Assembly: GCF_014701235.1 (NCBI RefSeq)
Contig: NZ_AP022873.1
Span: forward strand, 186,001-250,000
Source of the DNA: Dissulfurispira thermophila
GTDB taxonomy: Bacteria; Nitrospirota; Thermodesulfovibrionia; Thermodesulfovibrionales; Dissulfurispiraceae
Direction: 5' to 3'
DNA length: 64,000 nt
Shown here: in pieces, positions 1 through 64,000 of the stretch
How positions within the stretch are numbered: position 1 is the stretch's first letter
Layout of the letters: each line of letters begins with the position of its first letter
Position numbers and translations under genes: made by a program
The notes under the pieces: generated by a model
Told to the model about the DNA's origin: nothing
Databases searched by the model: none
What the model saw: only the letters and a program-made list of their open reading frames with translations

Positions 1-741
1 AAGGTGTTTGTTACAGCGCATGATATCACACCAACTGACCATATAAGAATGCAAGCAGCATTTCAGAAGTATGTTGATAATGCTGTCTCAAAGACAGTGA
101 ACTTTCCTTATCAAGCAACTACAAAAGATGTAGAAGATGTCTATATGCTTGCATATAAGCTTGGATGTAAAGGTGTTACTGTCTATAGAGATGGTTCAAG
201 GGAGGAGCAAGTTTTAAGCACATCAAAAAAAGCAGATGAAAAAATAAGCATCGAGGTGGGTAGAAAGATAGTCCCTAAAAAGAGGCCGCCTGTTATCAAA
301 GGCTCAACACGACTTCTCAAGACAGGCTGTGGACATCTCTATGTAACTATCAATGAAGATGAAGATGGCAAGCCATTTGAGGTATTCACAAACATTGGCA
401 AGGCTGGTGGCTGCGCATCTTCTCAGTCAGAGGCAATCGGCAGACTCATATCTCTATCTTTAAGGTCAAACATAGAGCCTGAAGAGATAGTTAAACAGCT
501 TAAGGGTATATCATGTCATCAACCTTCGTGGACAGAGGGAGGCAAGATACTCTCGTGCTCTGATGCCATTGCAAAGGCTATAGAAAAGTATTTGCACTCT
601 CTAAACGGAGATAATGGAAACGGCAAGACTAAATACAACGAAGTCATGCTCATAGGTGCATGCCCTGAGTGCGGCGGCGCTGTTGAACATGAGAGCGGCT
701 GTGCAGTCTGCCATAACTGTGGATTTACAAAGTGTGGATGA
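1..741 (+). CDS. nrdJ: Class II (B12-dependent) ribonucleotide reductase, C-terminal part
   Basis: This is the 3' end of a gene that starts before the window; the frame is open from base 1 to the TGA at 739-741. The product would reduce ribonucleotides to deoxyribonucleotides with adenosylcobalamin. Visible are the end of the catalytic barrel (GCKGVTVYRDGSR), a TSCPD-type domain (about residues 95-200, with STRLLKTGCGHLYVTINED) and a C-terminal zinc-ribbon-like CPECGG...CHNCGFTKCG. That tail is typical of NrdJ and carries the redox cysteines. The catalytic cysteine and B12-binding part lie outside the window. A class II enzyme works with or without oxygen. The stop overlaps possible starts of the next gene, so the two are probably cotranscribed. 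Confidence 0.93.
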   Translation, partial: KVFVTAHDITPTDHIRMQAAFQKYVDNAVSKTVNFPYQATTKDVEDVYMLAYKLGCKGVTVYRDGSREEQVLSTSKKADEKISIEVGRKIVPKKRPPVIKGSTRLLKTGCGHLYVTINEDEDGKPFEVFTNIGKAGGCASSQSEAIGRLISLSLRSNIEPEEIVKQLKGISCHQPSWTEGGKILSCSDAIAKAIEKYLHSLNGDNGNGKTKYNEVMLIGACPECGGAVEHESGCAVCHNCGFTKCG

Positions 742-761
742 GCTACAGGTCAGGAGAAAAT

Positions 762-1259
762 ATGAGCGGAGATAATGGAAAGTTTGTAAGGCCTGGTTGG
801 GATGAATATTTTATAGAGATTGCAAAGGTTGTATCTTCACGCTCCACATGTTTGAGGAGGAGATACGGCGCTGTTATTGTGAAGGACAATGTCATCGTGA
901 GCACAGGATATAATGGTGCTCCAAGAGGCTCTATGAACTGCCTTGACAGGGGAAGTTGCAAAAGAAAGGAACTCAATGTGCCTGCTGGAGAGAGATATGA
1001 ACTCTGCGAGGCTGTCCATGCAGAGCAGAATGCAGTCATAAATGGCTCTCCTGAGAGGATGAAAGATGCGACTATATACATCGCAGGTTTTGAAGAAAAT
1101 GGTGAATTTGCTGATGCAAAGCCATGTCTCCTCTGCCGCCGCATGATCCAGAATGCAATGATAAAAGAAGTAGTCTATCTCAAAAGAGAGGGTTCTATTG
1201 TGAAGATTGGGGATGTGAGGGAGTTGGAGGGAGCGGTTGCTTCTGTTGAAGTGAAATAA
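762..1259 (+). CDS. Cytidine/deoxycytidylate deaminase family protein (ComEB/dCMP deaminase-like)
   Basis: A zinc-dependent deaminase of about 165 residues, likely converting dCMP to dUMP for thymidylate synthesis. The zinc ligands are visible as HAEQNAV (the His-Ala-Glu motif) and KPCLLCRRM (PCxxC), with family signatures RRRYGAVIV and GYNGAPRG. Starts at 732 (GTG) and 738 (ATG) are in frame. ATG at 762 is preferred because AGGAG at 752-756 sits 5 bp upstream. It directly follows nrdJ, which fits a nucleotide-metabolism pair. A hairpin terminator follows at 1302. The exact substrate (dCMP or another cytidine derivative) is inferred from family and neighbour. Confidence 0.88.
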   Translation: MSGDNGKFVRPGWDEYFIEIAKVVSSRSTCLRRRYGAVIVKDNVIVSTGYNGAPRGSMNCLDRGSCKRKELNVPAGERYELCEAVHAEQNAVINGSPERMKDATIYIAGFEENGEFADAKPCLLCRRMIQNAMIKEVVYLKREGSIVKIGDVRELEGAVASVEVK

Positions 1260-1301
1260 TGGGTTGATGAACGGTAAAGCAAAATATAACGACAATTTTG
1301 G

Positions 1302-1327
1302 AAAACAGGCAGAAGCCTGTTTTTTAT
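1302..1327 (+). terminator. Rho-independent terminator after the deaminase gene
   Basis: AAACAGGC-AGAA-GCCTGTTT forms an 8-bp stem with a 4-base loop, followed by a T run. It closes the nrdJ-deaminase transcript and separates it from the BrnTA promoter immediately downstream. Confidence 0.8.
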
Positions 1328-1329
1328 TA

Positions 1330-1368
1330 TTGACAGGTAATTCAAATATGTATATATTTAATATATAC
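1330..1368 (+). promoter_or_regulatory. BrnTA promoter with overlapping palindromic operator
   Basis: TTGACA at 1330-1335 and TATATT at 1353-1358 are separated by 17 bp, a near-consensus sigma-70 promoter. The perfect palindrome GTATATATTTAATATATAC at 1350-1368 (9-bp arms, one central base) covers the -10 element. BrnA antitoxins autorepress their operon through such sites in the characterised Brucella system; that this palindrome is the BrnA operator is inference. An AGGAG at 1369-1373 follows directly and serves the TTG start of brnT. Confidence 0.72.
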
Positions 1369-1380
1369 AGGAGTAATTAG

Positions 1381-1704
1381 TTGTTTGATATCTTCGCCGA
1401 TATAGAAGGGTTTGAATGGGACAGAGGAAATATAACAAAAAACTGGGAGAAACATCGTGTTGCTTATTCCGAATGCGAAGAGGTGTTTTTTAATGAACCG
1501 CTTATCGTTAAGGAAGATAAGGAGCATTCAACGACTGAGAACCGGTATTTTATTCTTGGCAAAACAGATAACGACAGACTACTTTTTATTGTCTTTACAT
1601 TGAGAGGCAAGAAAATAAGGGTGATATCGGCAAGGGATATGAGTATTAAAGAAAGGAGAATTTACAATGAAAAAATTAAAAAAGATTCCGAAATTCAAAA
1701 GTGA
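1381..1704 (+). CDS. brnT: BrnT-family ribonuclease toxin
   Basis: A 107-residue protein with the BrnT pattern: FEWDRGNITKNWEKHRV near the N-terminus, EVFFNEPL, a central ENRYFILGKT strand and a C-terminal RVISARDMSIKERRIY. BrnT is a RelE-fold mRNA-cleaving toxin neutralised by BrnA. The start is a TTG at 1381 with AGGAG 7 bp upstream. The 3' end overlaps brnA by 38 bp, so translation is probably coupled. The catalytic residues look intact, so the toxin is probably active. Confidence 0.9.
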   Translation: MFDIFADIEGFEWDRGNITKNWEKHRVAYSECEEVFFNEPLIVKEDKEHSTTENRYFILGKTDNDRLLFIVFTLRGKKIRVISARDMSIKERRIYNEKIKKDSEIQK

Positions 1705-1948
1705 AAAAGAAGAAGCCGAATTCTGGGCAGCCCATGACTCTACTGAATACATAGATTATTCAAAAGCAAAGAAGGCGATTTTCCCGAGCTTAAAACCTAC
1801 AACAAGAACGATCTCCATTAGACTTCCGGAGTCCCTGATTGAACATTTAAAAGTTTTGGCTAACAAACGTGATATTCCATATCAGTCATTGATGAAGATG
1901 TTTTTGGTTGAGAGGATAGAGAAGGAGTTTAGGAAGGCGGGGTCATAG
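1667..1948 (+). CDS. brnA: BrnA-family antitoxin, ribbon-helix-helix type
   Basis: A 93-residue protein starting at ATG 1667 behind AAAGGAG (1653-1659), inside the end of brnT. The N-terminal half (KFKSEKEEAEFWAAHDSTEY) is the toxin-binding part of the family. The C-terminal half (TISIRLPESLIEHLKVLA...) is a ribbon-helix-helix DNA-binding domain. It neutralises BrnT and probably represses the promoter through the palindrome at 1350-1368. The order toxin then antitoxin is the usual one for brnTA. Confidence 0.9.
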   Translation: MKKLKKIPKFKSEKEEAEFWAAHDSTEYIDYSKAKKAIFPSLKPTTRTISIRLPESLIEHLKVLANKRDIPYQSLMKMFLVERIEKEFRKAGS

Positions 1949-2028
1949 CTGCACGGGGCAGCAGCATGTGGATCGAGAAAGAGTCAAATAATATTGTGCA
2001 TTTTGAGAGGATGACACAATAGAGACCT

Positions 2029-3303
2029 ATGTCTCATGATATAACCATAATCCTCGGCGATAGCCGTAAGATGAAAGAGATTAAGGATGAGAGTGTTCAT
2101 CTCATTGTTACCTCCCCTCCTTATTGGCAGTTAAAAGACTATGGTAATGGAAGTCAGATAGGGTTTAATGACAGTTATGAGGATTACATAAATAATCTCA
2201 ATCTTGTCTGGAAGGAATGTTACAGGGTTTTGCATAAAGGCTGTCGCTTGTGCATAAACATCGGCGACCAGTTTGCAAGGTCTGTTTACTATGGCAGATA
2301 TAAAATCATTCCTATAAGAGAGGAGATTATCAGATTTTGCGAGACAATAGGTTTTGATTACATGGGTGCTATTATCTGGCAGAAGGTTACGACATGCAAT
2401 ACAACAGGCGGCGCTACGATCATGGGATCTTTCCCGTATCCAAGAAATGGAATAATAAAGCTTGACTATGAGTTTATCCTGATTTTCAAAAAGTTAGGTA
2501 ATCCACCAAAGGTCAGCAGAGAGATAAAGGAAAAATCTAAGCTGACTACGGAGGAATGGAACGAATACTTTTATGGTCATTGGAATTTCCCTGGCGAAAG
2601 ACAGGATAAGCACCTTGCCATGTTTCCTGAAGAATTGCCAAAGAGATTGATAAAGATGTTCAGTTTTGTTGGAGATACTGTGCTTGACCCATTTCTTGGT
2701 AGCGGGACAACCTGCCTTGCTGCAAAGAACTTAAATAGAAATTCTATTGGCTACGAAATTAATGAGGATTTCTTGCCTATAATCAAAGATAAAATAAACT
2801 GCAACATTAATATAATAAAGCAACAAAAGGCTGATATAGACTTCAAGAAAGAAATACAGAATCTTCCGTATGTTTTTAAAGACCCTGTTAAGTTTGATAA
2901 AAAGATCGACCCTAAAAAGTTGAGATTTGGTTCTAAAATAGATAACTCTGACCATCAAAGAGAAACCTATTATTCTGTCAAAGAAATAATAAGCCCTGAG
3001 ATTATTGTTCTAAATAGTGATTTGAAAATCAGACTCATCGGCGTTAAGGAGAACCAGAAAATCAATGGAAAGGCAATTCAATTCCTGAAGCAGAAACTGA
3101 AGGGACAAAAGGTGTTTATTAGATTTGACACCACAAAGTATGACGATAGAGGTAATTTGCTGTGTTATCTTTATTTGAAGAATAAAACTTTTATCAATGC
3201 ACATTTGATTAAAAATCGACTAACTGATGTAGATTTTTCAATGGACTTCAGATATAAAGACAAGTTTTTATCGATGCAAAAATCAGGACGGGAAGATATT
3301 TAA
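2029..3303 (+). CDS. N4-cytosine-type DNA methyltransferase fused to an SNase-like domain
   Basis: A 424-residue protein. Motif IV comes first (TSPPYWQLKDYG, about residues 29-40) and the AdoMet-binding motif I later (VLDPFLGSGTTCLAAKN, about 218-234), which is the beta-class order. The SPPY form points to N4-methylcytosine. Residues about 315-410 resemble a staphylococcal-nuclease-like domain (KIRLIGVKENQ, then FDTTKYDDRGNLLCYLYL and FINAHLIKNRL). Counterparts of the catalytic Arg residues can be seen, but the usual VDxPE acidic site reads GVKENQ, so it may bind rather than cut. The next gene is a MjaI-like endonuclease overlapping by one base, so this is the protective half of a restriction-modification system, possibly for CTAG as in MjaI (inference). 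No strong ribosome-binding site is visible. Confidence 0.87.
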   Translation: MSHDITIILGDSRKMKEIKDESVHLIVTSPPYWQLKDYGNGSQIGFNDSYEDYINNLNLVWKECYRVLHKGCRLCINIGDQFARSVYYGRYKIIPIREEIIRFCETIGFDYMGAIIWQKVTTCNTTGGATIMGSFPYPRNGIIKLDYEFILIFKKLGNPPKVSREIKEKSKLTTEEWNEYFYGHWNFPGERQDKHLAMFPEELPKRLIKMFSFVGDTVLDPFLGSGTTCLAAKNLNRNSIGYEINEDFLPIIKDKINCNINIIKQQKADIDFKKEIQNLPYVFKDPVKFDKKIDPKKLRFGSKIDNSDHQRETYYSVKEIISPEIIVLNSDLKIRLIGVKENQKINGKAIQFLKQKLKGQKVFIRFDTTKYDDRGNLLCYLYLKNKTFINAHLIKNRLTDVDFSMDFRYKDKFLSMQKSGREDI

Positions 3304-3890
3304 TGAAGATAAAGCTTATCAATGAGCAAATCAGAGAAACCTTAGGGATAGAGTCCCCAGTCTTTCCTAAATATGTTACTCAGATTATCAACCTTGCCAA
3401 TCAGAATGCACAGGGGACAAGACCAAAGGTTGTCGGACAGTTAAGCGATTTGATAAAGGAGTTTCCGGGCAAAAAGTTTGAGGAATGGGAAGAATGGTAT
3501 ATTCAAAGACATCCTGACGCAATAAAGGATGCAAAGGAAAAAATATTTGATATGGTAAAAAAGCTTAAACATGCAATAAATAAAATAGATGAAAACCTTA
3601 TAAACGAATGGGCAAAAGACCTTGTTCTTGTTAAAACCTTTCTTGGTCTTAGATTTCAAGAGGCTATTTTGAAAAAAGCTGCTGAATTAAAAGGCGTAGA
3701 TTACAGGCTATCAGATAACACAGATGAATCAAAAGGTATTGATGGATATATTGGTGATATGCCCATATCAATAAAGCCTGAGACTTATAAAATAAAAAAG
3801 TCTTTAGGTGAACATATAGAAGCTAAAATTATCTATTACAAAGAACTCAAAAATGGTATAGAAGTGGATTTGGGAGAGTTGTTTCTATGA
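3303..3890 (+). CDS. MjaI-like type II restriction endonuclease
   Basis: A 195-residue protein resembling the MjaI restriction endonuclease family. Features include the N-terminal FPKYVTQIINLANQNAQGTRP and the later DNTDESKGIDGYIGD...ISIKPETY, where Asp, Asp and Lys could form a PD-(D/E)XK-type active site. MjaI cuts CTAG and its partner methylates N4-cytosine; the preceding methyltransferase fits this. The ATG overlaps the methyltransferase stop by one base, so the two form one transcript. The length is close to the family norm, with no sign of damage. The CTAG specificity is inference. Confidence 0.72.
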   Translation: MKIKLINEQIRETLGIESPVFPKYVTQIINLANQNAQGTRPKVVGQLSDLIKEFPGKKFEEWEEWYIQRHPDAIKDAKEKIFDMVKKLKHAINKIDENLINEWAKDLVLVKTFLGLRFQEAILKKAAELKGVDYRLSDNTDESKGIDGYIGDMPISIKPETYKIKKSLGEHIEAKIIYYKELKNGIEVDLGELFL

Positions 3891-4036
3891 CCGGTATCTT
3901 TAGCATAATCCCCATCGATAGCCGTAAGATGAGAGGGATTAAGGATAAAGGTGTATCTCAATGTCTTGCTTTTTGTAATGTAATATTTCATTATATAGCT
4001 GGTGGTGATGTAAAATGCACAGGGCGCAAGCGATGA
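3887..4036 (+). pseudogene. Duplicated 5' fragment of the methyltransferase gene
   Basis: The frame starting at ATG 3887 encodes 49 residues beginning MTGIFSIIPIDSRKMRGIKDKG. The methyltransferase at 2029 begins with ITIILGDSRKMKEIKDES at the same place, and the DNA is nearly identical over about 45 bases (3908-3953 against 2047-2092). Similarity ends before motif IV, and the frame stops at 4034-4036. It is a partial duplication or the scar of a recombination event at the end of the restriction-modification locus. It cannot encode a methyltransferase. Confidence 0.75.
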
Positions 4037-4236
4037 TAGATGAAAGACATTACGCATTCTCAAAGGAAAAAGCAAGACAAGGGGGAAAGGGTATCTCTCA
4101 GGTGTTAAGAGAAGGCATAGAAGGTCCTCGCAAGTCTGATGTCTGCCCACCTTCGTCTGTTTCTGGTATAGCAGATGGTGCAAGGTGTTACGGCAGAGAC
4201 CACGATAAATGGCCTTACGGTAAAAAATGGAAATAA
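4015..4236 (+). CDS. Small hypothetical open frame (doubtful)
   Basis: A 73-codon frame from ATG 4015 to the stop at 4236, overlapping the start of rmuC by about 10 bp. The product is basic and Gly-rich (SKEKARQGGKGISQVL...DKWPYGKKWK) and I do not recognise it. No clear ribosome-binding site precedes it, and it lies in scarred DNA next to the duplicated methyltransferase fragment. It may be decayed sequence rather than a gene. Confidence 0.25.
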   Translation: MHRAQAMIDERHYAFSKEKARQGGKGISQVLREGIEGPRKSDVCPPSSVSGIADGARCYGRDHDKWPYGKKWK

Positions 4237-5666
4237 TGTTTTTAATCATAGGACTGTTAATAGGCGGGATAGTTGCATGGTTTATTGCTAAATCACGCCT
4301 GAAGGGAGAGCATTCTCAACAGATCTATCAGATTCATGCTGATTATTCAAGACAGCTCACAGAGATTGAAGGAAGGGCAAAGGGTGCAGAGGCAGTTGTG
4401 AATGAACTCAGACAGCAGATTCAGCAGAAGGAGTCTGACATTAATCAGTTGAGAGCAGAGCTTGACAGTGAGAAACAACAGAGGATAGAGACTGCAACCC
4501 GACTTGAAGAGGCACAGAGGAACCTCGATGAACAAAAGGCATTGATAGAGCTGATGAAGACAGAGCTTACAGATACATTCAAGGCACATGCATCTGCAGC
4601 ACTCAGGAGCAGCAACGAAGACTTTCTAAGGCTTGCATCAGAGCACCTCGGAAAGATATTATCAGAGACAAAGGGGAAGTTAGGAGAGCATAAAGAAGCA
4701 CTTAATGGAACTATAAAGCCGCTTCAGGAGATGCTCAAGAGGTATGAAGAGCAGATACAGCAGATAGAAAAGCATAGGCATGAGAGTTTTGGGAGTCTTG
4801 CTCAGCAGATCCGTTCTCTTTCATCCATGCAAGAGCAGTTACAAAAAGAGACGAGTAATCTTGTTACTGTCTTGAGAAGACCAAAGGTGAGCGGTTCATG
4901 GGGTGAGATAGGACTCAGAAGGGTTGCAGAGCTTGCGGGAATGACTGCATACTGCGATTTCTATGAGCAAGAATCTGTCTCTACAGATGATAGAAGACTC
5001 AGGCCTGACATGATAGTAAGACTTCCAAATGGAAGAGAGATAGTTGTTGATGCAAAGGCACCTGTTGATGCCTATTTGAATGCTGTTTCTGCATCATCTG
5101 AGGAAGAAAGAAAAAAGGCAATAGCCAATTATATCCTACAGATCAGGAATCATATGAACACACTGAGCTCAAAGGCATACTGGGATCAGTTTAAACAATC
5201 ACCAGAGATTGTTGTTATGTATCTGCCGGGCGAGTCTTTTTTTAGCGCTGCACTGGAGCATGACCATAAACTCATAGAGGATGGCAGTGCAAAGAAGGTG
5301 ATAATTGCGACACCGACTACATTTATTGCCCTTTTAAAGGCAATAGCCTATGGCTGGCAACAAGAGCAAGTCACAAAGAGCGCTCAGGAGATAAGCAATC
5401 TTGGCAAAGAGCTTTATGATAGGTTTTCTATTGTCCTTGATCACTTTTCAAAGACTGGCATTGCAATCAAGAAGGCTGTTGAGTCTTATAATGAAGGTGT
5501 AAGGTCCATGGAGTCGAGGCTTATCCCTTCATTAAGGAAGTTTAGAGAACTGGGTGTCTCAAGCCAGAAAGAGATGCCATCTTCTCAAGAGATAAGCCAG
5601 AGTGTAAAGAATATAGAACATCTTTCACTTGAATTCAATGATGACAATAGGGGTTCACAAAATTAA
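4227..5666 (+). CDS. rmuC: DNA recombination protein RmuC
   Basis: A 479-residue protein with one N-terminal membrane segment (LIIGLLIGGIVAWFI). A long coiled coil follows to about residue 200, rich in Q, E and R. The RmuC domain starts near LRRPKVSGSWGEIGLRRVAELAGM and contains RLPNGREIVVDAKAPVDAYLNAV and MYLPGESFFSAAL. RmuC has a predicted endonuclease-like fold and limits inverted-repeat recombination. The start could be ATG 4227 or ATG 4236. The last residues (RGSQN) and the stop lie inside a dispersed repeat that begins at about 5650, so the C-terminal tail was recruited from that repeat. Confidence 0.93.
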   Translation: MEIMFLIIGLLIGGIVAWFIAKSRLKGEHSQQIYQIHADYSRQLTEIEGRAKGAEAVVNELRQQIQQKESDINQLRAELDSEKQQRIETATRLEEAQRNLDEQKALIELMKTELTDTFKAHASAALRSSNEDFLRLASEHLGKILSETKGKLGEHKEALNGTIKPLQEMLKRYEEQIQQIEKHRHESFGSLAQQIRSLSSMQEQLQKETSNLVTVLRRPKVSGSWGEIGLRRVAELAGMTAYCDFYEQESVSTDDRRLRPDMIVRLPNGREIVVDAKAPVDAYLNAVSASSEEERKKAIANYILQIRNHMNTLSSKAYWDQFKQSPEIVVMYLPGESFFSAALEHDHKLIEDGSAKKVIIATPTTFIALLKAIAYGWQQEQVTKSAQEISNLGKELYDRFSIVLDHFSKTGIAIKKAVESYNEGVRSMESRLIPSLRKFRELGVSSQKEMPSSQEISQSVKNIEHLSLEFNDDNRGSQN

Positions 5667-5770
5667 AAAATTCCCTATCCATTTTGGTGAGAGGGAAAAT
5701 AGGCTTAAGGCTTTAGGCTGAAGGGGATAAATAAGATTTAAAATTCAAGATTGGATTTTATCTTCAGCCT
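5650..5770. repeat. Dispersed repeat block after rmuC
   Basis: The block opens with a copy of a hairpin repeat (GGGTTTCACAAAATTAAAAA, here slightly diverged, then CCCT...GAGAGGG arms). Copies occur at 14890-14937 (inverted) and 41180-41229. It ends with a 37-bp word (5734-5770) that recurs exactly at 14802-14838 and, inverted, at 30631-30667. Short words such as GGCTTAAGG and TTAGGCTGAAGG lie between. No gene is seen in 5667-5945 apart from the ribosome-binding site of the next gene. Confidence 0.85.
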
Positions 5771-5945
5771 TCAACCTATAAAAATGGGGTGAAAGGGAGA
5801 TTTTTAGACATATAACTAATTGAAAATAAATGAAAATCTTGATAGGAGGGCAGCCTAAAAATGCTATGTCAAATAAATCAATAAAATCAATGGATTACGA
5901 ATTTTGTGAAACCTACAATGATGACAAACAAAGGAGGGAGTTCTT

Positions 5946-6617
5946 GTGATTGAGGATCTAAGGAAGACAGACACATGGAGGGTTTTCAGGATTCAGTCAG
6001 AACTTGTCGAGGGCTTTGAAACACTTTATGATATTGGTCCTGCTGTTACCATATTCGGCAGTGCTCGTCTAACAGAGGATTCTTATTATTATCATCAGGC
6101 AATAAAGGTTGGTAAGATGCTTTCTAATGCTGGTTTTTCTATTATTACGGGCGGGGGTCCCGGCATTATGGAGGCAGCTAATAAAGGCGCTAAAATGGGC
6201 AAGAGCAAGTCAATAGGGCTTAATATCCAATTACCTCATGAACAATACCCCAACAAATATCAGGATATTACTATGAATTTCAGATATTTCTTTGTAAGAA
6301 AGCTTATGTTTATAAAATATGCTATTGCATTTGTCATTTTCCCTGGTGGCTTTGGCACAATGGATGAACTCTTTGAGGCATTGACACTTGTTCAGACCGG
6401 TAAGATAGATTCTTTTCCAATAATACTTTTTGGTAAAGACTACTGGCAAGGACTCATTGATTGGATGAAAAACACATTGGTCAGAGAAGGAACCATAGGC
6501 CGTGAAGACTTTGCATTATTTCAGATTGTTGATACTGCAAAAGATGTCTGTGAATTACTGAAAGAGCACTATAGGGTATTTGGAGGTCCTGTGCCAATAG
6601 GGGAGTGTAAGGATTAG
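5946..6617 (+). CDS. LOG-family Rossmann-fold protein (TIGR00730-like)
   Basis: A 223-residue protein with both LOG-family signatures: GGGPGIMEAANKGA (about residues 61-74) and PGGFGTMDELFEALTLVQTGK (about 134-154). Family members hydrolyse nucleoside monophosphates (cytokinin riboside 5'-monophosphate phosphoribohydrolases, or PpnN-like nucleosidases). The old name 'lysine decarboxylase' is misleading. It starts at GTG 5946 behind a strong AAAGGAGGGAG. It converges with trpD, ending 1 bp before trpD's 3' end, so no room for separate terminators exists. The substrate is not determined. Confidence 0.87.
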   Translation: MIEDLRKTDTWRVFRIQSELVEGFETLYDIGPAVTIFGSARLTEDSYYYHQAIKVGKMLSNAGFSIITGGGPGIMEAANKGAKMGKSKSIGLNIQLPHEQYPNKYQDITMNFRYFFVRKLMFIKYAIAFVIFPGGFGTMDELFEALTLVQTGKIDSFPIILFGKDYWQGLIDWMKNTLVREGTIGREDFALFQIVDTAKDVCELLKEHYRVFGGPVPIGECKD

Positions 6618-6618
6618 T

Positions 6619-7629
6619 CTATAGAGAGGTTGTTACTTTTCTTATTTCTTCTAATTTTTGTAATGCCTTTTTAGAGTCTATGGCATCTTCTGCAATGTCT
6701 CTTGCTGTTATAATGTCTGATGTCATTCCTGCTACAACAATAGCTGCTGCAGAGTTCATAACAACAATGTTGCGCCTCGGGCCTTTTTCTCCATTGAGTA
6801 TAGAGATTGTTATCCTTGCATTTTCCTCTTTGCTACCTCCTGTAAGAGCCTTGCAGTCAGCCCTTTTAAAACCAAAGTCCTCTGGCGTTATATAAAAGGT
6901 CTCTACTTTTCCATTTCTGCACCTTGAGACCCTTGTGCCATCACATATTGTTATCTCATCTAGCCCGTCTTCTCCGTGTACTACCATTGCATCTTGAGCA
7001 CCAAGATTTCCTAATACAGATGCAAGCGGCTCTGTTAGTCTATCAGCAAACACACCTAATATCTGGCGCTTTGCATTTGCTGGATTGGTAAGAGGTCCCA
7101 GAATATTGAATATTGTTCTTATACCTATTTCTCTTCGAGGTCCAACAGCAAACTTCATTGCTGGATGAAACAATGGTGCAAATAGGAAACCAAAGTTTGT
7201 CTCAAAAAGACATTTTTCGACCTTTTCTGGAGGGAGTTCTATATTTATTCCTAATGCCTCAAGTACATCTGCACTTCCTGATTGGCTTGATACAGAGCGA
7301 TTGCCATGTTTTGCAACAGCAATGCCTGATGCTGCAACAACAATGGCAGTGGTGGTAGAGATGTTAAAGGTTCCTGACATATCTCCACCTGTGCCACATG
7401 TATCAATAACATCTTCAGGTGCATTTATTTTTGTTGCCTTGTCTCTCATTATTCTTGCAGCACCTGTAATTTCTTGTATTGTTTCTCCTTTTATTCTCAA
7501 GGCTGTGAGGAAGGCACCTATCTGTGCATCTGTTGCCTTTCCTTCCATTATCTCTGTCATCACCTCTGCCATTTCAGACTCTGAAAGGCTTATATTTTGG
7601 ATAATGAGATTTATGGCTTCTTTTATCAT
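6619..7629 (-). CDS. trpD: Anthranilate phosphoribosyltransferase
   Basis: A 336-residue enzyme that transfers phosphoribosyl from PRPP to anthranilate in tryptophan synthesis. Signatures are [20 protein letters not shown] (PRPP binding, about residues 77-96), [21 protein letters not shown], and [18 protein letters not shown]. The length is normal. The start overlaps the stop of trpG by 4 bp, so it is the last gene of a trpE-trpG-trpD transcript. The later genes of the pathway (trpC, F, B, A) are not next to it. Confidence 0.96.
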
Positions 7630-8213
7630 CTATCTTCCCCCAGTCTTATGAAATTCCTCAAAAGGTCTTTGCCTACAGTGGTGAGTATGGATTCGGGATG
7701 AAACTGCACTCCCTCGATGATGAATTCCTTGTGCCTTACCCCCATTATTATCCCGTTGTCTTTGTTTCCATCGCTCCATGCAGTTATTTCAAGGCAGTCA
7801 GGGATGGTCTCCCGCTTGATTACAAGCGAATGGTATCTTGTTGCCTCGAATGGATTGGGAAGGTCTTTAAATATAGTCTTTCCGTCATGATATATGAGTG
7901 AGGTCTTTCCATGCATCAGAGAAGGAGCCCTCACAATCTCTCCTCCAAAGGCAGCACCTATGGATTGATGCCCGAGGCATACGCCGAGTATTGGCACTTT
8001 ACCTGCAAAGTGTTTTATGACATCAATAGATATTCCTGCTTCTTTTGGTGTGCATGGTCCGGGGGATATAACAATCCTCTCTGGATTCATCTTCTCAATA
8101 TCTTTAACTGTTATTTTATCGTTTCTGAATACACGGACATCCTCTCCCAACTCTCCAAGATACTGGACAAGGTTGTATGTAAAAGAGTCATAGTTATCTA
8201 TCATCAAAAGCAT
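7626..8213 (-). CDS. trpG: Anthranilate/aminodeoxychorismate synthase glutaminase subunit
   Basis: A 195-residue class I glutamine amidotransferase. Visible are [30 protein letters not shown], the nucleophile elbow [10 protein letters not shown] (catalytic Cys) and the catalytic His-Glu in [10 protein letters not shown]. It supplies ammonia to TrpE. Its position between trpE and trpD favours anthranilate synthase, although such subunits often also serve PabB. It overlaps trpE by 10 bp and trpD by 4 bp. Confidence 0.95.
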
Positions 8214-9688
8214 ATTGCCTCCACTGCCTTCATCATTGCCATTGCCTTGTTTACTGTTTCTGTGTATTCATTTTCTGGTATAGAATCAGCTACTATGCCA
8301 GCTCCAGCCTGAACATATACCCTGCCATCTTTTATAATAAGTGTTCTTATTGTAATGCATGTATCCATATTTTTAGAGTAACTAAAATATCCTATAGCCC
8401 CGGCATATGGTCCTCTTTTTGTTGGTTCGAGTTCTTCTATTATTTCCATTGCCCTGACCTTTGGCGCCCCAGACACTGTGCCTGCTGGAAAACATGCTTT
8501 AAACACATCAAATGCATCGAGACCTTTTTTGAGCCTGCCTTCTACATTAGAAACCATATGCATGACATGGCTATATCGTTCGATAGTCATTAATTCTGTA
8601 ACTTTTACAGAACCTATTTCTGCTACCCTTCCAACATCATTCCTGCCAAGATCAACAAGCATTATATGCTCTGCTATTTCTTTTGGGTCTTTTTTTAAGT
8701 CACTCTCAAGGGCTTTATCCTCTTCTTCGGTTTCTCCTCTTTTTCTTGTGCCTGCAATTGGCCTTAGTGTTATCTTATCACCCTCGAGCCTGACGAGGAT
8801 CTCAGGAGAAGATCCAACAATCTGTGAGTCACCTGTATCGAGATAGTACATATATGGTGATGGATTTATTATCCTGAGTGTACGATAAATGTCAAAAGGC
8901 GATGCATTGCTTTGTTTCTCAAACCGTTGAGATAGCACTACCTGCACAATGTCTCCTGACATTATATACTCTTTTGCCTTTTCGACTGCATTCAGAAAAC
9001 CCTCTTTTGTAAAATTCGAAGAAAACCCTGAAGAATTAATATCTTTGTTTTCCACAGGCTTGAATAACATTGGCAGAGTCTTTTTTTCTGTTCTGAGGTC
9101 AGAGATAATTTCATCTATTCTATCCTCTGCCTCTTTATAGGCATCTTTTAAGTCCCTGCCTTCTGTATATATGTTATGAACTATCTTTATTGTTTGTCTG
9201 AGATTGTCAAAGATAAGGATTGTATCAGTAAGCATGAGGAATATATCAGGCATATCAATTTCTGGTTTTGAAATATCAGGCACCCTCTCGAAGAGTTTTA
9301 CGACATCATAACCTATATAGCCGACAAATCCACCTGAAAATCTTGGGAGTGCTTTTATATCAACGGGTTTAAATCTGCTAATGATATTTTTAATTACATC
9401 AAGCGGGTTGCCCTCAATGACCTTTTTATTTCCTGACCTCTGCTCTATGATTTCCGTTGTCTTCTCTTTATATGTCACAGTTATTGATGGCATTATGCCT
9501 ATAAATGAGTATCGTGCCCATTTTTCACCGCCTACTACACTTTCAAGGAGAAAGGATGGTTTTTTATTGAGCTTAAGAAAGGCGCTGACAGGGGTCTCTA
9601 CATCAGCGAATATTTCTTTATAAACGGGTATCAGATTACCATACCTGGATAGTTCCTCAAACTTATCAAATTGCGGATTCAGATTCAT
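8204..9688 (-). CDS. trpE: Anthranilate synthase component I
   Basis: A 494-residue chorismate-binding enzyme. The C-terminal half carries the family signatures [66 protein letters not shown] and [10 protein letters not shown]. The N-terminal half has the tryptophan-feedback element [19 protein letters not shown] (LLES motif), typical of TrpE rather than PabB. It is the first gene of trpEGD. The upstream 140 bp show no obvious Trp-rich leader peptide, so I see no evidence of classical attenuation. Confidence 0.95.
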
Positions 9689-9783
9689 TTTCTATTTTAA
9701 ATAGAATTAATAGTTTTTAGCAAACACCTGCCATAATCCGTATATTAGGAATTTTTATTACAGATTATAGACCTTTTATAGAT

Positions 9784-9811
9784 TTGACATAGTTTGCGCA
9801 CTTATGATAAG
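9784..9811 (+). promoter_or_regulatory. Candidate promoter of the tRNA pair
   Basis: TTGACA at 9784-9789 is followed after 16 bp by GATAAG, a weak -10, about 22 bp before the first base of tRNA-Gly. The -35 is perfect and the -10 matches four of six. Confidence 0.45.
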
Positions 9812-9832
9812 TTTTCCTGTTATTAATTGATT

Positions 9833-9908
9833 GCGGGTGTAGCTCAGTTGGTAGAGCACAACCTTGCCAAGGTTGGGGTCGCGGGTTCGAATCCCGTCGC
9901 CCGCTCCA
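9833..9908 (+). tRNA. tRNA-Gly (anticodon GCC)
   Basis: A complete cloverleaf. The acceptor stem is GCGGGTG/CGCCCGC (one T-G pair). The D arm is GCTC...GAGC. The anticodon stem CAACC/GGTTG holds loop TTGCCAA with GCC at 9866-9868. The T arm is GCGGG-TTCGAAT-CCCGT. CCA is encoded at 9906-9908. Confidence 0.97.
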
Positions 9909-9933
9909 TATCCCTAATTTCCTGAACTCAATT

Positions 9934-10006
9934 GGCGGCGTACCCAAGTGGCTAAGGGAGAGGTCTGCAAAACCTTTATGCAGCGGTTCGAATCCGCTCG
10001 CCGCCT
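9934..10006 (+). tRNA. tRNA-Cys (anticodon GCA)
   Basis: The acceptor stem is GGCGGCG/CGCCGCC and the anticodon stem GAGGT/ACCTT with loop CTGCAAA (GCA). The T arm is AGCGG-TTCGAAT-CCGCT. The discriminator base is T, as expected for tRNA-Cys. CCA is not encoded. The final base directly abuts the stop codon of the opposite-strand TPR gene. Confidence 0.96.
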
Positions 10007-10738
10007 TTAGTACCTTATTATCTCCAGATAATCTCTGAGGTCATTTTCTTCTTCATCCCTTGCAAATGTAAGTCTTTGCTTTGTATCCTCTATAAATCTT
10101 TTCCTATCACCTTTATAGGCTGGGTCTATTTCTATTGCCCGTGTGATGGCTGCTGCTGCATCTCCATATCTACTCTGCCTATTATATGCAAGTGCAAGCC
10201 CGTAATAGGGCAGTGGAAATAGGGGAGACCTTTTGATTGCATCTTTAAATGCATTTATGGCAGGTTCATATTGGCCTATCCTGTAATATGACATGCCGAG
10301 ATTATAAAAAGCTGTTTCAGGGGTTATATACAAAGGATTTGACAATGCCCTTTTGAATGCGTCTATTGCTTCTGTCCATTGTCTTCTCTTTGAATATGCT
10401 GCACCAAGATTATTGTATGCATCTGAATATTGAGGGTCTATTGATACCGCCCTTAGAAACATATTTATTGCCTTTTCTATATCATCCAGTCGTAGATAGA
10501 CAAGACCAAGTGTGTTAATAATCTCTTTATTGTCCGGTGCGAGTTGATATGCCTGCTGGAGTTCTACAAAAGCAATTTGAATATTGCCCTCATTCAGATA
10601 AGAGATCCCCATTTTATAATGAAATTCAGCTTCATTTTGCTTCTCCTGAGGAGCAGTGGCACAACTGACCAAGAGAGCAAGCAGTAAACAGCAATAAGAC
10701 AAAACACAGAAGACAGCGGACAGATTTTTATTTTTCAT
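10007..10738 (-). CDS. TPR-repeat lipoprotein (PilF/PilW-like)
   Basis: A 243-residue protein with a lipoprotein signal (LLLALLVSC, lipobox Cys about residue 26) followed by about five tetratricopeptide repeats (for example NTLGLVYLRLDDIEKAINMF and YNNLGAAYSKRRQWTEAI). The arrangement resembles PilF/PilW pilotins of type IV pili, but no pilus genes are nearby, so the role is open. Its stop codon touches the 3' end of tRNA-Cys on the other strand. It follows mfd with a 14-bp gap and is probably cotranscribed. The signal-peptide DNA looks like a CTGTCTTCTG-type repeat word, as in nearby intergenic repeats. Confidence 0.83.
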   Translation of the reverse strand: MKNKNLSAVFCVLSYCCLLLALLVSCATAPQEKQNEAEFHYKMGISYLNEGNIQIAFVELQQAYQLAPDNKEIINTLGLVYLRLDDIEKAINMFLRAVSIDPQYSDAYNNLGAAYSKRRQWTEAIDAFKRALSNPLYITPETAFYNLGMSYYRIGQYEPAINAFKDAIKRSPLFPLPYYGLALAYNRQSRYGDAAAAITRAIEIDPAYKGDRKRFIEDTKQRLTFARDEEENDLRDYLEIIRY

Positions 10739-10752
10739 ATCTTAAGTTTAAA

Positions 10753-13700
10753 TTATTTTGACAATCTTGTCCATAACACCTGAAGCATATCTTCAACCTT
10801 TTCTATTCTTTCATTGAGTAATACATCTTGCATATTTAATTCAAAGCCATCAGGCAGAAAACGAATTTTCTTCTCTTTCTTCTGCATCTCGAATAATATT
10901 TTCAATAGCCTATCAAAAAAATCTTCTGGTATCTTGTATTTATTTTCTGTGTCTGAGACGAATGAAAATCTATACTTACCATCTAAATCAGAGACTGATG
11001 AAATGTATAACAGCCTTGACAGTATCTTTATTTTCATAATATGCAAAAGATTATTCACCTCTTCAGGTGGTTTGCCAAATCTGTCAATAATTTCGTCTCT
11101 TAACCTTGACAGTTCATCGAGGGATTTCAGAGCTGATATTCTTCTATAAATACTCAGCCTTAGTGTGATGTCAGATATATAATCATCAGGTATAAAGGCA
11201 GAGATCCTTATTTTTATCTGTGTATCTACTTCCTCTTTTATTTCTTCTCCTTTGAGTTCAGAGACTGTTTTTTCGAGCATCTCCATATACATGTCAAACC
11301 CGACCCTGTAAATATGTCCTGACTGTTCTCTGCCGAGGAGATTTCCTGCGCCTCTTATTTCGAGGTCTCTCATTGCAAGTCTAAAGCCTGCACCTAAATA
11401 ACTCATCTCCTGTATTGACTGAAGTCTTTTTTTTGCATCATCAGTGATAACATCTTCTCCGGGTATCAAGAAATATGCATATGCCTGGGTATTGCCTCTT
11501 CCCACCCTTCCTCTTAACTGATAAAGATCAGACAATCCAAAGGTATCTGCCCTGTTGATGATGATCGTGTTAGCTGTTACAATATCAAGACCTGCGCCAA
11601 TTATTGCTGTGCATACTAACACATCTGTTTCCCTATTCAGAAATCCGAGCATAATCTTTTCGAGTTCTAATTCCCTCATCTGACCATGAGCTATTGCCAC
11701 CTTTGCATCAGGTATGAGTTTTTTGATATATGCAGCTATTTTTTCTATATCTTTTATCCTATTGTGAACAAAAAAGACCTGTCCCTGTCTTTGCAATTCC
11801 CTTTGTATTGCTTCTTTTATTGTCATGTCATTGAATGTTGTAACAATGCTTCTCACAGCGAGTCTCTCTTCTGGCGGTGTCTCTATGATGCACATCTCTC
11901 TTATCCCTGATAGAGACATGTGCAGAGTCCTCGGAATTGGTGTTGCTGTAAGTGTAAGGACATCGACCCCTTTTTTGAGGTCTTTTAATCTTTCCTTTTG
12001 GGCAACCCCGAATCTGTGTTCTTCATCTATAATTAGAAGGCCAAGATTATGAAACTGAACATCTTTATTCAAAAGGATGTGTGTTCCTATAACTATGTCT
12101 ATTTCTCCTTTTGAGATTGCTGTTAGAGAGGTTTTTAGATCAGCTTTGCTCTTGAATCTACTCAAACAATCTATCTTGATGGGAAATCCAGAAAATCGTG
12201 CCTTGAATGTCCTGAAATGCTGTTCTGCAAGTAATGTAGTTGGCACGAGCACAGCCACCTGATACCCGTCATATACAGCCCTAAATGCAGCCCGCATTGC
12301 AATCTCTGTCTTTCCATAACCAACATCTCCACACAGAAGCATATCCATTGGTGTTTCTGAATGGAGGTGTTTTTTAATTTCTTCTATGGATTTTATCTGA
12401 TCAGGGGTCTCTTCATATGGGAAGAAGTCATCAAATTCCCTGTGCATTGGCGTATCCTCACTGAATTTATAGCCTCTTATAATTTTTCTTTCAGCATATA
12501 GTCTGAGGAGTTTTTCTGCCATCTCATGAATGCCTTTTTTTACTTTTTGTTTTGTCCTCTGCCATGTCTTGCCACCAAGTTTATCAAGGCTTGGGGTGTG
12601 TCCCTCCATAGCACTGTATTTTTGTATTTTATTAATATTGTGTAAGGGAACATATAATTTGCCATTTGCATATTCGATTGTTATTAAATCCTGCTCATAG
12701 TCATCTTTGCCCTCTAACTCTTGCCCCAAAAAATCTGACGATTTTTTTTGGACCCCAATTTTTTGTCTTTGCAAATTGACAAATCTTCCAATGCCGTGGT
12801 CTTTATGCACAACAAAGTCTCCTATCTTCAAATCATCAATGCTGATAAGCACCCTCGATGCCTTTGATTTTCTAATAGGCCTGTAAGACGGTCTTTCGCC
12901 GAAAATCTCTTTATCTGTGAGTATCAGGATATTAGGCAGATTTATGCCACAAGACAATTTGCCTGTTACAATGCAAAACCTACCTTCATAAGAACATAGT
13001 TGATGCCCTTCTATTATAGGCATCACAACACCTTCGTCATGCATGATTTCTTTAAGACGCTCTGCCTGAGCATTTGATGACATCACAAAAACTATCTGTT
13101 TATCTATCTTTGAAATTGCATCTGCGATTTTGTTTATAGCCTTTCTTTCTTCAGGAAGAATACCCATTCCACTTATTGTCATTTCACCTGAGTCAATCCC
13201 TTCTCCAATAAATGGCAGATGTGAGATATAGACATGGTGAATGTGTGAATGTGTGGAGTGGTGAAGCGGTGAGGTGGTGAATAGGTGAGGGGGTGAAGGG
13301 GTGAATTGGTGAATCAAATTATGTATTGGTTCTCCTTCCTCTGCTGGAAAGATTTTTATGTTATTTATCTCTTTTATTGATCGCTGTGTCTCGATGTCAA
13401 AAGTCCTTATCAGATCTATTTCATCGCCAAAAAACTCTACTCTCAAAGGTGAGTTTTCTGATATAGGATAGATGTCAAAGAGCCACTCTCTACGACTGTA
13501 TTCACCTTGTTCTATTACAACACTTACATTCCTGTAACCATGTGATGTAAGCCATGTCTGAAGACTTTCTCTTTTGATTTCTAATCCCTTTGCAATGGTC
13601 AAGACATTATTTTCTATATCAGAAATGTGAAAACCTGTCATAAGGGCATCTTTGGATGTGATTACATAAGGCGGAGATAGCGTTTGCTGACTACTGGCTA

Positions 13701-14034
13701 TTTTATATATTGCCTTTGCCCTTTCTCCTATGGCATTTGTGCTGGATGATGGCGGGAAATAAATGATTTCTCCACCCCCAAAAGTCGCAATGCTTTTTGG
13801 GTACTCCGATTGCTGCTTTTTGGTGACCAACGAACTGAAAAATAAAAGGTCATTATAAAGCCTCAATGCAGACTCATCAGAGTCTTCAATTATGATGAAT
13901 GGATTTTTATAGAATGAGAGGCATATTGCAAGATGGGGGATAGAAATATTGTAAATCCTTTTTGTCTTGCTATTATTCAATTGCCTGTCTAATTGTTCTG
14001 CATTGGTTTTTAATATATGGAATACACTCGGCAT
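10753..14034 (-). CDS. mfd: Transcription-repair coupling factor Mfd
   Basis: A 1093-residue ATPase that removes stalled RNA polymerase and recruits UvrA. In order: UvrB-like N-terminal part; RNA-polymerase-interaction module (KIGDFVVHKDHGIGRF...); SF2 translocase with Walker A GDVGYGKTEIAMRAAF, DEEH box (LLIIDEEHRFGVAQKERL), TATPIPRTLHMS, VTANTIIINRAD and QLRGRVGRG; and a C-terminal TRCF domain. Two inserts look like repeat-derived DNA: residues around 239-272 (His/Ser/Thr/Pro-rich, 13220-13320) and QKKSSDFLGQ (12724-12756), which is a copy of the dispersed hairpin repeat. The frame stays open through both. Confidence 0.96.
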   Translation of the reverse strand: MPSVFHILKTNAEQLDRQLNNSKTKRIYNISIPHLAICLSFYKNPFIIIEDSDESALRLYNDLLFFSSLVTKKQQSEYPKSIATFGGGEIIYFPPSSSTNAIGERAKAIYKIASSQQTLSPPYVITSKDALMTGFHISDIENNVLTIAKGLEIKRESLQTWLTSHGYRNVSVVIEQGEYSRREWLFDIYPISENSPLRVEFFGDEIDLIRTFDIETQRSIKEINNIKIFPAEEGEPIHNLIHQFTPSPPHLFTTSPLHHSTHSHIHHVYISHLPFIGEGIDSGEMTISGMGILPEERKAINKIADAISKIDKQIVFVMSSNAQAERLKEIMHDEGVVMPIIEGHQLCSYEGRFCIVTGKLSCGINLPNILILTDKEIFGERPSYRPIRKSKASRVLISIDDLKIGDFVVHKDHGIGRFVNLQRQKIGVQKKSSDFLGQELEGKDDYEQDLITIEYANGKLYVPLHNINKIQKYSAMEGHTPSLDKLGGKTWQRTKQKVKKGIHEMAEKLLRLYAERKIIRGYKFSEDTPMHREFDDFFPYEETPDQIKSIEEIKKHLHSETPMDMLLCGDVGYGKTEIAMRAAFRAVYDGYQVAVLVPTTLLAEQHFRTFKARFSGFPIKIDCLSRFKSKADLKTSLTAISKGEIDIVIGTHILLNKDVQFHNLGLLIIDEEHRFGVAQKERLKDLKKGVDVLTLTATPIPRTLHMSLSGIREMCIIETPPEERLAVRSIVTTFNDMTIKEAIQRELQRQGQVFFVHNRIKDIEKIAAYIKKLIPDAKVAIAHGQMRELELEKIMLGFLNRETDVLVCTAIIGAGLDIVTANTIIINRADTFGLSDLYQLRGRVGRGNTQAYAYFLIPGEDVITDDAKKRLQSIQEMSYLGAGFRLAMRDLEIRGAGNLLGREQSGHIYRVGFDMYMEMLEKTVSELKGEEIKEEVDTQIKIRISAFIPDDYISDITLRLSIYRRISALKSLDELSRLRDEIIDRFGKPPEEVNNLLHIMKIKILSRLLYISSVSDLDGKYRFSFVSDTENKYKIPEDFFDRLLKILFEMQKKEKKIRFLPDGFELNMQDVLLNERIEKVEDMLQVLWTRLSK
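12724..12756 (-). repeat. Dispersed hairpin repeat, copy inside mfd
   Basis: On the coding strand it reads GGGGTCC, then an A-rich arm, ATCGTCAGAT and a T-rich arm ending TTGGGG. It is translated as part of GVQKKSSDFLGQ. It matches the copy in glnE (19381-19410), and more loosely the copies at 15072, 15869, 38221 and 38810. Confidence 0.72.
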
Positions 14035-14040
14035 ATTTTA

Positions 14041-14190
14041 TTTTAACCCAAATTACAAAAGTGCATCGCACAAATGCCACTTTCGCAGCATCTGCCATCT
14101 AATTGTTCTTTGAATTTCGAATCTTAAATTTTAAATTTTGAACTTTAACCCTTGAACTTTGAATCGCCGCAGGCGTTAGGCTATTTTAGT
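14041..14190. repeat. Word-like dispersed repeat upstream of mfd
   Basis: The sequence contains runs such as TTAAATTTTGAACTTTAACC followed by CTTGAACTTTGAATCGCCGC and GGCGTTAGGC. The same words occur at 14755-14800, 30128-30155 and 30690-30720. No gene and no clear mfd promoter were recognised in 14035-14213. Confidence 0.55.
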
Positions 14191-14213
14191 TTCTTTTTAT
14201 AAGCCCTCTGAGA

Positions 14214-14559
14214 GATTTTCGAAGATTGGCTTTTTTAGGAAATCATTATTAATCAATAAGTTACAAATTTCAGGGGTGTGGAGAGCCTCTCAGAATCTTC
14301 GCAAATCTCACTTTCAGGGGTTATGGGCAGAAGGATTTTCGAAAATGACGATTTCAGGGCAAAAAAAATTCTTTATAAATCAAGGGGTTGTCATGAGGCA
14401 AAAAAGGCGATCTTCGAAAATCGATTTTTTTGAGGAAAGTGAAATAGGATTTTCGAAAAAGTCTTTGAGTGAATTTATTTTAAAATCAATTGGTTATAAA
14501 TTCAGGGCTTCAAATGGATAGGTTTTTGGAACTGAAAATCGAACGATTTTCGAAAAAAA
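14214..14559 (+). repeat. Degenerate array built on GATTTTCGAAAA motifs
   Basis: GATTTTCGAAAA-type sequences occur at 14214, 14334, 14409 (GATCTTCGAAAATC), 14448 and 14545. The last belongs to an inverted repeat GAAAATCG-AA-CGATTTTC at 14534-14551. Between them lie recurring words: AATCAATAAGTTACAAATTTCAGGGG (14249-14274), a diverged copy near 14374, and AATCAATTGGTTATAAATTCAGGG near 14485-14508. An open frame 14276-14521 crosses the array, but its content is the repeat itself and I do not call it a gene. The array ends directly at a strong promoter (14561). Confidence 0.65.
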
Positions 14560-14560
14560 C

Positions 14561-14589
14561 TTGACATGGAGGATAACTTGTTGTATTAT
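14561..14589 (+). promoter_or_regulatory. Near-consensus sigma-70 promoter with no gene behind it
   Basis: TTGACA at 14561-14566 and TATTAT at 14584-14589 are spaced by exactly 17 bp. The next plausible gene on this strand starts at 15123, after 530 bp of repeats. The transcript would therefore begin with a noncoding region (14595-14700) containing GTTCTTTGACAAC and the GC-rich ACCGTTCGCGGGACCGAAAC. What it expresses is unknown. Confidence 0.6.
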
Positions 14590-14699
14590 GTGACTAAAGC
14601 TGAGAAAAGAGGCTTTTTAAATAAAGAGTTCTTTGACAACTTTTATAATAAAATCATGATGTTAGAGAATCATTAGACCGTTCGCGGGACCGAAACCAA

Positions 14700-14940
14700 A
14701 TACAAGGCTTTAGGCGGTAGGATTTAGGGTGAAGTGATGAAGTGGTGAAGGGGATAACGCCTTCGGTGATTCAAAGTTGAAGGTTTAAAGTTTAAGATTT
14801 AAGATTTAAAATTCAAGATTGGATTTTATCTTCAGCCTTAAGCTTTAAGCCTTAAGCCTATAGCCTGATCTTCAGCCTTAAGCCTATTTTCCCTCTCCCC
14901 AAAAGGGAGAGGGATTTTTTTAATTTTGTGAAACCCTATA
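14700..14940. repeat. Composite dispersed repeat block
   Basis: The block holds GGCTTTAGGCGGTAGG-type words and AACGCCTTCGGTGATTCAAAG. It also has the 37-bp word at 14802-14838 (exact copies at 5734 and 30631). Repeated CTTAAGCCTTAAGCCTA words follow, then the hairpin CCCTCTCCCCAAAAGGGAGAGGG (14890-14914) running into TTTTTTTAATTTTGTGAAACCC. The last part is the inverted form of the repeat at 41180. No gene is seen between 14940 and 15122 apart from the hairpin copy at 15072. Confidence 0.8.
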
Positions 14941-15071
14941 TTTTTATCCAAAAGGCTATTATTTTTTGTTTAGGTTTTTGGTGAGGCTATTTCCATTAAA
15001 ACAAGGATAAAATGGGTTAAATGATGGTGAAGGGGTGAAGGCGACAGCCTGATTTTCTGGGGCAATAGTTA

Positions 15072-15102
15072 GGGGTCCCCAAAAGGTCACAAGGCTTTTT
15101 AG
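15072..15102 (+). repeat. Dispersed hairpin repeat, intergenic copy
   Basis: GGGGTCCCCAAAAGGTCACA followed by AGGCTTTTTAG. It matches the consensus of the family found in mfd, glnE and near rseC and ppcA. It lies 20 bp before the ATG of the DUF6485 gene. Confidence 0.6.
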
Positions 15103-15122
15103 TGTAGAGAGGGGGTGATTAT

Positions 15123-15320
15123 ATGGAATGCATTATGGAGATGAATAAAAAACACTGTAATTGCACATATTCACCATGCAGCAGAAAATATCGCTGCTGT
15201 GAGTGTCTTCATTATCATAGGAAAAATGGAGAATTGCCTGCCTGTTTTTTCAATAAAGAGTATGAGAAGACATATGACAGATCAATAGATAACTTCATAA
15301 GGATGCACGCGCAGAGATAG
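15123..15320 (+). CDS. DUF6485 family Cys-rich protein
   Basis: A 65-residue protein. [21 protein letters not shown] and GELPACFF are the family's cysteine pattern (eight Cys in total), followed by [15 protein letters not shown]. The cysteines could bind a metal. The function is unknown. GGGGGTG at 15111-15117 could serve as ribosome-binding site for ATG 15123 (an in-frame ATG at 15135 is possible). It stands alone between repeats and rseC. Confidence 0.85.
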
Positions 15321-15384
15321 CAATGAATGACATATTATGACATATCTCATAGATTTAGCAGAGTAAATTCCTTATCATAAAATT

Positions 15385-15882
15385 ATGAAACCATCGATAC
15401 CCGAGATAGGCACAGTAATAAAAATACATGAAGATACCGCCACGGTCATGCTTAAAGGTGGAGAATCCTGTAAGGGCTGTGGTCAGGCAAAGATGGGTCT
15501 TTGTAATGCTGCAAGCACCAACATGATGCTTACAGTCAAAAATTACATTGGTGCTAATATTGGAGATAAGGTTGTTATTGGCATTGACAAAAAGACAAAG
15601 ACAAAGGGCTATTTTCTTGCATTTGTTATTCCCTTATTTTCCCTTATCTTTGGGTCACTGATAGGACATTTTTTAGGTAAATACCTTGCAATACCATCGC
15701 TTGAAGTTTCTGTTGGATTTACAATCCTTATCCTTGCATCTTTTTTCTCGCTTAAAAAACTAAAAGCACTTGATTCATCTTCATCTATGGCAATAAAATC
15801 TGTTATATCAGACAATAAGTTTTCAGAGTGCATAGAGTCTGACGAAATGAGAAGGTATTCTAATCTACCTCAAAAAGTCTAG
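15385..15882 (+). CDS. RseC/MucC-like SoxR-reducing system protein
   Basis: A 165-residue membrane protein. The soluble N-terminal part has four Cys in the RseC pattern (CKGCGQAKMGLC, about residues 30-41). Two membrane segments follow (FLAFVIPLFSLIFGSLIGHF and VGFTILILASFFSL). In proteobacteria RseC takes part in sigma-E regulation and SoxR reduction, and similar proteins accompany Rnf complexes. No such genes are near here. The last codons (LPQKV) and the stop lie in the hairpin repeat 15869-15900, which may also act as terminator. Confidence 0.78.
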   Translation: MKPSIPEIGTVIKIHEDTATVMLKGGESCKGCGQAKMGLCNAASTNMMLTVKNYIGANIGDKVVIGIDKKTKTKGYFLAFVIPLFSLIFGSLIGHFLGKYLAIPSLEVSVGFTILILASFFSLKKLKALDSSSSMAIKSVISDNKFSECIESDEMRRYSNLPQKV

Positions 15883-15900
15883 TGACTTTTTGGAGACCCC
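15869..15900. repeat. Dispersed hairpin repeat overlapping the rseC-like 3' end
   Basis: CAAAAAGTC-TAGT-GACTTTTTGG followed by AGACCCC. It forms an 8-bp stem and supplies the last coding bases and stop of the preceding gene. A terminator role is possible for the rseC-like and cupin genes, which converge here. Confidence 0.68.
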
Positions 15901-15916
15901 TCATATCTGTTTTAAA

Positions 15917-16231
15917 TCACTCTACTGGTGTTACAACTGCCATTACAACGAGTCTTTCTCCTTTATCAGCCCTGAAACCATGAGGAATCAAAGGGTCGCA
16001 TAATATAGCTGTTTTTTCATCTGCAACAATTTCTTCATCTCCAACTATAAATGTCCCTTTTCCTTCAACGCAGTACATCATGAGCCTTAAAGGTGCCTTG
16101 TGAGGCTCTAACATCTGCCCTGCTTCAAGGCACATCAATGCAATGCGCATCTCTGGCTTGTCAGAGAGCATTTCTCTTGAGATCTTGTTAGGGTAAAATT
16201 TTATAAGTTTTTTAAGATCAATTACCTCCAT
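15917..16231 (-). CDS. Small cupin-domain protein
   Basis: A 104-residue single-domain cupin (PHKAPLRLMMYCVEGKGTFIVGDE in the first motif, PHGFRADKGERLVVMAVVTP in the second). A metal site could involve His residues of the first motif and PHGF. No enzyme activity can be assigned. The ATG at 16231 lies behind GAGGAGG. It is divergent from the CBS gene, with a palindrome between them. Confidence 0.82.
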   Translation of the reverse strand: MEVIDLKKLIKFYPNKISREMLSDKPEMRIALMCLEAGQMLEPHKAPLRLMMYCVEGKGTFIVGDEEIVADEKTAILCDPLIPHGFRADKGERLVVMAVVTPVE

Positions 16232-16330
16232 AAATCCTCCTCTTTAACCCGTTTTCATAAATTTAGCATTGAATAGAGCATAAAACAATGATATTCATCA
16301 TATGCCTTGAGGTGACGCAGTCCCTTTAAG

Positions 16331-16348
16331 CTATGATTTAAATCATAG
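16331..16348. promoter_or_regulatory. 18-bp perfect palindrome between cupin and CBS genes
   Basis: CTATGATTTAAATCATAG is a perfect palindrome 45 bp before the CBS gene start and 100 bp from the cupin start. ATGAT-TTAA-ATCAT resembles FNR/CRP-family sites (TTGAT-N4-ATCAA), so an FNR-like regulator is a reasonable guess. The regulator itself is not in the window. Confidence 0.5.
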
Positions 16349-16392
16349 TGTTATGGTTTGATTAAAACTATATTAGAGATAAGGAAGGTTTT

Positions 16393-16977
16393 ATGGACAA
16401 CACACAAAAAGGGCTTGAGATTTCAGATGAAGACATCAGGGCTGCTCTCAGAGAAATAAAGACTTATGTGGATATTACTGAAGATGACCTGAAGAAGATT
16501 TATTCCATCGCCTTGAGGCATGCAAAGGAAAGGCTTGCTTCTAAAATCTCTGTCAGTGATGTAATGACAAAAAATGTGGTTACTATCAGTAAGAATGCAG
16601 ACATTCATGAAGCCTCAAGATTACTTTCAGAAAATGGGATTAGTGGCTTGCCTGTTGTGGATGACGACAATCATGTTATTGGCATTATTACAGAGGCTGA
16701 TTTGCTTTTAATGGTGGGTATGAGGCAAGGCTATACATTTAAGGACATTATTAGACATTTACTCGGAGAGCCTTTGTCAGGGCGCAAGAATGGGAATAAG
16801 GTGGAGGATGTAATGACATCTCCTGCGATGACAACGAAGGCTGATGCAGACATAAGAGAAGTGGCAAGGATTCTTGATGAAAGAAGAATAAAAAGGCTTC
16901 CGGTTGTTGACAGTGAAAATAGACTCATAGGGATAATTTCGAGGGCTGACATAGTAAGGGCAATAGGGGCAAGATGA
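16393..16977 (+). CDS. CBS-domain pair protein
   Basis: A 194-residue protein. Residues 1-55 are a helical part resembling a short DUF2267-like or leader segment. Two CBS domains follow (ISVSDVMTKNVVTI...GISGLPVVDDDNHVIGIITEADLL and VEDVMTSPAMTTKADADI...RRIKRLPVVDSENRLIGIISRADIV). CBS pairs bind adenine nucleotides and regulate partners. The stop overlaps the ATG of the HPP-family membrane protein, so it may regulate that protein. A palindrome at 16331 lies in its promoter region. Confidence 0.87.
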   Translation: MDNTQKGLEISDEDIRAALREIKTYVDITEDDLKKIYSIALRHAKERLASKISVSDVMTKNVVTISKNADIHEASRLLSENGISGLPVVDDDNHVIGIITEADLLLMVGMRQGYTFKDIIRHLLGEPLSGRKNGNKVEDVMTSPAMTTKADADIREVARILDERRIKRLPVVDSENRLIGIISRADIVRAIGAR

Positions 16978-17519
16978 ATGTAATTGAATATTTTTCAAAG
17001 ATGAAGGGTGGGGCAAAGAGTCCTCCCAGGGTAGCACTGTCAGAGATATTCTGGTCATGGCTTGGTGCTGTGATAGGTATTGGTATTTGCGGTTATCTCT
17101 CTTCAAGATATTTTGAGCCAAAAGACCTGACCTTGATAATTGGTTCATTTGGTGCATCAGCAGTGCTTGTCTATGCTGCAATAAAGAGCCCTCTTGCCCA
17201 GCCAAGAAATTTAATTGGAGGTCATATAATATCAGGCATTGTTGGTGTTGCATGTTATCAATTGTTTGGTGATGTTGTCTGGATGGCTGCTGCACTTGGT
17301 GTGGCATGTGCTATTGCAGCTATGCTCGCCACAAAGACAGTTCACCCACCTGGAGGTGCAACTGCTTTAATCGCTGTCATAGGGGGTAAAAAGATACATG
17401 ACCTCGGTTTTCTCTATGCCTTTATCCCTGCTGGCTTGGGAGCACTTATTTTATTAATCGTTGCCCTTTTAGTGAATAACCTCTCTAAAGATAGAAGGTA
17501 TCCAGAATACTGGCTTTAA
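16974..17519 (+). CDS. HPP-family membrane protein
   Basis: A 181-residue integral membrane protein with about four to five membrane segments and the family motif HPPGGATALIAVIGG (His-Pro-Pro-Gly-Gly-Ala-Thr). Family members in cyanobacteria and plastids are nitrite transporters, and bacterial ones are often fused or paired with CBS domains, as here. The ATGA overlap with the CBS gene suggests translational coupling. The substrate is not known. Confidence 0.88.
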   Translation: MNVIEYFSKMKGGAKSPPRVALSEIFWSWLGAVIGIGICGYLSSRYFEPKDLTLIIGSFGASAVLVYAAIKSPLAQPRNLIGGHIISGIVGVACYQLFGDVVWMAAALGVACAIAAMLATKTVHPPGGATALIAVIGGKKIHDLGFLYAFIPAGLGALILLIVALLVNNLSKDRRYPEYWL

Positions 17520-17531
17520 TTTTTAGTCATT

Positions 17532-20375
17532 TCATTTGTCCCAAAAATTCCTGATCCATGCCTTTTTTGCATTTAGAAGGTTTATAAATTCTTCTTCTGT
17601 AATATTCAAAAAACTTGCAATACCTTGCACAACAGCACTGTGGGCATCTTTTTTTAGAATGGTTTCATTTCTTAATCTGAGCATGGTCTCGATGGTTCTA
17701 TAAAATATATAAGTCTCTTTCAACATCATTGAGTCACTGTCTTTTAAAATGTTCATTTTACTAAGGCGATTGATTGCATCAAGGGTCCCTTGAACAAGTA
17801 TCTGTGGGCTTTTCTTGCAATTTTTTAGTTGAAGATACTGAACTATAAACTCCAACTCCTCGATGCCGCCGATTCCAAGTTTTATGTCATAAGTGTTAGG
17901 GGTCTCTTTTGACAACTCTTTCTGTATCTTTTCCCTCATCTTTTTTATGTCGCTTATTGTTATTTCACTGCTCCTTTCTATTAAAATCTCTCTCTTTAGT
18001 TCCATAAATCTGAGATTTGAGACCTGAAATCTGAAATTACAAATGGGCCTTGCTTTTAACAGTGCCTGCAGTTCCCAGACCTGTGCATGCTTGAGGTAAT
18101 ACTCCCTGAGTCCGCTCAAAGAGCTTACGAGCGGACCCTTGCTGCCATTGGGTCTTAGGCGGGTATCTATCTTGTATGCTATTGCATCTTTTGTATATGA
18201 CATGCAGATTCTTAGTAATTGTTCTGCTGTCTTTATATCTGCTTCTAAAGGCTCATCATGTGTTATAAATATCAGGTCAAGGTCAGAGTTGAAGATAATC
18301 TCCCTGCCTCCTAATTTTCCGAATGCAATAATATTCAAAGAAGGGGTTGTTTTTAACTTTTGCAAAAGTGTTGATAATATTACATCTGCTGTCTTGCTAA
18401 GGGTCTTCATAAGTTCTATGACACTTATCTTCTTGTCCAGAAAAAGAAGTCCGAGTTTTATCTCCTCAAATTTTCTTAGCAATCTTATGGCTGCTGATTT
18501 GCCGTGTCTTTCCATCAGGATATTTAATTCATTCTTTAATTCCCATGATGATTTTTTTCTTATCTCACCCTCAACAATGGACTCGATATATTCAGGACTG
18601 CCTGTAAGTATCTTTGACAGATATTCACTTTGCGAGAAGATAAAATTAAGCACAGAAATTATTTGTGGTCTTTGTGCTATCACCTCCAGATAGGATTCCT
18701 TTGAGGATAGAATGTTTGAAAAATCGACTAACTGAAGTAGAGCGCTTTCAGGATTCATACCCTTTAGAGCCTCATCAACAAATTTAGGGAGGACATCTTC
18801 AAGTAGCCTTCTGCCTCTTATTGTCTGGAAGGAGTATATGTTATTCCTTATCTTTGTGAGATAATGTATAGCCTTTTTTATGTCAGTTATCTTCGTGTTT
18901 GAAAGCTCTTCTGTCAGCAGATTTTCTATGGGGGTTTCCATATCCCAGAAGATGCTGCTCAATGGACCATATGTTTGGCATTGTGGAGGTGACTTTCTGG
19001 ATTCTAAAAGTGAATCATATATTGCCCTTACCCTATGCCTTCGCTTGTTAAGTTCTGATAAAAATGTCAACCTGTCAGAAAATCCCATTTTACGGGCAAG
19101 TATATCTAATTCGGCATCAATGGATGGAAGGGTATGTGTCTGAATATCATTTAATTGCTGAAGCCTGTGCTCGAGTGTCCTTAAAAATATGTAATTGTCA
19201 GAGAGTTGCCCATAATCTTCATAACCTATAAATCCCTTTGACAGAAGTTTGTGCAAAGCCTTGAATGTGCCTCGCTCTCTTAAGACTGGTTCTTTACCAC
19301 CATAGATTAATTGAAATATTTGTATGAAAAATTCTATTTCTCGTATGCCTCCGTAGCCGCGCTTTATATCTCTGCTATAGCCCAAGAAATCTGGCGATTT
19401 TGGGGACCCCCCTCTCGATGTCTCTGCCTTTATCTGCTCTACCTGTGACTTCATTGCCCTGATCTCTTCGATTGCTTCAAAATCAAGATATTTTCTATAG
19501 ACAAATGGCTTTATTGCCTTCAAGAATGCCTGTCCTAATTGCATATCACCTGCTGATGGTCTTGCCCTTAGGAGTGCAGCCCTTTCCCATGTCTGCCCCC
19601 ATGACTCGTAGTACTCTTCATACCCTTTGAGCGGCAATACCAGACTACCGCGCTGCCCTTGCGGTCTTAACCTCAAATCCACCCTATAGGCAAAACCATC
19701 TTCTGTATTAGCAGAGAGAAATCGAGTATATTGCTCAACTAACTTTGTATAATATTCAAAGGCAGAGATTTTATTTATAGTCATACCCTGTATTGTTGAT
19801 ATACCGCTTGTTTGTCCATCTTCTTTATAAACAAAGATTATATCTACATCAGAACTATAATTAAGTTCCTGTGCTCCTAATTTCCCAAGTGCAATGACAG
19901 CAATGGAATTATTTTCAGGTCTGCCATATCGCTCTATCAGGAATGATTCCACAAACTCTAATGATACACATAAAATTGCATCAGCAAGATTGCTCATATC
20001 AAGCATTATTTCCTGAAGTTCAGCCTGTCTAAGAATGTCTTTCAGTGTGATAACAAGAAACTTGTTTTTTCTGAAATCACGGATTATCTTCATCCCATCA
20101 TTCATAGAATTGCATGAGGCAAGCAATCCTTTTAATTCAGCAATTAAGTGTTCGGTGTCAAAGGGCATATCGAGATTATCAACAGCATAAAATAGCTCTT
20201 GTGGATTCTTTATGCAATAATTAGCAAGGAATTGGCTATATGAAAATAAGGTAGAGACCTCTGTAGCAAAGGCATTGAGTCTTTCAGCATATTCAGGATG
20301 TTCTGATAGAAATGCCTGTATGTTTTTTTGTGACCTTTCAGGATCTGGAAGACCAGAGTCTTGGGTCAAGTGCAT
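17532..20375 (-). CDS. glnE: Bifunctional glutamine synthetase adenylyltransferase/deadenylylase
   Basis: A 947-residue protein with two nucleotidyltransferase halves. The N-terminal half has ALGKLGAQELNYSSDVDIIFVY plus LRLRPQGQRGSLVLPL. The C-terminal half has AFGKLGGREIIFNSDLDLIF plus TRLRPNGSKGPLVSSL. It adjusts glutamine synthetase activity to nitrogen status. The start overlaps the upstream permease gene by 38 bp. Two segments look repeat-derived yet in frame: SPKSPDFLG (19381-19410, hairpin repeat) and FRFQVSNLRF (18006-18040, word-like repeat). It is the last gene of the mltG-to-glnE cluster. Its distance from nif (about 40 kb) implies no direct link. Confidence 0.94.
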   Translation of the reverse strand: MHLTQDSGLPDPERSQKNIQAFLSEHPEYAERLNAFATEVSTLFSYSQFLANYCIKNPQELFYAVDNLDMPFDTEHLIAELKGLLASCNSMNDGMKIIRDFRKNKFLVITLKDILRQAELQEIMLDMSNLADAILCVSLEFVESFLIERYGRPENNSIAVIALGKLGAQELNYSSDVDIIFVYKEDGQTSGISTIQGMTINKISAFEYYTKLVEQYTRFLSANTEDGFAYRVDLRLRPQGQRGSLVLPLKGYEEYYESWGQTWERAALLRARPSAGDMQLGQAFLKAIKPFVYRKYLDFEAIEEIRAMKSQVEQIKAETSRGGSPKSPDFLGYSRDIKRGYGGIREIEFFIQIFQLIYGGKEPVLRERGTFKALHKLLSKGFIGYEDYGQLSDNYIFLRTLEHRLQQLNDIQTHTLPSIDAELDILARKMGFSDRLTFLSELNKRRHRVRAIYDSLLESRKSPPQCQTYGPLSSIFWDMETPIENLLTEELSNTKITDIKKAIHYLTKIRNNIYSFQTIRGRRLLEDVLPKFVDEALKGMNPESALLQLVDFSNILSSKESYLEVIAQRPQIISVLNFIFSQSEYLSKILTGSPEYIESIVEGEIRKKSSWELKNELNILMERHGKSAAIRLLRKFEEIKLGLLFLDKKISVIELMKTLSKTADVILSTLLQKLKTTPSLNIIAFGKLGGREIIFNSDLDLIFITHDEPLEADIKTAEQLLRICMSYTKDAIAYKIDTRLRPNGSKGPLVSSLSGLREYYLKHAQVWELQALLKARPICNFRFQVSNLRFMELKREILIERSSEITISDIKKMREKIQKELSKETPNTYDIKLGIGGIEELEFIVQYLQLKNCKKSPQILVQGTLDAINRLSKMNILKDSDSMMLKETYIFYRTIETMLRLRNETILKKDAHSAVVQGIASFLNITEEEFINLLNAKKAWIRNFWDK
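19381..19410 (-). repeat. Dispersed hairpin repeat, copy inside glnE
   Basis: The coding strand reads GGGGTCCCCAAAATCGCCAG then ATTTCTTGGG. It is the closest relative of the copy in mfd and is translated as SPKSPDFLG. It lies in a linker between conserved blocks, so the insertion was tolerated. Confidence 0.72.
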
Positions 20376-21177
20376 CTCTTAATCCTTCCCCAAAGAGATT
20401 ATAGCTAAGGACAGTGATAAGAATAGCAATGCCCGGAAAGACTGATAGCCACCATGCTATCTCTATATTGTCTTTTCCTGCTGTGAGCATATTGCCCCAA
20501 CTTGGCGTCGGAGGCTGCACGCCTATGCCTAAAAAACTGAGTGCTGATTCTACTAGTATTGCACTTGCCACGCCTAAAATAGCAGATACAAATACTGGAG
20601 CCAGACTATTGACAAGTATATGCCTTAAGATTATCCTCATATCACTTGCCCCGAGTGCCTTTGCAGCTAAAACAAATTCCCTCTCTTTTAATGATAGAAA
20701 TTCTGCCCTCACGAGTCGTGCTACACCCATCCATGATGTAAGCCCTATGATAATCATGATGTTATAGATGCCCGGCCCAATAAATGCGATAACAGCAAGG
20801 ACAAGGAAGAATGTTGGTATAGAAAGCATTATATCTATAAATCGCATCATTATCCTGTCTGTCCAGCCTCCATAATATCCTGATATAGACCCCACTATCA
20901 TACCTATGATTGTTGCTATGCCTATAGCAATGAAGCCTACTGATAGTGATATGCGGCTTCCATAAATCATGCGAGACAAGACATCCCTGCCAAGGTCATC
21001 TGTCCCAAGTGGGTGGCTTGCACTTGGTGAGGCAAGTACATGTCTTCTATCAATCTCATTAGGATCAAAAGGCGAGATATAAGGAGCGAATATTGCAACA
21101 ATAAAAAGCATAGCTACAACAACTCCGCCTGATAGCGCGAGTTTGTTCTTTTTGAATCTCTTCCAGAATAATCTCAT
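20338..21177 (-). CDS. Peptide/nickel-type ABC transporter permease (DppC-like)
   Basis: A 279-residue permease with six predicted membrane segments and the binding-protein-dependent motif [26 protein letters not shown] (EAA loop). The N-terminal segment [20 protein letters not shown] is typical of DppC/OppC. It overlaps dppB-like by 4 bp and glnE by 38 bp. No ATPase gene is in the cluster, so the transporter must borrow one encoded elsewhere. Confidence 0.9.
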
Positions 21178-22172
21178 TTTGCCCTTATCCTTGGGTCTGC
21201 GAGCATATATCCTATATCAGCAAATATATTTCCTATTAATGTCAGGGCTGCTCCTATGGTCAAAATGCCCATTATCAATGGATAATCCCTTGTCATTACT
21301 CCCATGAAAAAGAGCTGTCCCATGCCGGGTATGCCAAATATGTTTTCAAATATAACACTTCCGCCAATAAGTCCGGGCACAGAAAGCCCAAGTAGTGTGA
21401 TAATAGGCAAAAGGGCATTTCTGAAGGCATGTCTGTATATAACCTGTTTTTCTGATAATCCCTTTGCCCTTGCTGTTTTGACATAATCCTGCCTTAACAC
21501 CTCAAGCATGCTTGAGCGCATATATCTCGAGAGACCTGCAAGCCCTCCAAATGAAGAGACAAATATAGGCATCAAGAGATGCAGTATTATATCTTTTATT
21601 TTTCCTGATAATGCAAGAGAATCATAATTCATAGACTTAAGCCCTGATATTGGAAGCCAATTTAGATGCACCCCAAAGAGCATCATCATTAACAGAGCAA
21701 GCCAGAATGAAGGCATAGCAAAACCTATGAATACAGATGTAGTTGTAATTTTATCATATAAAGAATATTGGCGCACTGCAGATGATATGCCAATTGGTAT
21801 AGCAATAATAAATATCAAAAACATAGAAAGCGTATTAATCATAAAGGTGATAAACAGCCTTCTTTCAAGGAGCGGCTTTTTTTTATCCCATATCTTCTCT
21901 ATAACTGGCCTTCTGTCACCAGAGAATGACTCACCAAAATCTAATTTAACAATCCTTTTAAGCCACATGCCGTATTGAACTATTATAGGTTTATCAAGCC
22001 CATAATATCTTTCGAGCTTTTCTCTTGCCTCGGGAGTAATCTTTGGATTCATTTCTGTGAGGACATCTGTTGGCTTTCCTGGTGCAAGATGGATAATAAA
22101 AAATGAAAGCAGCGTAATCCCAAAGAAAGTTGGTATCATCTCAAGCAGTCTTTTTATGAGGTAGCTTATCAT
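21174..22172 (-). CDS. Peptide/nickel-type ABC transporter permease (DppB-like)
   Basis: A 332-residue permease. The start [22 protein letters not shown] and the EAA-type loop [30 protein letters not shown] are typical of DppB/OppB. It lies 2 bp after the binding-protein gene and overlaps the next permease by 4 bp. An insertion around residues 75-95 ([20 protein letters not shown]) is longer than in E. coli DppB. Confidence 0.92.
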
Positions 22173-22174
22173 AT

Positions 22175-23803
22175 TTATGGCTCTATGCTGTATCTCTGAA
22201 GTCTTTTAGGTACATACCACTCATGCAGATTATAACTTATACCAATAGGAGAAGGTTTTATGCCTTTTATCCTTGCATGCACAATCGGGATGGCATCAGG
22301 CACATAAAGAAATATATATGGCAGTTCATCTGCAAGTATCTCCTGTATCTTGTAATATGCCTTTTTCCTTTGCTCTATATCAAATGTCCTTCGTCCTTTT
22401 TCCAGCAATTCATCAACTAATGGATTAGCATAGCTTACAAAGTTAAACTCCTTTGGTCTTGTCTTACTTGAGTGCCAGATGTCATACTGGTCAGGGTCAA
22501 GCCCAATGCTCCAGCCTAACAAAACCGCCTCAAACCGTCTTTTGTCAATAAACTCATTTATAAATGTGCTCCATTCAAGTAGCCTTATATCCACCTTAAT
22601 GCCTATTTTGGCAAGCCTGTATTGAATAATAGTAGCTGTATTAATCCTCTGGCGATTACCCATATTAGTGAGAATAGTAAACTTAAAAGGTCTGCCATCT
22701 TTTTCAACTATGCCGTCCCCGTCAGTATCTTTCCAGCCTGCCTCTTTTAAAAGCTCCCTTGCCTTTTCAGGATTGAACTCATATTTTTTGACATTTGGAT
22801 TATATGGCCATGTGTTTGGCACATATGGGCCTGTGGCGGGGCTACCTAATCCAAAAAGCACAACATCAATAATCTCATTTTTATCTATGGCATATGCTAT
22901 TGCCTGTCTGACCCTTTTATCTTTAAACCATGGATGCTTGAGATTAAAACCAAGATAAGTATAGCTGAATATAGGGTATCGGAATTTCTGGAAATTTGCT
23001 TTAAAGAAATTCGTATTAGTCTGCTTGGTGTATTGAATTGGAGTCAATCCCATTATATCTATTCCACCCGCCTGCAGTTCCAGAAACATTGTTGCTGTGT
23101 CAGGTATTACCCTATAAATATATCTGTCTATATATGGCCTTCCTTGAAAATAGTCTTTGTTTGAATCAAGCACCACTTCCTGACCCGAGACCCATTTCTT
23201 GAGTTTGTAAGGTCCTGTGCCAATTGGATTTCTGCCAAAATCTGTCTTTGTTATGTCCTTGCCCTCGAGCAGATGTCTTGGAAGGACAATTAGATTTCCC
23301 CACGATGTAAGAGCTGGTGCAAAGGGTTTTTTGTATGTAACCCTGAAGGTATATTTGTCCAATACCTCAAACTTTTTAACCTGCAGATAATCTTCCTTAT
23401 ATGGTGTTGGTGTTTTTTCATCGATAATAGTCTTAAATCCAAACAACACATCACCTGCTGTAAACTCTACACCATCAGCCCATCTGACCCCTTTTCTCAG
23501 ACGAAATGTAATAACCATACCATCAGGTGAGATGGTCCATGATTCTGCGAGGTCTCCTATAACTTTTAGATCAGTGTTATATTTTACAATGCCATTGAAA
23601 ATCATCCCTGCTACATTATGTGAGGCACTATCGCCTGCAAGCATGGGGATCAGAGTGCTTGGTTCTCCTATTGTGCCTTCTACAATAGCATCACCATATG
23701 CATAGTCTGGAGGTTGAGTAGCGTAAAGATTAGGGCACTCAATAAATGCAAAAATAAAAAATAAAAAAACAAAAAAATGATTTAAAATGTGTGAGATGTT
23801 CAT
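22175..23803 (-). CDS. Peptide-binding protein, family 5 extracellular solute-binding protein
   Basis: A 542-residue secreted protein. The signal peptide is about residues 1-29 ([19 protein letters not shown]). Family 5 signatures are [35 protein letters not shown] in parts, [16 protein letters not shown] and [19 protein letters not shown]. It delivers oligopeptides or similar ligands to the DppB/C-like permeases encoded next. The ATG overlaps the stop of trmN6 by 4 bp. The ligand cannot be told from sequence. Confidence 0.92.
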
Positions 23804-24534
23804 TTGTTATAAATATCTTTCATTTCATCTGTGAACTCACTATTTTCATTATAAATGAAAAAGGGTCTTTCTGTTTTCAGCCCTGGACTTCCTCCTTTGA
23901 CTGCTTCTATTAATACCATTTTAGCTTCAGTGGAAACATTGGAATGGATGAATCGCATACGTTTAGGTTCTAAATTGTTTTCCCTCATGGCATCTATTAT
24001 CTCTGTCAGCCTCTCGGGTAGATGTATGATGCAAAGCCTCCCGTGATGTCTTAATAGGGTTGATGATGTGTTCATCAGATCTTTCAGTGATAGTTTGATT
24101 TCATGTCTTGCTATTGCTTTTTCATTACCAATGCTCAGGCGGCCTGTCTTTACCTTTCTAAACGGAGGGTTTGAGACAACAAGGTCAAAATCAGTGAATG
24201 GGACAATGGGTAAATGGGTGAATAGATGGGTTTTTGATAACTCTTTTAAATCTGCTCGAATAACTTTTACCCTCTCTTGAAGTTTATTTAAGGCAACATT
24301 TTTCTCTGCAAGTCTTGCAAGACTTTTTTGTATTTCGATTAATGCAACTTTAGCATCAGGATATTTTTTGGCAAGGAGTATGCCGATGATCCCCGAGCCT
24401 GTGCCTAAATCAGCAATTTTTTTAACCCTTGTCAGATTAATAAATGAGAAGATAAGGAGTGCATCTACTGAAAAACGATACCCATTTTTGTTTTGATATA
24501 TCTGTATGTCTCTTATGCTATCAAGGGTGAGCAT
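23800..24534 (-). CDS. tRNA1(Val) (adenine37-N6)-methyltransferase family protein
   Basis: A 244-residue Rossmann-fold methyltransferase. AdoMet motif I is ADLGTGSGIIGILLAKKYP and the adenine-N6 motif is LVVSNPPF. The N-terminal IYQNKNGYRFSVDALLI is typical of the TrmN6/YfiC group. A short segment THLFTHLPIVPFTD (24193-24235) is encoded by GTGAATGGG/GGGTAAATGGGTG words seen in intergenic repeats and may be an in-frame insertion. It sits between ispG and the ABC genes in the cluster. Confidence 0.86.
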   Translation of the reverse strand: MLTLDSIRDIQIYQNKNGYRFSVDALLIFSFINLTRVKKIADLGTGSGIIGILLAKKYPDAKVALIEIQKSLARLAEKNVALNKLQERVKVIRADLKELSKTHLFTHLPIVPFTDFDLVVSNPPFRKVKTGRLSIGNEKAIARHEIKLSLKDLMNTSSTLLRHHGRLCIIHLPERLTEIIDAMRENNLEPKRMRFIHSNVSTEAKMVLIEAVKGGSPGLKTERPFFIYNENSEFTDEMKDIYNK

Positions 24535-24541
24535 CGCCCTT

Positions 24542-25603
24542 TTATGCCTCGTTGATTAAATCATTAAGAGTTTTGAGCAACTCCTCTTCTTTTACCTTTT
24601 TTATTACCTTGCCTTTTTTAAATACAAGTCCCATGCCTTTACTGCTTGCAATGCCAATGTCTGCTTCTCTTGCCTCGCCGGGACCATTTACAATGCAGCC
24701 CATGACTGCCACGCTTATTGGCTTATCTATATTTTTAAGGATGTCCTCGACTTTTTGAGCGAGGGGTCTCATGTCAACCTGACACCTTCCGCACGTAGGG
24801 CATGAGATTAACTCAGGTCCTCTTTTCCTTATCCCAAGAGACTTCAATATTTCATAAGCAACCCTTACCTCTTCCTCTGGTTCTGCGGTAAGAGAAACCC
24901 TCATAGTATCTCCGATGCCTTCAGCGAGGAGTATTCCAAGCCCAACAGCACTCTTTATGGTGCCGCTCATAGGAGGACCAGCCTCTGAGATGCCAATGTG
25001 CAGCGGATAATCAAATCTATCAGAAAATAATCTATATGCCTCTACAGTCTTTATTACACTCGATGCCTTGAGCGACACCTTAATGTTATAAAAATTTAGA
25101 TCTTCCAGAATCCTGATGTGTCTTTCTGCACTTTCAATGAGTGCCTCCGTGGTAGGGTGAGTATATTTTTCGAGCAAGTCTTTCTCGAGTGAGCCTGCAT
25201 TCACACCTATTCTTATGGGGATGTTTTTTTCTTTAGCACTGTTGACAATTTCTCTTACCTTCCATTTTGCACCAATATTCCCGGGATTGAGTCTTAATCC
25301 ATCAACTCCCTGATTAATCGCCTCAAGTGCTAATCTCCAATCAAAGTGTATGTCAGCAATAATTGGTATTGAATGTCCAGCGAGTTGAGATTTAATCTTT
25401 CCAATGGCTATTGCTGCTTGCATATCAGGCACAGCAAGCCTTATGATTTCGCAGCCAATGGACTTAAGCAATGTTATTTGCCTTACTGTTGCATCTACAT
25501 CCCTTGTGTCTGTCTTTGTCATTGATTGCACAGAGATTGGATTCCCTCCGCCTATTGCTACATCACCTACATATATCTGTCGGGTCTTTTTCCTATTGAT
25601 CAT
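24542..25603 (-). CDS. ispG: 4-hydroxy-3-methylbut-2-en-1-yl diphosphate synthase
   Basis: A 353-residue enzyme of the MEP isoprenoid pathway (MEcPP to HMBPP). Visible are RKTRQIYVGDVAIGGGNPISVQSMTKTDT, DIHFDWRLAL, RLNPGNIG and the [4Fe-4S] ligands in SCPTCGRCQVD and CIVNGPGEA...DIGIA. The length is that of the short bacterial form. It lies 21 bp after mltG and 7 bp before trmN6. Confidence 0.97.
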   Translation of the reverse strand: MINRKKTRQIYVGDVAIGGGNPISVQSMTKTDTRDVDATVRQITLLKSIGCEIIRLAVPDMQAAIAIGKIKSQLAGHSIPIIADIHFDWRLALEAINQGVDGLRLNPGNIGAKWKVREIVNSAKEKNIPIRIGVNAGSLEKDLLEKYTHPTTEALIESAERHIRILEDLNFYNIKVSLKASSVIKTVEAYRLFSDRFDYPLHIGISEAGPPMSGTIKSAVGLGILLAEGIGDTMRVSLTAEPEEEVRVAYEILKSLGIRKRGPELISCPTCGRCQVDMRPLAQKVEDILKNIDKPISVAVMGCIVNGPGEAREADIGIASSKGMGLVFKKGKVIKKVKEEELLKTLNDLINEA

Positions 25604-25624
25604 TTATCCTCTCTTCTCTTGACC

Positions 25625-26686
25625 TTAACCTTCTGAAAGTGCCAAAGTGTCTGATCCCTTGAGTTTTGAATTTTGAACCTTGAGCCTTTGAGTCTTGAGT
25701 CTTTTTATTGCCGCATTATGCTCTATCAGTGTCTTTGAGAAGTAATGTGTGCCATCATTTTTTGCTACAAAATAAAGATAAGGCACCTTTGCTGGGTATA
25801 GTGCTGCAATGATTGATTTTATGCCCGGCGATGCAATAGGCCCAGGCGGAAGTCCCTTTATAACATATGTGTTATAGTCTGTTTTTTTTCTGAGGTCTTT
25901 TTTAGTTATTTTATACTTGTTGCTCTTTACACCATATATTGCAGTGGGGTCTGCCTGGAGCGGCATGCCCTTTTTGATTCTGTTATGATAAACAGCAGAT
26001 ATTAGGGGTCTTTCTTCATCGATTTTTGCCTCTCGTTCAATAATAGATGCCAGTGTTAGCACCTGATTTTCGCTCCATCCAAGCTCTTTTGCACGGGACT
26101 TTAGCTCACTGTTGAACTCATCTCTCATTTTATTGACCATGAGTTTCAATACAGCAACTGGTTTTGCACCTTTGGCAAATTTATATGTCTGGGGGAAGAG
26201 ATAACCCTCGAGGCTCGGAGCTTCTATATTGAGTGAATTCAAAAGACCCTTGTCTTTTATCAGTGAATTAAATGTGTCGGAAGGCATGATTTTATTATAG
26301 GCAAGCTTTTTGCTTATTTCAAGGAGGCTGTCACCTTCGACTATGGTTACTTCATATTCGATGATCTTACCGCTTTTTAGTTTTTTAAGCACTTCAAAAG
26401 GGCTCATATTCCCCCAAAATACATAATAACCCGCCCTTATCTTTCTATCGAGCCGGGCTATTCTCCCAGCAATCATAAAGAGATTTTTGTCTCTTATAAG
26501 GTTATTCTTTGCAAGTATATCTATTGCTTGTTTGTATGTGGCACCCTCCGGTATCTCTATTTCTATTTGTTTGCCTCCTTTGTTTGATGGCACAAAGAGT
26601 TGTATGCCTATGTATGATAGGAAGAGAAGTGATATGGCTATGGTTATTAGTTTGACATTGTTCTTCATTTTGGATGACTTTAGCAT
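25625..26686 (-). CDS. mltG: Endolytic murein transglycosylase (YceG-like)
   Basis: A 353-residue membrane protein that cuts nascent glycan strands. One membrane segment is at about residues 12-29. A LysM-like part follows, then the catalytic region with LASIIEREAKIDEERPLISAVYHNRIKKGMPLQADPT (catalytic Glu in IEREA) and TYVIKGLPPGPIASPG. Starts at 26686 or 26668 are possible and neither has a strong ribosome-binding site. The C-terminal tail (KTQRLKVQNSKLKGSDTLALSEG) is encoded by CTCAAGG/TTCAAAA repeat words and appears recruited from a dispersed repeat. It is the first gene of the cluster down to glnE. Confidence 0.93.
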   Translation of the reverse strand: MLKSSKMKNNVKLITIAISLLFLSYIGIQLFVPSNKGGKQIEIEIPEGATYKQAIDILAKNNLIRDKNLFMIAGRIARLDRKIRAGYYVFWGNMSPFEVLKKLKSGKIIEYEVTIVEGDSLLEISKKLAYNKIMPSDTFNSLIKDKGLLNSLNIEAPSLEGYLFPQTYKFAKGAKPVAVLKLMVNKMRDEFNSELKSRAKELGWSENQVLTLASIIEREAKIDEERPLISAVYHNRIKKGMPLQADPTAIYGVKSNKYKITKKDLRKKTDYNTYVIKGLPPGPIASPGIKSIIAALYPAKVPYLYFVAKNDGTHYFSKTLIEHNAAIKRLKTQRLKVQNSKLKGSDTLALSEG

Positions 26687-26787
26687 GGGTCTTTTTGGTA
26701 TGTCTTTAGATATGCATTTTAAATCAGATAGTACTTTACAATAGCAGATTTGGTATTAAAACTACAATATAAATTATAAATAAAGTA

Positions 26788-26815
26788 AGGGCGACCCGCA
26801 TATGCGGGTCGCCCT
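26788..26815. terminator. Hairpin terminator of groESL
   Basis: A perfect 28-bp palindrome with arms AGGGCGACCCGCAT and ATGCGGGTCGCCCT lies 25 bp after the groEL stop. On the minus strand it is followed by a T-rich stretch. It can act in both directions. Confidence 0.85.
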
Positions 26816-26840
26816 GTTTTCTGAATTATGTATCCTGTTT

Positions 26841-28475
<1,635 letters not shown>

Positions 28476-28489
28476 TTATCTCCTCCTTT

Positions 28490-28753
28490 TTATTCGATAA
28501 TTCCTAAAATGTCTTCTTCTTTGATTATTAGATATTCAGTGTCATTGAGTTTGATCTTTGAGCCTGAATATTTGTCAAAAAGTACAGTGTTACCCACTTT
28601 TACCTCTTTGACCTCAGAACCTACTGCCTCTACTGTTCCTTTTTGAGGCTTTTCTTTTGCCACATCAGGCACATAAATGCCGCCCGCTGTTTTTTCCATT
28701 TCTTCTTCAGAGTACTTTACAACTACTCTGTCTTTGAGTGGTTTGATCTTCAT
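28490..28753 (-). CDS. groES: Co-chaperonin GroES
   Basis: An 87-residue co-chaperonin (MKIKPLKDRVVVKYSEEE...GGIYVPDVAKEKPQKGTV, then KVGNTVLFDKYSG). It caps GroEL. The ATG at 28753 lies behind AAGGAGG. It is the first gene of groESL. Confidence 0.97.
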   Translation of the reverse strand: MKIKPLKDRVVVKYSEEEMEKTAGGIYVPDVAKEKPQKGTVEAVGSEVKEVKVGNTVLFDKYSGSKIKLNDTEYLIIKEEDILGIIE

Positions 28754-28794
28754 AACAATACCTCCTTGAATATAGTTTTAGTGTTTAATTTTTA

Positions 28795-28821
28795 TTAGCA
28801 CTCACTCAATGCGAGTGCTAA
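28795..28821 (-). promoter_or_regulatory. CIRCE operator
   Basis: TTAGCACTC-N9-GAGTGCTAA, a perfect match to the HrcA-binding consensus, 42 bp upstream of the groES start. hrcA itself is not in the window. Confidence 0.96.
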
Positions 28822-28849
28822 TATATCTGTAAAGATGATATGGAGGCAA
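28820..28849 (-). promoter_or_regulatory. groESL promoter
   Basis: On the minus strand TTGCCT (28849-28844) and TATATT (28825-28820) are spaced 18 bp. CIRCE begins at the -10, so a bound HrcA would block initiation. Confidence 0.6.
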
Positions 28850-28918
28850 GTGGAATTATGGCTAAATATTTTATAGTATTTTAGTTTTTTTCGATTTTTT
28901 GCGATTTTTTAAGATTTT

Positions 28919-29605
28919 TTAGAATTTGAGATATGACCTTCTGTATCTCTTCTTTGGCAGATAGAATTTTATAGTCAATATCCCTGCCATGAAGCCTCCG
29001 ATATGGGCAAACCATGCCACTCCACCATGATTAAGCATGCCTTTGCTTAGTATGCCATTGATTATCTGTATCAATATCCAAAAGCCAATCACAATTATGG
29101 CGGGGATCCTCACTATCTGCCAGAAAAATCCAAAAAACAGTATTGTATAGACCCTTGCATGAGGAAACAGCAAGAGATATGCACCTAATACACCTGAGAC
29201 AGCACCGCTTGCACCTATCATTGGTATTGTAGAATATGGCTCTGTTATTGCATGTGTATATGCAGCCACAATGCCTGAGAATAAATAGAATAAAATAAAC
29301 CTGAAGTGACCTATAGAATCCTCAATATTATTCCCGAATATCCAGAGATAGAGCATATTGCCTGCGAGGTGGAGAAAGCCTCCATGTAAAAACATAGATA
29401 TAAAAACAGTAATCACGGGATGCATGGGCTGGGATGTATCAAATGATATAAGGTTATAAGGTATTGCACCATAGAAATAGGCTATTTCTCGTTCACTGAT
29501 AGGAGATGTTAACTCCCAGATAAAGACAAGACAGTTTATTACAATTAGTCCGATTGTAACAAAAGGAAATGTCTGTGTTGGATTGTCGTCTTTATAAGGA
29601 ATCAT
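28919..29605 (-). CDS. Rhomboid-family intramembrane serine protease
   Basis: A 228-residue protein with six predicted membrane segments. The catalytic Ser is in GASGAVSGVLGAYLLLFP, the second catalytic residue probably the His in VAWFAHIGGFMAGIL, and HGGFLHLAGNMLYLWIFG contains the conserved HxxxN of TM2. It cleaves membrane proteins; the substrate is unknown. It lies downstream of groESL in the opposite sense of reading, with its own upstream region. Confidence 0.93.
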   Translation of the reverse strand: MIPYKDDNPTQTFPFVTIGLIVINCLVFIWELTSPISEREIAYFYGAIPYNLISFDTSQPMHPVITVFISMFLHGGFLHLAGNMLYLWIFGNNIEDSIGHFRFILFYLFSGIVAAYTHAITEPYSTIPMIGASGAVSGVLGAYLLLFPHARVYTILFFGFFWQIVRIPAIIVIGFWILIQIINGILSKGMLNHGGVAWFAHIGGFMAGILTIKFYLPKKRYRRSYLKF

Positions 29606-29668
29606 AACTTAATACCTACATCGAGCGATTTTGTAATGCATGCACTGCTCAAAGACCTTAAAAGCAAT

Positions 29669-30103
29669 CTACTCTACAGTTTCTATCATTATACCGATTT
29701 CTTTCAGCATGGCTGTAGTTACGCCGCATCCATCAACCTTTTTACTGTTCACTAACACCCTCGATACACCACATGAGGGGCTTGCATTTTTTAAAATCGC
29801 CTTTTTGATATTATACATCTTTACAATTCTCAATACCTCATTAGCACCGTTTAAGAGATTTTGTGAATAATTAATACCATCTGAGCCTATTGCGATTACC
29901 CTGTTTTTTCCCATTAAAAGTGCATATCCATCACCGTTTATAAAACTTATAGTAGGTCTTGGTGTTGAAAGCCCTCCAAGTTGTTCAGGGCATAAAGGGA
30001 TGGCATTGCCAGATGCAACGAGTTTGACTATTTCAGGATGTATGCAATTTGTATTATCATACCTTGTATTAAATCCAGCAAGACATGCACTTACAATTAT
30101 CAT
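29669..30103 (-). CDS. DUF523 family protein
   Basis: A 144-residue protein with the DUF523 pattern: SACLAGFNTRYDN, PLCPEQLGGLSTPRP and AILKNASPSCGVSRV...GCGVTTAMLKE. Conserved cysteines suggest metal or iron-sulfur binding. Related domains occur in desulfidase or thiouracil-related proteins, but no function can be claimed. It follows no clear operon. Confidence 0.88.
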   Translation of the reverse strand: MIIVSACLAGFNTRYDNTNCIHPEIVKLVASGNAIPLCPEQLGGLSTPRPTISFINGDGYALLMGKNRVIAIGSDGINYSQNLLNGANEVLRIVKMYNIKKAILKNASPSCGVSRVLVNSKKVDGCGVTTAMLKEIGIMIETVE

Positions 30104-30156
30104 TTGCTGTATTTTATCATATATAGGCTTACGCCTTCAGCGATTCAAAGTTCAAA

Positions 30157-30246
30157 GATTTGCCATGTGTATTTCAAGGGTATCAAAAGTCTCAAAAAAA
30201 GAGGCCATTGTATTATTCCCAATGGCCTTTGATTTGAAATGGGGGG
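30157..30246 (-). terminator. Terminator-like repeat, copy 1
   Basis: On the minus strand it reads CCCCCCATTTCAA, stem GGCCATTG-GGAATAATA-CAATGGCC, a T7 run, then 37 conserved bases ending ACATGGCAAATC. Copy 2 is at 50468-50555. The two share the flanks exactly while the stems differ with pairing preserved. Here it follows the broken nucleotidyltransferase. Confidence 0.8.
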
Positions 30247-30568
30247 TAAGCTGCTGCAAAGAAGTTTGCCGTTTAAAAATATCTCATAAAGTAGCAGAGG
30301 GTCAGTATCAGGAGTAAGTATAACAATGTCAATATTTCCACCATTCAAAATGCTATCAAGTCTGCAAATCAATTCGAGCTTTGAAGCCCCTGATTGATCC
30401 CCCTTTAAGTTTAACAGCCACATTAATATCGCTCTCATGATGTATTTCACCTGATGCATGTGAACCGAAAAAGACAAGCAGTTCAATATTATTTTCTTCG
30501 CAAAAGCTTCTAACTTCCGTGTTTTCCATAAGAGTATCATAATTTGGATAAAGGGGATTGTCAACCAT
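30246..30568 (-). pseudogene. MNT-type nucleotidyltransferase, frameshifted and truncated
   Basis: The first frame from 30568 gives NNIELLVFFGSHASGEIHHESDINVAVKLKG, the pol-beta-like nucleotidyltransferase core with GSxxxG and DxN where DxD is usual. After a run of five C/G at 30399-30403 the continuation is in another frame: LELICRLDSILNGGNIDIVILTPDTD and LLYEIFLNGKLL. Removing one base from the run joins the two. The 3' end is lost at the terminator-like repeat. Such proteins usually pair with HEPN toxins; none is seen here. A sequencing error in the homopolymer is possible, but the missing C-terminus and altered DxD still argue for decay. Confidence 0.78.
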
Positions 30569-30579
30569 GATTTTCAGGT

Positions 30580-30745
30580 TCAGGTTAAGGTTGCCGGAGG
30601 TTATAGGCTTAAGGCTGAAGATTAGGCTGAAGGCTGAAGATAAAATCCAATCTTGAATTTTAAATCTTAAATCTTAAACTTTAAACCTTCACCCTTGAAT
30701 CGCCGAGGGCGTTATCCCCTTCACCCCTTCACCCTTGAGCCTTTT
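30580..30745. repeat. Composite dispersed repeat block before the IS110 element
   Basis: The block contains TTATAGGCTTAAGGCTGAAG words, the inverted 37-bp word (30631-30667), AATCTTAAACTTTAAACCTTC, and CTTGAATCGCCGAGGGCGTTATCCCC. All are shared with blocks at 5700, 14100 and 14760. No gene is visible between 30569 and the transposase at 30877. Confidence 0.78.
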
Positions 30746-30821
30746 CTTAGGACTTTAAGTTATAATGTAAAAGAATTAATCAGCTTACTATAAGGGAGTG
30801 AGCTAAAGTAGAGCATGACAA

Positions 30822-30838
30822 TTACAATCTGTTAAGGT
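30822..30838 (+). repeat. Left subterminal inverted repeat of the IS1111-like element
   Basis: TTACAATCTGTTAAGGT; it pairs with 32339-32355 in 16 of 17 positions. Confidence 0.85.
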
Positions 30839-30876
30839 AATCGACCAAGAAAAACCTAACAGAGGAGGTAATTGTC

Positions 30877-32163
30877 ATGCATGGGAAAAATTATAACAAG
30901 CAGATAGCAAAGCGTCAAAGAGTAAAGAGGACGACACTGGTGATTGGGATGGACATAGGGAACGAATTTAATGCAATGTGTCTGATGAACAAAGACGGAG
31001 AGGTATTGGGCAAGTATTCCCGTATATACAACAGCAGGAAAGGTTTTAACTTTTTCTCAAAGATAATAGAAGCGATGAAAAAGAAAAAAGGATTCAAGGA
31101 TGTGTTAATAGGCATGGAGCCGACAGGACATTATTGGAGGAAGATAGCTTATTTTGGTAAAGACAAGGGGTATGAAGTTAGGTTTGTCAGGACAACGGCG
31201 TTAAGACATCAAAGAGAGCTTGACGAAAGTTCCTCGGCCAAGAGCGACATCAGGGATGCGGTAACAATAGCCAACATAACGAGAGAGGGCAAGTATATAG
31301 ACACCGTTATAGAAGACGGCGTATTTAGGCAACTAAGGACATTAGCCCATGTACGGGAACGGATACAGAGATACAACACAGGTTCAAAGCATGCATTGAG
31401 AGCAGTATTAGATGATTATTTCCCTGAGCTAAATGGAATCTTCTGGTCAATGAAGTCTAAAGGTTTATGGGCAGTGCTGGAGAACTGTCCATTTCCCGAA
31501 GACGTAAAAAGGCTTGGACAAAAGGAGTTGACAGAGCTTATAGCAAAGAGCACACGACGCAAAGGCTCAGCAGCAAAGAAGGCTGCGGAGCTTTACCATG
31601 CAGCAAAAGAAACAGTTGGACTTAAACAGATAGGCATAGCAGATCGTTACAGATTAAAGATGTATTTGGAGGAAGTAAAGCGTTCGGAGGCGCAACTGAA
31701 AGACATAGAGGAAGAGATGAAGAAACTGTTAGGAGAAGTCCCCTGTGCAAAGAACATACTGTCGATTCCCGGTGTAGGAGTTTTATCCTGTGCAGTGTTT
31801 TTGGGAGAACTGGGGAATCCTTCTAACTTTAAGAGCCCTAAACAGATAATCAAATACGCTGGATATGATCCTCGGGAGAACGATTCTGGACAAAGCATAG
31901 GGAGAAAGAGGATATCAAAGAAGGGGCGCTGGATGCTGAGGAAATATCTCTATTTTATGAGCATGAGAGCTATACATCGGAGCAAGTTTTTCAGTGAATA
32001 TTATTATAGCAAGTTAAAGAGCAGCAATCGATTTGGGCAGCCATTAAAGAAAAAAGAAGCGATATGTGCGGTGGCCATAAAACTGATAAAAGTGATATTT
32101 GCGCTGCTAAGAGACAATAGAATGTTTACCGCTAAAGCGCCTGCATTGGCATTAGCGGCATAA
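30877..32163 (+). CDS. IS110-family transposase (DEDD recombinase)
   Basis: A 428-residue transposase. The RuvC-like DEDD domain opens with VIGMDIGNEFNAMCL and continues with IGMEPTGHYWRK and SSSAKSDIRDAVTIA. The C-terminal transposase_20-type domain has ILSIPGVGVLSCAVFLGELG and KYAGYDPRENDSGQSIGRKRISKKG, with the catalytic Ser in SGQS. The start is ATG 30877 behind AGAGGAGG. It appears intact. These recombinases act with a noncoding guide RNA from the element, which in the IS1111 group lies downstream of the gene. Confidence 0.93.
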   Translation: MHGKNYNKQIAKRQRVKRTTLVIGMDIGNEFNAMCLMNKDGEVLGKYSRIYNSRKGFNFFSKIIEAMKKKKGFKDVLIGMEPTGHYWRKIAYFGKDKGYEVRFVRTTALRHQRELDESSSAKSDIRDAVTIANITREGKYIDTVIEDGVFRQLRTLAHVRERIQRYNTGSKHALRAVLDDYFPELNGIFWSMKSKGLWAVLENCPFPEDVKRLGQKELTELIAKSTRRKGSAAKKAAELYHAAKETVGLKQIGIADRYRLKMYLEEVKRSEAQLKDIEEEMKKLLGEVPCAKNILSIPGVGVLSCAVFLGELGNPSNFKSPKQIIKYAGYDPRENDSGQSIGRKRISKKGRWMLRKYLYFMSMRAIHRSKFFSEYYYSKLKSSNRFGQPLKKKEAICAVAIKLIKVIFALLRDNRMFTAKAPALALAA

Positions 32164-32338
32164 GGAATAAACAGTTGTGGTGGAAGGAGGATCGCAGCAC
32201 CTCGTAGGCATTAGGCCTGAACGAAACAGCTTGGTCGACTTCCACCGCCCTTTAGATTTGCATAAGGTAAGTTGGGCGTAAAGGCTCGTAGAACAAAAGA
32301 GGTTAGATAAAGGGACTAAAGGCTGGAAGAACACCACA
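32164..32338 (+). ncRNA. Candidate bridge/seek RNA region of the IS1111-like element
   Basis: The noncoding segment between the transposase stop and the right inverted repeat. GGTGGAAG (32179-32186) pairs with CTTCCACC (32239-32246), enclosing a second hairpin AGGC-ATTAG-GCCT near 32207-32218. Guide RNAs encoded in this position are known for IS110-family elements. That this segment is transcribed and guides insertion is inference, and its ends are approximate. Confidence 0.55.
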
Positions 32339-32394
32339 ACTTTAACAGATTGTAACTTTATACTTGACAAACTTCGTTAGAAGAGGAGGCGTGG

Positions 32395-33168
32395 ATGATT
32401 CCGTATCCGAATATCAGTCCTGAAATTGTGAGGATAGGACCATTTGCAGTCAGATGGTATGGCATGATGTACCTCATGGGTTTTGTATCATCCTATCTTT
32501 TAGTTAGGTATCAGATAAAAAAGAAAGGACTAAATCTTAGCAGAGATTTTGTGGAATCCCTTTATTCATATCTGATTCTTGGTCTTTTATTAGGTGCAAG
32601 GCTTGGCTATGTAATCTTTTATAATCTCTCATATTATATCCAGCATCCGCTTGAGATATTTGCCGTATGGCATGGGGGCATGTCCTTTCACGGTGGGTTA
32701 ATTGGCAGTATTATTGCTGGGGTTTTGTTTTGCAAAAAACTAAGGGTAGATGTCTGGCAGATAGCAGACCTTGTTATTGTAACTGCACCTATTGGTATTG
32801 GGCTTGGAAGGCTTGGAAATTTTATAAATGGAGAGCTTTATGGAAGGGTTACAGATGTTCCATGGGCAATGATATTTCCATCAGGAGGACCTTTGCCAAG
32901 ACACCCATCTCAGCTTTATGAATTCTTTCTGGAAGGCATTGTGCTTTTCTCTATAGTCTGGCTGCTTAAAAATAAAGGCTTCAAAACAGGCATGCTTTTT
33001 TCGCTCTTTGTTATTTTTTATGGTGCATTTAGATTTTTTGTGGAATTTTTCAGAGAGCCTGATCCGCAAATTGGTTATATTTTAGGCATATTCACAATGG
33101 GTCAGATATTGAGTGCGGTAATGGTGTTTATAGGGCTTACAATAGCGTATTTGAGAAGATCTATTTAA
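32395..33168 (+). CDS. lgt: Phosphatidylglycerol-prolipoprotein diacylglyceryl transferase
   Basis: A 257-residue membrane enzyme that adds diacylglycerol to the lipobox Cys of prolipoproteins. Visible are VRWYGMMYLMGF, the Lgt signature GLGRLGNFINGELYGR, WHGGMSFHGGLIG and PSQLYEFFLEG. The ATG 32395 has GAGGAGG upstream. The IS110 element ends about 30 bp before, so the native promoter may have been displaced; TTGACA at 32364 is close by but I see no good -10. It converges with the amidohydrolase remnant, overlapping by 4 bp. Confidence 0.96.
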   Translation: MIPYPNISPEIVRIGPFAVRWYGMMYLMGFVSSYLLVRYQIKKKGLNLSRDFVESLYSYLILGLLLGARLGYVIFYNLSYYIQHPLEIFAVWHGGMSFHGGLIGSIIAGVLFCKKLRVDVWQIADLVIVTAPIGIGLGRLGNFINGELYGRVTDVPWAMIFPSGGPLPRHPSQLYEFFLEGIVLFSIVWLLKNKGFKTGMLFSLFVIFYGAFRFFVEFFREPDPQIGYILGIFTMGQILSAVMVFIGLTIAYLRRSI

Positions 33169-33918
33169 AATATCTGTCTTGCATTCGCAAAAACAGCTTC
33201 TATTTTTTTTGCATCAATAAAATCCTCTTTTATTACCAGATAATTTCCTCTGTCAATCTCCTCTTTGTCCATACATGCAGCATTTAATATTTGTTTTAGA
33301 GAGAGCCCAGCCCTTTTGAATAATCTCATTTCTTCAAAAAATGAACCACCGTGTTTTATTGCTTTTGCACCGCTATCTGTACCGATGCAAAGCCTTATTC
33401 CCATTGATGCTGCATGATTAATAGATGACAGATGTTTCTCTACAATAGATTCTATATATTGCCTTTCATGACCTGAAGTGCATGATGCAAAGGATAACAT
33501 TGCATATACCGTAGGTGTCCATGAAACATTCATTTCTTTCATCATTAAGAGTGTTTCATCAGATATAAAATATCCATGCTCTATGCATGACACGCCTGAA
33601 GTTATCGCATCTTTTATGGATGCATCACCGTTTACATGGCATGATATTTTATCAATACCTATCTCTTTTGCATAGCTGCATATTAATCTTAACTCATTCA
33701 GGGTAAAACCGCCGGGTGTAATCATGCCGCCATTTCGAGGGCTTACTATGCCGGAATTTACAATTTTCAGAAAGTCTGCCTTGGTGTTTTGTATTTCTTG
33801 TATCACATTTTTTATATCCCCGATGTCTGACACCCCCTTACCCAGAAAGACACCGTAAGTGCCTTTTTTGTAAACTGCATATACAGCAGATTCTATGTTT
33901 AAACATTTATTTAAAATC

Positions 33919-35309
33919 ACATCTGTCCAAAATAATTTTTTAGATAAGGAAGCCCCCGATGGGGTAAAATTGTTTTGACACAAAAAAAACAAACCCTGAA
34001 AGGAGGCTTCCTATGAATAAGTTTAGCAGTATTTTTGGACAGATTCTACAGATATTTTCAAAGAGTGAGTTTTATGAGGCGGTGAGAGAGACGAAGGCTG
34101 ATAAAGGGGTAAAGGGATTTAGTTGTTGGGGGCAATTTGTAGCAATGTTATTTTGCCAATTAGGGCAGGCTCATTCATTAAGGGAGATAACAGGAGGGCT
34201 TGCAACCTGTATGGGCAAGCTGAGGCATTTAGGGATTGAAGAGGCTCCAAAACGCTCCACCCTTTCCTATGCCAACAATCACAGGCCCTGGCAAATGTAT
34301 GAGAGGGTATTTTATACATTGCTTGATAAATGCAAAGGTCTTGCACAGGGAAAGAAGAAGTTCAGGTTTAAGAACAAGCTATTCAGTCTTGATTCGACAA
34401 TAATAGAACTCTGTGCAAGCCTGTTTAACTGGGCAAAATTCAGGCAGACTAAAGGAGCGGTGAAACTCCATCTCTTATTAGACCATGAGGGGTATCTTCC
34501 AGTCTTTGCCAATATAACAGAGGGTAGAGTTCATGAAGTAAATATAGCGAGGAGACTCTCTTTTCCGAAAGGTTCAATAATTGTTATTGATAGGGGATAT
34601 GTAGACTACGGGCTTTTTGCGAAGTGGACAGAGGAAGGGATTTATTTTGTAACAAGACAGAAGGACAATGCCAGATTCAGGGTTATTAGAGACAATCCTA
34701 TACCTGAAAGGGGCAAGATACTCAGGGACTCAGTGATAGAATTTGAGGGATTTTATGCGAAAGAGGATTTTCCCTATCAATTAAGGAGAATAGAGGTGTG
34801 GGATGACACAAAGGGGGAGGTTATAGTCCTTCTTACAAATCATCTTGAATTCGGACCGACGACATTAGCTGCCATATACAAAGACAGGTGGCAGATAGAG
34901 GTATTCTTTAAGACAATAAAGCAGAATCTGAAGATAAAGACATTTGTGGGGACAACCCCAAATGCAGTGATGACACAGATTTGGACAGCATTGATAGCGA
35001 TATTAGCCCTTAAGTATCTGAAGTTTCGTTCTACCTTTGGATGGTCATTGAGCAATCTTGTTGCTTTATTGAGGTATAATCTCTTTACATACAGGGATTT
35101 ATGGGAATGGCTCAATAAACCCTTTGAGACCTTACCTATTGTGCCTGATGTAGAGCAACTTTCTTTAAGGGGTATTTAAGTTGGACAGCATTTTAATGGA
35201 TAGTGAAGAAAGAGGGGTAACCTGATTTTGAAAATATGGATTTACCCGTCCAAAATCCTTATTTTACAAGGCTGAGATTTGTGAGTTTAGATTATTTTGG
35301 ACAGCAGTG
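33919..35309 (+). mobile_element. IS4-type insertion sequence (1391 bp)
   Basis: The ends share the inverted repeat CTGTCCAAAATAAT (33923-33936 and the complement of 35291-35304). The element is bounded by an exact 10-bp direct repeat ATTTAAAATC at 33909-33918 and 35310-35319. It carries one transposase. Intact ends and an identical target duplication suggest a recent insertion. Confidence 0.92.
34013..35179 (+). CDS. IS4-family DDE transposase
   Basis: A 388-residue transposase. The N-terminal DUF4372-type domain is KADKGVKGFSCWGQFVAMLFCQLGQ. The catalytic Asp residues are in SLDSTIIELC and VIDRGYVDYGLF. The catalytic Glu is in the YREK signature YKDRWQIEVFFKTIKQ. The start ATG 34013 lies behind GAAAGGAGG. 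It appears complete. Confidence 0.94.
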   Translation: MNKFSSIFGQILQIFSKSEFYEAVRETKADKGVKGFSCWGQFVAMLFCQLGQAHSLREITGGLATCMGKLRHLGIEEAPKRSTLSYANNHRPWQMYERVFYTLLDKCKGLAQGKKKFRFKNKLFSLDSTIIELCASLFNWAKFRQTKGAVKLHLLLDHEGYLPVFANITEGRVHEVNIARRLSFPKGSIIVIDRGYVDYGLFAKWTEEGIYFVTRQKDNARFRVIRDNPIPERGKILRDSVIEFEGFYAKEDFPYQLRRIEVWDDTKGEVIVLLTNHLEFGPTTLAAIYKDRWQIEVFFKTIKQNLKIKTFVGTTPNAVMTQIWTALIAILALKYLKFRSTFGWSLSNLVALLRYNLFTYRDLWEWLNKPFETLPIVPDVEQLSLRGI

Positions 35310-35483
35310 ATTTAAAATCTTTTTTGCCTCTAATCCTATGCCGCTCTTATGCCCCATGTCATTTACAGAAAATATGCCGTGCTGAATGAGAGAATCTCTT
35401 ATAAAAAAAAGTTCTTTTTTTGTAGGTAATCTGCCATTTATGACAAAATGAATATGATGGTCTTTAAACGGTGGTATTATCAT

Positions 35484-35725
35484 TATCCAAAGAAATTATA
35501 TAAACCCAAATTACGCAAATATCACCATTTAATAAGGAAAATTTCTTTATCCCTATTTCCTATTTAACTGTTTTTTATCGGCAGAATCCGCCCATTGGCA
35601 GATTTAAGTAATGCCAAAATCTATGTTAACCGTTTCTGTTTAAAAGTGTAAATACGAAATTTATCTTGACCATGCTTAAAGGGACTCTGTCCCTCTCCCC
35701 TTAATGCTCTCTATAAACTGGTTAA
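35484..35725. other. Gene-free stretch between amidohydrolase and feoB remnants
   Basis: An AT-rich sequence with no open frame of note, no recognised promoter and none of the longer dispersed repeats. It probably marks the site of the deletion that removed the 5' part of feoB. Confidence 0.5.
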
Positions 35726-36595
35726 TATGTCTATACCTATCTGGTTGTATTTATTGGGGCATTTTTTGCAAAGAATGCTGGGATAGTGTTATGGTCAATG
35801 TATGTGCTTGGTATAGTGATGGCTATACTGCTTGGGATAGTGCTCAAAAGGACGCTCTTTAAAGGAGAATCTCCAATGTTTATAATGGAACTTCCGCCAT
35901 ACAGGATTCCCACATTCAGAGATTTAATGATTCACACATGGCAGAAGCTCAGGCATTTTGTAATTAAGGCCGGGACATATATTCTTGCTGTATCAATCCT
36001 TGTATGGTTTATGCTTAATATCCCATGGGGCGTTGAAAACAAAAGGGATTCTCTGCTCGGTATGATGGGACAGGCTATTGCGCCTGTGTTTGAACCACTT
36101 GGTTTTGGCAGGTGGGAGGCAGCATCTTCTCTTATATCAGGACTGATTGCAAAAGAGGTGGTTGTAGGGACAATGTCTGAGATATATGTTCAAAAGACAG
36201 AAGATAGAGGAGAGAAAACAGAGGAAAAACCGTCTCTTGTAGATGACTTTAAAGAGGTAGGTATATCATTCATCAATGCATCAAAAGATGCGGTTACGAA
36301 TGTCATTTCTGGTTTCGGTATAAAGAGTCTAAGCACTGAAGAGACAGAGGAGGAAAAAACAGAGAGGTCTCCTTTGAGAGAGGCTATTCAAGGGGTCTTT
36401 ACACCCCTGAGTGCCTATGCCTTTATCACCTTTGTGCTTCTTTACTGGCCTTGTGTGGTTGTTGCTATTGCAACAAGACAGGAATTTGGCACATGGAAGG
36501 TCTATGGACAGGCAGTGCTGATGCATACGGCTCTGGCATGGGTTGTAGCATTTGTGATTTATCAGGGAGGAAAATTGCTGGGGATTGGAGGTTAA
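35726..36595 (+). pseudogene. feoB: FeoB ferrous-iron transporter, C-terminal remnant
   Basis: The frame is open from 35726, just after an in-frame TAA (35723-35725), and gives VFIGAFFAKNAGIVLWSMYVLGIV, ELPPYRIPTFRDLMIHTWQK, SGLIAKEVVVGTMSEIY and AYAFITFVLLYWPCVVVA, which are FeoB membrane-domain motifs. The G domain and first half of the membrane domain (over 400 residues) are absent. A GTG at 35786 could start translation, but the product could not work as FeoB. Two charged stretches (QKTEDRGEKTEEKPSL and STEETEEEKTERSPL) are encoded by GAAGACAGAGG-like repeat words. Confidence 0.85.
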
Positions 36596-36596
36596 A

Positions 36597-36734
36597 ATGG
36601 GATTCATTGATATTGCATTAATGGCTGTAATCATTTCCGGGGCAGTGTATCTCTTATACCGCTCTATATTTAAGAAAAAAGGGCATTGTCATGGATGCGA
36701 TTCAGGTACATGTGCTAAAAATAGGGGTATGTGA
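36597..36734 (+). CDS. FeoB-associated Cys-rich membrane protein
   Basis: A 45-residue protein. One membrane segment (IALMAVIISGAVYLLYRSIF) is followed by CHGCDSGTC, the pattern of the small proteins that follow feoB in many genomes. It starts at ATG 36597, one base after the feoB stop codon. It is probably a leftover of the iron-uptake operon whose transporter is now broken. Confidence 0.78.
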   Translation: MGFIDIALMAVIISGAVYLLYRSIFKKKGHCHGCDSGTCAKNRGM

Positions 36735-36745
36735 TAAAATAAACC

Positions 36746-38206
36746 ATGAAGATTCCACGCGTAATGTCCACGCAGCACCCTGATAATGTTCTTCTGCCCT
36801 TCTTTGCAGAAAGTCAAGATATGTCAGGCGATGATGAGATTCAAGAGGCATATTATGCCTTCAGCCATCTTGGATGCGATGAACAGATGTGGGACTGTGA
36901 AGGCAAAGAGGTGGATGACTTTGTTGTAAGAAAGCTTTTAACTAAATATGAGCATTTTTTCAAAGAGGCAAGATTAGGTGAAGATGTTTTTCTCACATTG
37001 AGAGTGCCAAATCCTGATGTAGAAAAAGAAGAGGCAAAGGTGCTCATCGAGACACTCGAGAGCATTCCTCGCTCATGTGATGCTGCAAGGCTCTTTTATG
37101 GCAAAGATATTCCTCCTATTTTTGAGGTTATACTTCCTATGACAATGTCACATCAAAGCCTGAATAGAATTTATTATTACTATAAAGACTTTGTTGTTGG
37201 AAAACAGAATCAGCCGTTTTACCCAGGAGATATAACTATATCAGAATGGATAGGGGAGTGCAAACCTGAAAAGATAAATGTCATTGCACTTTTTGAAGAT
37301 AAGGAACATCAACTTGAGGCTCATAATATAATGAGGGAATACTTAAAAGATAAAGACATTAAGCACCAAAGGGTGTTTATAGCAAGGTCAGATCCCGCTA
37401 TGAATTATGGCATGGTAAGCGCTATACTCTGCAATAAGATTGCACTTCAACGTTTAAGGAGATTATCTGAAGAGACAGGGGTTAAAATATATCCGATACT
37501 CGGTGCTGGCTCTGCTCCTTTTAGAGGTCATCTTGCACCTGATACAGTTGATATGATACTTGAAGAATATCCTGATGTCCAGACATTCACAATACAATCA
37601 GCTTTCAAATATGACCATTCTGTTGCCTCTGTTATCTCTGCTGTTAATAAGCTCAAGGCGTCACAGGTGATGAGGGGATATGATATAGACGAAGGCAAAT
37701 GCATAGAGATTATTGATAAAGTGGCAGTGCAATATAGAAGGGTTATAGAATATCTTGCCCCAATTATTAATTATGTAGCAAGTTTTGTCCCCAGAAGGAG
37801 AATGCGTAAGCTCCATGTAGGACTTTTTGGATATTCCAGGAGTGTTGGAAAGGTTACGCTTCCCCGTGTTATAAGTTTTTGTGCTGCATGCTATTCTATA
37901 GGACTTCCTCCTGAGATACTTGGATTGAATATTCTTACGGCTGAAGACATTGCATGTATGAAAGACATGCATGTAAATTTTATGTTTGATATGAAGACAG
38001 CTATGTCATATTTTAATGAAGATGTCCTCACAATACTACCTGATGAGGTAAAGACATCTCTTAAACTTGACTGGGATGATTACAGGATTAATCCTGAACA
38101 TAAAGCCATTACATCAAGAATTATCAAGGCAGTCAAAGATAGGGACGGTGCTAATTTACAGGATATGCTTATAGAAGCAGCACATATAAGGAAATTTTTA
38201 GGATAA
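36746..38206 (+). CDS. ppcA: Phosphoenolpyruvate carboxylase, archaeal type
   Basis: A 486-residue enzyme forming oxaloacetate from PEP and bicarbonate. The start KIPRVMSTQHPDNVLLPFF and the blocks SHLGCDEQMWDCEGKEVDDF, YPILGAGSAPFRGHL and FTIQSAFKYDHS are those of the short archaeal-type family, about half the size of classical bacterial PEPC. It serves anaplerosis. This type occurs in archaea and few bacteria, so its presence is a taxonomic hint. Confidence 0.95.
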   Translation: MKIPRVMSTQHPDNVLLPFFAESQDMSGDDEIQEAYYAFSHLGCDEQMWDCEGKEVDDFVVRKLLTKYEHFFKEARLGEDVFLTLRVPNPDVEKEEAKVLIETLESIPRSCDAARLFYGKDIPPIFEVILPMTMSHQSLNRIYYYYKDFVVGKQNQPFYPGDITISEWIGECKPEKINVIALFEDKEHQLEAHNIMREYLKDKDIKHQRVFIARSDPAMNYGMVSAILCNKIALQRLRRLSEETGVKIYPILGAGSAPFRGHLAPDTVDMILEEYPDVQTFTIQSAFKYDHSVASVISAVNKLKASQVMRGYDIDEGKCIEIIDKVAVQYRRVIEYLAPIINYVASFVPRRRMRKLHVGLFGYSRSVGKVTLPRVISFCAACYSIGLPPEILGLNILTAEDIACMKDMHVNFMFDMKTAMSYFNEDVLTILPDEVKTSLKLDWDDYRINPEHKAITSRIIKAVKDRDGANLQDMLIEAAHIRKFLG

Positions 38207-38220
38207 TTAGTTTGGGCAAA

Positions 38221-38250
38221 GGGGTCATCAGAAAGTCATAGACTTTCTGT
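38221..38250 (+). repeat. Dispersed hairpin repeat after ppcA
   Basis: GGGGTCATCAGAAAGTCATA followed by GACTTTCTGT; the stem is CAGAAAGTC/GACTTTCTG. It could also terminate ppcA. Confidence 0.72.
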
Positions 38251-38318
38251 GATGCGAGAGACACAGGAGGTGATGGTCTCTTATATAAAAACAATTAACT
38301 AATAAAAAGGAGAAAGAG

Positions 38319-38744
38319 ATGCAAAAGGCAACTACAGGAAGCATAGTAAAGGTTCATTACACAGGAAAACTAAGTGATGGTACAGTATTTGATTCATCAG
38401 AAAACCGTGAGCCCCTTGAGTTTAGGGTAGGTGATGGTCATATTATCAAGGGGTTTGAAAATGCAATCGAAGGCATGTCTGTTGGAGAAAAAAAGACAAT
38501 AAATATCTCTGCTGATGAGGCATATGGACCTCATAGGAATGACCTTATTGTTAGAATTGAAAGGTCTCAGATCCCCCTTGACATTACACCAGCAATTGGA
38601 ATGAATCTCCAGATAAAGCAGCCAAACGGTGTAATTAATGTGGTTATAGCAGATATGGATGAATCAAGTATTACTCTCGATGCGAATCATCCTTTGGCAG
38701 GCAAGGATTTGACTTTTGATATAGAGCTTGTAGAGGTGGCATAA
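38319..38744 (+). CDS. FKBP-type peptidyl-prolyl isomerase, SlyD/SlpA-like
   Basis: A 141-residue isomerase: VHYTGKLSDGTVFDSSENREPLEFRVGDGHIIKGFENAIEGM is the FKBP core (in parts), and the insert-in-flap part is MSVGEKKTINISADEAYGPH. It lacks the metal-binding His-rich tail of SlyD, so it is closer to SlpA. It starts at ATG 38319 behind AAAAAGGAG. It stands alone between two hairpin repeats. Confidence 0.92.
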   Translation: MQKATTGSIVKVHYTGKLSDGTVFDSSENREPLEFRVGDGHIIKGFENAIEGMSVGEKKTINISADEAYGPHRNDLIVRIERSQIPLDITPAIGMNLQIKQPNGVINVVIADMDESSITLDANHPLAGKDLTFDIELVEVA

Positions 38745-38809
38745 TACATTAGCAGTTATTACAAATACGAAGGGGATAAGCAATCTGACATGAAAGGTCG
38801 TTCACACCT

Positions 38810-38838
38810 CAGAAAGTCTATGACTCTCTGTTGACCCC
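38810..38838 (-). repeat. Dispersed hairpin repeat before malQ
   Basis: On the minus strand GGGGTCAACAGAGAGTCATA then GACTTTCTG. It is nearly the inverse of the copy at 38221, so the two flank the isomerase gene as inverted copies. Word-like repeats (GGTTGAGGTTAAGGTTAAG) follow to 38960. Confidence 0.7.
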
Positions 38839-38992
38839 GTTGAGATGGGTGAGACCCCTCAATGTCATTGTGAGGCAAGGAAAGGTTGAGGTTAAGGTTA
38901 AGATTTAAAGACATGAAAAGAGTAAATTTTGCTTTTTATCCTCGATCTTAACCTTAACCTATCTTACATGCAATCTGTTAAACTTATAAGGT

Positions 38993-41104
38993 ATGTCTAC
39001 CTCTGAAGAATTGATTAATGAATTATCAGACCTCTCTGGCATTATCCCAGAATACTGGGATATATTTGGTAACAAACACACCACCACTATTGAGACAAAA
39101 AAAGCCATACTCAAGGCAATGAAGCTCGATATTGATTCTGATGAGTCTATAAAAAATGAGATATATGCAAAAAAGGCATATCCGTGGAATAGATTTATAG
39201 AGCCCGTAAAGGTTATATCTGTTAATGAACAGCCGTTTAAGGTATCTATTCATGTGCGAGTTGAAAAGGTAGAAGAGGACAGGATATATATTTCATGGGC
39301 TATCAGGAATGAAGAAGGCGAAAAAATAGACAAGTTTATCCTTTCAAGTGATGAGATAACTATCTCAGATGAGAGGTGGATGTATGGCAGAAGATATGTA
39401 AAAATAGACCTGACAGATAAATGCTATAGAGATATAGGCTATTACTCTGTGGATATAAAATTCAAGATTCCTAATGTAGAAATATCAGGCACTTCGAAGG
39501 TTATCATAACCCCAGATTGCTGTTATATGCCTTTAAAATTAAAGGATGCAAAGACATGGGGGATCTCTATAAATCTCTATTCTATACGCTCATGTCAGAA
39601 CTGGGGTGTCGGAGATTTTGGCGATCTCAAAAAGATCGTAAAAATGGTTTCTGAATTAAAGGGCGGATTTGTTGGAATTAATCCACTGCACGCAATTCCA
39701 AACAAAAAACCTTTTGGCATAAGCCCTTATTCTCCAATAAGCAGACTTTATAAAAACTTTATTTATCTTGATATGGACAACATCCCAGAGGTTAGAGAGT
39801 TAGGTAGTCATTCGCCAGTAATGAACAGCCTGATAGATGAATTAAGAAACACTGAATTAATTGACTATGAAAAGGTTGCATCATTGAAGATGTCAGTCCT
39901 TCGGAGTGCATTTGAGGTCTTTTATAAAGAGCATTATCTGAAAGACACTGCTCGTTCAAAAGGTTTTAAAACTTATGTGGCAGAACAAGGCAATAGTCTT
40001 GAATCTTTTGCAGCATACTTAGCAAGTAGCCAATCATCAGCGGCTAACAGTCAGGTAGAGGTCCTTTTTTATAAATATATCCAGTGGCTCATTGAGGAGC
40101 AGTTGAGGGAGGTCTCAGAACTGACGAAAAATCTTGGGATGTCCGTAGGGCTTTACCATGACCTTGCAATAGGTTCAATAGGTGATGGAAGCGATGCATG
40201 GAATTTTCAGGATATTATTGCAAATGAGATAGATCTCGGTGCACCTCCTGATGATTTTAATCCCACAGGACAAAACTGGGGTTTTCCTCCCCTTATTCCT
40301 GATAGGCTTAAGGAATCAAGATATGAATTGTTTATTCAAACAATAAGAAAAAACATGAAACATTTCGGGGCATTAAGAATAGACCATGCCCTTGGAATGT
40401 TCCGACAGTTCTGGATACCAAAGGGTATGTCAGCTTCTCATGGTGCATATGTAAAACAGCCGACAGAGGATTTGCTCAGGATTATTGCGCTGGAAAGTGT
40501 AAGGAATAGCACTATGGTCATTGCTGAAGACCTTGGAACAATAGGAGAAAATGTCAGGGAAACTCTTTTTAGATTTAACATGCTTTCTTATAGGCTTTTG
40601 TATTTTGAAAGGAATTATCCTGACCCTTGTTTTTTGCAGCCTGAAAAATATCCTGAAATGGCATTATGTGCAGTCACAACTCATGATCTTCCCACAATTT
40701 ATGGCTGGTGGATTTGCCGTGATGTTGATCTGAAAAAGAGACTGGGAATATTGCCTGATGAGGGTGTCAAGCAAAAGAGTGTGAGTGAAAGGGAAAGAGA
40801 CAAGTCACTCCTGATAGATGCCCTCAAGTCTCAAGGACTCATTCCTGACACCCATTCATCTTATTTAGATGAAATGACCCCTGAATTATGTATGGCTATA
40901 TACGAATATCTTGCCCGCACACCATGCAAGCTTTTATCTGTAAGTCTCGATGATGTCATTGGCACAATTGATCAGCAGAACATGCCGGGTATAACAGATT
41001 CATATCCGAGCTGGATGCAGAAGACGTCGATAACTCTTGAGCAAATGATTGCTAATAAATGGTTTTTAGCCCTTTCTGAAATGTTTCAGAAAAACAATCG
41101 ATAA
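38993..41104 (+). CDS. malQ: 4-alpha-glucanotransferase
   Basis: A 703-residue GH77 enzyme (amylomaltase). An N-terminal domain of about 180 residues precedes the catalytic part. Visible motifs are SPYSPISRLYKN, GLYHDLAIGSIGDGSDAW (nucleophile Asp region), FGALRIDHALGMFRQFWIP and MVIAEDLGTIGENVRETL (acid/base Glu). It rearranges alpha-1,4-glucans in glycogen or maltodextrin metabolism. A short stretch ASSQSSAANSQVEV (40024-40060) may be repeat-derived. A Pho-box-like promoter begins 15 bp after the stop. Confidence 0.95.
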   Translation: MSTSEELINELSDLSGIIPEYWDIFGNKHTTTIETKKAILKAMKLDIDSDESIKNEIYAKKAYPWNRFIEPVKVISVNEQPFKVSIHVRVEKVEEDRIYISWAIRNEEGEKIDKFILSSDEITISDERWMYGRRYVKIDLTDKCYRDIGYYSVDIKFKIPNVEISGTSKVIITPDCCYMPLKLKDAKTWGISINLYSIRSCQNWGVGDFGDLKKIVKMVSELKGGFVGINPLHAIPNKKPFGISPYSPISRLYKNFIYLDMDNIPEVRELGSHSPVMNSLIDELRNTELIDYEKVASLKMSVLRSAFEVFYKEHYLKDTARSKGFKTYVAEQGNSLESFAAYLASSQSSAANSQVEVLFYKYIQWLIEEQLREVSELTKNLGMSVGLYHDLAIGSIGDGSDAWNFQDIIANEIDLGAPPDDFNPTGQNWGFPPLIPDRLKESRYELFIQTIRKNMKHFGALRIDHALGMFRQFWIPKGMSASHGAYVKQPTEDLLRIIALESVRNSTMVIAEDLGTIGENVRETLFRFNMLSYRLLYFERNYPDPCFLQPEKYPEMALCAVTTHDLPTIYGWWICRDVDLKKRLGILPDEGVKQKSVSERERDKSLLIDALKSQGLIPDTHSSYLDEMTPELCMAIYEYLARTPCKLLSVSLDDVIGTIDQQNMPGITDSYPSWMQKTSITLEQMIANKWFLALSEMFQKNNR

Positions 41105-41118
41105 ATCCTTTCATTGAA

Positions 41119-41163
41119 AATTAACACATCTGTCATATTCTTGTAACATCAATCTTTTATGCT
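41119..41163 (+). promoter_or_regulatory. Pho-box-like promoter 1
   Basis: Heptamers AATTAAC (41119), CTGTCAT (41130) and TTGTAAC (41141) are spaced exactly 11 bp; CTGTCAT is the E. coli PhoB half-site. A -10-like TATGCT begins at 41158, 10 bp after the last heptamer. It precedes the small Cys-rich protein, the EAL/GGDEF gene and the GH1 gene. Confidence 0.75.
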
Positions 41164-41179
41164 AATTTTAAAAAGTTTA

Positions 41180-41275
41180 GGGTTTCACAAAATTAAAAAA
41201 TTCCCTCTCCCTTTTGGGGAGAGGGATAGGGTGAGGGGGGTAAGGATTACGAATTTCGTGAAACCCACAATTTTA
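41180..41275. repeat. Dispersed hairpin repeat inside the 5' untranslated region
   Basis: GGGTTTCACAAAATTAAAAA, hairpin CCCTCTCCC-TTTT-GGGGAGAGGG, a middle part, and an inverted end ACGAATTTCGTGAAACCC. The ends are inverted copies (GGGTTTCAC/GTGAAACCC), so the whole is bounded like a small mobile repeat. Related copies lie at 5650 and 14890. It sits between Pho-box promoter 1 and the gene at 41298. Confidence 0.78.
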
Positions 41276-41297
41276 AAAAGTTAAAAAGGAGGCTACC

Positions 41298-41516
41298 ATG
41301 AAATGCAAATATTTAAATCAATTCCGTCTTTCTGAGTTTGGATGGACTGTGGAATCATGCACAGCAAACGATAGGCCTTATGCACCGAGCATCTCAGAAT
41401 TGCATGATTACTGCAATGGCAATGAAGTCAAGAGATGTCCAGTCTGGCTGAAAAGAGAAGGCTTATATACTGCTTATAGTTCACCGTTCATTGTTGAAAT
41501 TGTTCAAGGTTCATAG
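41298..41516 (+). CDS. Small Cys-containing protein under Pho-box control
   Basis: A 72-residue protein: KCKYLNQFRLSEFGW, ESCTANDRPYAPS, ELHDYCNGNEVKRCP. The four Cys and Y/P spacing resemble small zinc-type proteins of unknown function common in anaerobes. Start ATG 41298 behind AAAAAGGAGG. The C-terminal residues are encoded by GTTCA-rich repeat words, so the tail is probably recruited. It is the first gene after Pho-box promoter 1. Confidence 0.7.
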   Translation: MKCKYLNQFRLSEFGWTVESCTANDRPYAPSISELHDYCNGNEVKRCPVWLKREGLYTAYSSPFIVEIVQGS

Positions 41517-41575
41517 TTCATCGTTGGTTGTTATTATGAACAATGAAGCATAAACTTTTTTCATGGAGGTGTATT

Positions 41576-43432
41576 ATGACTTCAAGGTCGAAATGGGATA
41601 TAACCATAGATGGCGAGGAGTGCATATCCGAAGATAGAAATAGTCCGGATAGGATAGATAGGCAGACCATACTCGAACTTCTTGACAATGATTCGCTCAC
41701 AACCCATTTTCAACCCATATTTTCTGCAAAAGACGGGTCAGTTTATGGTTATGAGGCATTGACGAGGATAAGGGAAAATAAAAATGACATAAACATCAGC
41801 GAGCTGTTTAAAGTGGCAATCCTCACAGATACCATCTCATCCCTCGATGTGAAGTGCAGGGGAAATGCCATAAGTTTAGGGTCTTTATTGGGCATTAATC
41901 ACAAAGGTTCGTACCTATTTATCAATGTATGTCCCGAGGCATTGATGGACCCGGCACACAGTGTTGGAATAACAGATGAACTGGCAGATAAATATGGCAT
42001 TTCGAAAGAAAAGATTGTTCTTGAGATAACAGAAGAAAGCGCCATTCACAATTACAAGCTATTCAACGAGGCAGTTGATTACTATAAAAAGAGAGACTAT
42101 AAGATAGCCATTGATGACTTCGGAGCGGGTTACGGCGGGCTGAAAATGCTCTCGGTGATAGAGCCCGACTTTGTAAAGATAGACCGCCATTTCATATCAA
42201 ATATAGATAAGGCAACTGTGAAGTTCAATCTCGTTGATTCTATTGCATCTGCTTGCCATAGGATCGGCATAAAGGTCATAGCCGAGGGAATAGAGCGGGA
42301 AGAAGAACTCAAAATAGTGATAAATATGGGGATAGATCTGCTTCAGGGGTATTATCTCTACAAGCCATCTCCAATCCTTAATGGTGACAAGGCAGAGATT
42401 TCTATATTCCACAGCAAAAAAGCAAGCTGTTGCTCAACAAGCGCTGAGCAATGCTTTATAGGAGATATTGCAGACAGGGTTGCTCCTATATTACCATCAG
42501 CACATCTTTTGGCTGCTTTTAGTAGATTTATCAAAAACTCTGAACTCAGGAGTCTGCCCGTTGTTGAGGATGAAAGGCTTGTAGGAATGCTGCACAGACA
42601 TAGGTTTTTAGAAAACAATGTGCTTGGTAAATATGGCTATGGCATGCACCTTAATGCTAAGAAATGCATAAGCAACATCATGGAACAGCCGTCACTGATG
42701 GTGGAAGCTAACGTCACACTGGAAGAAGTTGCACAGAGGATACAATCAAGGAAGTCCGAATTTCTTTATGACGACATATGCGTTACAAAGAATGGCAAGT
42801 ATTATGGAATAGTGCCAGTTCATATGCTCCTTGATGCAATAACAGAGAGGAGCCTCATCCTTGCACGTAATGCAAACCCCCTAACAGGTCTGCCGGGGAA
42901 TGATTCGATTCAGCGTGAAATAAATAAAAGGCTCTTGCAGAACATACACTGTGATGTCTGTTACATAGATATAGACAACTTTAAGCCATATAACGACACC
43001 TATGGTTTTGAAAAGGGTGATATGGTTATAAAGACGCTTGCTTGCATAATCAAGGAATCTGTGAGACCGTCTGATTTCGATTTTAGCTTTGTGGGACATA
43101 TAGGTGGTGATGACTTTATAGTGATTACTCCTCCGAAGATTTCAATACCTGTGTGCGAGAAAATAATTTCGAGCTTTGAATCAAATCTTCCGATATTACA
43201 TGGAATGGAAGATTACAATAGGGGATATTATGTTTCTAAAAATAGGAAAAATGAGGAAGAGACTTTTAGGCTATTGTCTCTCTCCATAGGAATAGTCAGC
43301 ACAGAGGTGTATAAAATAAAGTCCTATGCCCAGCTTGCATCAATAGCAACAGAGGTAAAAAAGGCTGCAAAGATGCAGTCTGCCTTAAATGGAACTTCAT
43401 CCATAGCAAGAGACAGAAGGCTGATGGGATGA
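41576..43432 (+). CDS. EAL-CBS-GGDEF cyclic-di-GMP signalling protein
   Basis: A 618-residue cytoplasmic protein. EAL phosphodiesterase domain (about residues 20-260): HFQPIF, YGYEALTR, NVCPEA, LEITEES, AIDDFGAGYGG, VKIDRHF and VIAEGIE...LLQGYYL are all present, so it is probably active. A CBS-like pair (about 270-430) follows with RSLPVVEDERLVGMLHR. The GGDEF domain reads GHIGGDDFIVI (GGDDF), with DIDNFKPYNDTYGFEKGD intact. ATG 41576 is chosen over 41543 because GGAGG lies at 41565-41569. Nucleotide sensing by CBS could set the balance between making and breaking c-di-GMP. It is likely cotranscribed with 41298 and GH1 from Pho-box promoter 1. Confidence 0.92.
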   Translation: MTSRSKWDITIDGEECISEDRNSPDRIDRQTILELLDNDSLTTHFQPIFSAKDGSVYGYEALTRIRENKNDINISELFKVAILTDTISSLDVKCRGNAISLGSLLGINHKGSYLFINVCPEALMDPAHSVGITDELADKYGISKEKIVLEITEESAIHNYKLFNEAVDYYKKRDYKIAIDDFGAGYGGLKMLSVIEPDFVKIDRHFISNIDKATVKFNLVDSIASACHRIGIKVIAEGIEREEELKIVINMGIDLLQGYYLYKPSPILNGDKAEISIFHSKKASCCSTSAEQCFIGDIADRVAPILPSAHLLAAFSRFIKNSELRSLPVVEDERLVGMLHRHRFLENNVLGKYGYGMHLNAKKCISNIMEQPSLMVEANVTLEEVAQRIQSRKSEFLYDDICVTKNGKYYGIVPVHMLLDAITERSLILARNANPLTGLPGNDSIQREINKRLLQNIHCDVCYIDIDNFKPYNDTYGFEKGDMVIKTLACIIKESVRPSDFDFSFVGHIGGDDFIVITPPKISIPVCEKIISSFESNLPILHGMEDYNRGYYVSKNRKNEEETFRLLSLSIGIVSTEVYKIKSYAQLASIATEVKKAAKMQSALNGTSSIARDRRLMG

Positions 43433-43498
43433 AAAATGTTTATAGTTTATGGTTTATAGTATAAGAGGGTCTTATTTTAAGGCATTGAAGGATGAGCT

Positions 43499-44767
43499 AT
43501 GAACAATGAACAAAATACTAAATTCCTCTGGGGTGTTGCCACATCTGCCTTTCAGCTTGAGGGTTCTCCTTATGCTGACTGGACATCATGGGATTCGATA
43601 TTAAATTCAAAGCCTGATGTCACAAACCATTACACCTTATATAAAGAAGACTTGAATTTATTGAAAGATCTCGGTGTGAATGCATATCGCTTCTCTATTG
43701 AATGGAGTAGGATACAACCAAGAGAAAACATATGGGATGAAGCCGCTGTTGCCCATTATCAGGACATAATAAATATCCTTCTTGAAAACAATATAGAGCC
43801 TATGGTCACAATACATCACTTCACGCATCCACTCTGGTTTATCAAAAAATACCCATGGCACAAAGAAGAGTCTATTGAAAAATTTTTGATCTTCGCAGAA
43901 AAGATAGTGTCTATATTAAAGGGCGTGCGATACTGGATTACTTTCAACGAGCCATATGTGCTTATCCTTGCCGGATATTTTGAGGGATGCACACCTCCCG
44001 GCATCAGGGATGTTTCACTGGGATTGAAGGCACTGGAGAATATTCTCATTAGCCACGGGAAAACTTATGATATTATCCATTCAAGAGTCACCGGTCCGAT
44101 GGCTAAGCCTATGGTAAGTGTTGCACACAATATGGCTGCTCTTGCGCCGTGGAACAAATGGAACCCTATGGACAGACTACTGTCCAGCATTGCAAAGCAC
44201 TTTTATAATCACTCCCTTTTAGATGTGTTTATCACTGGCATTCTCAGGGTGAAGTTTCCATTTAAGAAGGCAGTAGAAATTCATGTCCCTATAAAGGATA
44301 AGCTGGATTTCTTCGGTGTAAATTATTACACAAGAATACATATGAGGTTTAATCCTTTTAAAAAGATGGGTATTGAACTGAGACACAGGGATATTGACGG
44401 CTATGGACTTACTGATATGGGATGGGAGATACACCCTCATGGACTTGCAAAGGTGCTGAGATATGCATCAAAACTCAATGTGCCTTTGATAATAACTGAA
44501 AACGGCATTGCTACTCATGACTGTGAGAAGAAGATAAAGTTCATGAAACGTCATGTAGATGTCCTCGAAAGGTGCATCAAAAAAGGCATCGATGTCAGGG
44601 GATATTTCTACTGGTCCCTGATTGACAACTACGAATGGCTTCAAGGACTCGATGCGAGATTCGGTTTATATAAAGTGGATTTTGACACACTCAATCGCAA
44701 GCCTACCAATGCAGCAGCATATTATTCGTATTTGATTAAGAGCAGAGATTTTTATTCTCTAAAATAA
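43499..44767 (+). CDS. Glycoside hydrolase family 1 protein
   Basis: A 422-residue GH1 barrel. Motifs are FLWGVATSAFQLEGS, YRFSIEWSRIQP, ITFNEPYVLILAGYFEG (acid/base Glu in NEP), DFFGVNYYTR and LIITENGIA (nucleophile Glu in TENG), then GYFYWSLIDNYEW. There is no signal peptide, so it acts in the cytoplasm or at the membrane face. GH1 covers beta-glucosidases and beta-galactosidases; plant SFR2, a GH1 member, is a galactolipid transferase. Given the glycosyltransferase nearby, glycolipid metabolism is possible but only inferred. Its 3' end overlaps the hicA pseudogene on the other strand. Confidence 0.88.
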   Translation: MNNEQNTKFLWGVATSAFQLEGSPYADWTSWDSILNSKPDVTNHYTLYKEDLNLLKDLGVNAYRFSIEWSRIQPRENIWDEAAVAHYQDIINILLENNIEPMVTIHHFTHPLWFIKKYPWHKEESIEKFLIFAEKIVSILKGVRYWITFNEPYVLILAGYFEGCTPPGIRDVSLGLKALENILISHGKTYDIIHSRVTGPMAKPMVSVAHNMAALAPWNKWNPMDRLLSSIAKHFYNHSLLDVFITGILRVKFPFKKAVEIHVPIKDKLDFFGVNYYTRIHMRFNPFKKMGIELRHRDIDGYGLTDMGWEIHPHGLAKVLRYASKLNVPLIITENGIATHDCEKKIKFMKRHVDVLERCIKKGIDVRGYFYWSLIDNYEWLQGLDARFGLYKVDFDTLNRKPTNAAAYYSYLIKSRDFYSLK

Positions 44768-44968
44768 ATCCCTTAAACCTGCCTGCTTAAGAATGGATAA
44801 TACTGTCCCCTTTGGCAGATCCTTTTTGTGATAAGGGACAGTGACACGCCTTTTTGTCTGCAAATTGTAATAAACCTTATGACTTCATGTCTGATGGTCA
44901 AACTCAAAGCCGTTTTGTAGCAGAATCTTAATTACATCATCTGGTGTTAATATAGGCAGTTTAGGCAT
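44759..44968 (-). pseudogene. hicA: HicA toxin gene with an in-frame TGA
   Basis: The frame from ATG 44968 reads PKLPILTPDDVIKILLQNGFEFDHQT, then TGA at 44887-44885, then SHKVYYNLQTKRRVTVPYHKK...KGTVLSILKQAGL. It matches HicA over its full length. HicA has Gly-Ser-His here, so one base change (GGA to TGA) just before the catalytic His explains the stop. The start overlaps the hicB stop by 8 bp. The toxin is inactive unless the stop is read through or is a sequencing error. Confidence 0.86.
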
Positions 44969-45194
44969 ACTCTACATTTAATATACTTTCCAGTGTTCTG
45001 GAATCATCCACAATTTCCTCATCATGTTTTTTCATGCTTTCTAAATATGCTGCTATTGCATCCTCAGCCATTTTGACAGCATCTTCTACAGTGTCGCCAT
45101 AAGTTACACATCCTGGTAAAGACGGCACTAAAACAGTATATCCGCCCTCCGGTTCAGGTCTTAAAACAATCCTGAAAGAGAGTTTTGAATTCAT
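44961..45194 (-). CDS. hicB: HicB-family antitoxin
   Basis: A 77-residue protein with the HicB partial-RNaseH fold signature: FRIVLRPEPEGGYTVLVPSLPGCVTYGDTVEDAVKMAEDAI. ATG 45194 (or GTG 45197) lies behind AGAGGAGG. It lacks the C-terminal helix-turn-helix of larger HicB proteins. It precedes the broken hicA and is probably a surviving antitoxin without a working toxin. Confidence 0.88.
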   Translation of the reverse strand: MNSKLSFRIVLRPEPEGGYTVLVPSLPGCVTYGDTVEDAVKMAEDAIAAYLESMKKHDEEIVDDSRTLESILNVEYA

Positions 45195-45256
45195 CACTGC
45201 ACCTCCTCTTTGACAGTTGCTTTTATTTTACCACTTTTATATCCAATTGGATATAT

Positions 45257-45312
45257 TTTTAACAAAACTTTAATCCTCTTTTAATATCCTTGTAACAAGG
45301 AGTGTTTATCAT
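45257..45312 (+). promoter_or_regulatory. Pho-box-like promoter 2
   Basis: Heptamers TTTTAAC (45257), CTTTAAT (45268), TTTTAAT (45279) and TTGTAAC (45290) are spaced exactly 11 bp. TATCAT at 45307-45312 starts 10 bp after the last one and matches five of six -10 bases. It drives the PHP gene and probably the genes to 49908. Confidence 0.82.
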
Positions 45313-45355
45313 GTTAATAGCATGTTTGGAAAATATGTTGATAAATGGTTAATAG

Positions 45356-46045
45356 ATGTTACTGTGTGACTTTCATATCCACACAAAATACTCTGACGGT
45401 TCTGTGGAGTTGAGAAAGACAATTGATCTTTACGGTCAAGCGGGATTTGATGTAATAGCAATAACAGATCATGTGGTCAATGGTGACAACTCTATCGGAA
45501 GGCTCGCCCATCGTTTTAGATTATCTGTGACAGCAGAGAATTTTGATGAATACATATCCAATATAAAATACGAGGCAGAGAGGGCATGGAATAAATATGA
45601 AATGCTCGTAGTACCAGGCGTGGAAATCAGTAAAAACTACATTAATCCTGAAAAATCAGCACATGTGCTTATCATCGATATAAAGGAGTTTATCCCCGCA
45701 TGTATGAACTATGAAAAGATATTCCTTGAGGCAAGACAACAAGACGCCCTTATAGTTGCTTGCCATCCGCACCACATGTCTGATATGAGTAGGGATACCT
45801 TATTTCTTTGGAACAACAGAGGCAAATATGCAAAATACATAGACGCATGGGAGATTGCTAATAGAGATGATGTGTTTAATGTAATCAGTCTTGAGAAATA
45901 CCCTTATATAGCAAACAGTGATTTTCATAAGGCAAGGCACATCTATTCGTGGAAGACGCTTTTAAACTGCGAAAAGAATATTGACTCAATTAAAAAATGC
46001 ATAAGGCATAACAAAGGAGTGGCAATAACACTATTTAGGAATTAA
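45356..46045 (+). CDS. PHP-domain metallo-phosphoesterase
   Basis: A 229-residue PHP-domain protein: CDFHIHTKYSDGS (HxH plus Asp), AITDHVVNG, VPGVEIS, VACHPHH and NSDFHKARH provide the usual trinuclear metal ligands. Family members hydrolyse phosphoesters (for example nucleoside 3',5'-bisphosphates, histidinol phosphate). It has no signal peptide. The ATG has no clear ribosome-binding site. It is 43 bp behind the -10 of Pho-box promoter 2, so a phosphate-scavenging role is likely; the substrate is unknown. Confidence 0.87.
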   Translation: MLLCDFHIHTKYSDGSVELRKTIDLYGQAGFDVIAITDHVVNGDNSIGRLAHRFRLSVTAENFDEYISNIKYEAERAWNKYEMLVVPGVEISKNYINPEKSAHVLIIDIKEFIPACMNYEKIFLEARQQDALIVACHPHHMSDMSRDTLFLWNNRGKYAKYIDAWEIANRDDVFNVISLEKYPYIANSDFHKARHIYSWKTLLNCEKNIDSIKKCIRHNKGVAITLFRN

Positions 46046-46053
46046 CAAATAAA

Positions 46054-46262
46054 TGTCATTGCGAGGGCGAAGTCTGAAGCAATCTCAGAGACGAGATTCC
46101 TCGCGGAGCCTGCCCTGAGCGGAACTACGAGATTCTTCGCTACGCTCAGAATGACAAAAAGCAAAGGGCTCAGACACCGTCCTGAGTGAAACGAAGGAAT
46201 GACAAAAAGCGAAGGGCTCGCAATGGCAGGTTGGAAAAGGTCGGAATGACAGATGGAACAAA
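46054..46262. repeat. GTCATTGCGAGG-type extragenic repeat
   Basis: TGTCATTGCGAGGGCGAAGT, GAAGCAATCTC, GAGATTCCTCGCGGAGCCTG, GAGATTCTTCGCTACGCTCA and GAATGACAAAAAGC. This is a widely distributed bacterial extragenic repeat made of inverted parts. It fills the gap between the PHP and glycosyltransferase genes; no other feature is seen there. Confidence 0.82.
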
Positions 46263-46296
46263 GAGGTAATAACAGATGAGATAAGGAGGAGGAACT

Positions 46297-47553
46297 GTGG
46301 AAATATTCTATGTTTTAGTAGGTTTGACAGTTTTAGGGCTTATAGCATACGGACTACAGATATGGGCAGTGCGATCCACTCTTAAAAAAGGAGATAAGGG
46401 GTTAAGAGGTTTAGAGGATAAGAATAAGTCGATTTCTCAACTTCCCACTATTTCTATCCTCAAGCCTCTCAAAGGACTCGATGACAATTTATTCGACAAT
46501 CTCGCAAGCTTCTGCACACAGGATTATCCAAAATACGAAATCATATTTTCACTTCAGGATCACAATGATCCGGCCTACAAGGTGGCAAGAAAAATAAAAG
46601 ATAAATATCCTGAAAGAGACATTTCAATCATAGTTGAAAGGTGCGATGATGGGTTAAATCCAAAGGTCAATAACTTAATCCCCGCGTATAAGGCATCAAA
46701 ATATCAGTACATACTCATCAGCGATAGCAATGTCATGGTTGATAATAATTACCTCAGAGGAATCGTTAAGCACATGGATGACCCAGATGTTGGCCTTGTG
46801 AGCAATGTTATAAAAGGTATTGGAGGTAGCTCCATTGGCTCAATATTCGAAAACCTTCACTTGAATTCCTTTATTATAGGGAGTGTATGCTTTTTGGATA
46901 GATTTCTGAAAATGCCATGCGTAATCGGCAAATCAATGCTGATGAGGAAGAAAGACCTCGAGGCAATTGGCGGATTCAGGGCTGTAAAGGATGTGCTTGC
47001 AGAAGATTACATCATTGGAAAGAAGATACACAAGAGGGGTAAGAAGGTGGTGCTGTCAAACCATATAATAAAGAATGTGAATGAATACTGGAATATTAAG
47101 AGATTTCTAAACAGACATACCAGATGGGGAAAACTCAGGTGGAGGCTCGGAGGGATTAAATACTTTTCCGAATTGCTCGGTAATCCGGTCTTCATGTCAT
47201 GTCTGGCTATATTACTATGGGAGGTGTCGAGAATAACAATTTCTTTTGCACTCATTGTCAGTTTTGTGAAGATACTTGGTGATTACTACCTCAGCACTAT
47301 AATGAGAAGAAATGAATTCGAAAAAATAGAATCATCACATTCCATAAACTCCATATCGCCATTTTATTATCTGTTGTCACCAATTAAAGACTTGGTCATA
47401 GGGCTTGTCTGGTTTGTGCCAATATTAAGCAATACGGTTGTATGGAGAGGCAATAGATATATAATTGGCAAGGAAACGCTTCTTAAACCTTGTTCTGAAG
47501 CAAATGCATGGAGATACAGGTTTGTTGAGGCTATAAAAACAAAATTCGCATAA
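46297..47553 (+). CDS. GT21-like glycosyltransferase (ceramide glucosyltransferase/HpnI-type)
   Basis: A 418-residue membrane glycosyltransferase. It has an N-terminal membrane segment, then a GT-A domain with PTISILKPLKGLDDNLFDNL, SDSNVMVDNNYL (D-x-D-like), LAEDYIIGKK (catalytic Asp region) and the (Q/R)xxRW motif NRHTRWGKLRW. C-terminal membrane segments follow (VFMSCLAILLWEVS and others). GT21 enzymes make glucosylceramide, and relatives glycosylate diacylglycerol or hopanoids. It starts at GTG 46297 behind AAGGAGGAGG. Its place between PHP and alkaline phosphatase genes suggests phosphate-free membrane lipid synthesis during phosphate starvation (inference). Confidence 0.86.
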   Translation: MEIFYVLVGLTVLGLIAYGLQIWAVRSTLKKGDKGLRGLEDKNKSISQLPTISILKPLKGLDDNLFDNLASFCTQDYPKYEIIFSLQDHNDPAYKVARKIKDKYPERDISIIVERCDDGLNPKVNNLIPAYKASKYQYILISDSNVMVDNNYLRGIVKHMDDPDVGLVSNVIKGIGGSSIGSIFENLHLNSFIIGSVCFLDRFLKMPCVIGKSMLMRKKDLEAIGGFRAVKDVLAEDYIIGKKIHKRGKKVVLSNHIIKNVNEYWNIKRFLNRHTRWGKLRWRLGGIKYFSELLGNPVFMSCLAILLWEVSRITISFALIVSFVKILGDYYLSTIMRRNEFEKIESSHSINSISPFYYLLSPIKDLVIGLVWFVPILSNTVVWRGNRYIIGKETLLKPCSEANAWRYRFVEAIKTKFA

Positions 47554-47570
47554 ACGGGAGGCAAATAATT

Positions 47571-49160
47571 ATGCAGGAATCTAAAAATAAAAATGGAATA
47601 ACCAGGAGAGATGTTTTAAAGGCTGTAGGGATGGGCGCAATTTATTCAATGCTTCCTTATCATGCCTTAAGCAGTGAAAAGGATGATTTCAAAAGGGCTA
47701 ATGGACGGGGGATTATATTCATTGTTGGAGACGGAATGCCTCTCGGAGTTATAAGGGCAATGCATGAGATAAAGACAAGGGTTAATGGGGATGCCGGCAC
47801 ATTTTTTTATAACCGGTTCAATGACAAAAATACACTGCTTTCATTCATGGGGACAAGTAGCCTTTCAAGTATAGTAACTGATTCTGCTCCCGCATCTGTA
47901 GCATGGGCTACTGGCTCAAAGACAGCAAATAGAATGCTTTCTGTTCTGCCAGACGGGAGGCATCTTAAGACTATAGCAGAGCTGGCAAAGGAAAATGGCT
48001 ATGCCTGCGGATTCGTCACTACAACAAGAGTTACCCACGCAACGCCTGCCGCATGGGTGTCGCACAGCGCACATAGAGATAGGGAAGATGACATTGCCCT
48101 TGATTATTTGAAACTCATGCCTGATGTGATACTCGGAGGCGGAAGCAAGCATTTTGATTCCACAAAGAGAAAAGACAGTAGGGACCTATTTAAGGAATTT
48201 GAAACTGCCGGATATGATGTAACAAGGGATAGAAATGGGCTTATATCTCAACAAAAGAGCGAATCCAAAAGACCTCTGCTGGGGATCTTCAACCAGTCTC
48301 ATCTAAGCTACTATGTTGACAGGATTAATAATACGGAATTGGGTGGTAGTCAGCCAACGCTTGCTGAAATGACATTAGTTGCACTAAAAAGGCTCTCAAC
48401 AAATTCCAAAGGTTTTATTCTCCAGATTGAAGCTGGCAGAATTGATCATGCAAATCACTCTAATGATGCGTGGGCAGCAATAATGGACACAAATGAATTA
48501 GATATAACTCTCGGAGTTGTTGAGCAATATCTAAAAGCTAATCCTGATACCCTCGTAATACTCACATCAGACCATGGTAATTCTGGATGGGGGATAAACG
48601 GGACGGGACCTGATTATAATGATGCAACAGAAGCCCTCAAAAAATATACGGGGATAAAGGCGTCTTTTGAGGTTATAAGCAAAAAACTAAAAGGCAAACA
48701 ACCCAATGAGATAAAAGATATTGTTGAGTATTACACATCTTTTAAGATTTATGATAATGAAGCTGCCATGATATACGAGAGCATACAGCCGGGCTATAAG
48801 CCATACCCTTCTGATTTTGTTTATCAGCCGGACGCTACCCTGGGGAAGATATTGTCACACAGTATTTATGAGAAAAACGAAAAGGGGAAGACTAAACTAC
48901 CGGCTGCTTTAAGACGTGGCAATGTAGGTTTTACATCCACCAATCATACAGGAGAGGACCAAATAGTGCTTGCCTATGGAGGCACTGATAGGTTAAATAT
49001 GAGACGGTATGTTGACAATACCGATCTATTCGGAGTTATGTGCGATTATTTGGGCATCAAGCATAGGAACCCTTCAATGAGTGAGAATGAGGCTAAGCCC
49101 TTAGTTAAAACAGCGTCGTGGGATGAGTGGCTCAGGCACATGGAGCTTCATATAGCATAG
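47571..49160 (+). CDS. phoA: Alkaline phosphatase, Tat-exported
   Basis: A 529-residue phosphatase. The twin-arginine signal GITRRDVLKAVGMGAIYSML opens the protein. Then GIIFIVGDGMPLG (metal site), TDSAPASVAWATGSKT (nucleophile Ser), QIEAGRIDHANHSND, LTSDHGN and TNHTGED supply the metal and catalytic residues of the PhoA superfamily. It frees phosphate from organic esters outside the cytoplasm. It lies 17 bp after the glycosyltransferase gene, in the transcript from Pho-box promoter 2. Confidence 0.93.
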   Translation: MQESKNKNGITRRDVLKAVGMGAIYSMLPYHALSSEKDDFKRANGRGIIFIVGDGMPLGVIRAMHEIKTRVNGDAGTFFYNRFNDKNTLLSFMGTSSLSSIVTDSAPASVAWATGSKTANRMLSVLPDGRHLKTIAELAKENGYACGFVTTTRVTHATPAAWVSHSAHRDREDDIALDYLKLMPDVILGGGSKHFDSTKRKDSRDLFKEFETAGYDVTRDRNGLISQQKSESKRPLLGIFNQSHLSYYVDRINNTELGGSQPTLAEMTLVALKRLSTNSKGFILQIEAGRIDHANHSNDAWAAIMDTNELDITLGVVEQYLKANPDTLVILTSDHGNSGWGINGTGPDYNDATEALKKYTGIKASFEVISKKLKGKQPNEIKDIVEYYTSFKIYDNEAAMIYESIQPGYKPYPSDFVYQPDATLGKILSHSIYEKNEKGKTKLPAALRRGNVGFTSTNHTGEDQIVLAYGGTDRLNMRRYVDNTDLFGVMCDYLGIKHRNPSMSENEAKPLVKTASWDEWLRHMELHIA

Positions 49161-49191
49161 ACAACATTTAGATTTATAAGGAGAATTGGAA

Positions 49192-49908
49192 ATGAAAATA
49201 GCTATACTTGGAGACATTCACGGAAATATTGAGGCGCTAAGGACTGCATATGATGCGGCAGTGTCTAATAATGTTGAAAAAATATATCATCTCGGAGACC
49301 TCGGCGGCTATGCGCCCTTTGTAAATGAGGTGGTTGATTTTCTTATTGAACACCAAATCGAAGGGGTTCAGGGCAATTATGACGATGCAGTTGCAAATGG
49401 CAAAGAGCACTGTGGATGCAAATATGAAGACCCGGTTCAGGCAGAGATGGCGACTATGTCATTTGAATGGACAAAAGGACATGCAACTCAGAAGAGCAAG
49501 GACTATATGAAGTGCCTCCCTTTTGATATAGAGTTTTCAGTGCATGACAAAAAGGTGAAGATATTTCATGCCACTCCGCTTAAAAATAACCTTTACTGGC
49601 ACAATGACAGGGATGAAGACTTCTTTCTCCACATGGCAAGAAAGGCGGATGCAGACATCATGATTTACGGACATACGCATATCCCGTACAGAAAAAACAT
49701 CGGCAATAAGGTATTTATAAATGCCGGCAGTGTTGGAAAACCGAAGGATGGAGACGCGAGGACATGTGCCTGCATTGCCGATATTACTCCTGATAATGTG
49801 AAAACAGAGTTTCTAAGAATACCATATGATGTTGAGAAAGTAGCCTCTGCCATCATAGAAAGCGGCATACCTTCATATTTTGCGGAGAGGCTGCGTCAGG
49901 GTAAATAA
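49192..49908 (+). CDS. Calcineurin-like metallophosphoesterase
   Basis: A 238-residue phosphoesterase: ILGDIHGNIEAL, YHLGDLGGYAPF, QGNYDDAV, FHATPL and IYGHTHIPY contain all five metal-binding motifs. It resembles the YfcE/MJ0936-like group. No signal peptide is visible, so it is cytoplasmic. ATG 49192 is preferred over TTG 49186 because of AAGGAG at 49178-49183. It is the last gene of the presumed Pho operon starting at 45356 and overlaps a convergent small gene. Confidence 0.87.
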   Translation: MKIAILGDIHGNIEALRTAYDAAVSNNVEKIYHLGDLGGYAPFVNEVVDFLIEHQIEGVQGNYDDAVANGKEHCGCKYEDPVQAEMATMSFEWTKGHATQKSKDYMKCLPFDIEFSVHDKKVKIFHATPLKNNLYWHNDRDEDFFLHMARKADADIMIYGHTHIPYRKNIGNKVFINAGSVGKPKDGDARTCACIADITPDNVKTEFLRIPYDVEKVASAIIESGIPSYFAERLRQGK

Positions 49909-50143
49909 TAAAATTCAATATCTCCCTTAATATCTTCTCCGCCTGTTCTGATGTCTTGCCTTTTTTAGGCCCTTCTGCTATGCCTACAAAGGAAAAATAA
50001 TCGTCTTTTTCTTTCCTTTCTTCTCTGAGATAGCCTGATAGGGCCTCACGGATAATCTCGGACATCTTTCTCTTAGAAGACTCAGCAGCCCTTTTTAACA
50101 GAAGAAATTGCTTTTCTTCAAGATAAACCATGGTTTTTCTCAT
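49853..50143 (-). CDS. Ribbon-helix-helix antitoxin-like protein, possibly truncated
   Basis: A 96-residue frame. Residues 1-45 (MRKTMVYLEEKQFLLLKRAAE and MSEIIREALSGYL) are a ribbon-helix-helix domain. GPKKGKTSEQAEKILREIL follows as in antitoxins of PIN-type toxins. The tail (NFIIYPDAASPQNMKVCRFL) is read through the 3' end of the opposite gene (56-bp overlap) and is unlike the family, so the original end and the toxin gene were probably lost. ATG 50143 has no clear ribosome-binding site. Confidence 0.68.
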   Translation of the reverse strand: MRKTMVYLEEKQFLLLKRAAESSKRKMSEIIREALSGYLREERKEKDDYFSFVGIAEGPKKGKTSEQAEKILREILNFIIYPDAASPQNMKVCRFL

Positions 50144-50216
50144 CCTTATTTGCCCTCCCTTTGCAAAAATTGTATGGCATATATGTCAATCCCCCTTAAA
50201 AAATCCTGAAACCAAA

Positions 50217-50266
50217 ATTTAACCTCTATTTCATTATCTTGTAACATTTCTCTGTTAAGCTATAGT
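50217..50266 (+). promoter_or_regulatory. Pho-box-like promoter 3
   Basis: Heptamers ATTTAAC (50217), ATTTCAT (50228), TTGTAAC (50239) and a weaker CTCTGTT (50250) are spaced 11 bp. A -10-like TATAGT lies at 50261-50266. It precedes the 55-residue Cys-rich protein. Confidence 0.65.
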
Positions 50267-50299
50267 GGTAAGTCGGATTTTTAAAAAGGAGGGAAAATT

Positions 50300-50467
50300 A
50301 TGTGCCCTAACTTTAACAATGGCATTTGCGAGGTAGTTGGTATCGAGCCAGAGGAAATAGGGTGTATCGAGATATGCGCTTGCTACCGCAATAATATGTG
50401 GAAAAATTGTAAGGTCTATATGTTACAGTTTTTTATTTATGGTGATAAAAACCTTGCAGCAGCTTAA
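50300..50467 (+). CDS. Small Cys-rich protein under Pho-box control
   Basis: A 55-residue protein from ATG 50300 behind AAAAAGGAGGG: MCPNFNNGICEVVGIEP, GCIEICACYRNNMWKNC, then a hydrophobic tail. Six Cys resemble small metal-binding proteins seen near pst genes and elsewhere in anaerobes; the function is unknown. It has its own Pho-box-like promoter and its own terminator, so it may be a single-gene unit. Confidence 0.72.
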   Translation: MCPNFNNGICEVVGIEPEEIGCIEICACYRNNMWKNCKVYMLQFFIYGDKNLAAA

Positions 50468-50555
50468 CCCCCCTCATTTCAAGGGCCCTTGTGAATAATG
50501 CAAGGGCCTCTTTTTTTTGAGACTTTTGATACCCTTGAAATACACATGGCAAATC
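50468..50555 (+). terminator. Terminator-like repeat, copy 2
   Basis: CCCCCCTCATTTCAA, stem AGGGCCCTTG-TGAATAATG-CAAGGGCCT, a T8 run, then 37 bases identical to copy 1 at 30157-30246, ending ACATGGCAAATC. It terminates the 55-residue gene. Confidence 0.85.
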
Positions 50556-50566
50556 ATGGTTGACGA

Positions 50567-50622
50567 TTGTAACGCAAATTTAACATTCCTTTAATATTAG
50601 ATTAACTCAGTTAGTTTATAAT
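50567..50622 (+). promoter_or_regulatory. Pho-box-like promoter 4 (pst operon)
   Basis: Heptamers TTGTAAC (50567), ATTTAAC (50578), CTTTAAT (50589) and GATTAAC (50600) are spaced exactly 11 bp, and a perfect TATAAT (50617-50622) starts 10 bp after the last. This geometry is that of PhoB-activated promoters. The start of pstS is 210 bp downstream. Confidence 0.88.
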
Positions 50623-50638
50623 TGGAGAGATAAAGAGG

Positions 50639-50810
50639 CTGTTCAATAACAAATAGGGTTTTAAGTTATCATTTGCGATGTCTTGATTTTCAAGGTTCAG
50701 AGAGTTTTTGAACAGATTCTGATAAAGTTGGGGGTGATTAATATGTAACATGGCTTAAAGTGACAAGGTCCATCAAAGTTGTAACAATCAAACCCTATCA
50801 TAGATAGGGT
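50639..50810 (+). other. Structured pstS leader
   Basis: CTGTTCAA near 50639 can pair with TTGAACAG at 50716-50723. ACCCTATC-ATA-GATAGGGT (50792-50810) forms an 8-bp hairpin ending just before the ribosome-binding site AAGGAGG. No open frame is seen. A role in translation control of pstS is possible but untested. Confidence 0.4.
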
Positions 50811-50831
50811 ATAATTAAGGAGGATGAAAGT

Positions 50832-51845
50832 ATGAAGAGGATTTTAGGTTTAATATTAGCACTAACTGTTGTGTTGTCATTTTCTATGGCAAACGCCGAG
50901 GAGACATTGAACGGCGCTGGGGCAACATTCCCGTATCCATTATATTCTGCATGGGCATATGAGTATCACAAAACCACAGGTGTGAAGCTCAACTATCAAT
51001 CAATAGGCTCAGGCGGAGGGGTCAGACAGGTTGTGAATAGGACAGTTGACTTTGGTGCATCTGACGATGCCCTTGAACCTAAAGAGATAGAAAAGGATAA
51101 GCTCCTTCAGTGGCCGCAGGTTATAGGTGGTGAGGTTCTGGCGATAAATGTTTCTGGTATTAAATCTGAGGAAATGGTCTTAGATTCTGATAGCGTATGC
51201 AAGATATTTCTCGGTGAAGTCAAATACTGGGATGATAAAGAGATAAAGCAACTGAATCCTTCCCTTAATCTGCCACATAAGGAGATTACTGTTGTTCACA
51301 GGTCTGATGGATCAGGAACCACCGCAGTTTTTACACATTATCTATCAGAGGCATGTCCTGCCTGGAAAAGCAAGGTTGGTGAGGGCAAATCTGTGAAATG
51401 GCCTGTTGGCATAGGAGGGAAAGGCAATGAGGGTGTTGCCAATTATGTAAAGAGGACACCATTTTCCATAGGCTATGTAGAATTTGCATATGCAAAACAG
51501 AACAAACTCACTTACACGCTTCTTAAAAATCCTGCGGGCAAAGTGATTAGACCGACCCTTGAAACCTTTGCTGAGGCTGCATCAGCGGGTAATTATGACC
51601 CCAAAAAACACTTCTATACATGGGTTACAAATGTAAAAAGCCCTAATGCATGGCCAATTGTTGCTGCTACAAATATCCTCGTACCAAAAGAAAGGGTTGG
51701 AGAAAATAAAAAGGTTGTTAAGTTTTTTGACTGGGCATTTTCTAAAAAGGCAGACGAGATAGCACAAAGTTTGGTTTATGCACCACTTCCAGAAGCATTA
51801 AAAAATAAGATAAGGGCATACTGGAAGGCAAACGGAATATATTAA
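50832..51845 (+). CDS. pstS: Phosphate ABC transporter substrate-binding protein
   Basis: A 337-residue secreted protein. The signal peptide is residues 1-22 (LGLILALTVVLSFSMANA). The phosphate-site signatures are LNGAGATFPYPLYSAW, YQSIGSGGGVRQV, DFGASDDALEP and VHRSDGSGTTAVFTHYL. ATG 50832 behind TAAGGAGG. It is the first gene of pstSCAB-phoU. Confidence 0.97.
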   Translation: MKRILGLILALTVVLSFSMANAEETLNGAGATFPYPLYSAWAYEYHKTTGVKLNYQSIGSGGGVRQVVNRTVDFGASDDALEPKEIEKDKLLQWPQVIGGEVLAINVSGIKSEEMVLDSDSVCKIFLGEVKYWDDKEIKQLNPSLNLPHKEITVVHRSDGSGTTAVFTHYLSEACPAWKSKVGEGKSVKWPVGIGGKGNEGVANYVKRTPFSIGYVEFAYAKQNKLTYTLLKNPAGKVIRPTLETFAEAASAGNYDPKKHFYTWVTNVKSPNAWPIVAATNILVPKERVGENKKVVKFFDWAFSKKADEIAQSLVYAPLPEALKNKIRAYWKANGIY

Positions 51846-51946
51846 TAGTCGATAGGCAAAAGGCTATAGGCGATAGGCAAGAGGATAGTATATAATATAT
51901 GCCTACAACCTATAGCCTATAATTTAATTAAGGAGTTATTATCGTT

Positions 51947-52888
51947 GTGATTTTATTTAAAAAGAAGGATCCCGTCGATTTGATTTTTTCATTCATTACA
52001 GGCATTGCAGCGATTTCTGTTGTCCTGATCATTGTCGGCACATTATATGTGCTTTTTAAAGAATCTTCACTATCAATCGAAAGATTTGGCTTTTTAAAGT
52101 TTATTACATCATTAGATTGGGACCCCGTAAGGGAATCCTTTGGAGCTGCAGCAGCCCTTTATGGAACACTTGTGACAACAGCCTTAGCCCTCATTATTGC
52201 AATACCAGTTGCTATCGGGATTGCAATATTTGTTACAGAGGTTGCTCCCAATTTCCTGAAGGGACCTGTTGGTGTTGCTATAGAGCTTTTAGCAGCCATA
52301 CCAAGCATCATTTACGGCATGTGGGGGCTCTTTACACTCGCACCAATTATGTCAAAATATATAGAACCCTTTTTGCAAAAGACCATCGGTAAATTACCGT
52401 TATTTAACATACTCTTTGAGGGCACTCCACTCGGTATAGACCTTTTGACAGCAAGCATGATACTCGGAATAATGATAATTCCTTTTACTGCAAGCATCTC
52501 AAGGGATGCCTTTAATCTCACACCATCTGTGGTGAAGGAGTCTGCCTATGCAGTTGGTGCAACAAAGTGGGAGGTGGTAAGGGATGTAGTGCTTCCCTAT
52601 TCAAAATTAGGTGTCTTTGGTGGCATTGTTATCTCTCTTGGAAGGGCGCTGGGTGAGACAATGGCAGTTGCCTTTGTCCTTGGAAATAATAATCAGATAA
52701 CCACATCCCTACTCGATGCAGCAGCAACAGTTACTGTGAAACTCGCAAATGAGTTTACAGAGGCAGACAAAGATATTTATCTTTCATCATTATATTATTT
52801 GGCACTTCTGCTTTTTATGGCGAGCTTTATTGTGCTGTCTATTGCAAAGTTCCTTTTATTAAAGGCAGAAAATAAGCTGAAGGCTTAA
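51947..52888 (+). CDS. pstC: Phosphate ABC transporter permease PstC
   Basis: A 313-residue permease with six membrane segments; AALYGTLVTTALALIIAIPVAIGIAIFVTE and PSVVKESAYAVGATKWEVVRDVVLP (EAA loop, in parts) are typical. It starts at GTG 51947 behind AAGGAG. Repeat words of the GGCAAAAGGCTATAGGCG type separate it from pstS by 100 bp. Confidence 0.95.
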   Translation: MILFKKKDPVDLIFSFITGIAAISVVLIIVGTLYVLFKESSLSIERFGFLKFITSLDWDPVRESFGAAAALYGTLVTTALALIIAIPVAIGIAIFVTEVAPNFLKGPVGVAIELLAAIPSIIYGMWGLFTLAPIMSKYIEPFLQKTIGKLPLFNILFEGTPLGIDLLTASMILGIMIIPFTASISRDAFNLTPSVVKESAYAVGATKWEVVRDVVLPYSKLGVFGGIVISLGRALGETMAVAFVLGNNNQITTSLLDAAATVTVKLANEFTEADKDIYLSSLYYLALLLFMASFIVLSIAKFLLLKAENKLKA

Positions 52889-52918
52889 GGAAGGGCAGAG
52901 GACAGAATATGACAGAAT

Positions 52919-53779
52919 ATGGAGGATAGAAGGCAGATGAACCGCGAGAAATTCAGGATTATACAGAGCCGCATTGCTTTTATTGTTAGCACTCTTACTG
53001 CCATGTTTGGTATTTTCTGGCTTATATTCATTATCGGCGATGTCCTTGTTCATGGCATAGGTGCACTGAATATAAATTTATTCATAAAAGACCCCGCCCC
53101 TGCGGGTGTTGAGGGAGGGGGCCTCAGAAATGCCTTTGTGGGTCATTTGATGATAACCTTCTTTGCAACATTGATTGGTGTCCCTGTGGGTGTGCTTGGC
53201 GGGACATTCCTTGCAGAATATGCAAGAGGCAAAAGGATCGCACGATTCATAAGCATCCTTTCTGACATAATGGTCAGCGTTCCAGCCATTGTGGTTGGCA
53301 CTTTTGTATATGCCATAATAGTGAAACCAATTGGTCATTTCAGCGGTTGGGCTGGGGCTGTTGCACTGGCAATGATAATGATTCCTGTGGTGGTGAGGAC
53401 AACAGAGAATATGCTTTCACTTGTATCCTGGACAGTCAGAGAGGCTGCCTTTGCATTAGGAGCTCCTTATTATAAGGTCATCATACAGGTTGTTTACAGA
53501 GGGGCAGCCACGGGTATCTTGACAGGCATACTTCTTTCTATTGCGAGGGTTACAGGTGAGGCAGCACCACTTTTGTTCACCTCCTTTAATAACTCATTCT
53601 TTTCTGCTAATATGAATGAACCAGTAGCTTCGCTTACTGTATCGATATTTCAATATGCCATGGGTCCTTATGAAAGCTGGCACGCCCAGGCATGGGCAGC
53701 AGCATTAATGATTACTGTATTTATTCTTTTCATCACAATCATTGGCAGACTCATCATAAAATGGAGGTACAAAAAGTGA
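52919..53779 (+). CDS. pstA: Phosphate ABC transporter permease PstA
   Basis: A 286-residue permease: [30 protein letters not shown] and [25 protein letters not shown] (in parts). Start at ATG 52919; ATG 52937 (MNREKF) is an alternative. Its first codons fall in a repeat-like stretch (CAGAGGACAG...GAAGGCAG). It overlaps pstB by 4 bp. Confidence 0.95.
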
Positions 53780-54540
53780 CAGAGCATATAGAGATTGAGG
53801 TTAGAAATCTCAACTTTTATTATACTGGCAATATCCACGCCCTGAAGCAGATAAACCTCTCTGCTTATAGGCATAATGTTATAGCACTCATAGGTCCTTC
53901 GGGTTGTGGCAAAACAACGCTCCTGAGGTGTTTTAACAGAATGCATGACCTTTATCCTAAAAACAGATATGAAGGCGAAATAATCTTTCAGGGTGCAAAT
54001 ATCCTTTCTAACAATATTGACATCATTGACCTCAGGAGCCGGATTGGAATGGTCTTTCAGAAACCCACTCCATTCCCTATGACTATATTTGACAATATTG
54101 CATATGGTCTCAGGCTGAAGGGCGTTAAAAATAGGTCTGAACTCTCTGAAAGGGTAGAAAGGGCACTCAAAAATGCAGCACTCTGGGGTGAGGTAAAGGA
54201 CAAACTAAATGTCAGTGCCTATGAGCTTTCGGGTGGACAACAGCAAAGACTTGTTATCGCAAGGGCATTGGCTGTTGAGCCTGAAGTCCTCCTTTTTGAT
54301 GAACCCACCTCAGCCCTTGATCCCATATCCACTGGCAAGATAGAAGAACTCATAGTTCAATTAAAGAGCAAAGTTACGATAATTATCGTCACCCACAACA
54401 TGCAGCAAGCAGCCCGAATCTCTGACTGGACAGGGTTTATGATGCTCGGGGAATTGATTGAATTTGACAAAACAGATAAGATATTCACAGCCCCCTCTGA
54501 AAAGCTTACAGAGGACTATATCACAGGGAGGTTTGGATAA
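53776..54540 (+). CDS. pstB: Phosphate ABC transporter ATPase
   Basis: A 254-residue ATPase: Walker [21 protein letters not shown], signature [15 protein letters not shown], Walker [14 protein letters not shown] and the switch His in [13 protein letters not shown] 53776 is chosen because GGAGG (53763-53767) lies 8 bp upstream, and GTGA overlaps the pstA stop. ATG 53761 is in frame but has no ribosome-binding site. Confidence 0.96.
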
Positions 54541-55202
54541 TGACCAGGTTTGATGAAGAATTGACCAGTTTAAAAGAGATGATACTAAAAATGGGAGCAT
54601 TAGTTGAAAGTTCTATAAAAGATTCTGTTAGATCTCTGGTAGAAAGAGACGATGCACTTGCAAGAACTATTATAGAAAGAGACCATGAGATAAATGCCCT
54701 TGATGTGCAGATAGATGAGGAATGCATAAGGCTCATAGCGCTGATGCAGCCTATGGCTGGAGACTTGAGATTTCTGACAACGGCAATGAAGATAACCACA
54801 GACCTTGAAAGAATGGGAGACAATGCTGTAAATATAGCAGAAAGGGCTTTAGAGCTAAACAGAGAGCCAATCCTCAAGCCTTATATAGACATCCCTCACA
54901 TGAGCCAGATAGCCCAGGGGATGACAAGAGATGCACTTGATGCATTTGTAAAAAAAGATAAAAGACTTGCAATGGATGTAATCATGAGGGATGATGAGGT
55001 AGATGACCTTAAATATGGAATACTTGAAGAATTAATATCCTATATGATCAGGGATCCAAATACAGTATCAAGGGCAATGAAGATTAGCTTTGTTGCGCAG
55101 TATCTGGAGAGGATCGCTGATCACGCCACTAATATTGCTGAGATGGTCATATATCTTGTAGCTGGAAAGATCATAAGGCATATGGCTTTGCCTAAAGAGT
55201 AG
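54540..55202 (+). CDS. phoU: Phosphate signalling regulator PhoU
   Basis: A 220-residue all-helical protein made of two PhoU repeats: [16 protein letters not shown]...[28 protein letters not shown] and [19 protein letters not shown] (metal-binding E/DxxxD), with [14 protein letters not shown]. It links PstSCAB to the PhoR sensor, which is not in the window. It overlaps pstB by 1 bp. Its 3' end overlaps the cheB remnant on the other strand. Confidence 0.95.
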
Positions 55203-55745
55203 ATAGCAAAGATATTATTTCTTTTAGTGATGCAACTCTGTCCACACCACCAAGCTCTACTGCCCTTTTGGGCATTCCAAATACAACAGAAGATGCCTCA
55301 TCCTGCGCAATGGTATAAGCACCAGCCTTTTTCATCTCGAGCAATCCTCGAGCTCCATCTTCGCCCATGCCTGTCAAGATGATTCCCACGGCGTTTTTGC
55401 CAGCGTATTTGGCAACTGACCTAAACATTACATCAACTGACGGCCTTACAAAATTAACCATTGGTCCGTCAACAATATCTACATAATACATCGCTCCATT
55501 TCTCCTTATCTCCATATGCTTATTGCCGGGAGCTATCAAGACTGTTCCTCTTAAAATGCGGTCTCCGGTTTCTGCCTCTTTTACATCAAGCCTCGACATA
55601 GCATTCAGCCTCTCTGCAAATGATCGTGTAAATACAGGCGGCATGTGTTGAACTATCACTATTCCATGTGTTGATTCTGGCAGAGCGGTTATTATCTCAG
55701 TAATTGCTTGAGTTCCTCCAGTTGAAGCTCCTATAAGGTGGACAG
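55192..55745 (-). pseudogene. CheB methylesterase domain, N-terminally truncated
   Basis: Frame open from 55745 (after an in-frame stop) to 55192: [14 protein letters not shown] (catalytic Ser in STGGT), [26 protein letters not shown] (catalytic His) and [14 protein letters not shown] (catalytic Asp) make a complete CheB catalytic domain. The receiver domain and linker are missing, and the sequence before 55745 is word-like repeat. A GTG at 55659 could start translation but would omit the catalytic Ser. No other chemotaxis gene is nearby. Confidence 0.82.
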
Positions 55746-55935
55746 ACTTTTATTTCACCTATTAACCTCTCCACCTATTACCCCCTTCACTGATTCAAAG
55801 AACAGGAGCCAGAACACAGACTTTCAGAAGAAAAATGGGCTTAAGGCTGTAGGCTGAAGAATATTAAAACTACCTCAAAAAACTTCAGCCTAAAGCCTAA
55901 CGCCTTCAGCCTATCTTCTGTCATCTGTTCTCTTT
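55746..55935. repeat. Word-like repeat block between cheB and IS110 remnants
   Basis: CACCTATTAACC/CCACCTATTACC words, CTTCACTGATTCAAAGAACAG, GGCTTAAGGCTGTAGGCTGA, CTTCAGCCTAAAGCCTAACG and TCTTCTGTCATCTGTTCTCT. These are the same words as in the blocks at 5700, 14760 and 30600. No gene is seen. Confidence 0.68.
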
Positions 55936-55939
55936 ATGA

Positions 55940-57305
55940 AATCCTGGTATAATCCTCACCTATAGATTTTAGGTAAGGAAGTTTACAATAGTTATTAAAG
56001 TCTTTAAGCAGAAAAGACAGTTTACTTTCCTCCTTATGGGTCTCTCATTGAGAGATACCATTTACAAAAGACTACTGCTTCATGTCTGACTGACTGGGAA
56101 ATATTTATTAAGGATGCTATGGCTTCTGGTTGATATCAGAAGACCATTTATCTCCCAGGCTATATTTGGTCAGAACATGACAAGAAGCCTGCTTACAAAA
56201 ACTTATCTTAGAAAGGAGTCTCTATGTTTTATCTCGGTATTGATGTTTCAAAAAAGGCTGCCCGTTATTTCATCCTCGATGAATCAGGCAGCAAGCTTAA
56301 GGCCTTTACTGTCGACACCAACAAAGAATCGCTGGAGAGTCTGCTGGAAAGATTCAAATCTCTTTCCATAACCACAGACAATCTCCTCATCGGCATCGAA
56401 GCCACCGGTAGTTTCTGGGAGAACACCTACTCCTTTCTCAAAAACAAAGGCTATAATATCGTCCTTCTGAATCCCTATAACACGAATAAGTTCAGAGAGG
56501 CATTAGCCAAGAAGGCTAAAACAGACGATATAGATGCCCTTGTTATCGCCCAACTCCTCAGAACCGGAGAGTATGTTCAAAGCCAGGTGGCTGAAGAAAA
56601 CATTCAAGCCCTAAGGGAACTAACTGTCCTCAGGTATGAGTTCGTCAAGGAGAGAAAGAACCTTCAGAGACAGGTATATTCCCTTCTGAACGTTGTCTTC
56701 CCGGAATATGAGAAGACTGTCATTGCAAAACCGTTCTCTCAGGCATCTATGCGTATTCTTTCTGAATACCCAACTGCTAAACATCTCTCAGGGGCTAAAC
56801 CAAAACATATTGAAAAGATTGTCCGTAAGATCGTCGGCAACAACTTCAATATAGGAGAAATACAAAACCTCATAGATACCGCAAGGAACTCCATCTACTC
56901 AGGAAGGGCAAAGGATGCAAGGGCAACTACATTGAGAATGCTTCTCGCTCACATTGCAAACCTCTCAAATTCCATAGAGGAACTCGAAAAACAGATGAAA
57001 GAGTTCCTCTCTCCTTCTGACTCTGACGATAGCTTCCCTGGACAGAACCTCCTCTCCATCAAAGGAGTCGGCGATAAGACCCTTGCAGCGATTATCTCTT
57101 ATCTCGGCTCTGATGGCTCTAACTTCCCTGATTCCAAATCTGCTGTCGGGTATGTTGGCTTCTATCCTAAAATATATGAATCAGGACAGAGCAGACGAGA
57201 TAACAAGATTTCTAAAAGAGGACCGAAGGTTCTCAGATGGGCTCTCTATATGGCTGCTGTTGCTTCTCTAAAACACAACAAAGAGATGAGAACCCTTTAC
57301 CATAT
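55940..57305 (+). mobile_element. IS110-group insertion sequence, 3' end truncated
   Basis: A noncoding 5' region of about 280 bp is followed by an IS110 transposase whose C-terminus is cut off. After about 57303 the DNA is that of the opposite-strand response regulator. The left end is not defined by any repeat I can see; 55940 is an estimate. Confidence 0.72.
55975..56215 (+). ncRNA. Candidate bridge RNA region of the IS110-group element
   Basis: The noncoding 5' segment before the transposase holds GGTCTCTC-ATT-GAGAGATACC (about 56038-56060) and CTTCTG-GTTGATAT-CAGAAG (about 56125-56145). Position 5' of the transposase is where IS110-group guide RNAs are encoded. Ends and transcription are inferred. 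Confidence 0.45.
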
Positions 57306-57327
57306 GCACCTATTTTTATACAAATGA
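56224..57327 (+). pseudogene. IS110-family transposase, C-terminally truncated
   Basis: A 367-codon frame from ATG 56224 behind AAAGGAG. FYLGIDVSKKAARYFI, GIEATGSFWEN and AKKAKTDDIDALVIAQLL belong to the DEDD domain. LLSIKGVGDKTLAAIISYLG and VGFYPKIYESGQSRRDNKISKRG belong to the C-terminal domain with the catalytic Ser (SGQS). After KEMRTLYH the usual last 40-50 residues are replaced by MHLFLYK read from the neighbour, so it is probably inactive. Confidence 0.8.
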
Positions 57328-57592
57328 CTGCTGTTTCTATATCGCTAAAAGCAGTAACAATTATAATAGGGATATCAGGGTCTATTTTTTTGAGTTCCTG
57401 TAATACTTCTAAACCATCCATGCCTGGCATTTTAAGGTCAAGAAGTACTGCCAGAGGAGTTTCTTTTTTAAACAATTCTATTGCTTCTTTTCCATTGGAT
57501 GCCTCTATTGGTAAAAATCCCTCACCCTTAAGCACCTCACAGAAGGATAACCTTACGCCCCTGTCATCATCTACAACAAGTATCTTCTTCAT
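57300..57592 (-). pseudogene. Response regulator receiver domain, truncated by the IS110 element
   Basis: The frame from ATG 57592 reads KKILVVDDDRGVRLSFCEVLKGEGF, AVLLDLKMPGMDGLEVLQEL (phospho-acceptor Asp) and IPIIIVTAFSDIETAVICIKIGAY, an NtrC-type receiver. The expected DFIEKP and output domain are missing: from about 57303 the frame runs into the IS110 transposase DNA. Only the receiver survives. Its ATG overlaps the upstream gene by 4 bp. Confidence 0.83.
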
Positions 57593-57921
57593 GGCATATT
57601 AATCACTATATCATAACTTCCAACACTAATTTTATCAGCAATTCCTATCTGCCAGAGGAGTTCGGTAACCCTTATCTTTGAGTTTTTTGGAACCATGAGT
57701 ATCAGTTTTGTTCCTGATTCAGCCATCTCTTTCCATTTTTCAGCCTTTTCAGCAGTAATGGTGTGTTCGGTTTCAACCTCAAGCATAGCAAGTATAAGTC
57801 CATGATTAGAGAGTGTAAGGTCAGGGGTACCCTCGGGATTAGTCTTTACCTCGTTGTATTCATTTGAGAGTTTCTGTTTTAAATAATCAACGATCAAGTC
57901 ATGCAATAACTTTTCATTCAC
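57589..57921 (-). CDS. Conserved hypothetical protein with PD-(D/E)XK-like pattern
   Basis: A 110-residue protein. EGTPDLTLSNHGLILAMLEVETEHTI resembles a PD...ExE nuclease-like core, followed by KAEKWKEMAESGTKLILMVP. The canonical Lys is not evident (EVET), so activity is doubtful. It overlaps the receiver gene by 4 bp and follows the SspB-like gene by 17 bp, so they share a transcript. The function is not recognised. Confidence 0.6.
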   Translation of the reverse strand: MNEKLLHDLIVDYLKQKLSNEYNEVKTNPEGTPDLTLSNHGLILAMLEVETEHTITAEKAEKWKEMAESGTKLILMVPKNSKIRVTELLWQIGIADKISVGSYDIVINMP

Positions 57922-57938
57922 ATCTTCACCCCTTCAAT

Positions 57939-58358
57939 CTATTTTCGCTTTTTAGTAAAATCGACTTTTATTACCTGTCCTTTTGACTGTTTGTTTTTTA
58001 AAGTCTTTTGCTGCTCTTCAAATCTGTCTTCTTTATGAGTAGCAGGTGTTGGCTGCTGCACACTTGATGATACTACAAACTGAGCATTAAGCTCAGGTGA
58101 ATACAAAGCAACAATGTCATCAGATGGGATAAAACATTTCTGAGGTGAAGAACCAAAGACAAGTGTTGCAGTAATGCCGTAGTCGTCCCACATAAAATTC
58201 ATTTTTGAATTAAATACGAGTATGATGCCGTTTTTCTTTTCTTCTGCTGTGAAACCACGATTGCCGAGTATCACATTTTCAGAATACTTGACAAGCACAA
58301 ATACCTTACCTGCGAGATTAAGAAATTCAAAGAATATATGTTTTTTGAGATTATTCAT
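57939..58358 (-). CDS. SspB-like protein (ClpXP adaptor family)
   Basis: A 139-residue protein: KKHIFFEFLNLAGKVFVLV, GIILVFNSKMNFMWDDYGITATLVFG and CFIPSDDIVALYSPELNAQF follow the SspB fold pattern. A disordered polar linker and a basic tail (GQVIKVDFTKKRK) follow, comparable to the C-terminal ClpX-binding tail. SspB delivers ssrA-tagged proteins to ClpXP. Assignment is by pattern only. It overlaps the endonuclease Q gene by 4 bp. Confidence 0.66.
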   Translation of the reverse strand: MNNLKKHIFFEFLNLAGKVFVLVKYSENVILGNRGFTAEEKKNGIILVFNSKMNFMWDDYGITATLVFGSSPQKCFIPSDDIVALYSPELNAQFVVSSSVQQPTPATHKEDRFEEQQKTLKNKQSKGQVIKVDFTKKRK

Positions 58359-59596
58359 TTGTCCTCTGTTCTTTTCAGCTTTATCTTTCCGTATTCTCCA
58401 TCATATCCGGGAGCTATATATACATCACCCTTGCGCATTTGTGATATTGCCTCTGCTAAAAGTGAGTAGTTTGCTTGCTCAATATCTTTTATAGGTATAT
58501 CCATGAGAATCTTAAACTCACTGCCTAATTTATTAAGGATGTCTTGATAGTCTTTGTCCACTTTTTTACTATTTACCCCTATTTTTAAGACATCGGCAAT
58601 GATTTCAGGCAGCGGAATTATCGAATAAAAGGGTGGAGCATCTTTGGGTCTAAAGCCTTCCTCTCTGTCAGCAAGCCTTTCAATCCTATGCATTACGCCT
58701 ATAGTAACCTCTTTGCCACAAACAGGACAGAGATAGTTGTTTTTTATCGTTTCTTTTGGAGACATGCTTATTCCGCATGCCCTGTGTCCATCATAATGAT
58801 ATTTGCCTTCTTCTGGGAAAAATTCTATAGTGCCTATAAATCCATTCTTTGTTTTTATAGCATCTGTTATTGATTTATACGAAATCTCGATGTCAAATAT
58901 ATTTGCCTCACGGCCAATTTTTTTAGGAGAGTGAGCGTCTGAGTTGGATATGAGTGTTATTTTATCAAGTGCTGAAAGCCTCCAATTCATGAGCGGGTCT
59001 GACGAAAGCCCGGTCTCTATGGCATAGATATGAGGCGTGAGTTCTTCAAAACATTCTTCAAAGTAATCAAAGCCTGATGCTGCACCAAATATAGAGAAGT
59101 GCGGTGTCCACGCATGCGCAGGTATGAGCATCGAGTCAGGTGATTCATTCAAGACAATCTTTAAGAGTTCTTTTGCATCAAGTCCGAGTATCGGTCTTCC
59201 ATCTGTATTGAGGTTTCCAATTTTTGACAGAGCAATATTTATCTTTGCAGCATCTGCAAAGTTAGGGGTGAATATGAGGGAATGTATCTTTCTCGTCTTT
59301 CCGTTTTTGCTGTAAATGCAGCTTATCTCTGCAGTGAGTATGAAAAAGACTTCAGCCTTGCATAAATCAGGAATATCGTTTGTCATTAAATCACTTCGCA
59401 GCATGAACAATCCGTTGTCAGCGGATTGGAGTTTTTCATTGAGCTCCTTGAACCATTTTGGATGTGTAAAGTCCCCTGTGCCTATTATTGAAATGCCCTT
59501 GAGCTGCGCCCATCTCCATAGGTTCTCAGGAGACATGTCTTTGCTCGTTGCCCGTGAATATTTTGAATGGATATGAAGGTCTGCAATAAAACGCAT
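58355..59596 (-). CDS. Endonuclease Q family protein (PHP domain)
   Basis: A 413-residue protein. The PHP domain has FIADLHIHSKYSRATSKDMS, IIGTGDFTHPKW, LTAEISCIYS, HAWTPHF and ISNSDAHSPKKIGREANIF. A zinc-finger-like CPVCGKEVTIGVMHRIERLADR follows, and the C-terminal part contains GSEFKILMDIP. EndoQ cuts DNA 5' of deaminated bases such as uracil and hypoxanthine; it is best known from archaea and some bacteria. Such proteins were formerly labelled as UvrD-like. It is the first gene of a three-gene unit. Confidence 0.87.
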   Translation of the reverse strand: MRFIADLHIHSKYSRATSKDMSPENLWRWAQLKGISIIGTGDFTHPKWFKELNEKLQSADNGLFMLRSDLMTNDIPDLCKAEVFFILTAEISCIYSKNGKTRKIHSLIFTPNFADAAKINIALSKIGNLNTDGRPILGLDAKELLKIVLNESPDSMLIPAHAWTPHFSIFGAASGFDYFEECFEELTPHIYAIETGLSSDPLMNWRLSALDKITLISNSDAHSPKKIGREANIFDIEISYKSITDAIKTKNGFIGTIEFFPEEGKYHYDGHRACGISMSPKETIKNNYLCPVCGKEVTIGVMHRIERLADREEGFRPKDAPPFYSIIPLPEIIADVLKIGVNSKKVDKDYQDILNKLGSEFKILMDIPIKDIEQANYSLLAEAISQMRKGDVYIAPGYDGEYGKIKLKRTEDK

Positions 59597-59667
59597 GGAA
59601 AATTATAACACATATTAATAAAAGACAGGTTGAGGTTAGGATTGAGGCTAATCCTCAAAAACAATTT

Positions 59668-59683
59668 TGTAATAAATAAGACA
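59668..59683 (+). promoter_or_regulatory. NifA-type upstream activator site
   Basis: TGT-AATAAATAAG-ACA fits TGT-N10-ACA and lies 76 bp upstream of the sigma-54 promoter, a usual distance for NifA sites. The inner bases are AT-rich, so chance occurrence cannot be excluded. Confidence 0.55.
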
Positions 59684-59758
59684 TAAATGTATGCATTAAA
59701 AGACAACTAATTTATACACGATGGTTAAAAATCTCTAAATATCAAGGGTTGCTGATTC

Positions 59759-59774
59759 TGGCACGGCTATTGCT
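59759..59774 (+). promoter_or_regulatory. Sigma-54 promoter of nifHDKE
   Basis: TGGCAC-GGCTA-TTGCT matches the -24/-12 consensus TGGCAC-N5-TTGCW exactly. It lies 42 bp before the nifH start. Confidence 0.92.
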
Positions 59775-59785
59775 TTTTTATTTGA

Positions 59786-60658
<873 letters not shown>

Positions 60659-60667
60659 GAGGGGAAA

Positions 60668-62098
60668 ATGAGTACAGCCATTAAAGAGACTCAGAAACTC
60701 ATAGAGGAAGTTTTAGAGGCATATCCTGAAAAGACGAAAAAAGACAGGGCAAAACACCTTGCAGCAAATGACCCGACAGGTGAGTGTGGCTCTGCCTGCC
60801 AGGTGAAGTCTAATGTCAAATCAAGGCCTGGTGTAATGACCATAAGGGGATGCGCCTATGCAGGTTCAAAAGGAGTGGTGTGGGGACCTGTAAAGGATGT
60901 TGTCCACATAAGTCATGGACCTATTGGCTGCGGACAGTATAGCTGGTGGTCAAGGAGGAATTATTACAATGGCATTACTGGAATAGATTCCTTTGGCACA
61001 ATGCATATAACAAGTGACTTTCAGGAAAAAGATATAGTCTTTGGGGGTGATAAAAAGTTAGAACAGTTGTGCCGTGAGATAAAGGAACTTTTCCCGCTGG
61101 CAAAGGCAATAAGCATACAATCAGAGTGTCCTATTGGTCTGATTGGAGATGACATAGAATCCGTTGCAAGGAAGATGACAAAGGAACTCAATATCCCGGT
61201 TGTGCCTGTGCGGTGTGAGGGATTCAGAGGTGTGAGCCAGTCTCTCGGTCATCATATAGCGAATGACAGCATAAGAGACCATGTCCTCGGTAAAGGCAAG
61301 ATGGAAAAGTCAACACCATACGATGTGAATCTAATCGGAGATTACAACATAGGCGGCGACGCCTGGGCATCAAGGAAGATACTGGAGGAGATGGGACTCA
61401 GGGTTATTGCCCAGTGGTCAGGTGATGCAACAATCAATGAGCTTAGTATTGCAAATAAGGCAAGGCTGAATTTAATACATTGCTATCGCTCAATGAACTA
61501 TATATGCAGGCATATGGAAGAGGCATACGGTATTCCGTGGGTAGAGTATAACTTCTTTGGCCCCACAAAGATATACCAGAGCATCAGAAAGATTGCATCT
61601 TATTTCGACGACTATATCAAAGAAAAGTCAGAAAAGGTGATTGAGAAGTATAAGCCAATGATGGACAGAGTAATCGAAGAATATAGACCAAAACTTGAAG
61701 GCAAGACAGTAATGCTCTATGTGGGAGGGCTTAGACCGAGGCATGTTATTGGTGCATACGAAGACCTTGGTATGGAGGTTATCGCCGCTGGTTATGAGTT
61801 TGGACATAATGATGACTATAAGAGGACGTATCCCGAACTGAAGGAAGGGGCATTAATTTATGATGATGCCACGCCCTATGAGCTTGAAGAGTTTTCAAAG
61901 AGGATGAGACCTGACCTCGTAGGCTCTGGCATCAAGGAAAAATATGCATACCACAAGATGGGCATCCCCTTCAGACAGATGCATTCGTGGGATTACTCAG
62001 GACCCTATCACGGCTTTGATGGATTCCCTATATTTGCGAGGGATATGGACATGACAGTAAACAGCCCGACATGGGATTTGATACGGAGGAGAAGATGA
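60668..62098 (+). CDS. nifD: Nitrogenase molybdenum-iron protein alpha chain
   Basis: A 476-residue subunit. The P-cluster Cys are in [34 protein letters not shown] and [15 protein letters not shown]. The FeMo-cofactor ligands are Cys in [12 protein letters not shown] and His in [18 protein letters not shown]. These identify the Mo-type enzyme; no delta-subunit gene is present. ATG 60668 behind GGAGGGG. Confidence 0.98.
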
Positions 62099-63603
62099 AG
62101 ATAATAGACCACAATGAGCTCTTTCAGAAACATGAATATCTTGAGCAGTTTGAAAGAAAAAGGGAGTTTGAAAAACCATGTTCTGCAGATGAGATAGAGA
62201 AGGTCTCGGAGTGGACAAAGACAGAAGGATATAGAGAAAAGAATTTTGCCCGTCAGGCACTGACAATCAATCCAGCAAAGGCATGTCAGCCACTGGGGGC
62301 TGTATTATGTGCATCTGGCTTTCAGAATACATTACCCTTTGTTCAGGGGTCGCAGGGGTGTGTGGCATATTTCAGGAGCCACCTGAGCAGGCATTTCAAG
62401 GAGCCAGTTGCTGCTGTCTCTTCATCAATGACAGAGGATGCTGCAGTATTCGGCGGACTGAATAATATGATGGAGGGGCTGGAGAATGCCTATGCCCTTT
62501 ATAAGCCGAAAATGATAGCTGTTTCCACCACATGCATGGCAGAGGTTATCGGTGATGATTTAAATGCCTTTATAAAAAAGGCAAAGGAGCAAGGTGCGAT
62601 TCCTTCTGAACTACCGGTCCCTTTTGCCCATACACCCAGTTTTGTAGGCTCCCACATCACAGGCTACGATAACATGCTCAAAGGGATACTCAGTTATCTG
62701 ACAGCAGGTGTGCACAGAAGGCCAAACAGCAGGATAAACATAATTCCAGGTTTTGACACATACACAGGAAATATAAGAGAGATAAAGAGATTGCTGAATT
62801 TAATGAATGTTCAACATACAGTCCTTGCTGATATAAGTGATGTCATGGATTCACCGAATACAGGTGAATACAGGATGTATTTAGGAGGTACACCCCTTGA
62901 CGAGGCAGTGGATTCCATAAACGCAATTGCAACAGTTGCGATGCAGAAGTATTCAATACTGAAGACAGGCGAATTTATAAAAGAGGCGTGGGGTCAGGAG
63001 TTTGTTGCTATGCCGATGCCTGTGGGTATATCAAATACAGACAGATTTCTTGAGACTATCTCTAAGGTTACAGGCAAGGCAATACCTGAGGAGATAGAAG
63101 ATGAAAGGGGCAGGGCAGTTGACGCAATGGTAGATTCCCACCCCTATGTTCATGGAAAGAGGTTTGCCCTTGTCGGAGACCCTGATCTGCTGCTTGCATT
63201 GATAAGCCTTCTCATGGAGATGGGAGGAATGCCAGTTCACATCATATGCACAAACGGCGATAGGAATTTTGAGGGAGAGGCATACGCACTACTTGGCAAG
63301 AGTCCATTCGGAATAGAAGGGAAGGTTTATATTGGCAAAGATATGTGGCATCTGAGGTCGTTACTCTTCACAGAGCCTGTTGACTTGCTTATTGGCAATT
63401 CCTATGCAAAGTTTCTCTGGAGGGATACAGGCACACCACTTGTAAGAATAGGTTTCCCGATCTTTGATAGGCACCACCTCCACAGGTATCCGATTATCGG
63501 CTATCAAGGAGTGATAAATCTTGTTAACTGGATAGTGAATACTGTGCTTGATGAAATGGACAGAAAGACGATTAATACAACAAGTTTTGATGTGATTAGA
63601 TAG
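62095..63603 (+). CDS. nifK: Nitrogenase molybdenum-iron protein beta chain
   Basis: A 502-residue subunit. P-cluster Cys are in [38 protein letters not shown] and [17 protein letters not shown] 62095 is chosen since GGAGGAG lies just upstream and ATGA overlaps the nifD stop. An in-frame ATG at 62071 is less likely. The length is that of NifK proteins with an N-terminal extension. Confidence 0.97.
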
Positions 63604-63616
63604 AAGAGAGGTTGAA

Positions 63617-64000
63617 ATGCTGACAGGCATAGACAGATTAATGCAAAGCAGTTGTGAACGGGAGAAGAAAGAAAAAATCTGCCGTTCAAGAGGAGGAGAG
63701 TCCTGTGCCTTTGACGGTGCAATGATAGTCCTCCAGCCCATTGCGGATACGGCGCATATCGTTCACGGTCCTATTTCTTGCTGCGGCAATTCATGGGAAG
63801 GCAGGGGCACACTGTCTTCAAAGGGCCGCCTCCACAGAATGGGTTTTACAACAGATATGACCGAGATGGATATCATCTACGGCTCTGAAAATAAGCTCTA
63901 TGATGCGATCTTGCGGGCTTATGAGTCGGTAAGACCGAAGGCGATATTTGTTCATGCAACCTGCGTAAGCGGTTTGATAGGAGAAGACATCGAGGCGGTC
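63617..64000 (+). CDS. nifE: Nitrogenase cofactor scaffold NifE, 5' part
   Basis: 128 codons up to the window end. CRSRGGESCAFDGAMIVLQPIADTAHIVHGPISCCGNSWEGRG (in parts) and VHATCVSGLIGEDIEAV match NifE, which forms NifEN, the scaffold for FeMo-cofactor. ATG 63617 behind AGAGAGG; 13 bp after nifK. The gene continues beyond the window. Confidence 0.92.
   Translation, partial: MLTGIDRLMQSSCEREKKEKICRSRGGESCAFDGAMIVLQPIADTAHIVHGPISCCGNSWEGRGTLSSKGRLHRMGFTTDMTEMDIIYGSENKLYDAILRAYESVRPKAIFVHATCVSGLIGEDIEAV

Follow-up and report, generated by a model that had tools for sequence, protein, structure and literature searches.

A putative PhoB regulon island with a predicted phospholipid-to-glycolipid switch in a Thermodesulfovibrionales bacterium

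What connects four phased, Pho-box-like promoters and the mixed set of genes behind them is the question raised by positions 41119-55202 of the window, that is, of the whole 64,000-nucleotide stretch analyzed here. This phosphate-starvation island of 14 kb lies in a Thermodesulfovibrionales (Nitrospirota) genome with a G+C content of approximately 40%, and the PhoB-PhoR genes of the same genome are 1.8 Mb away. Pfam and NCBIfam profiles recovered the gene content described by the first-pass annotation, comprising a cysteine protein/EAL-CBS-GGDEF/GH1 string, a PHP/GT21/PhoA/YfcE-type phosphoesterase set, a second cysteine protein and pstSCAB-phoU (Table 1). That annotation named no functional theme for the island; the best-fitting theme is probably phosphate uptake and salvage together with membrane-lipid replacement. 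No Rfam match to a structured RNA was obtained between positions 38000 and 58000.

Table 1. Features of the island, with positions counted from the first nucleotide of the window.
Feature	Position	Strand	Properties
Pho box 1	41119..41163	+	Heptamers at 41119/41130/41141: AATTAAC, CTGTCAT, TTGTAAC; -10 TATGCT 41158-41163; upstream of Cys1; 30.4 bits with the cross-species matrix
Cys1	41298..41516	+	72 aa; cysteines C3, C21, C39 and C47 all conserved; belongs to no known family
EAL-CBS-GGDEF cyclic-di-GMP enzyme (predicted)	41576..43432	+	Pfam EAL 181 bits, GGDEF 59, CBS 49
GH1 glycosidase, beta-glucosidase-like	43499..44767	+	Pfam 272 bits; TFNEP and ITENG catalytic motifs
Pho box 2	45257..45312	+	Heptamers at 45257/45268/45279/45290: TTTTAAC, CTTTAAT, TTTTAAT, TTGTAAC; -10 TATCAT 45307-45312; upstream of PHP; 36.2 bits
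PHP-domain phosphoesterase, TM0559 type	45356..46045	+	PF02811 31.3 bits (cut-off 26.4); all putative metal ligands identical across the order
GT21 glycosyltransferase (ceramide-glucosyltransferase/Pgt/HpnI family)	46297..47553	+	Pfam GT21 PF13506 162 bits
PhoA-type alkaline phosphatase	47571..49160	+	Pfam 251 bits; Tat-like signal
YfcE/Metallophos_2-type phosphoesterase	49186..49908	+	Profile matches
Pho box 3	50217..50261	+	Heptamers at 50217/50228/50239: ATTTAAC, ATTTCAT, TTGTAAC; -10 TAAGCT 50256-50261; upstream of Cys2; 30.0 bits
Cys2	50300..50467	+	55 aa; small cysteine protein whose four cysteines align with those of Cys1
Pho box 4	50567..50622	+	Heptamers at 50567/50578/50589/50600: TTGTAAC, ATTTAAC, CTTTAAT, GATTAAC; -10 TATAAT 50617-50622; upstream of pstS; 23.8 bits
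pstSCAB-phoU	50832..55202	+	pstS 50832-51845; pstC 51947-52888; pstA 52919-53779; pstB ORF 53692-54540; phoU 54540-55202

The four boxes are present where the first-pass annotation had placed them, and their heptamers are phased at exactly 11 bp. It had also reported a -10-like hexamer 10 bp away for three boxes; these three hold, but the count does not, as TAAGCT at 50256 had been overlooked. In all four window sites the hexamer begins exactly 10 bp past the last heptamer and there is no separate -35 element; of 59 sites at other loci, 51 have exactly this spacing. The Pho regulon of E. coli uses 11-bp direct repeats of 7 conserved and 4 variable bases with CTGTCAT-like heptamers (PMC4415409). 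The island resembles the PhoB-PhoR regulon of E. coli and other bacteria in repeat layout, heptamers, the box replacing the -35 element and the pst, phoU and phoA targets (PMC4415409). Unlike the E. coli type, its boxes follow the consensus T[GT]T[AC]A[CT], in most cases with three repeats or more, phoBR carries no box, and PHP-GT21, EAL-CBS-GGDEF, GH1 and the four-cysteine proteins join a compact regulon. A candidate fifth site near 50779, a lone TTGTAAC with TATCAT 10 bp on, was rejected as it has one heptamer only and no support from the matrix.

Chance matches in AT-rich DNA would be conceivable given the base composition of the genome, where loose matches with three mismatches occur at about the control rate. 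At this mismatch limit, however, the window contains 10 matches against 0.79 expected from shuffles, and nine of the 10 belong to the four boxes. A weight matrix trained solely on PHP promoters of other species ranks exactly these boxes as its top four in the window (36.2 to 23.8 bits; Table 1), the next-best score being 9.1 bits and the reversed-window control reaching 7.9 bits. A genome-wide search by consensus pattern with a mismatch limit returned, at one mismatch or fewer, the four boxes and C1:689531 only, i.e., five strict matches versus none in the control, and the four boxes are the best matches of the genome. The pattern matches 81 times in 30 genomes of relatives, for the most part before orthologues of the island genes; its reverse matches twice. 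A chance origin, to which we assign a negligible probability, is already excluded by the 30-genome counts, the cross-species matrix and the orthologue promoters.

Extra sites were sought among the remaining matches and rejected. C1:689531 lies in coding DNA inside gatA on the opposite strand, with near-identical matches in the relatives G005 and G012, and C1:412996 (13.7 bits) is intergenic but directed away from the downstream elongation factor G gene. The other loose genomic matches examined score at most 7.5 bits with the cross-species matrix. The expectation of matches before phoBR and further phosphate genes was thus not borne out: consensus search and matrix scores revealed no further credible box elsewhere in the genome, so the detectable regulon is essentially the island. 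The phoBR pair itself follows aroB, in the gene order aroB-phoB-phoR, and neither consensus nor matrix gives it a box.

Boxes of the same kind are conserved across dozens of related species, where they precede orthologous genes in numerous genera of this order, and in relatives they accompany pst, PhoA, PhoU and PsiE-family genes. Together with the encoded PhoB-PhoR pair, this agrees with the first-pass proposal of one regulon wider than the classic Pho genes. The best model for the PhoB candidate is PhoB (262.6 bits, under the equivalog cut-off of 296.2), and that for the PhoR candidate is PnpS/PhoR, also under its equivalog cut-off. The boxes might instead serve another OmpR-type regulator, two more of which are encoded in the genome; direct repeats are bound by many members of this family. 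We consider this very improbable, since the boxes follow pst, PhoA, PhoU and PsiE-family genes, their heptamers are like the CTGTCAT of E. coli (PMC4415409), and PhoB is the best model for one regulator only. The Pho-regulon reading of the boxes, with predicted PhoB binding and induction, is strongly supported. The island is probably the core PhoB regulon of this bacterium, collected in one place. No paper describing the Pho regulon of this Nitrospirota group was found in a search of the open-licence literature.

Among the uptake genes, PstS scores 390 bits, above the NCBIfam cut-off, and PhoU is matched by Pfam; PstC, PstA and PstB were assigned by position and identity to pst operons of relatives. 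Relatives of Cys1 occur in 15 of the 30 genomes, many adjoining Pho boxes, and those of Cys2 follow boxes in G001, G002, G003 and G005, marking the four-cysteine small-protein family as a recurrent member of the predicted phosphate response. The AlphaFold model of Cys1 is not interpretable (mean pLDDT 51). The EAL-CBS-GGDEF ORF opens at 41543, and a start at 41576 better fits the GGAGGTG ribosome site. RapA of Pseudomonas fluorescens is an EAL-domain cyclic-di-GMP enzyme made at low phosphate (PMC3032545). The predicted island enzyme is likewise an EAL-domain protein with a predicted tie to low phosphate, but it differs from RapA in its EAL-CBS-GGDEF architecture and in sharing a string with Cys1 and GH1. 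The closest solved relatives of the GH1 protein are beta-glucosidases.

The PHP protein belongs over its full length to the same subfamily as TM0559 of Thermotoga maritima (PDB 2anu; 248 bits). Residues H7, H9, D14, H39, E90, H137, H139, D189 and H191 are invariant in an alignment of 12 orthologues. Many phosphoesters serve PHP enzymes as substrates, and to our knowledge the TM0559-type subfamily has no characterized member. The adjoining GT21 gene is the only one of its family in the genome. Its closest solved relative is ceramide glucosyltransferase, and its motifs ISDSN, AEDY and RHTRW align to ICDSG, AEDY and RMIRW of that enzyme (DxD-type, ED and (Q/R)xxRW-type).

GT21 directly follows PHP in 66 of 68 loci, and a box stands upstream of PHP in 62 of the 68 (four with the reversed pattern), identifying PHP-GT21 as a conserved core. 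The cultured genus Thermodesulfovibrio is among those that have the box, PHP and GT21. The two genes adjoin in Nitrospirota, Desulfurella and Deltaproteobacteria; Desulfurella has the genes without a box of this kind. Verrucomicrobia carry this PHP domain in fusion with an MGDG-synthase-like (GT28) enzyme, and a box lies ahead of several of these fusions, though not of all; in one Nitrospirota genome a different PHP subfamily is fused to GT4. Three Nitrospirota loci contain PHP-GT21-OlsF strings, OlsF being an ornithine-lipid synthase, and a box precedes an OlsF homologue in the same genus. The GT21, GT28 and OlsF partners are all predicted to make phosphorus-free lipids. The GT21 adjacency and the GT28 fusion in another phylum suggest that PHP shares a substrate or product with the glycosyltransferases.

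We thus favor, with a probability of roughly 0.7, a PhoB regulon island that includes a PHP-GT21 phospholipid-to-glycolipid switch in which PHP supplies diacylglycerol. Under phosphate limitation, PhoR would phosphorylate PhoB, which would bind the direct repeats in head-to-tail order. Sigma-70 RNA polymerase would be recruited at the last repeat, which takes the place of a -35 at a distance of 10 bp from the -10 element. The four promoters would then drive pst uptake, phosphate release by PhoA and phosphoesterases, the cyclic-di-GMP enzyme, the two four-cysteine proteins and PHP-GT21. PHP may free diacylglycerol from phosphatidate or phospholipid and GT21 may glycosylate it, so that glycolipids would take the place of phospholipids and phosphate would be freed; PHP would fill the role of PlcP in marine Proteobacteria. 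As a broader proposal with about even odds, TM0559-type PHP proteins may be phospholipid or phosphatidate phosphohydrolases of a new class, supplying glycolipid synthases with diacylglycerol when phosphate is low. Paired with GT21 as a neighbor, GT28 in a fusion and possibly GT4, they would provide a PlcP-independent lipid switch in anaerobic and subsurface bacteria.

Two other readings keep the PhoB regulon and change the enzymes. PHP could be a soluble salvage phosphatase for nucleotides or sugar phosphates, linked to GT21 only through shared usefulness at low phosphate and not through a common pathway. Its weak NCBIfam matches to nucleotide and histidinol-phosphate phosphatases, and the YfcE-type phosphoesterase and PhoA in the same unit, point in this direction. 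It is made rather unlikely by the near-invariant adjacency to GT21 and by the fusion proteins of another phylum, in which this domain is joined to a GT28 lipid glycosyltransferase. Alternatively, GT21 could act on an envelope glycan, or in the manner of HpnI on a minor lipid, outside bulk membrane-lipid replacement. HpnI is indeed its best NCBIfam model, but the score of 247 bits misses the cut-off of 310, and the association with OlsF and GT28 also argues against this reading, which we regard as improbable. A hopanoid role in particular was rejected as unlikely, because of this score and because the genome has no match to squalene-hopene cyclase (PF13243).

The favored lipid switch has partial counterparts in known systems. 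The characterized GT21 enzyme Pgt uses diacylglycerol, and a Pho box is predicted for it (PMC3972451). As in PlcP and Agt/Pgt remodeling, a metal phosphoesterase and a diacylglycerol glycosyltransferase, predicted here, stand behind a Pho box (PMC4796936, PMC3972451). The island differs in that the phosphoesterase partnering GT21 is a PHP protein and not a calcineurin-type PlcP, and its glycosyltransferase is of family GT21, as in Pgt, unlike the GT4 enzyme Agt. The YfcE-type phosphoesterase at 49186 is encoded separately from this PHP partner. At low phosphate, Desulfovibrio alaskensis G20 forms MGDG, GADG and ornithine lipids via Agt and OlsF (PMC5193443). Like this anaerobe, the group combines Pst, predicted glycolipid and ornithine-lipid genes, with OlsF-type genes in the islands of relatives; the glycosyltransferase family differs, and the host's own genome has no OlsF-type gene. 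TM0559 is uncharacterized beyond its structure, whereas lipid glycosyltransferases and Pho boxes give the island PHP gene a context; if its proposed role is true, a family of known structure gains a testable function. If PHP is the diacylglycerol-releasing partner, it is also another possible genetic source and marker for glycolipids free of phosphorus in anoxic and subsurface environments. The well-supported matrix and the conserved target list make the phosphate response of this Nitrospirota group predictable from sequence; new here are the island content, the PHP-GT21 core and its lipid-synthesis partners.

Direct reading of the sequence confirmed the 11-bp-phased heptamers that the first-pass annotation had claimed at 41119, 45257, 50217 and 50567, upstream of genes encoding a four-cysteine small protein (Cys1), a TM0559-type PHP-domain phosphoesterase (PHP), a second four-cysteine protein (Cys2) and PstS, respectively. 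At all four sites, a -10-like hexamer starts 10 bp past the last heptamer. The three hexamers listed earlier stand, while their limitation to three does not, as the third site has TAAGCT at 50256. The pattern TKTMAY at three phases followed by TANNNT gave 10 matches in the window versus 0.79 in shuffles, with nine of the ten falling within the four sites. Across the single-contig 2.37 Mb host genome (the window being bases 186001-250000), matches with at most one mismatch comprise the four sites and one on the opposite strand in the coding gene gatA, and nothing further. Three-mismatch matches genome-wide were near the control level, and therefore only strict matches were counted. In 30 genomes of the order Thermodesulfovibrionales, 81 strict matches, including a few copies of the gatA coding match, were found versus 2 with the reversed pattern, and 22 of the 30 genomes contain at least one. 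The sites thus stand out from random matches. A weight matrix built from 50 boxes 5' of PHP in other species ranks the four sites at the top of the window (36.2, 30.4, 30.0 and 23.8; next position 9.1), with a best score of 7.9 in the reversed window. Because only one of the four sites lies upstream of PHP, the matrix predicted sites across species and promoters. The distance from box to -10 is sharply centred on 10 bp, the value found at 51 of 59 sites in other loci. The four boxes and their targets very probably constitute a Pho regulon (probability about 0.93).

Three OmpR-type regulators were identified in the genome. PhoB is the best NCBIfam model for one of them (262.6 bits, below the cut-off of 296.2) and not for the remaining two. 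The candidate phoB gene is flanked by aroB and a kinase gene for which the PnpS and PhoR models score best. The box expected before phoBR was absent from the scanned phoBR region.

In the clusters of relatives, boxes precede Cys1-EAL-GH1, PHP-GT21, Cys2, and pstS or pstC; 85 boxes reached 15 bits or more, versus 0 in reversed sequence. Other box-preceded genes in relatives encode a PsiE-family protein, a chemotaxis receptor, an OlsF-type acyltransferase, a PstS-like/OmpA protein and a porin. Searching public genomes with the PHP alignment retrieved 80 loci, some on contigs shared with the relatives' clusters, mostly from Nitrospirota (many labelled Thermodesulfovibrionales) and also from Desulfurella acetivorans, Deltaproteobacteria and Verrucomicrobia. 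In 66 of the 68 loci with PHP >65% identical, the glycosyltransferase gene GT21 lies directly after PHP in the same orientation, at a median distance of 24 bp. For 62 of the 68, the highest-scoring upstream box reaches at least 18 of 21, versus 4 for the reversed pattern. Desulfurella keeps GH1, PHP, GT21, PstS, EAL-CBS-GGDEF and PhoA together, and no boxes of the window's kind were found at this locus.

Within the window's genus, the PsiE-family (phosphate-starvation-inducible) protein of relative G002 (L093:6350-6769) has its own Pho box. Chemotaxis receptor-sized genes directly follow boxes in two same-genus genomes (L089:16994-18700, confirmed as an MCP, and L092:15579-17285), which suggests taxis at low phosphate. 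A 230-aa protein directly after a box (L089:1722-2414) has no Pfam or NCBIfam match; genes of equal length follow boxes in L094, L096 and L105.

Three links point to a role of the PHP-GT21 pair in phosphorus-free membrane lipids. The best solved relative of the window's GT21 is a ceramide glucosyltransferase. The characterised bacterial GT21 enzyme Pgt prefers diacylglycerol over ceramide as acceptor and has a predicted Pho box (PMC3972451), and the known glycoglycerolipid synthase families are GT4, GT21 and GT28 (PMC8231724). In Verrucomicrobia, a fusion protein has this PHP domain, at 47-50% identity, as its C-terminal part; its N-terminal part comprises MGDG_synth and a GT28-type domain, with diglucosyl-diacylglycerol synthase as the closest models. 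The PHP domain occurs in 7 of 195 sampled Verrucomicrobia genomes, with long open frames in all seven. A triple box lies 5' of the fusion at 18 of 21 in L199, L200, L206, L207 and L208, and more weakly at 17 of 21 in L204 and L218, with reversed controls at 12-15; none was seen in L214, L216 and L217 (tally excluding L213 and L215). Finally, an OlsF-type acyltransferase gene stands third after PHP and GT21 on one strand in L162, L164 and L181, and an OlsF homologue in G002 (418 bits, below the cut-off of 620) has its own box of 24.5 bits. Ornithine lipids, the OlsF product, accompany MGDG at low phosphate in Desulfovibrio (PMC5193443). A fourth, weaker link comes from a G002 protein of 811 residues (L131:15490-17925) that stands behind a box and carries a GT4 domain and an N-terminal CehA/McbA-like PHP region, the latter of another PHP subfamily and with a weak score. 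Judged from sequence, a lipid role is fairly likely, and PHP has about an even chance of being the diacylglycerol-releasing step.

We infer all functional steps of the following mechanism. PhoB-P would occupy the repeats and recruit RNA polymerase; pst would import phosphate, and PhoA and the phosphoesterases would release it. PHP, in which every putative metal ligand is invariant and no signal peptide is evident, would act at the inner face of the membrane, converting phosphatidate or phospholipid to diacylglycerol and phosphate or a phospho-headgroup, and GT21 would glycosylate this diacylglycerol. By analogy with RapA of Pseudomonas fluorescens, which alters cyclic-di-GMP and surface attachment (PMC3032545), the EAL-CBS-GGDEF protein probably does the same. 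GH1 may turn over the glycolipid or another glucoside, which is the step with the least support. Cys1 and Cys2 have four cysteines in a common pattern and matched no known family in Pfam and NCBIfam profile searches; metal binding is a guess. This type of regulon and lipid remodelling at low phosphate are already known. A search of open-licence literature found no paper that describes a Pho regulon in this Nitrospirota group or that pairs a PHP protein with lipid glycosyltransferases.

Several neighbouring features were also recorded. The CheB gene may be cut, or its true start may lie elsewhere, because the profile matched only from position 29.

Neighbouring genes in the window
Feature	Position	Strand	Remark
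Small gene	44961-45197	-	Between Pho units; HicB-type or CopG-like antitoxin look, by eye
Small gene	49853-50143	-	Between Pho units; HicB-type or CopG-like antitoxin look, by eye
CheB methylesterase-domain ORF	55192-55659	-	Convergent with phoU, overlapping its end

A MITE-like repeat (41163-41283) with 32-nt inverted ends, GGGTTTCAC...GTGAAACCC, lies in the leader between the -10 of the first Pho box and the Cys1 start and has about 30 substantial copies genome-wide. The Cys1 leader in G002 is ~80 bp shorter. The pstS leader (50623-50831) is ~210 nt in the window versus ~26 nt in G002 and recurs elsewhere in the genome as fragments only, so it may represent a degenerate insertion.

Follow-up and report, generated by a model that had tools for sequence, protein, structure and literature searches.

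A RapA-type EAL-CBS-GGDDF gene of Dissulfurispira thermophila and its predicted place in the Pho regulon

Analysis of 64,000 nucleotides of the D. thermophila chromosome (contig NZ_AP022873.1, positions 186,001 to 250,000; hereafter the window) identified an EAL-CBS-GGDDF gene downstream of a strong Pho box. With high confidence we assign its product to the Pho regulon as a RapA-type enzyme that would be expressed at low phosphate and hydrolyse c-di-GMP. The features of the promoter and of the presumed operon are as follows.

41120-41148, + strand: Pho box of three direct repeats with an 11-bp period, detected with two matrices and conserved before orthologues
41158-41163, + strand: candidate -10 hexamer TATGCT, spacing and sequence matching promoters of relatives
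41164-41282, no strand assigned: MITE-like insertion with terminal repeats GGGTTTCAC/GTGAAACCC (41180-41266)
41298-41516, + strand: small ORF for a mini-protein with four cysteines, at the head of the presumed operon and with orthologues in the same position in relatives
41576-43432, + strand: EAL-CBS-GGDDF gene (618 aa), RapA-type c-di-GMP phosphodiesterase and possible cyclase according to Pfam, catalytic residues and fold model
43499-44767, + strand: GH1 glycosidase, 66 bp after the EAL gene and likely co-transcribed

The promoter and the Pho gene cluster

The Pho box consists of the units ATTAACA (41120), TGTCATA (41131) and TGTAACA (41142). TGTAACA-type repeats with an 11-bp period are found in the pstS promoters of relatives. 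A matrix was trained on 29 of these promoters, with the own genome omitted, and run over the 64-kb window. It ranked the site at 41131 first with 20.6 bits, followed by the promoter regions at 50579/50568 (16.4 bits), 50229 (16.3 bits) and 45280/45269 (13.2 bits). All four regions fall within a stretch of Pho-related genes at 41-51 kb, and the highest score outside them was 7.5 bits. An E. coli-type Pho matrix, composed from published sites, also placed its top site of the window here (41130, 18.3 bits; runner-up 13.9 bits). The distance from TAACA to TTTATGCTAA, as well as the sequence, is shared with the pstS promoter of one relative (G006) and the orthologous promoters of two others (G001/G002). 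The first-pass annotation had pointed to a Pho-box-like promoter near 41119, and the three-unit box followed by a -10 hexamer bears this out. No Pho site preceded five other GGDEF/EAL genes of the same genome, which reached at most 2.0 bits, and no Rfam RNA family was found in 40800-46000. A genome-wide pattern scan that allowed three mismatches gave mostly chance matches (157, and 113 with the pattern reversed).

The same annotation had taken this promoter to be the only visible one, which is unprovable because a weak sigma-70-like site (9/12 matches, with a TG extension) is located at 41510-41537, immediately before the EAL gene. Such a site might provide the main, phosphate-independent promoter of the EAL gene, leaving the Pho box to serve the small ORF only. 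However, seven sigma-70-like matches were found in the region where 7.8 are expected by chance, and in five relatives that lack the small ORF the Pho box stands directly before the EAL gene (G007, G008, G019, G051, G039). We therefore regard a separate main promoter as improbable.

Between the Pho promoter and the small ORF lies the MITE-like insertion, flanked by a 14-bp duplication (AATTTTAAAAAGTT at 41164-41177 and 41269-41282) and forming a strong hairpin (z -3.6). It is absent from the orthologous promoters of four relatives (G001, G002, G024, G006), and it could weaken or redirect transcription from the Pho promoter. Further copies, with flanking target duplications of about 12-14 bp, occur near 5648-5950 and 14890-14945. 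The mini-protein encoded by the small ORF had no Pfam or NCBIfam match. It has four invariant cysteines (C3, C21, C39 and C47) in the pattern C, C, YxP, C, CP. Relatives of this protein, often downstream of a Pho box, are encoded directly upstream of pstS (G002, G007, G034), of PstS-like genes (G003, G005), of a pstB-like ABC ATPase gene (G010) or of a response-regulator gene (G006). Besides the window, the mini-protein was noted at the loci L221, L222, L225, L226, L229 and L230. The mini-protein is possibly a metal-binding accessory of Pho operons.

The remainder of the cluster comprises the following features.

45258-45301, + strand: second Pho box array with an 11-bp period (pstS-matrix sites 45258, 45269 and 45280), before the PHP-GT21-phosphatase genes
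45356-46045, + strand: PHP-domain phosphoesterase (Pfam PF02811), preceded by a Pho box in many relatives
46297-47553, + strand: GT21-family glycosyltransferase, HpnI-like but under the HpnI cut-off
47571-49160, + strand: alkaline phosphatase (Pfam PF00245)
49186-49908, + strand: calcineurin-like metallophosphoesterase (Pfam PF12850)
50229-50250, + strand: Pho box (pstS matrix) ahead of a small Cys-rich ORF (50300-50467)
50568-50600, + strand: Pho box array upstream of pstS (pstS-matrix sites 50568 and 50579)
50832-55202, + strand: pstS, pstC, pstA, pstB and phoU (NCBIfam/Pfam)

The neighbouring GH1 glycosidase, already named in the first-pass annotation, was confirmed by Pfam (PF00232). The units of the second array are TTTAACA, TTTAATC, TTTAATA and TTGTAACA. 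The PHP-GT21 pair behind a multi-unit Pho box (45258-47553) recurs in relatives and is a candidate for a low-phosphate exchange of phospholipids for glycolipids, with the PHP enzyme replacing PlcP. The 55-aa Cys-rich ORF at 50300-50467, which differs from the four-Cys one, is preceded by a separate Pho box at 50229 and by a good ribosome site. With the general PhoBR/PstSCAB-PhoU regulon the locus shares direct repeats with an 11-bp period, pst genes and alkaline phosphatase, whereas the units of the Dissulfurispira lineage are TGTAACA-like rather than CTGTCAT. A PhoB-like and PhoR/PnpS-like gene pair is located at 2.02 Mb of the genome; the best PhoB match (262.6 bits, cut-off 296.2) and the PnpS/PhoR matches (367.8, cut-off 400, and 294.1, cut-off 334.2) were just under the curated cut-offs.

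Conservation among relatives

The protein was present in 26 of 60 sampled relatives (E<=1e-40). The first-pass annotation had proposed examining gene order in relatives, and the order proved to be conserved: over 36 loci, GH1, PHP and GT21 genes recurred as neighbours at 21, 16 and 15, respectively, and pst or phoU genes were found inside the examined stretch at 14. In-line operon links occurred as pstC-pstA-EAL (L135, L136) and as EAL-pstB (L045, L046, L048, L052; the latter two from Magnetominusculus), and in Candidatus Magnetobacterium casense (L056) a PstS-like gene is located directly ahead of the EAL gene. The GH1 gene is directly adjacent in most relatives, and two of them have a separate Pho box before it (G011, L045); this conserved neighbour may be linked to surface glycans. 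At three loci (L123:14000-18177, L118, L121) genes for an MCP chemoreceptor, a PsiE protein, a histidine kinase and a single-domain response regulator are added, several of them behind a Pho box; the N-terminus of this kinase is similar to the CBS pair found in the c-di-GMP enzyme.

Of 31 orthologue loci, 20 had a site scoring 9 bits or more in the 500 bp upstream of the gene, compared to 38 of the 341 other genes at these loci (p 7e-11, indicative only because the genomes are related and hence not independent). The best site of the locus, within the surrounding 5 kb, was located upstream of the EAL gene at 18 of 32 loci; 200 column-permuted matrices gave a mean of 1.9 and a maximum of 7. No nearby box was found for several orthologues (G011, G020, G027, L047, L049).

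That the likeness to a Pho box arose by chance in an AT-rich intergenic region has some footing in the rest of the genome, where isolated sites of 18-20 bits occur at 689 kb (inside a gatA-like gene) and at 819 kb. However, position and units of the box are conserved in relatives, and the controls with permuted matrices and other genes argue strongly against chance, which we consider extremely improbable. Since the top-ranked site is followed by a -10 hexamer, and since relatives have retained this site, the order of the genes or a direct operon link with pst genes, Pho control of the EAL-CBS-GGDDF gene is, judged from sequence, very likely.

The EAL-CBS-GGDDF protein and the direction of its activity

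The start codon at 41576 is preceded by a GGAGG ribosome site, whereas an alternative in-frame ATG at 41543 is not. Pfam assigned residues 30-264 of the 618-aa protein to an EAL domain, two stretches from residue 296 to a CBS pair and residues 435-521 to a GGDEF domain; this order, also seen in the fold model, is that of the RapA-type EAL-CBS-GGDEF family. Similarity to gammaproteobacterial EAL-CBS-GGDEF proteins is collinear over residues 30-600, approximately (about 29-38% identity). The AlphaFold model had a mean pLDDT of 83 and a pTM of only 0.54, so that the domain folds are reliable and the arrangement of the domains is not. Among the best 50 matches listed in a fold search of the PDB, all were through the EAL domain and none was an EAL-CBS-GGDEF structure.

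The first reading of the sequence had described the EAL residues as intact and the cyclase site as GGDDF. Accordingly, all ten catalytic EAL residues are present (E60, R64, N117, E150, D180, D181, K201, E237, E240 and Q257), and the cyclase site reads GHIGGDDF. The EAL set is complete in 25 of 27 Nitrospirota members, with damage in the other two, and in all 61 homologues from other phyla. GGDDF, with D as the fourth motif residue instead of the E of GGDEF, is invariant in 88 homologues, and the metal- and GTP-binding residues are present. Further motifs conserved throughout the family are FKP[YF]ND and an NPL[TS]xLPGN-type motif. The homologue comparison revealed no family-wide conservation of the inhibitory RxxD I-site, and in some relatives EAL and CBS-GGDEF are encoded by separate genes.

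RapA of Pseudomonas fluorescens is expressed through a Pho box when phosphate is low, and its depletion of c-di-GMP leads to detachment (PMC3032545). Its homologue in P. aeruginosa (PMC12900916; also PMC9394441), the EAL-CBS-GGDEF protein PA3258, is an apparent phosphodiesterase and shows residual cyclase activity once its EAL site has been inactivated (PMC12900916). Compared by published description, RapA of strain Pf0-1 and the gene at 41576-43432 both represent the EAL phosphodiesterase type with a Pho box, and PA3258 has the same domain order as the window protein; the literature found reports no phosphate control of PA3258. By its domain order and Pho box, the window protein thus has the architecture of RapA and, by sequence, its control. 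The Dissulfurispira gene differs from RapA in belonging to another phylum and in lying within a Pho cluster, with the four-Cys ORF ahead and GH1 after it; some relatives have it in series with pst genes, others as two genes for EAL and for CBS-GGDEF. The c-di-GMP enzymes AcgAB of Vibrio cholerae may likewise be under PhoB control (PMC12351708).

From the intact EAL residues and the analogy to RapA and PA3258 we infer that the net activity is c-di-GMP hydrolysis. Alternatively, the gene might belong to the Pho regulon while its product serves chiefly to make c-di-GMP as a diguanylate cyclase, or is a receptor binding c-di-GMP or GTP, so that low phosphate would raise or relay c-di-GMP. The conserved GGDDF and accompanying motifs, the residual activity of PA3258 and the two members with damaged EAL residues are in line with this, but the nearly universal EAL set and the lowering of c-di-GMP by RapA speak for hydrolysis, and we judge a mainly synthetic or receptor role unlikely. 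As GGDDF is invariant, the I-site is not conserved and the genes are split in some relatives, the protein may be a conditional cyclase, with net synthesis in certain circumstances.

The CBS pair had been taken for an adenine-nucleotide-type module sensing energy state. CBS domains as a class are capable of binding adenosine ligands (PMC8846402), and the ribose/phosphate-binding motif G-x-x-[ST]-x-x-[DN] is kept in CBS2 of 23 of 61 homologues from other phyla. However, the motif is missing from both repeats of the window protein (GMLHRHR and GIVPVHM) and from CBS2 in 26 of 27 Nitrospirota orthologues. AMP/ATP sensing is thus not supported, and coupling of energy state to c-di-GMP turnover through the CBS pair appears rather unlikely.

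RapA-type genes in other phyla and the proposed phosphate response

In Pseudomonadales, RapA-type genes occurred in 56 of 245 genomes. Of 30 such genes, 25 had an E. coli-type site scoring 10 bits or more upstream, compared to 2 of 40 other GGDEF-EAL genes drawn from this genome sample, and the locus-best site was upstream in 22 of 30 and 4 of 40, respectively. The reversed-matrix control was dropped in this group because CTGTC is unchanged on reversal, and column-permuted matrices together with the other GGDEF-EAL genes took its place. Among relatives of Geobacter, a site was found for 6 of 12 RapA-type genes and for 11 of 111 other genes.

In Bacillota the E. coli-type matrix gave no site (0/14), but the Bacillus-type box did match: the exact repeat TTHAYA-N5-TTHAYA was present within 250 bp of 7 of 14 genes, compared to 2 of 207 other genes. 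A fresh sample of 30, which included several close relatives, had matches of at least 11/12 in 26 cases and exact ones in six (28 and two, respectively, for the 207 other genes of the first sample). Many members of this sample carry an additional N-terminal region of about 180 residues ahead of EAL-CBS-GGDEF, possibly a sensor domain (noted for most of the Bacillota homologues at L271-L298). Clear E. coli-type sites were missing in Magnetococcales (1/6) and Desulfobulbaceae (0/3). No match was obtained when ten non-Nitrospirota genomes were searched for pstS, and so no lineage-specific matrix was trained there.

With Nitrospirota, Pseudomonadales, Geobacter relatives and Bacillota each placing the Pho box of their own lineage before the gene, RapA-type enzymes are probably a dedicated phosphate-starvation output of c-di-GMP signalling across much of the bacteria, the wiring being either very old or repeatedly rebuilt. 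Our literature search found no paper stating Pho control as family-wide for RapA-type enzymes.

We propose the following sequence of events in D. thermophila, for which we infer PhoB binding and the phenotype. When external phosphate falls, PhoR would phosphorylate PhoB, which would bind the box of three units (41120-41148) that substitutes for a -35 element. The transcript would begin near 41170 and cover the four-Cys gene, the EAL-CBS-GGDDF gene and probably GH1. The intact EAL domain would then hydrolyse c-di-GMP, and as its level drops, cells may no longer spend resources on adhesion or matrix and may detach or start to move. The CBS pair and the GTP-binding GGDDF domain would most likely tune the EAL domain or provide a conditional cyclase. 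Several PilZ matches in the genome represent possible c-di-GMP outputs.

Among the many enzymes of c-di-GMP turnover, few have an identified input signal. For the subfamily that includes PA3258 and the Bacillota homologues, promoter and genome context suggest phosphate starvation as the input, which is open to direct testing in cultured strains. The single gene would be a further RapA-type case; the predicted family-wide Pho wiring is the less expected result. Taken together, the promoter sequences point to a conserved phosphate-to-c-di-GMP wiring across phyla, and the link looks far wider than the one proven case. For uncultured Nitrospirota, magnetotactic ones included, this yields a specific hypothesis on the conditions under which cells leave surfaces.
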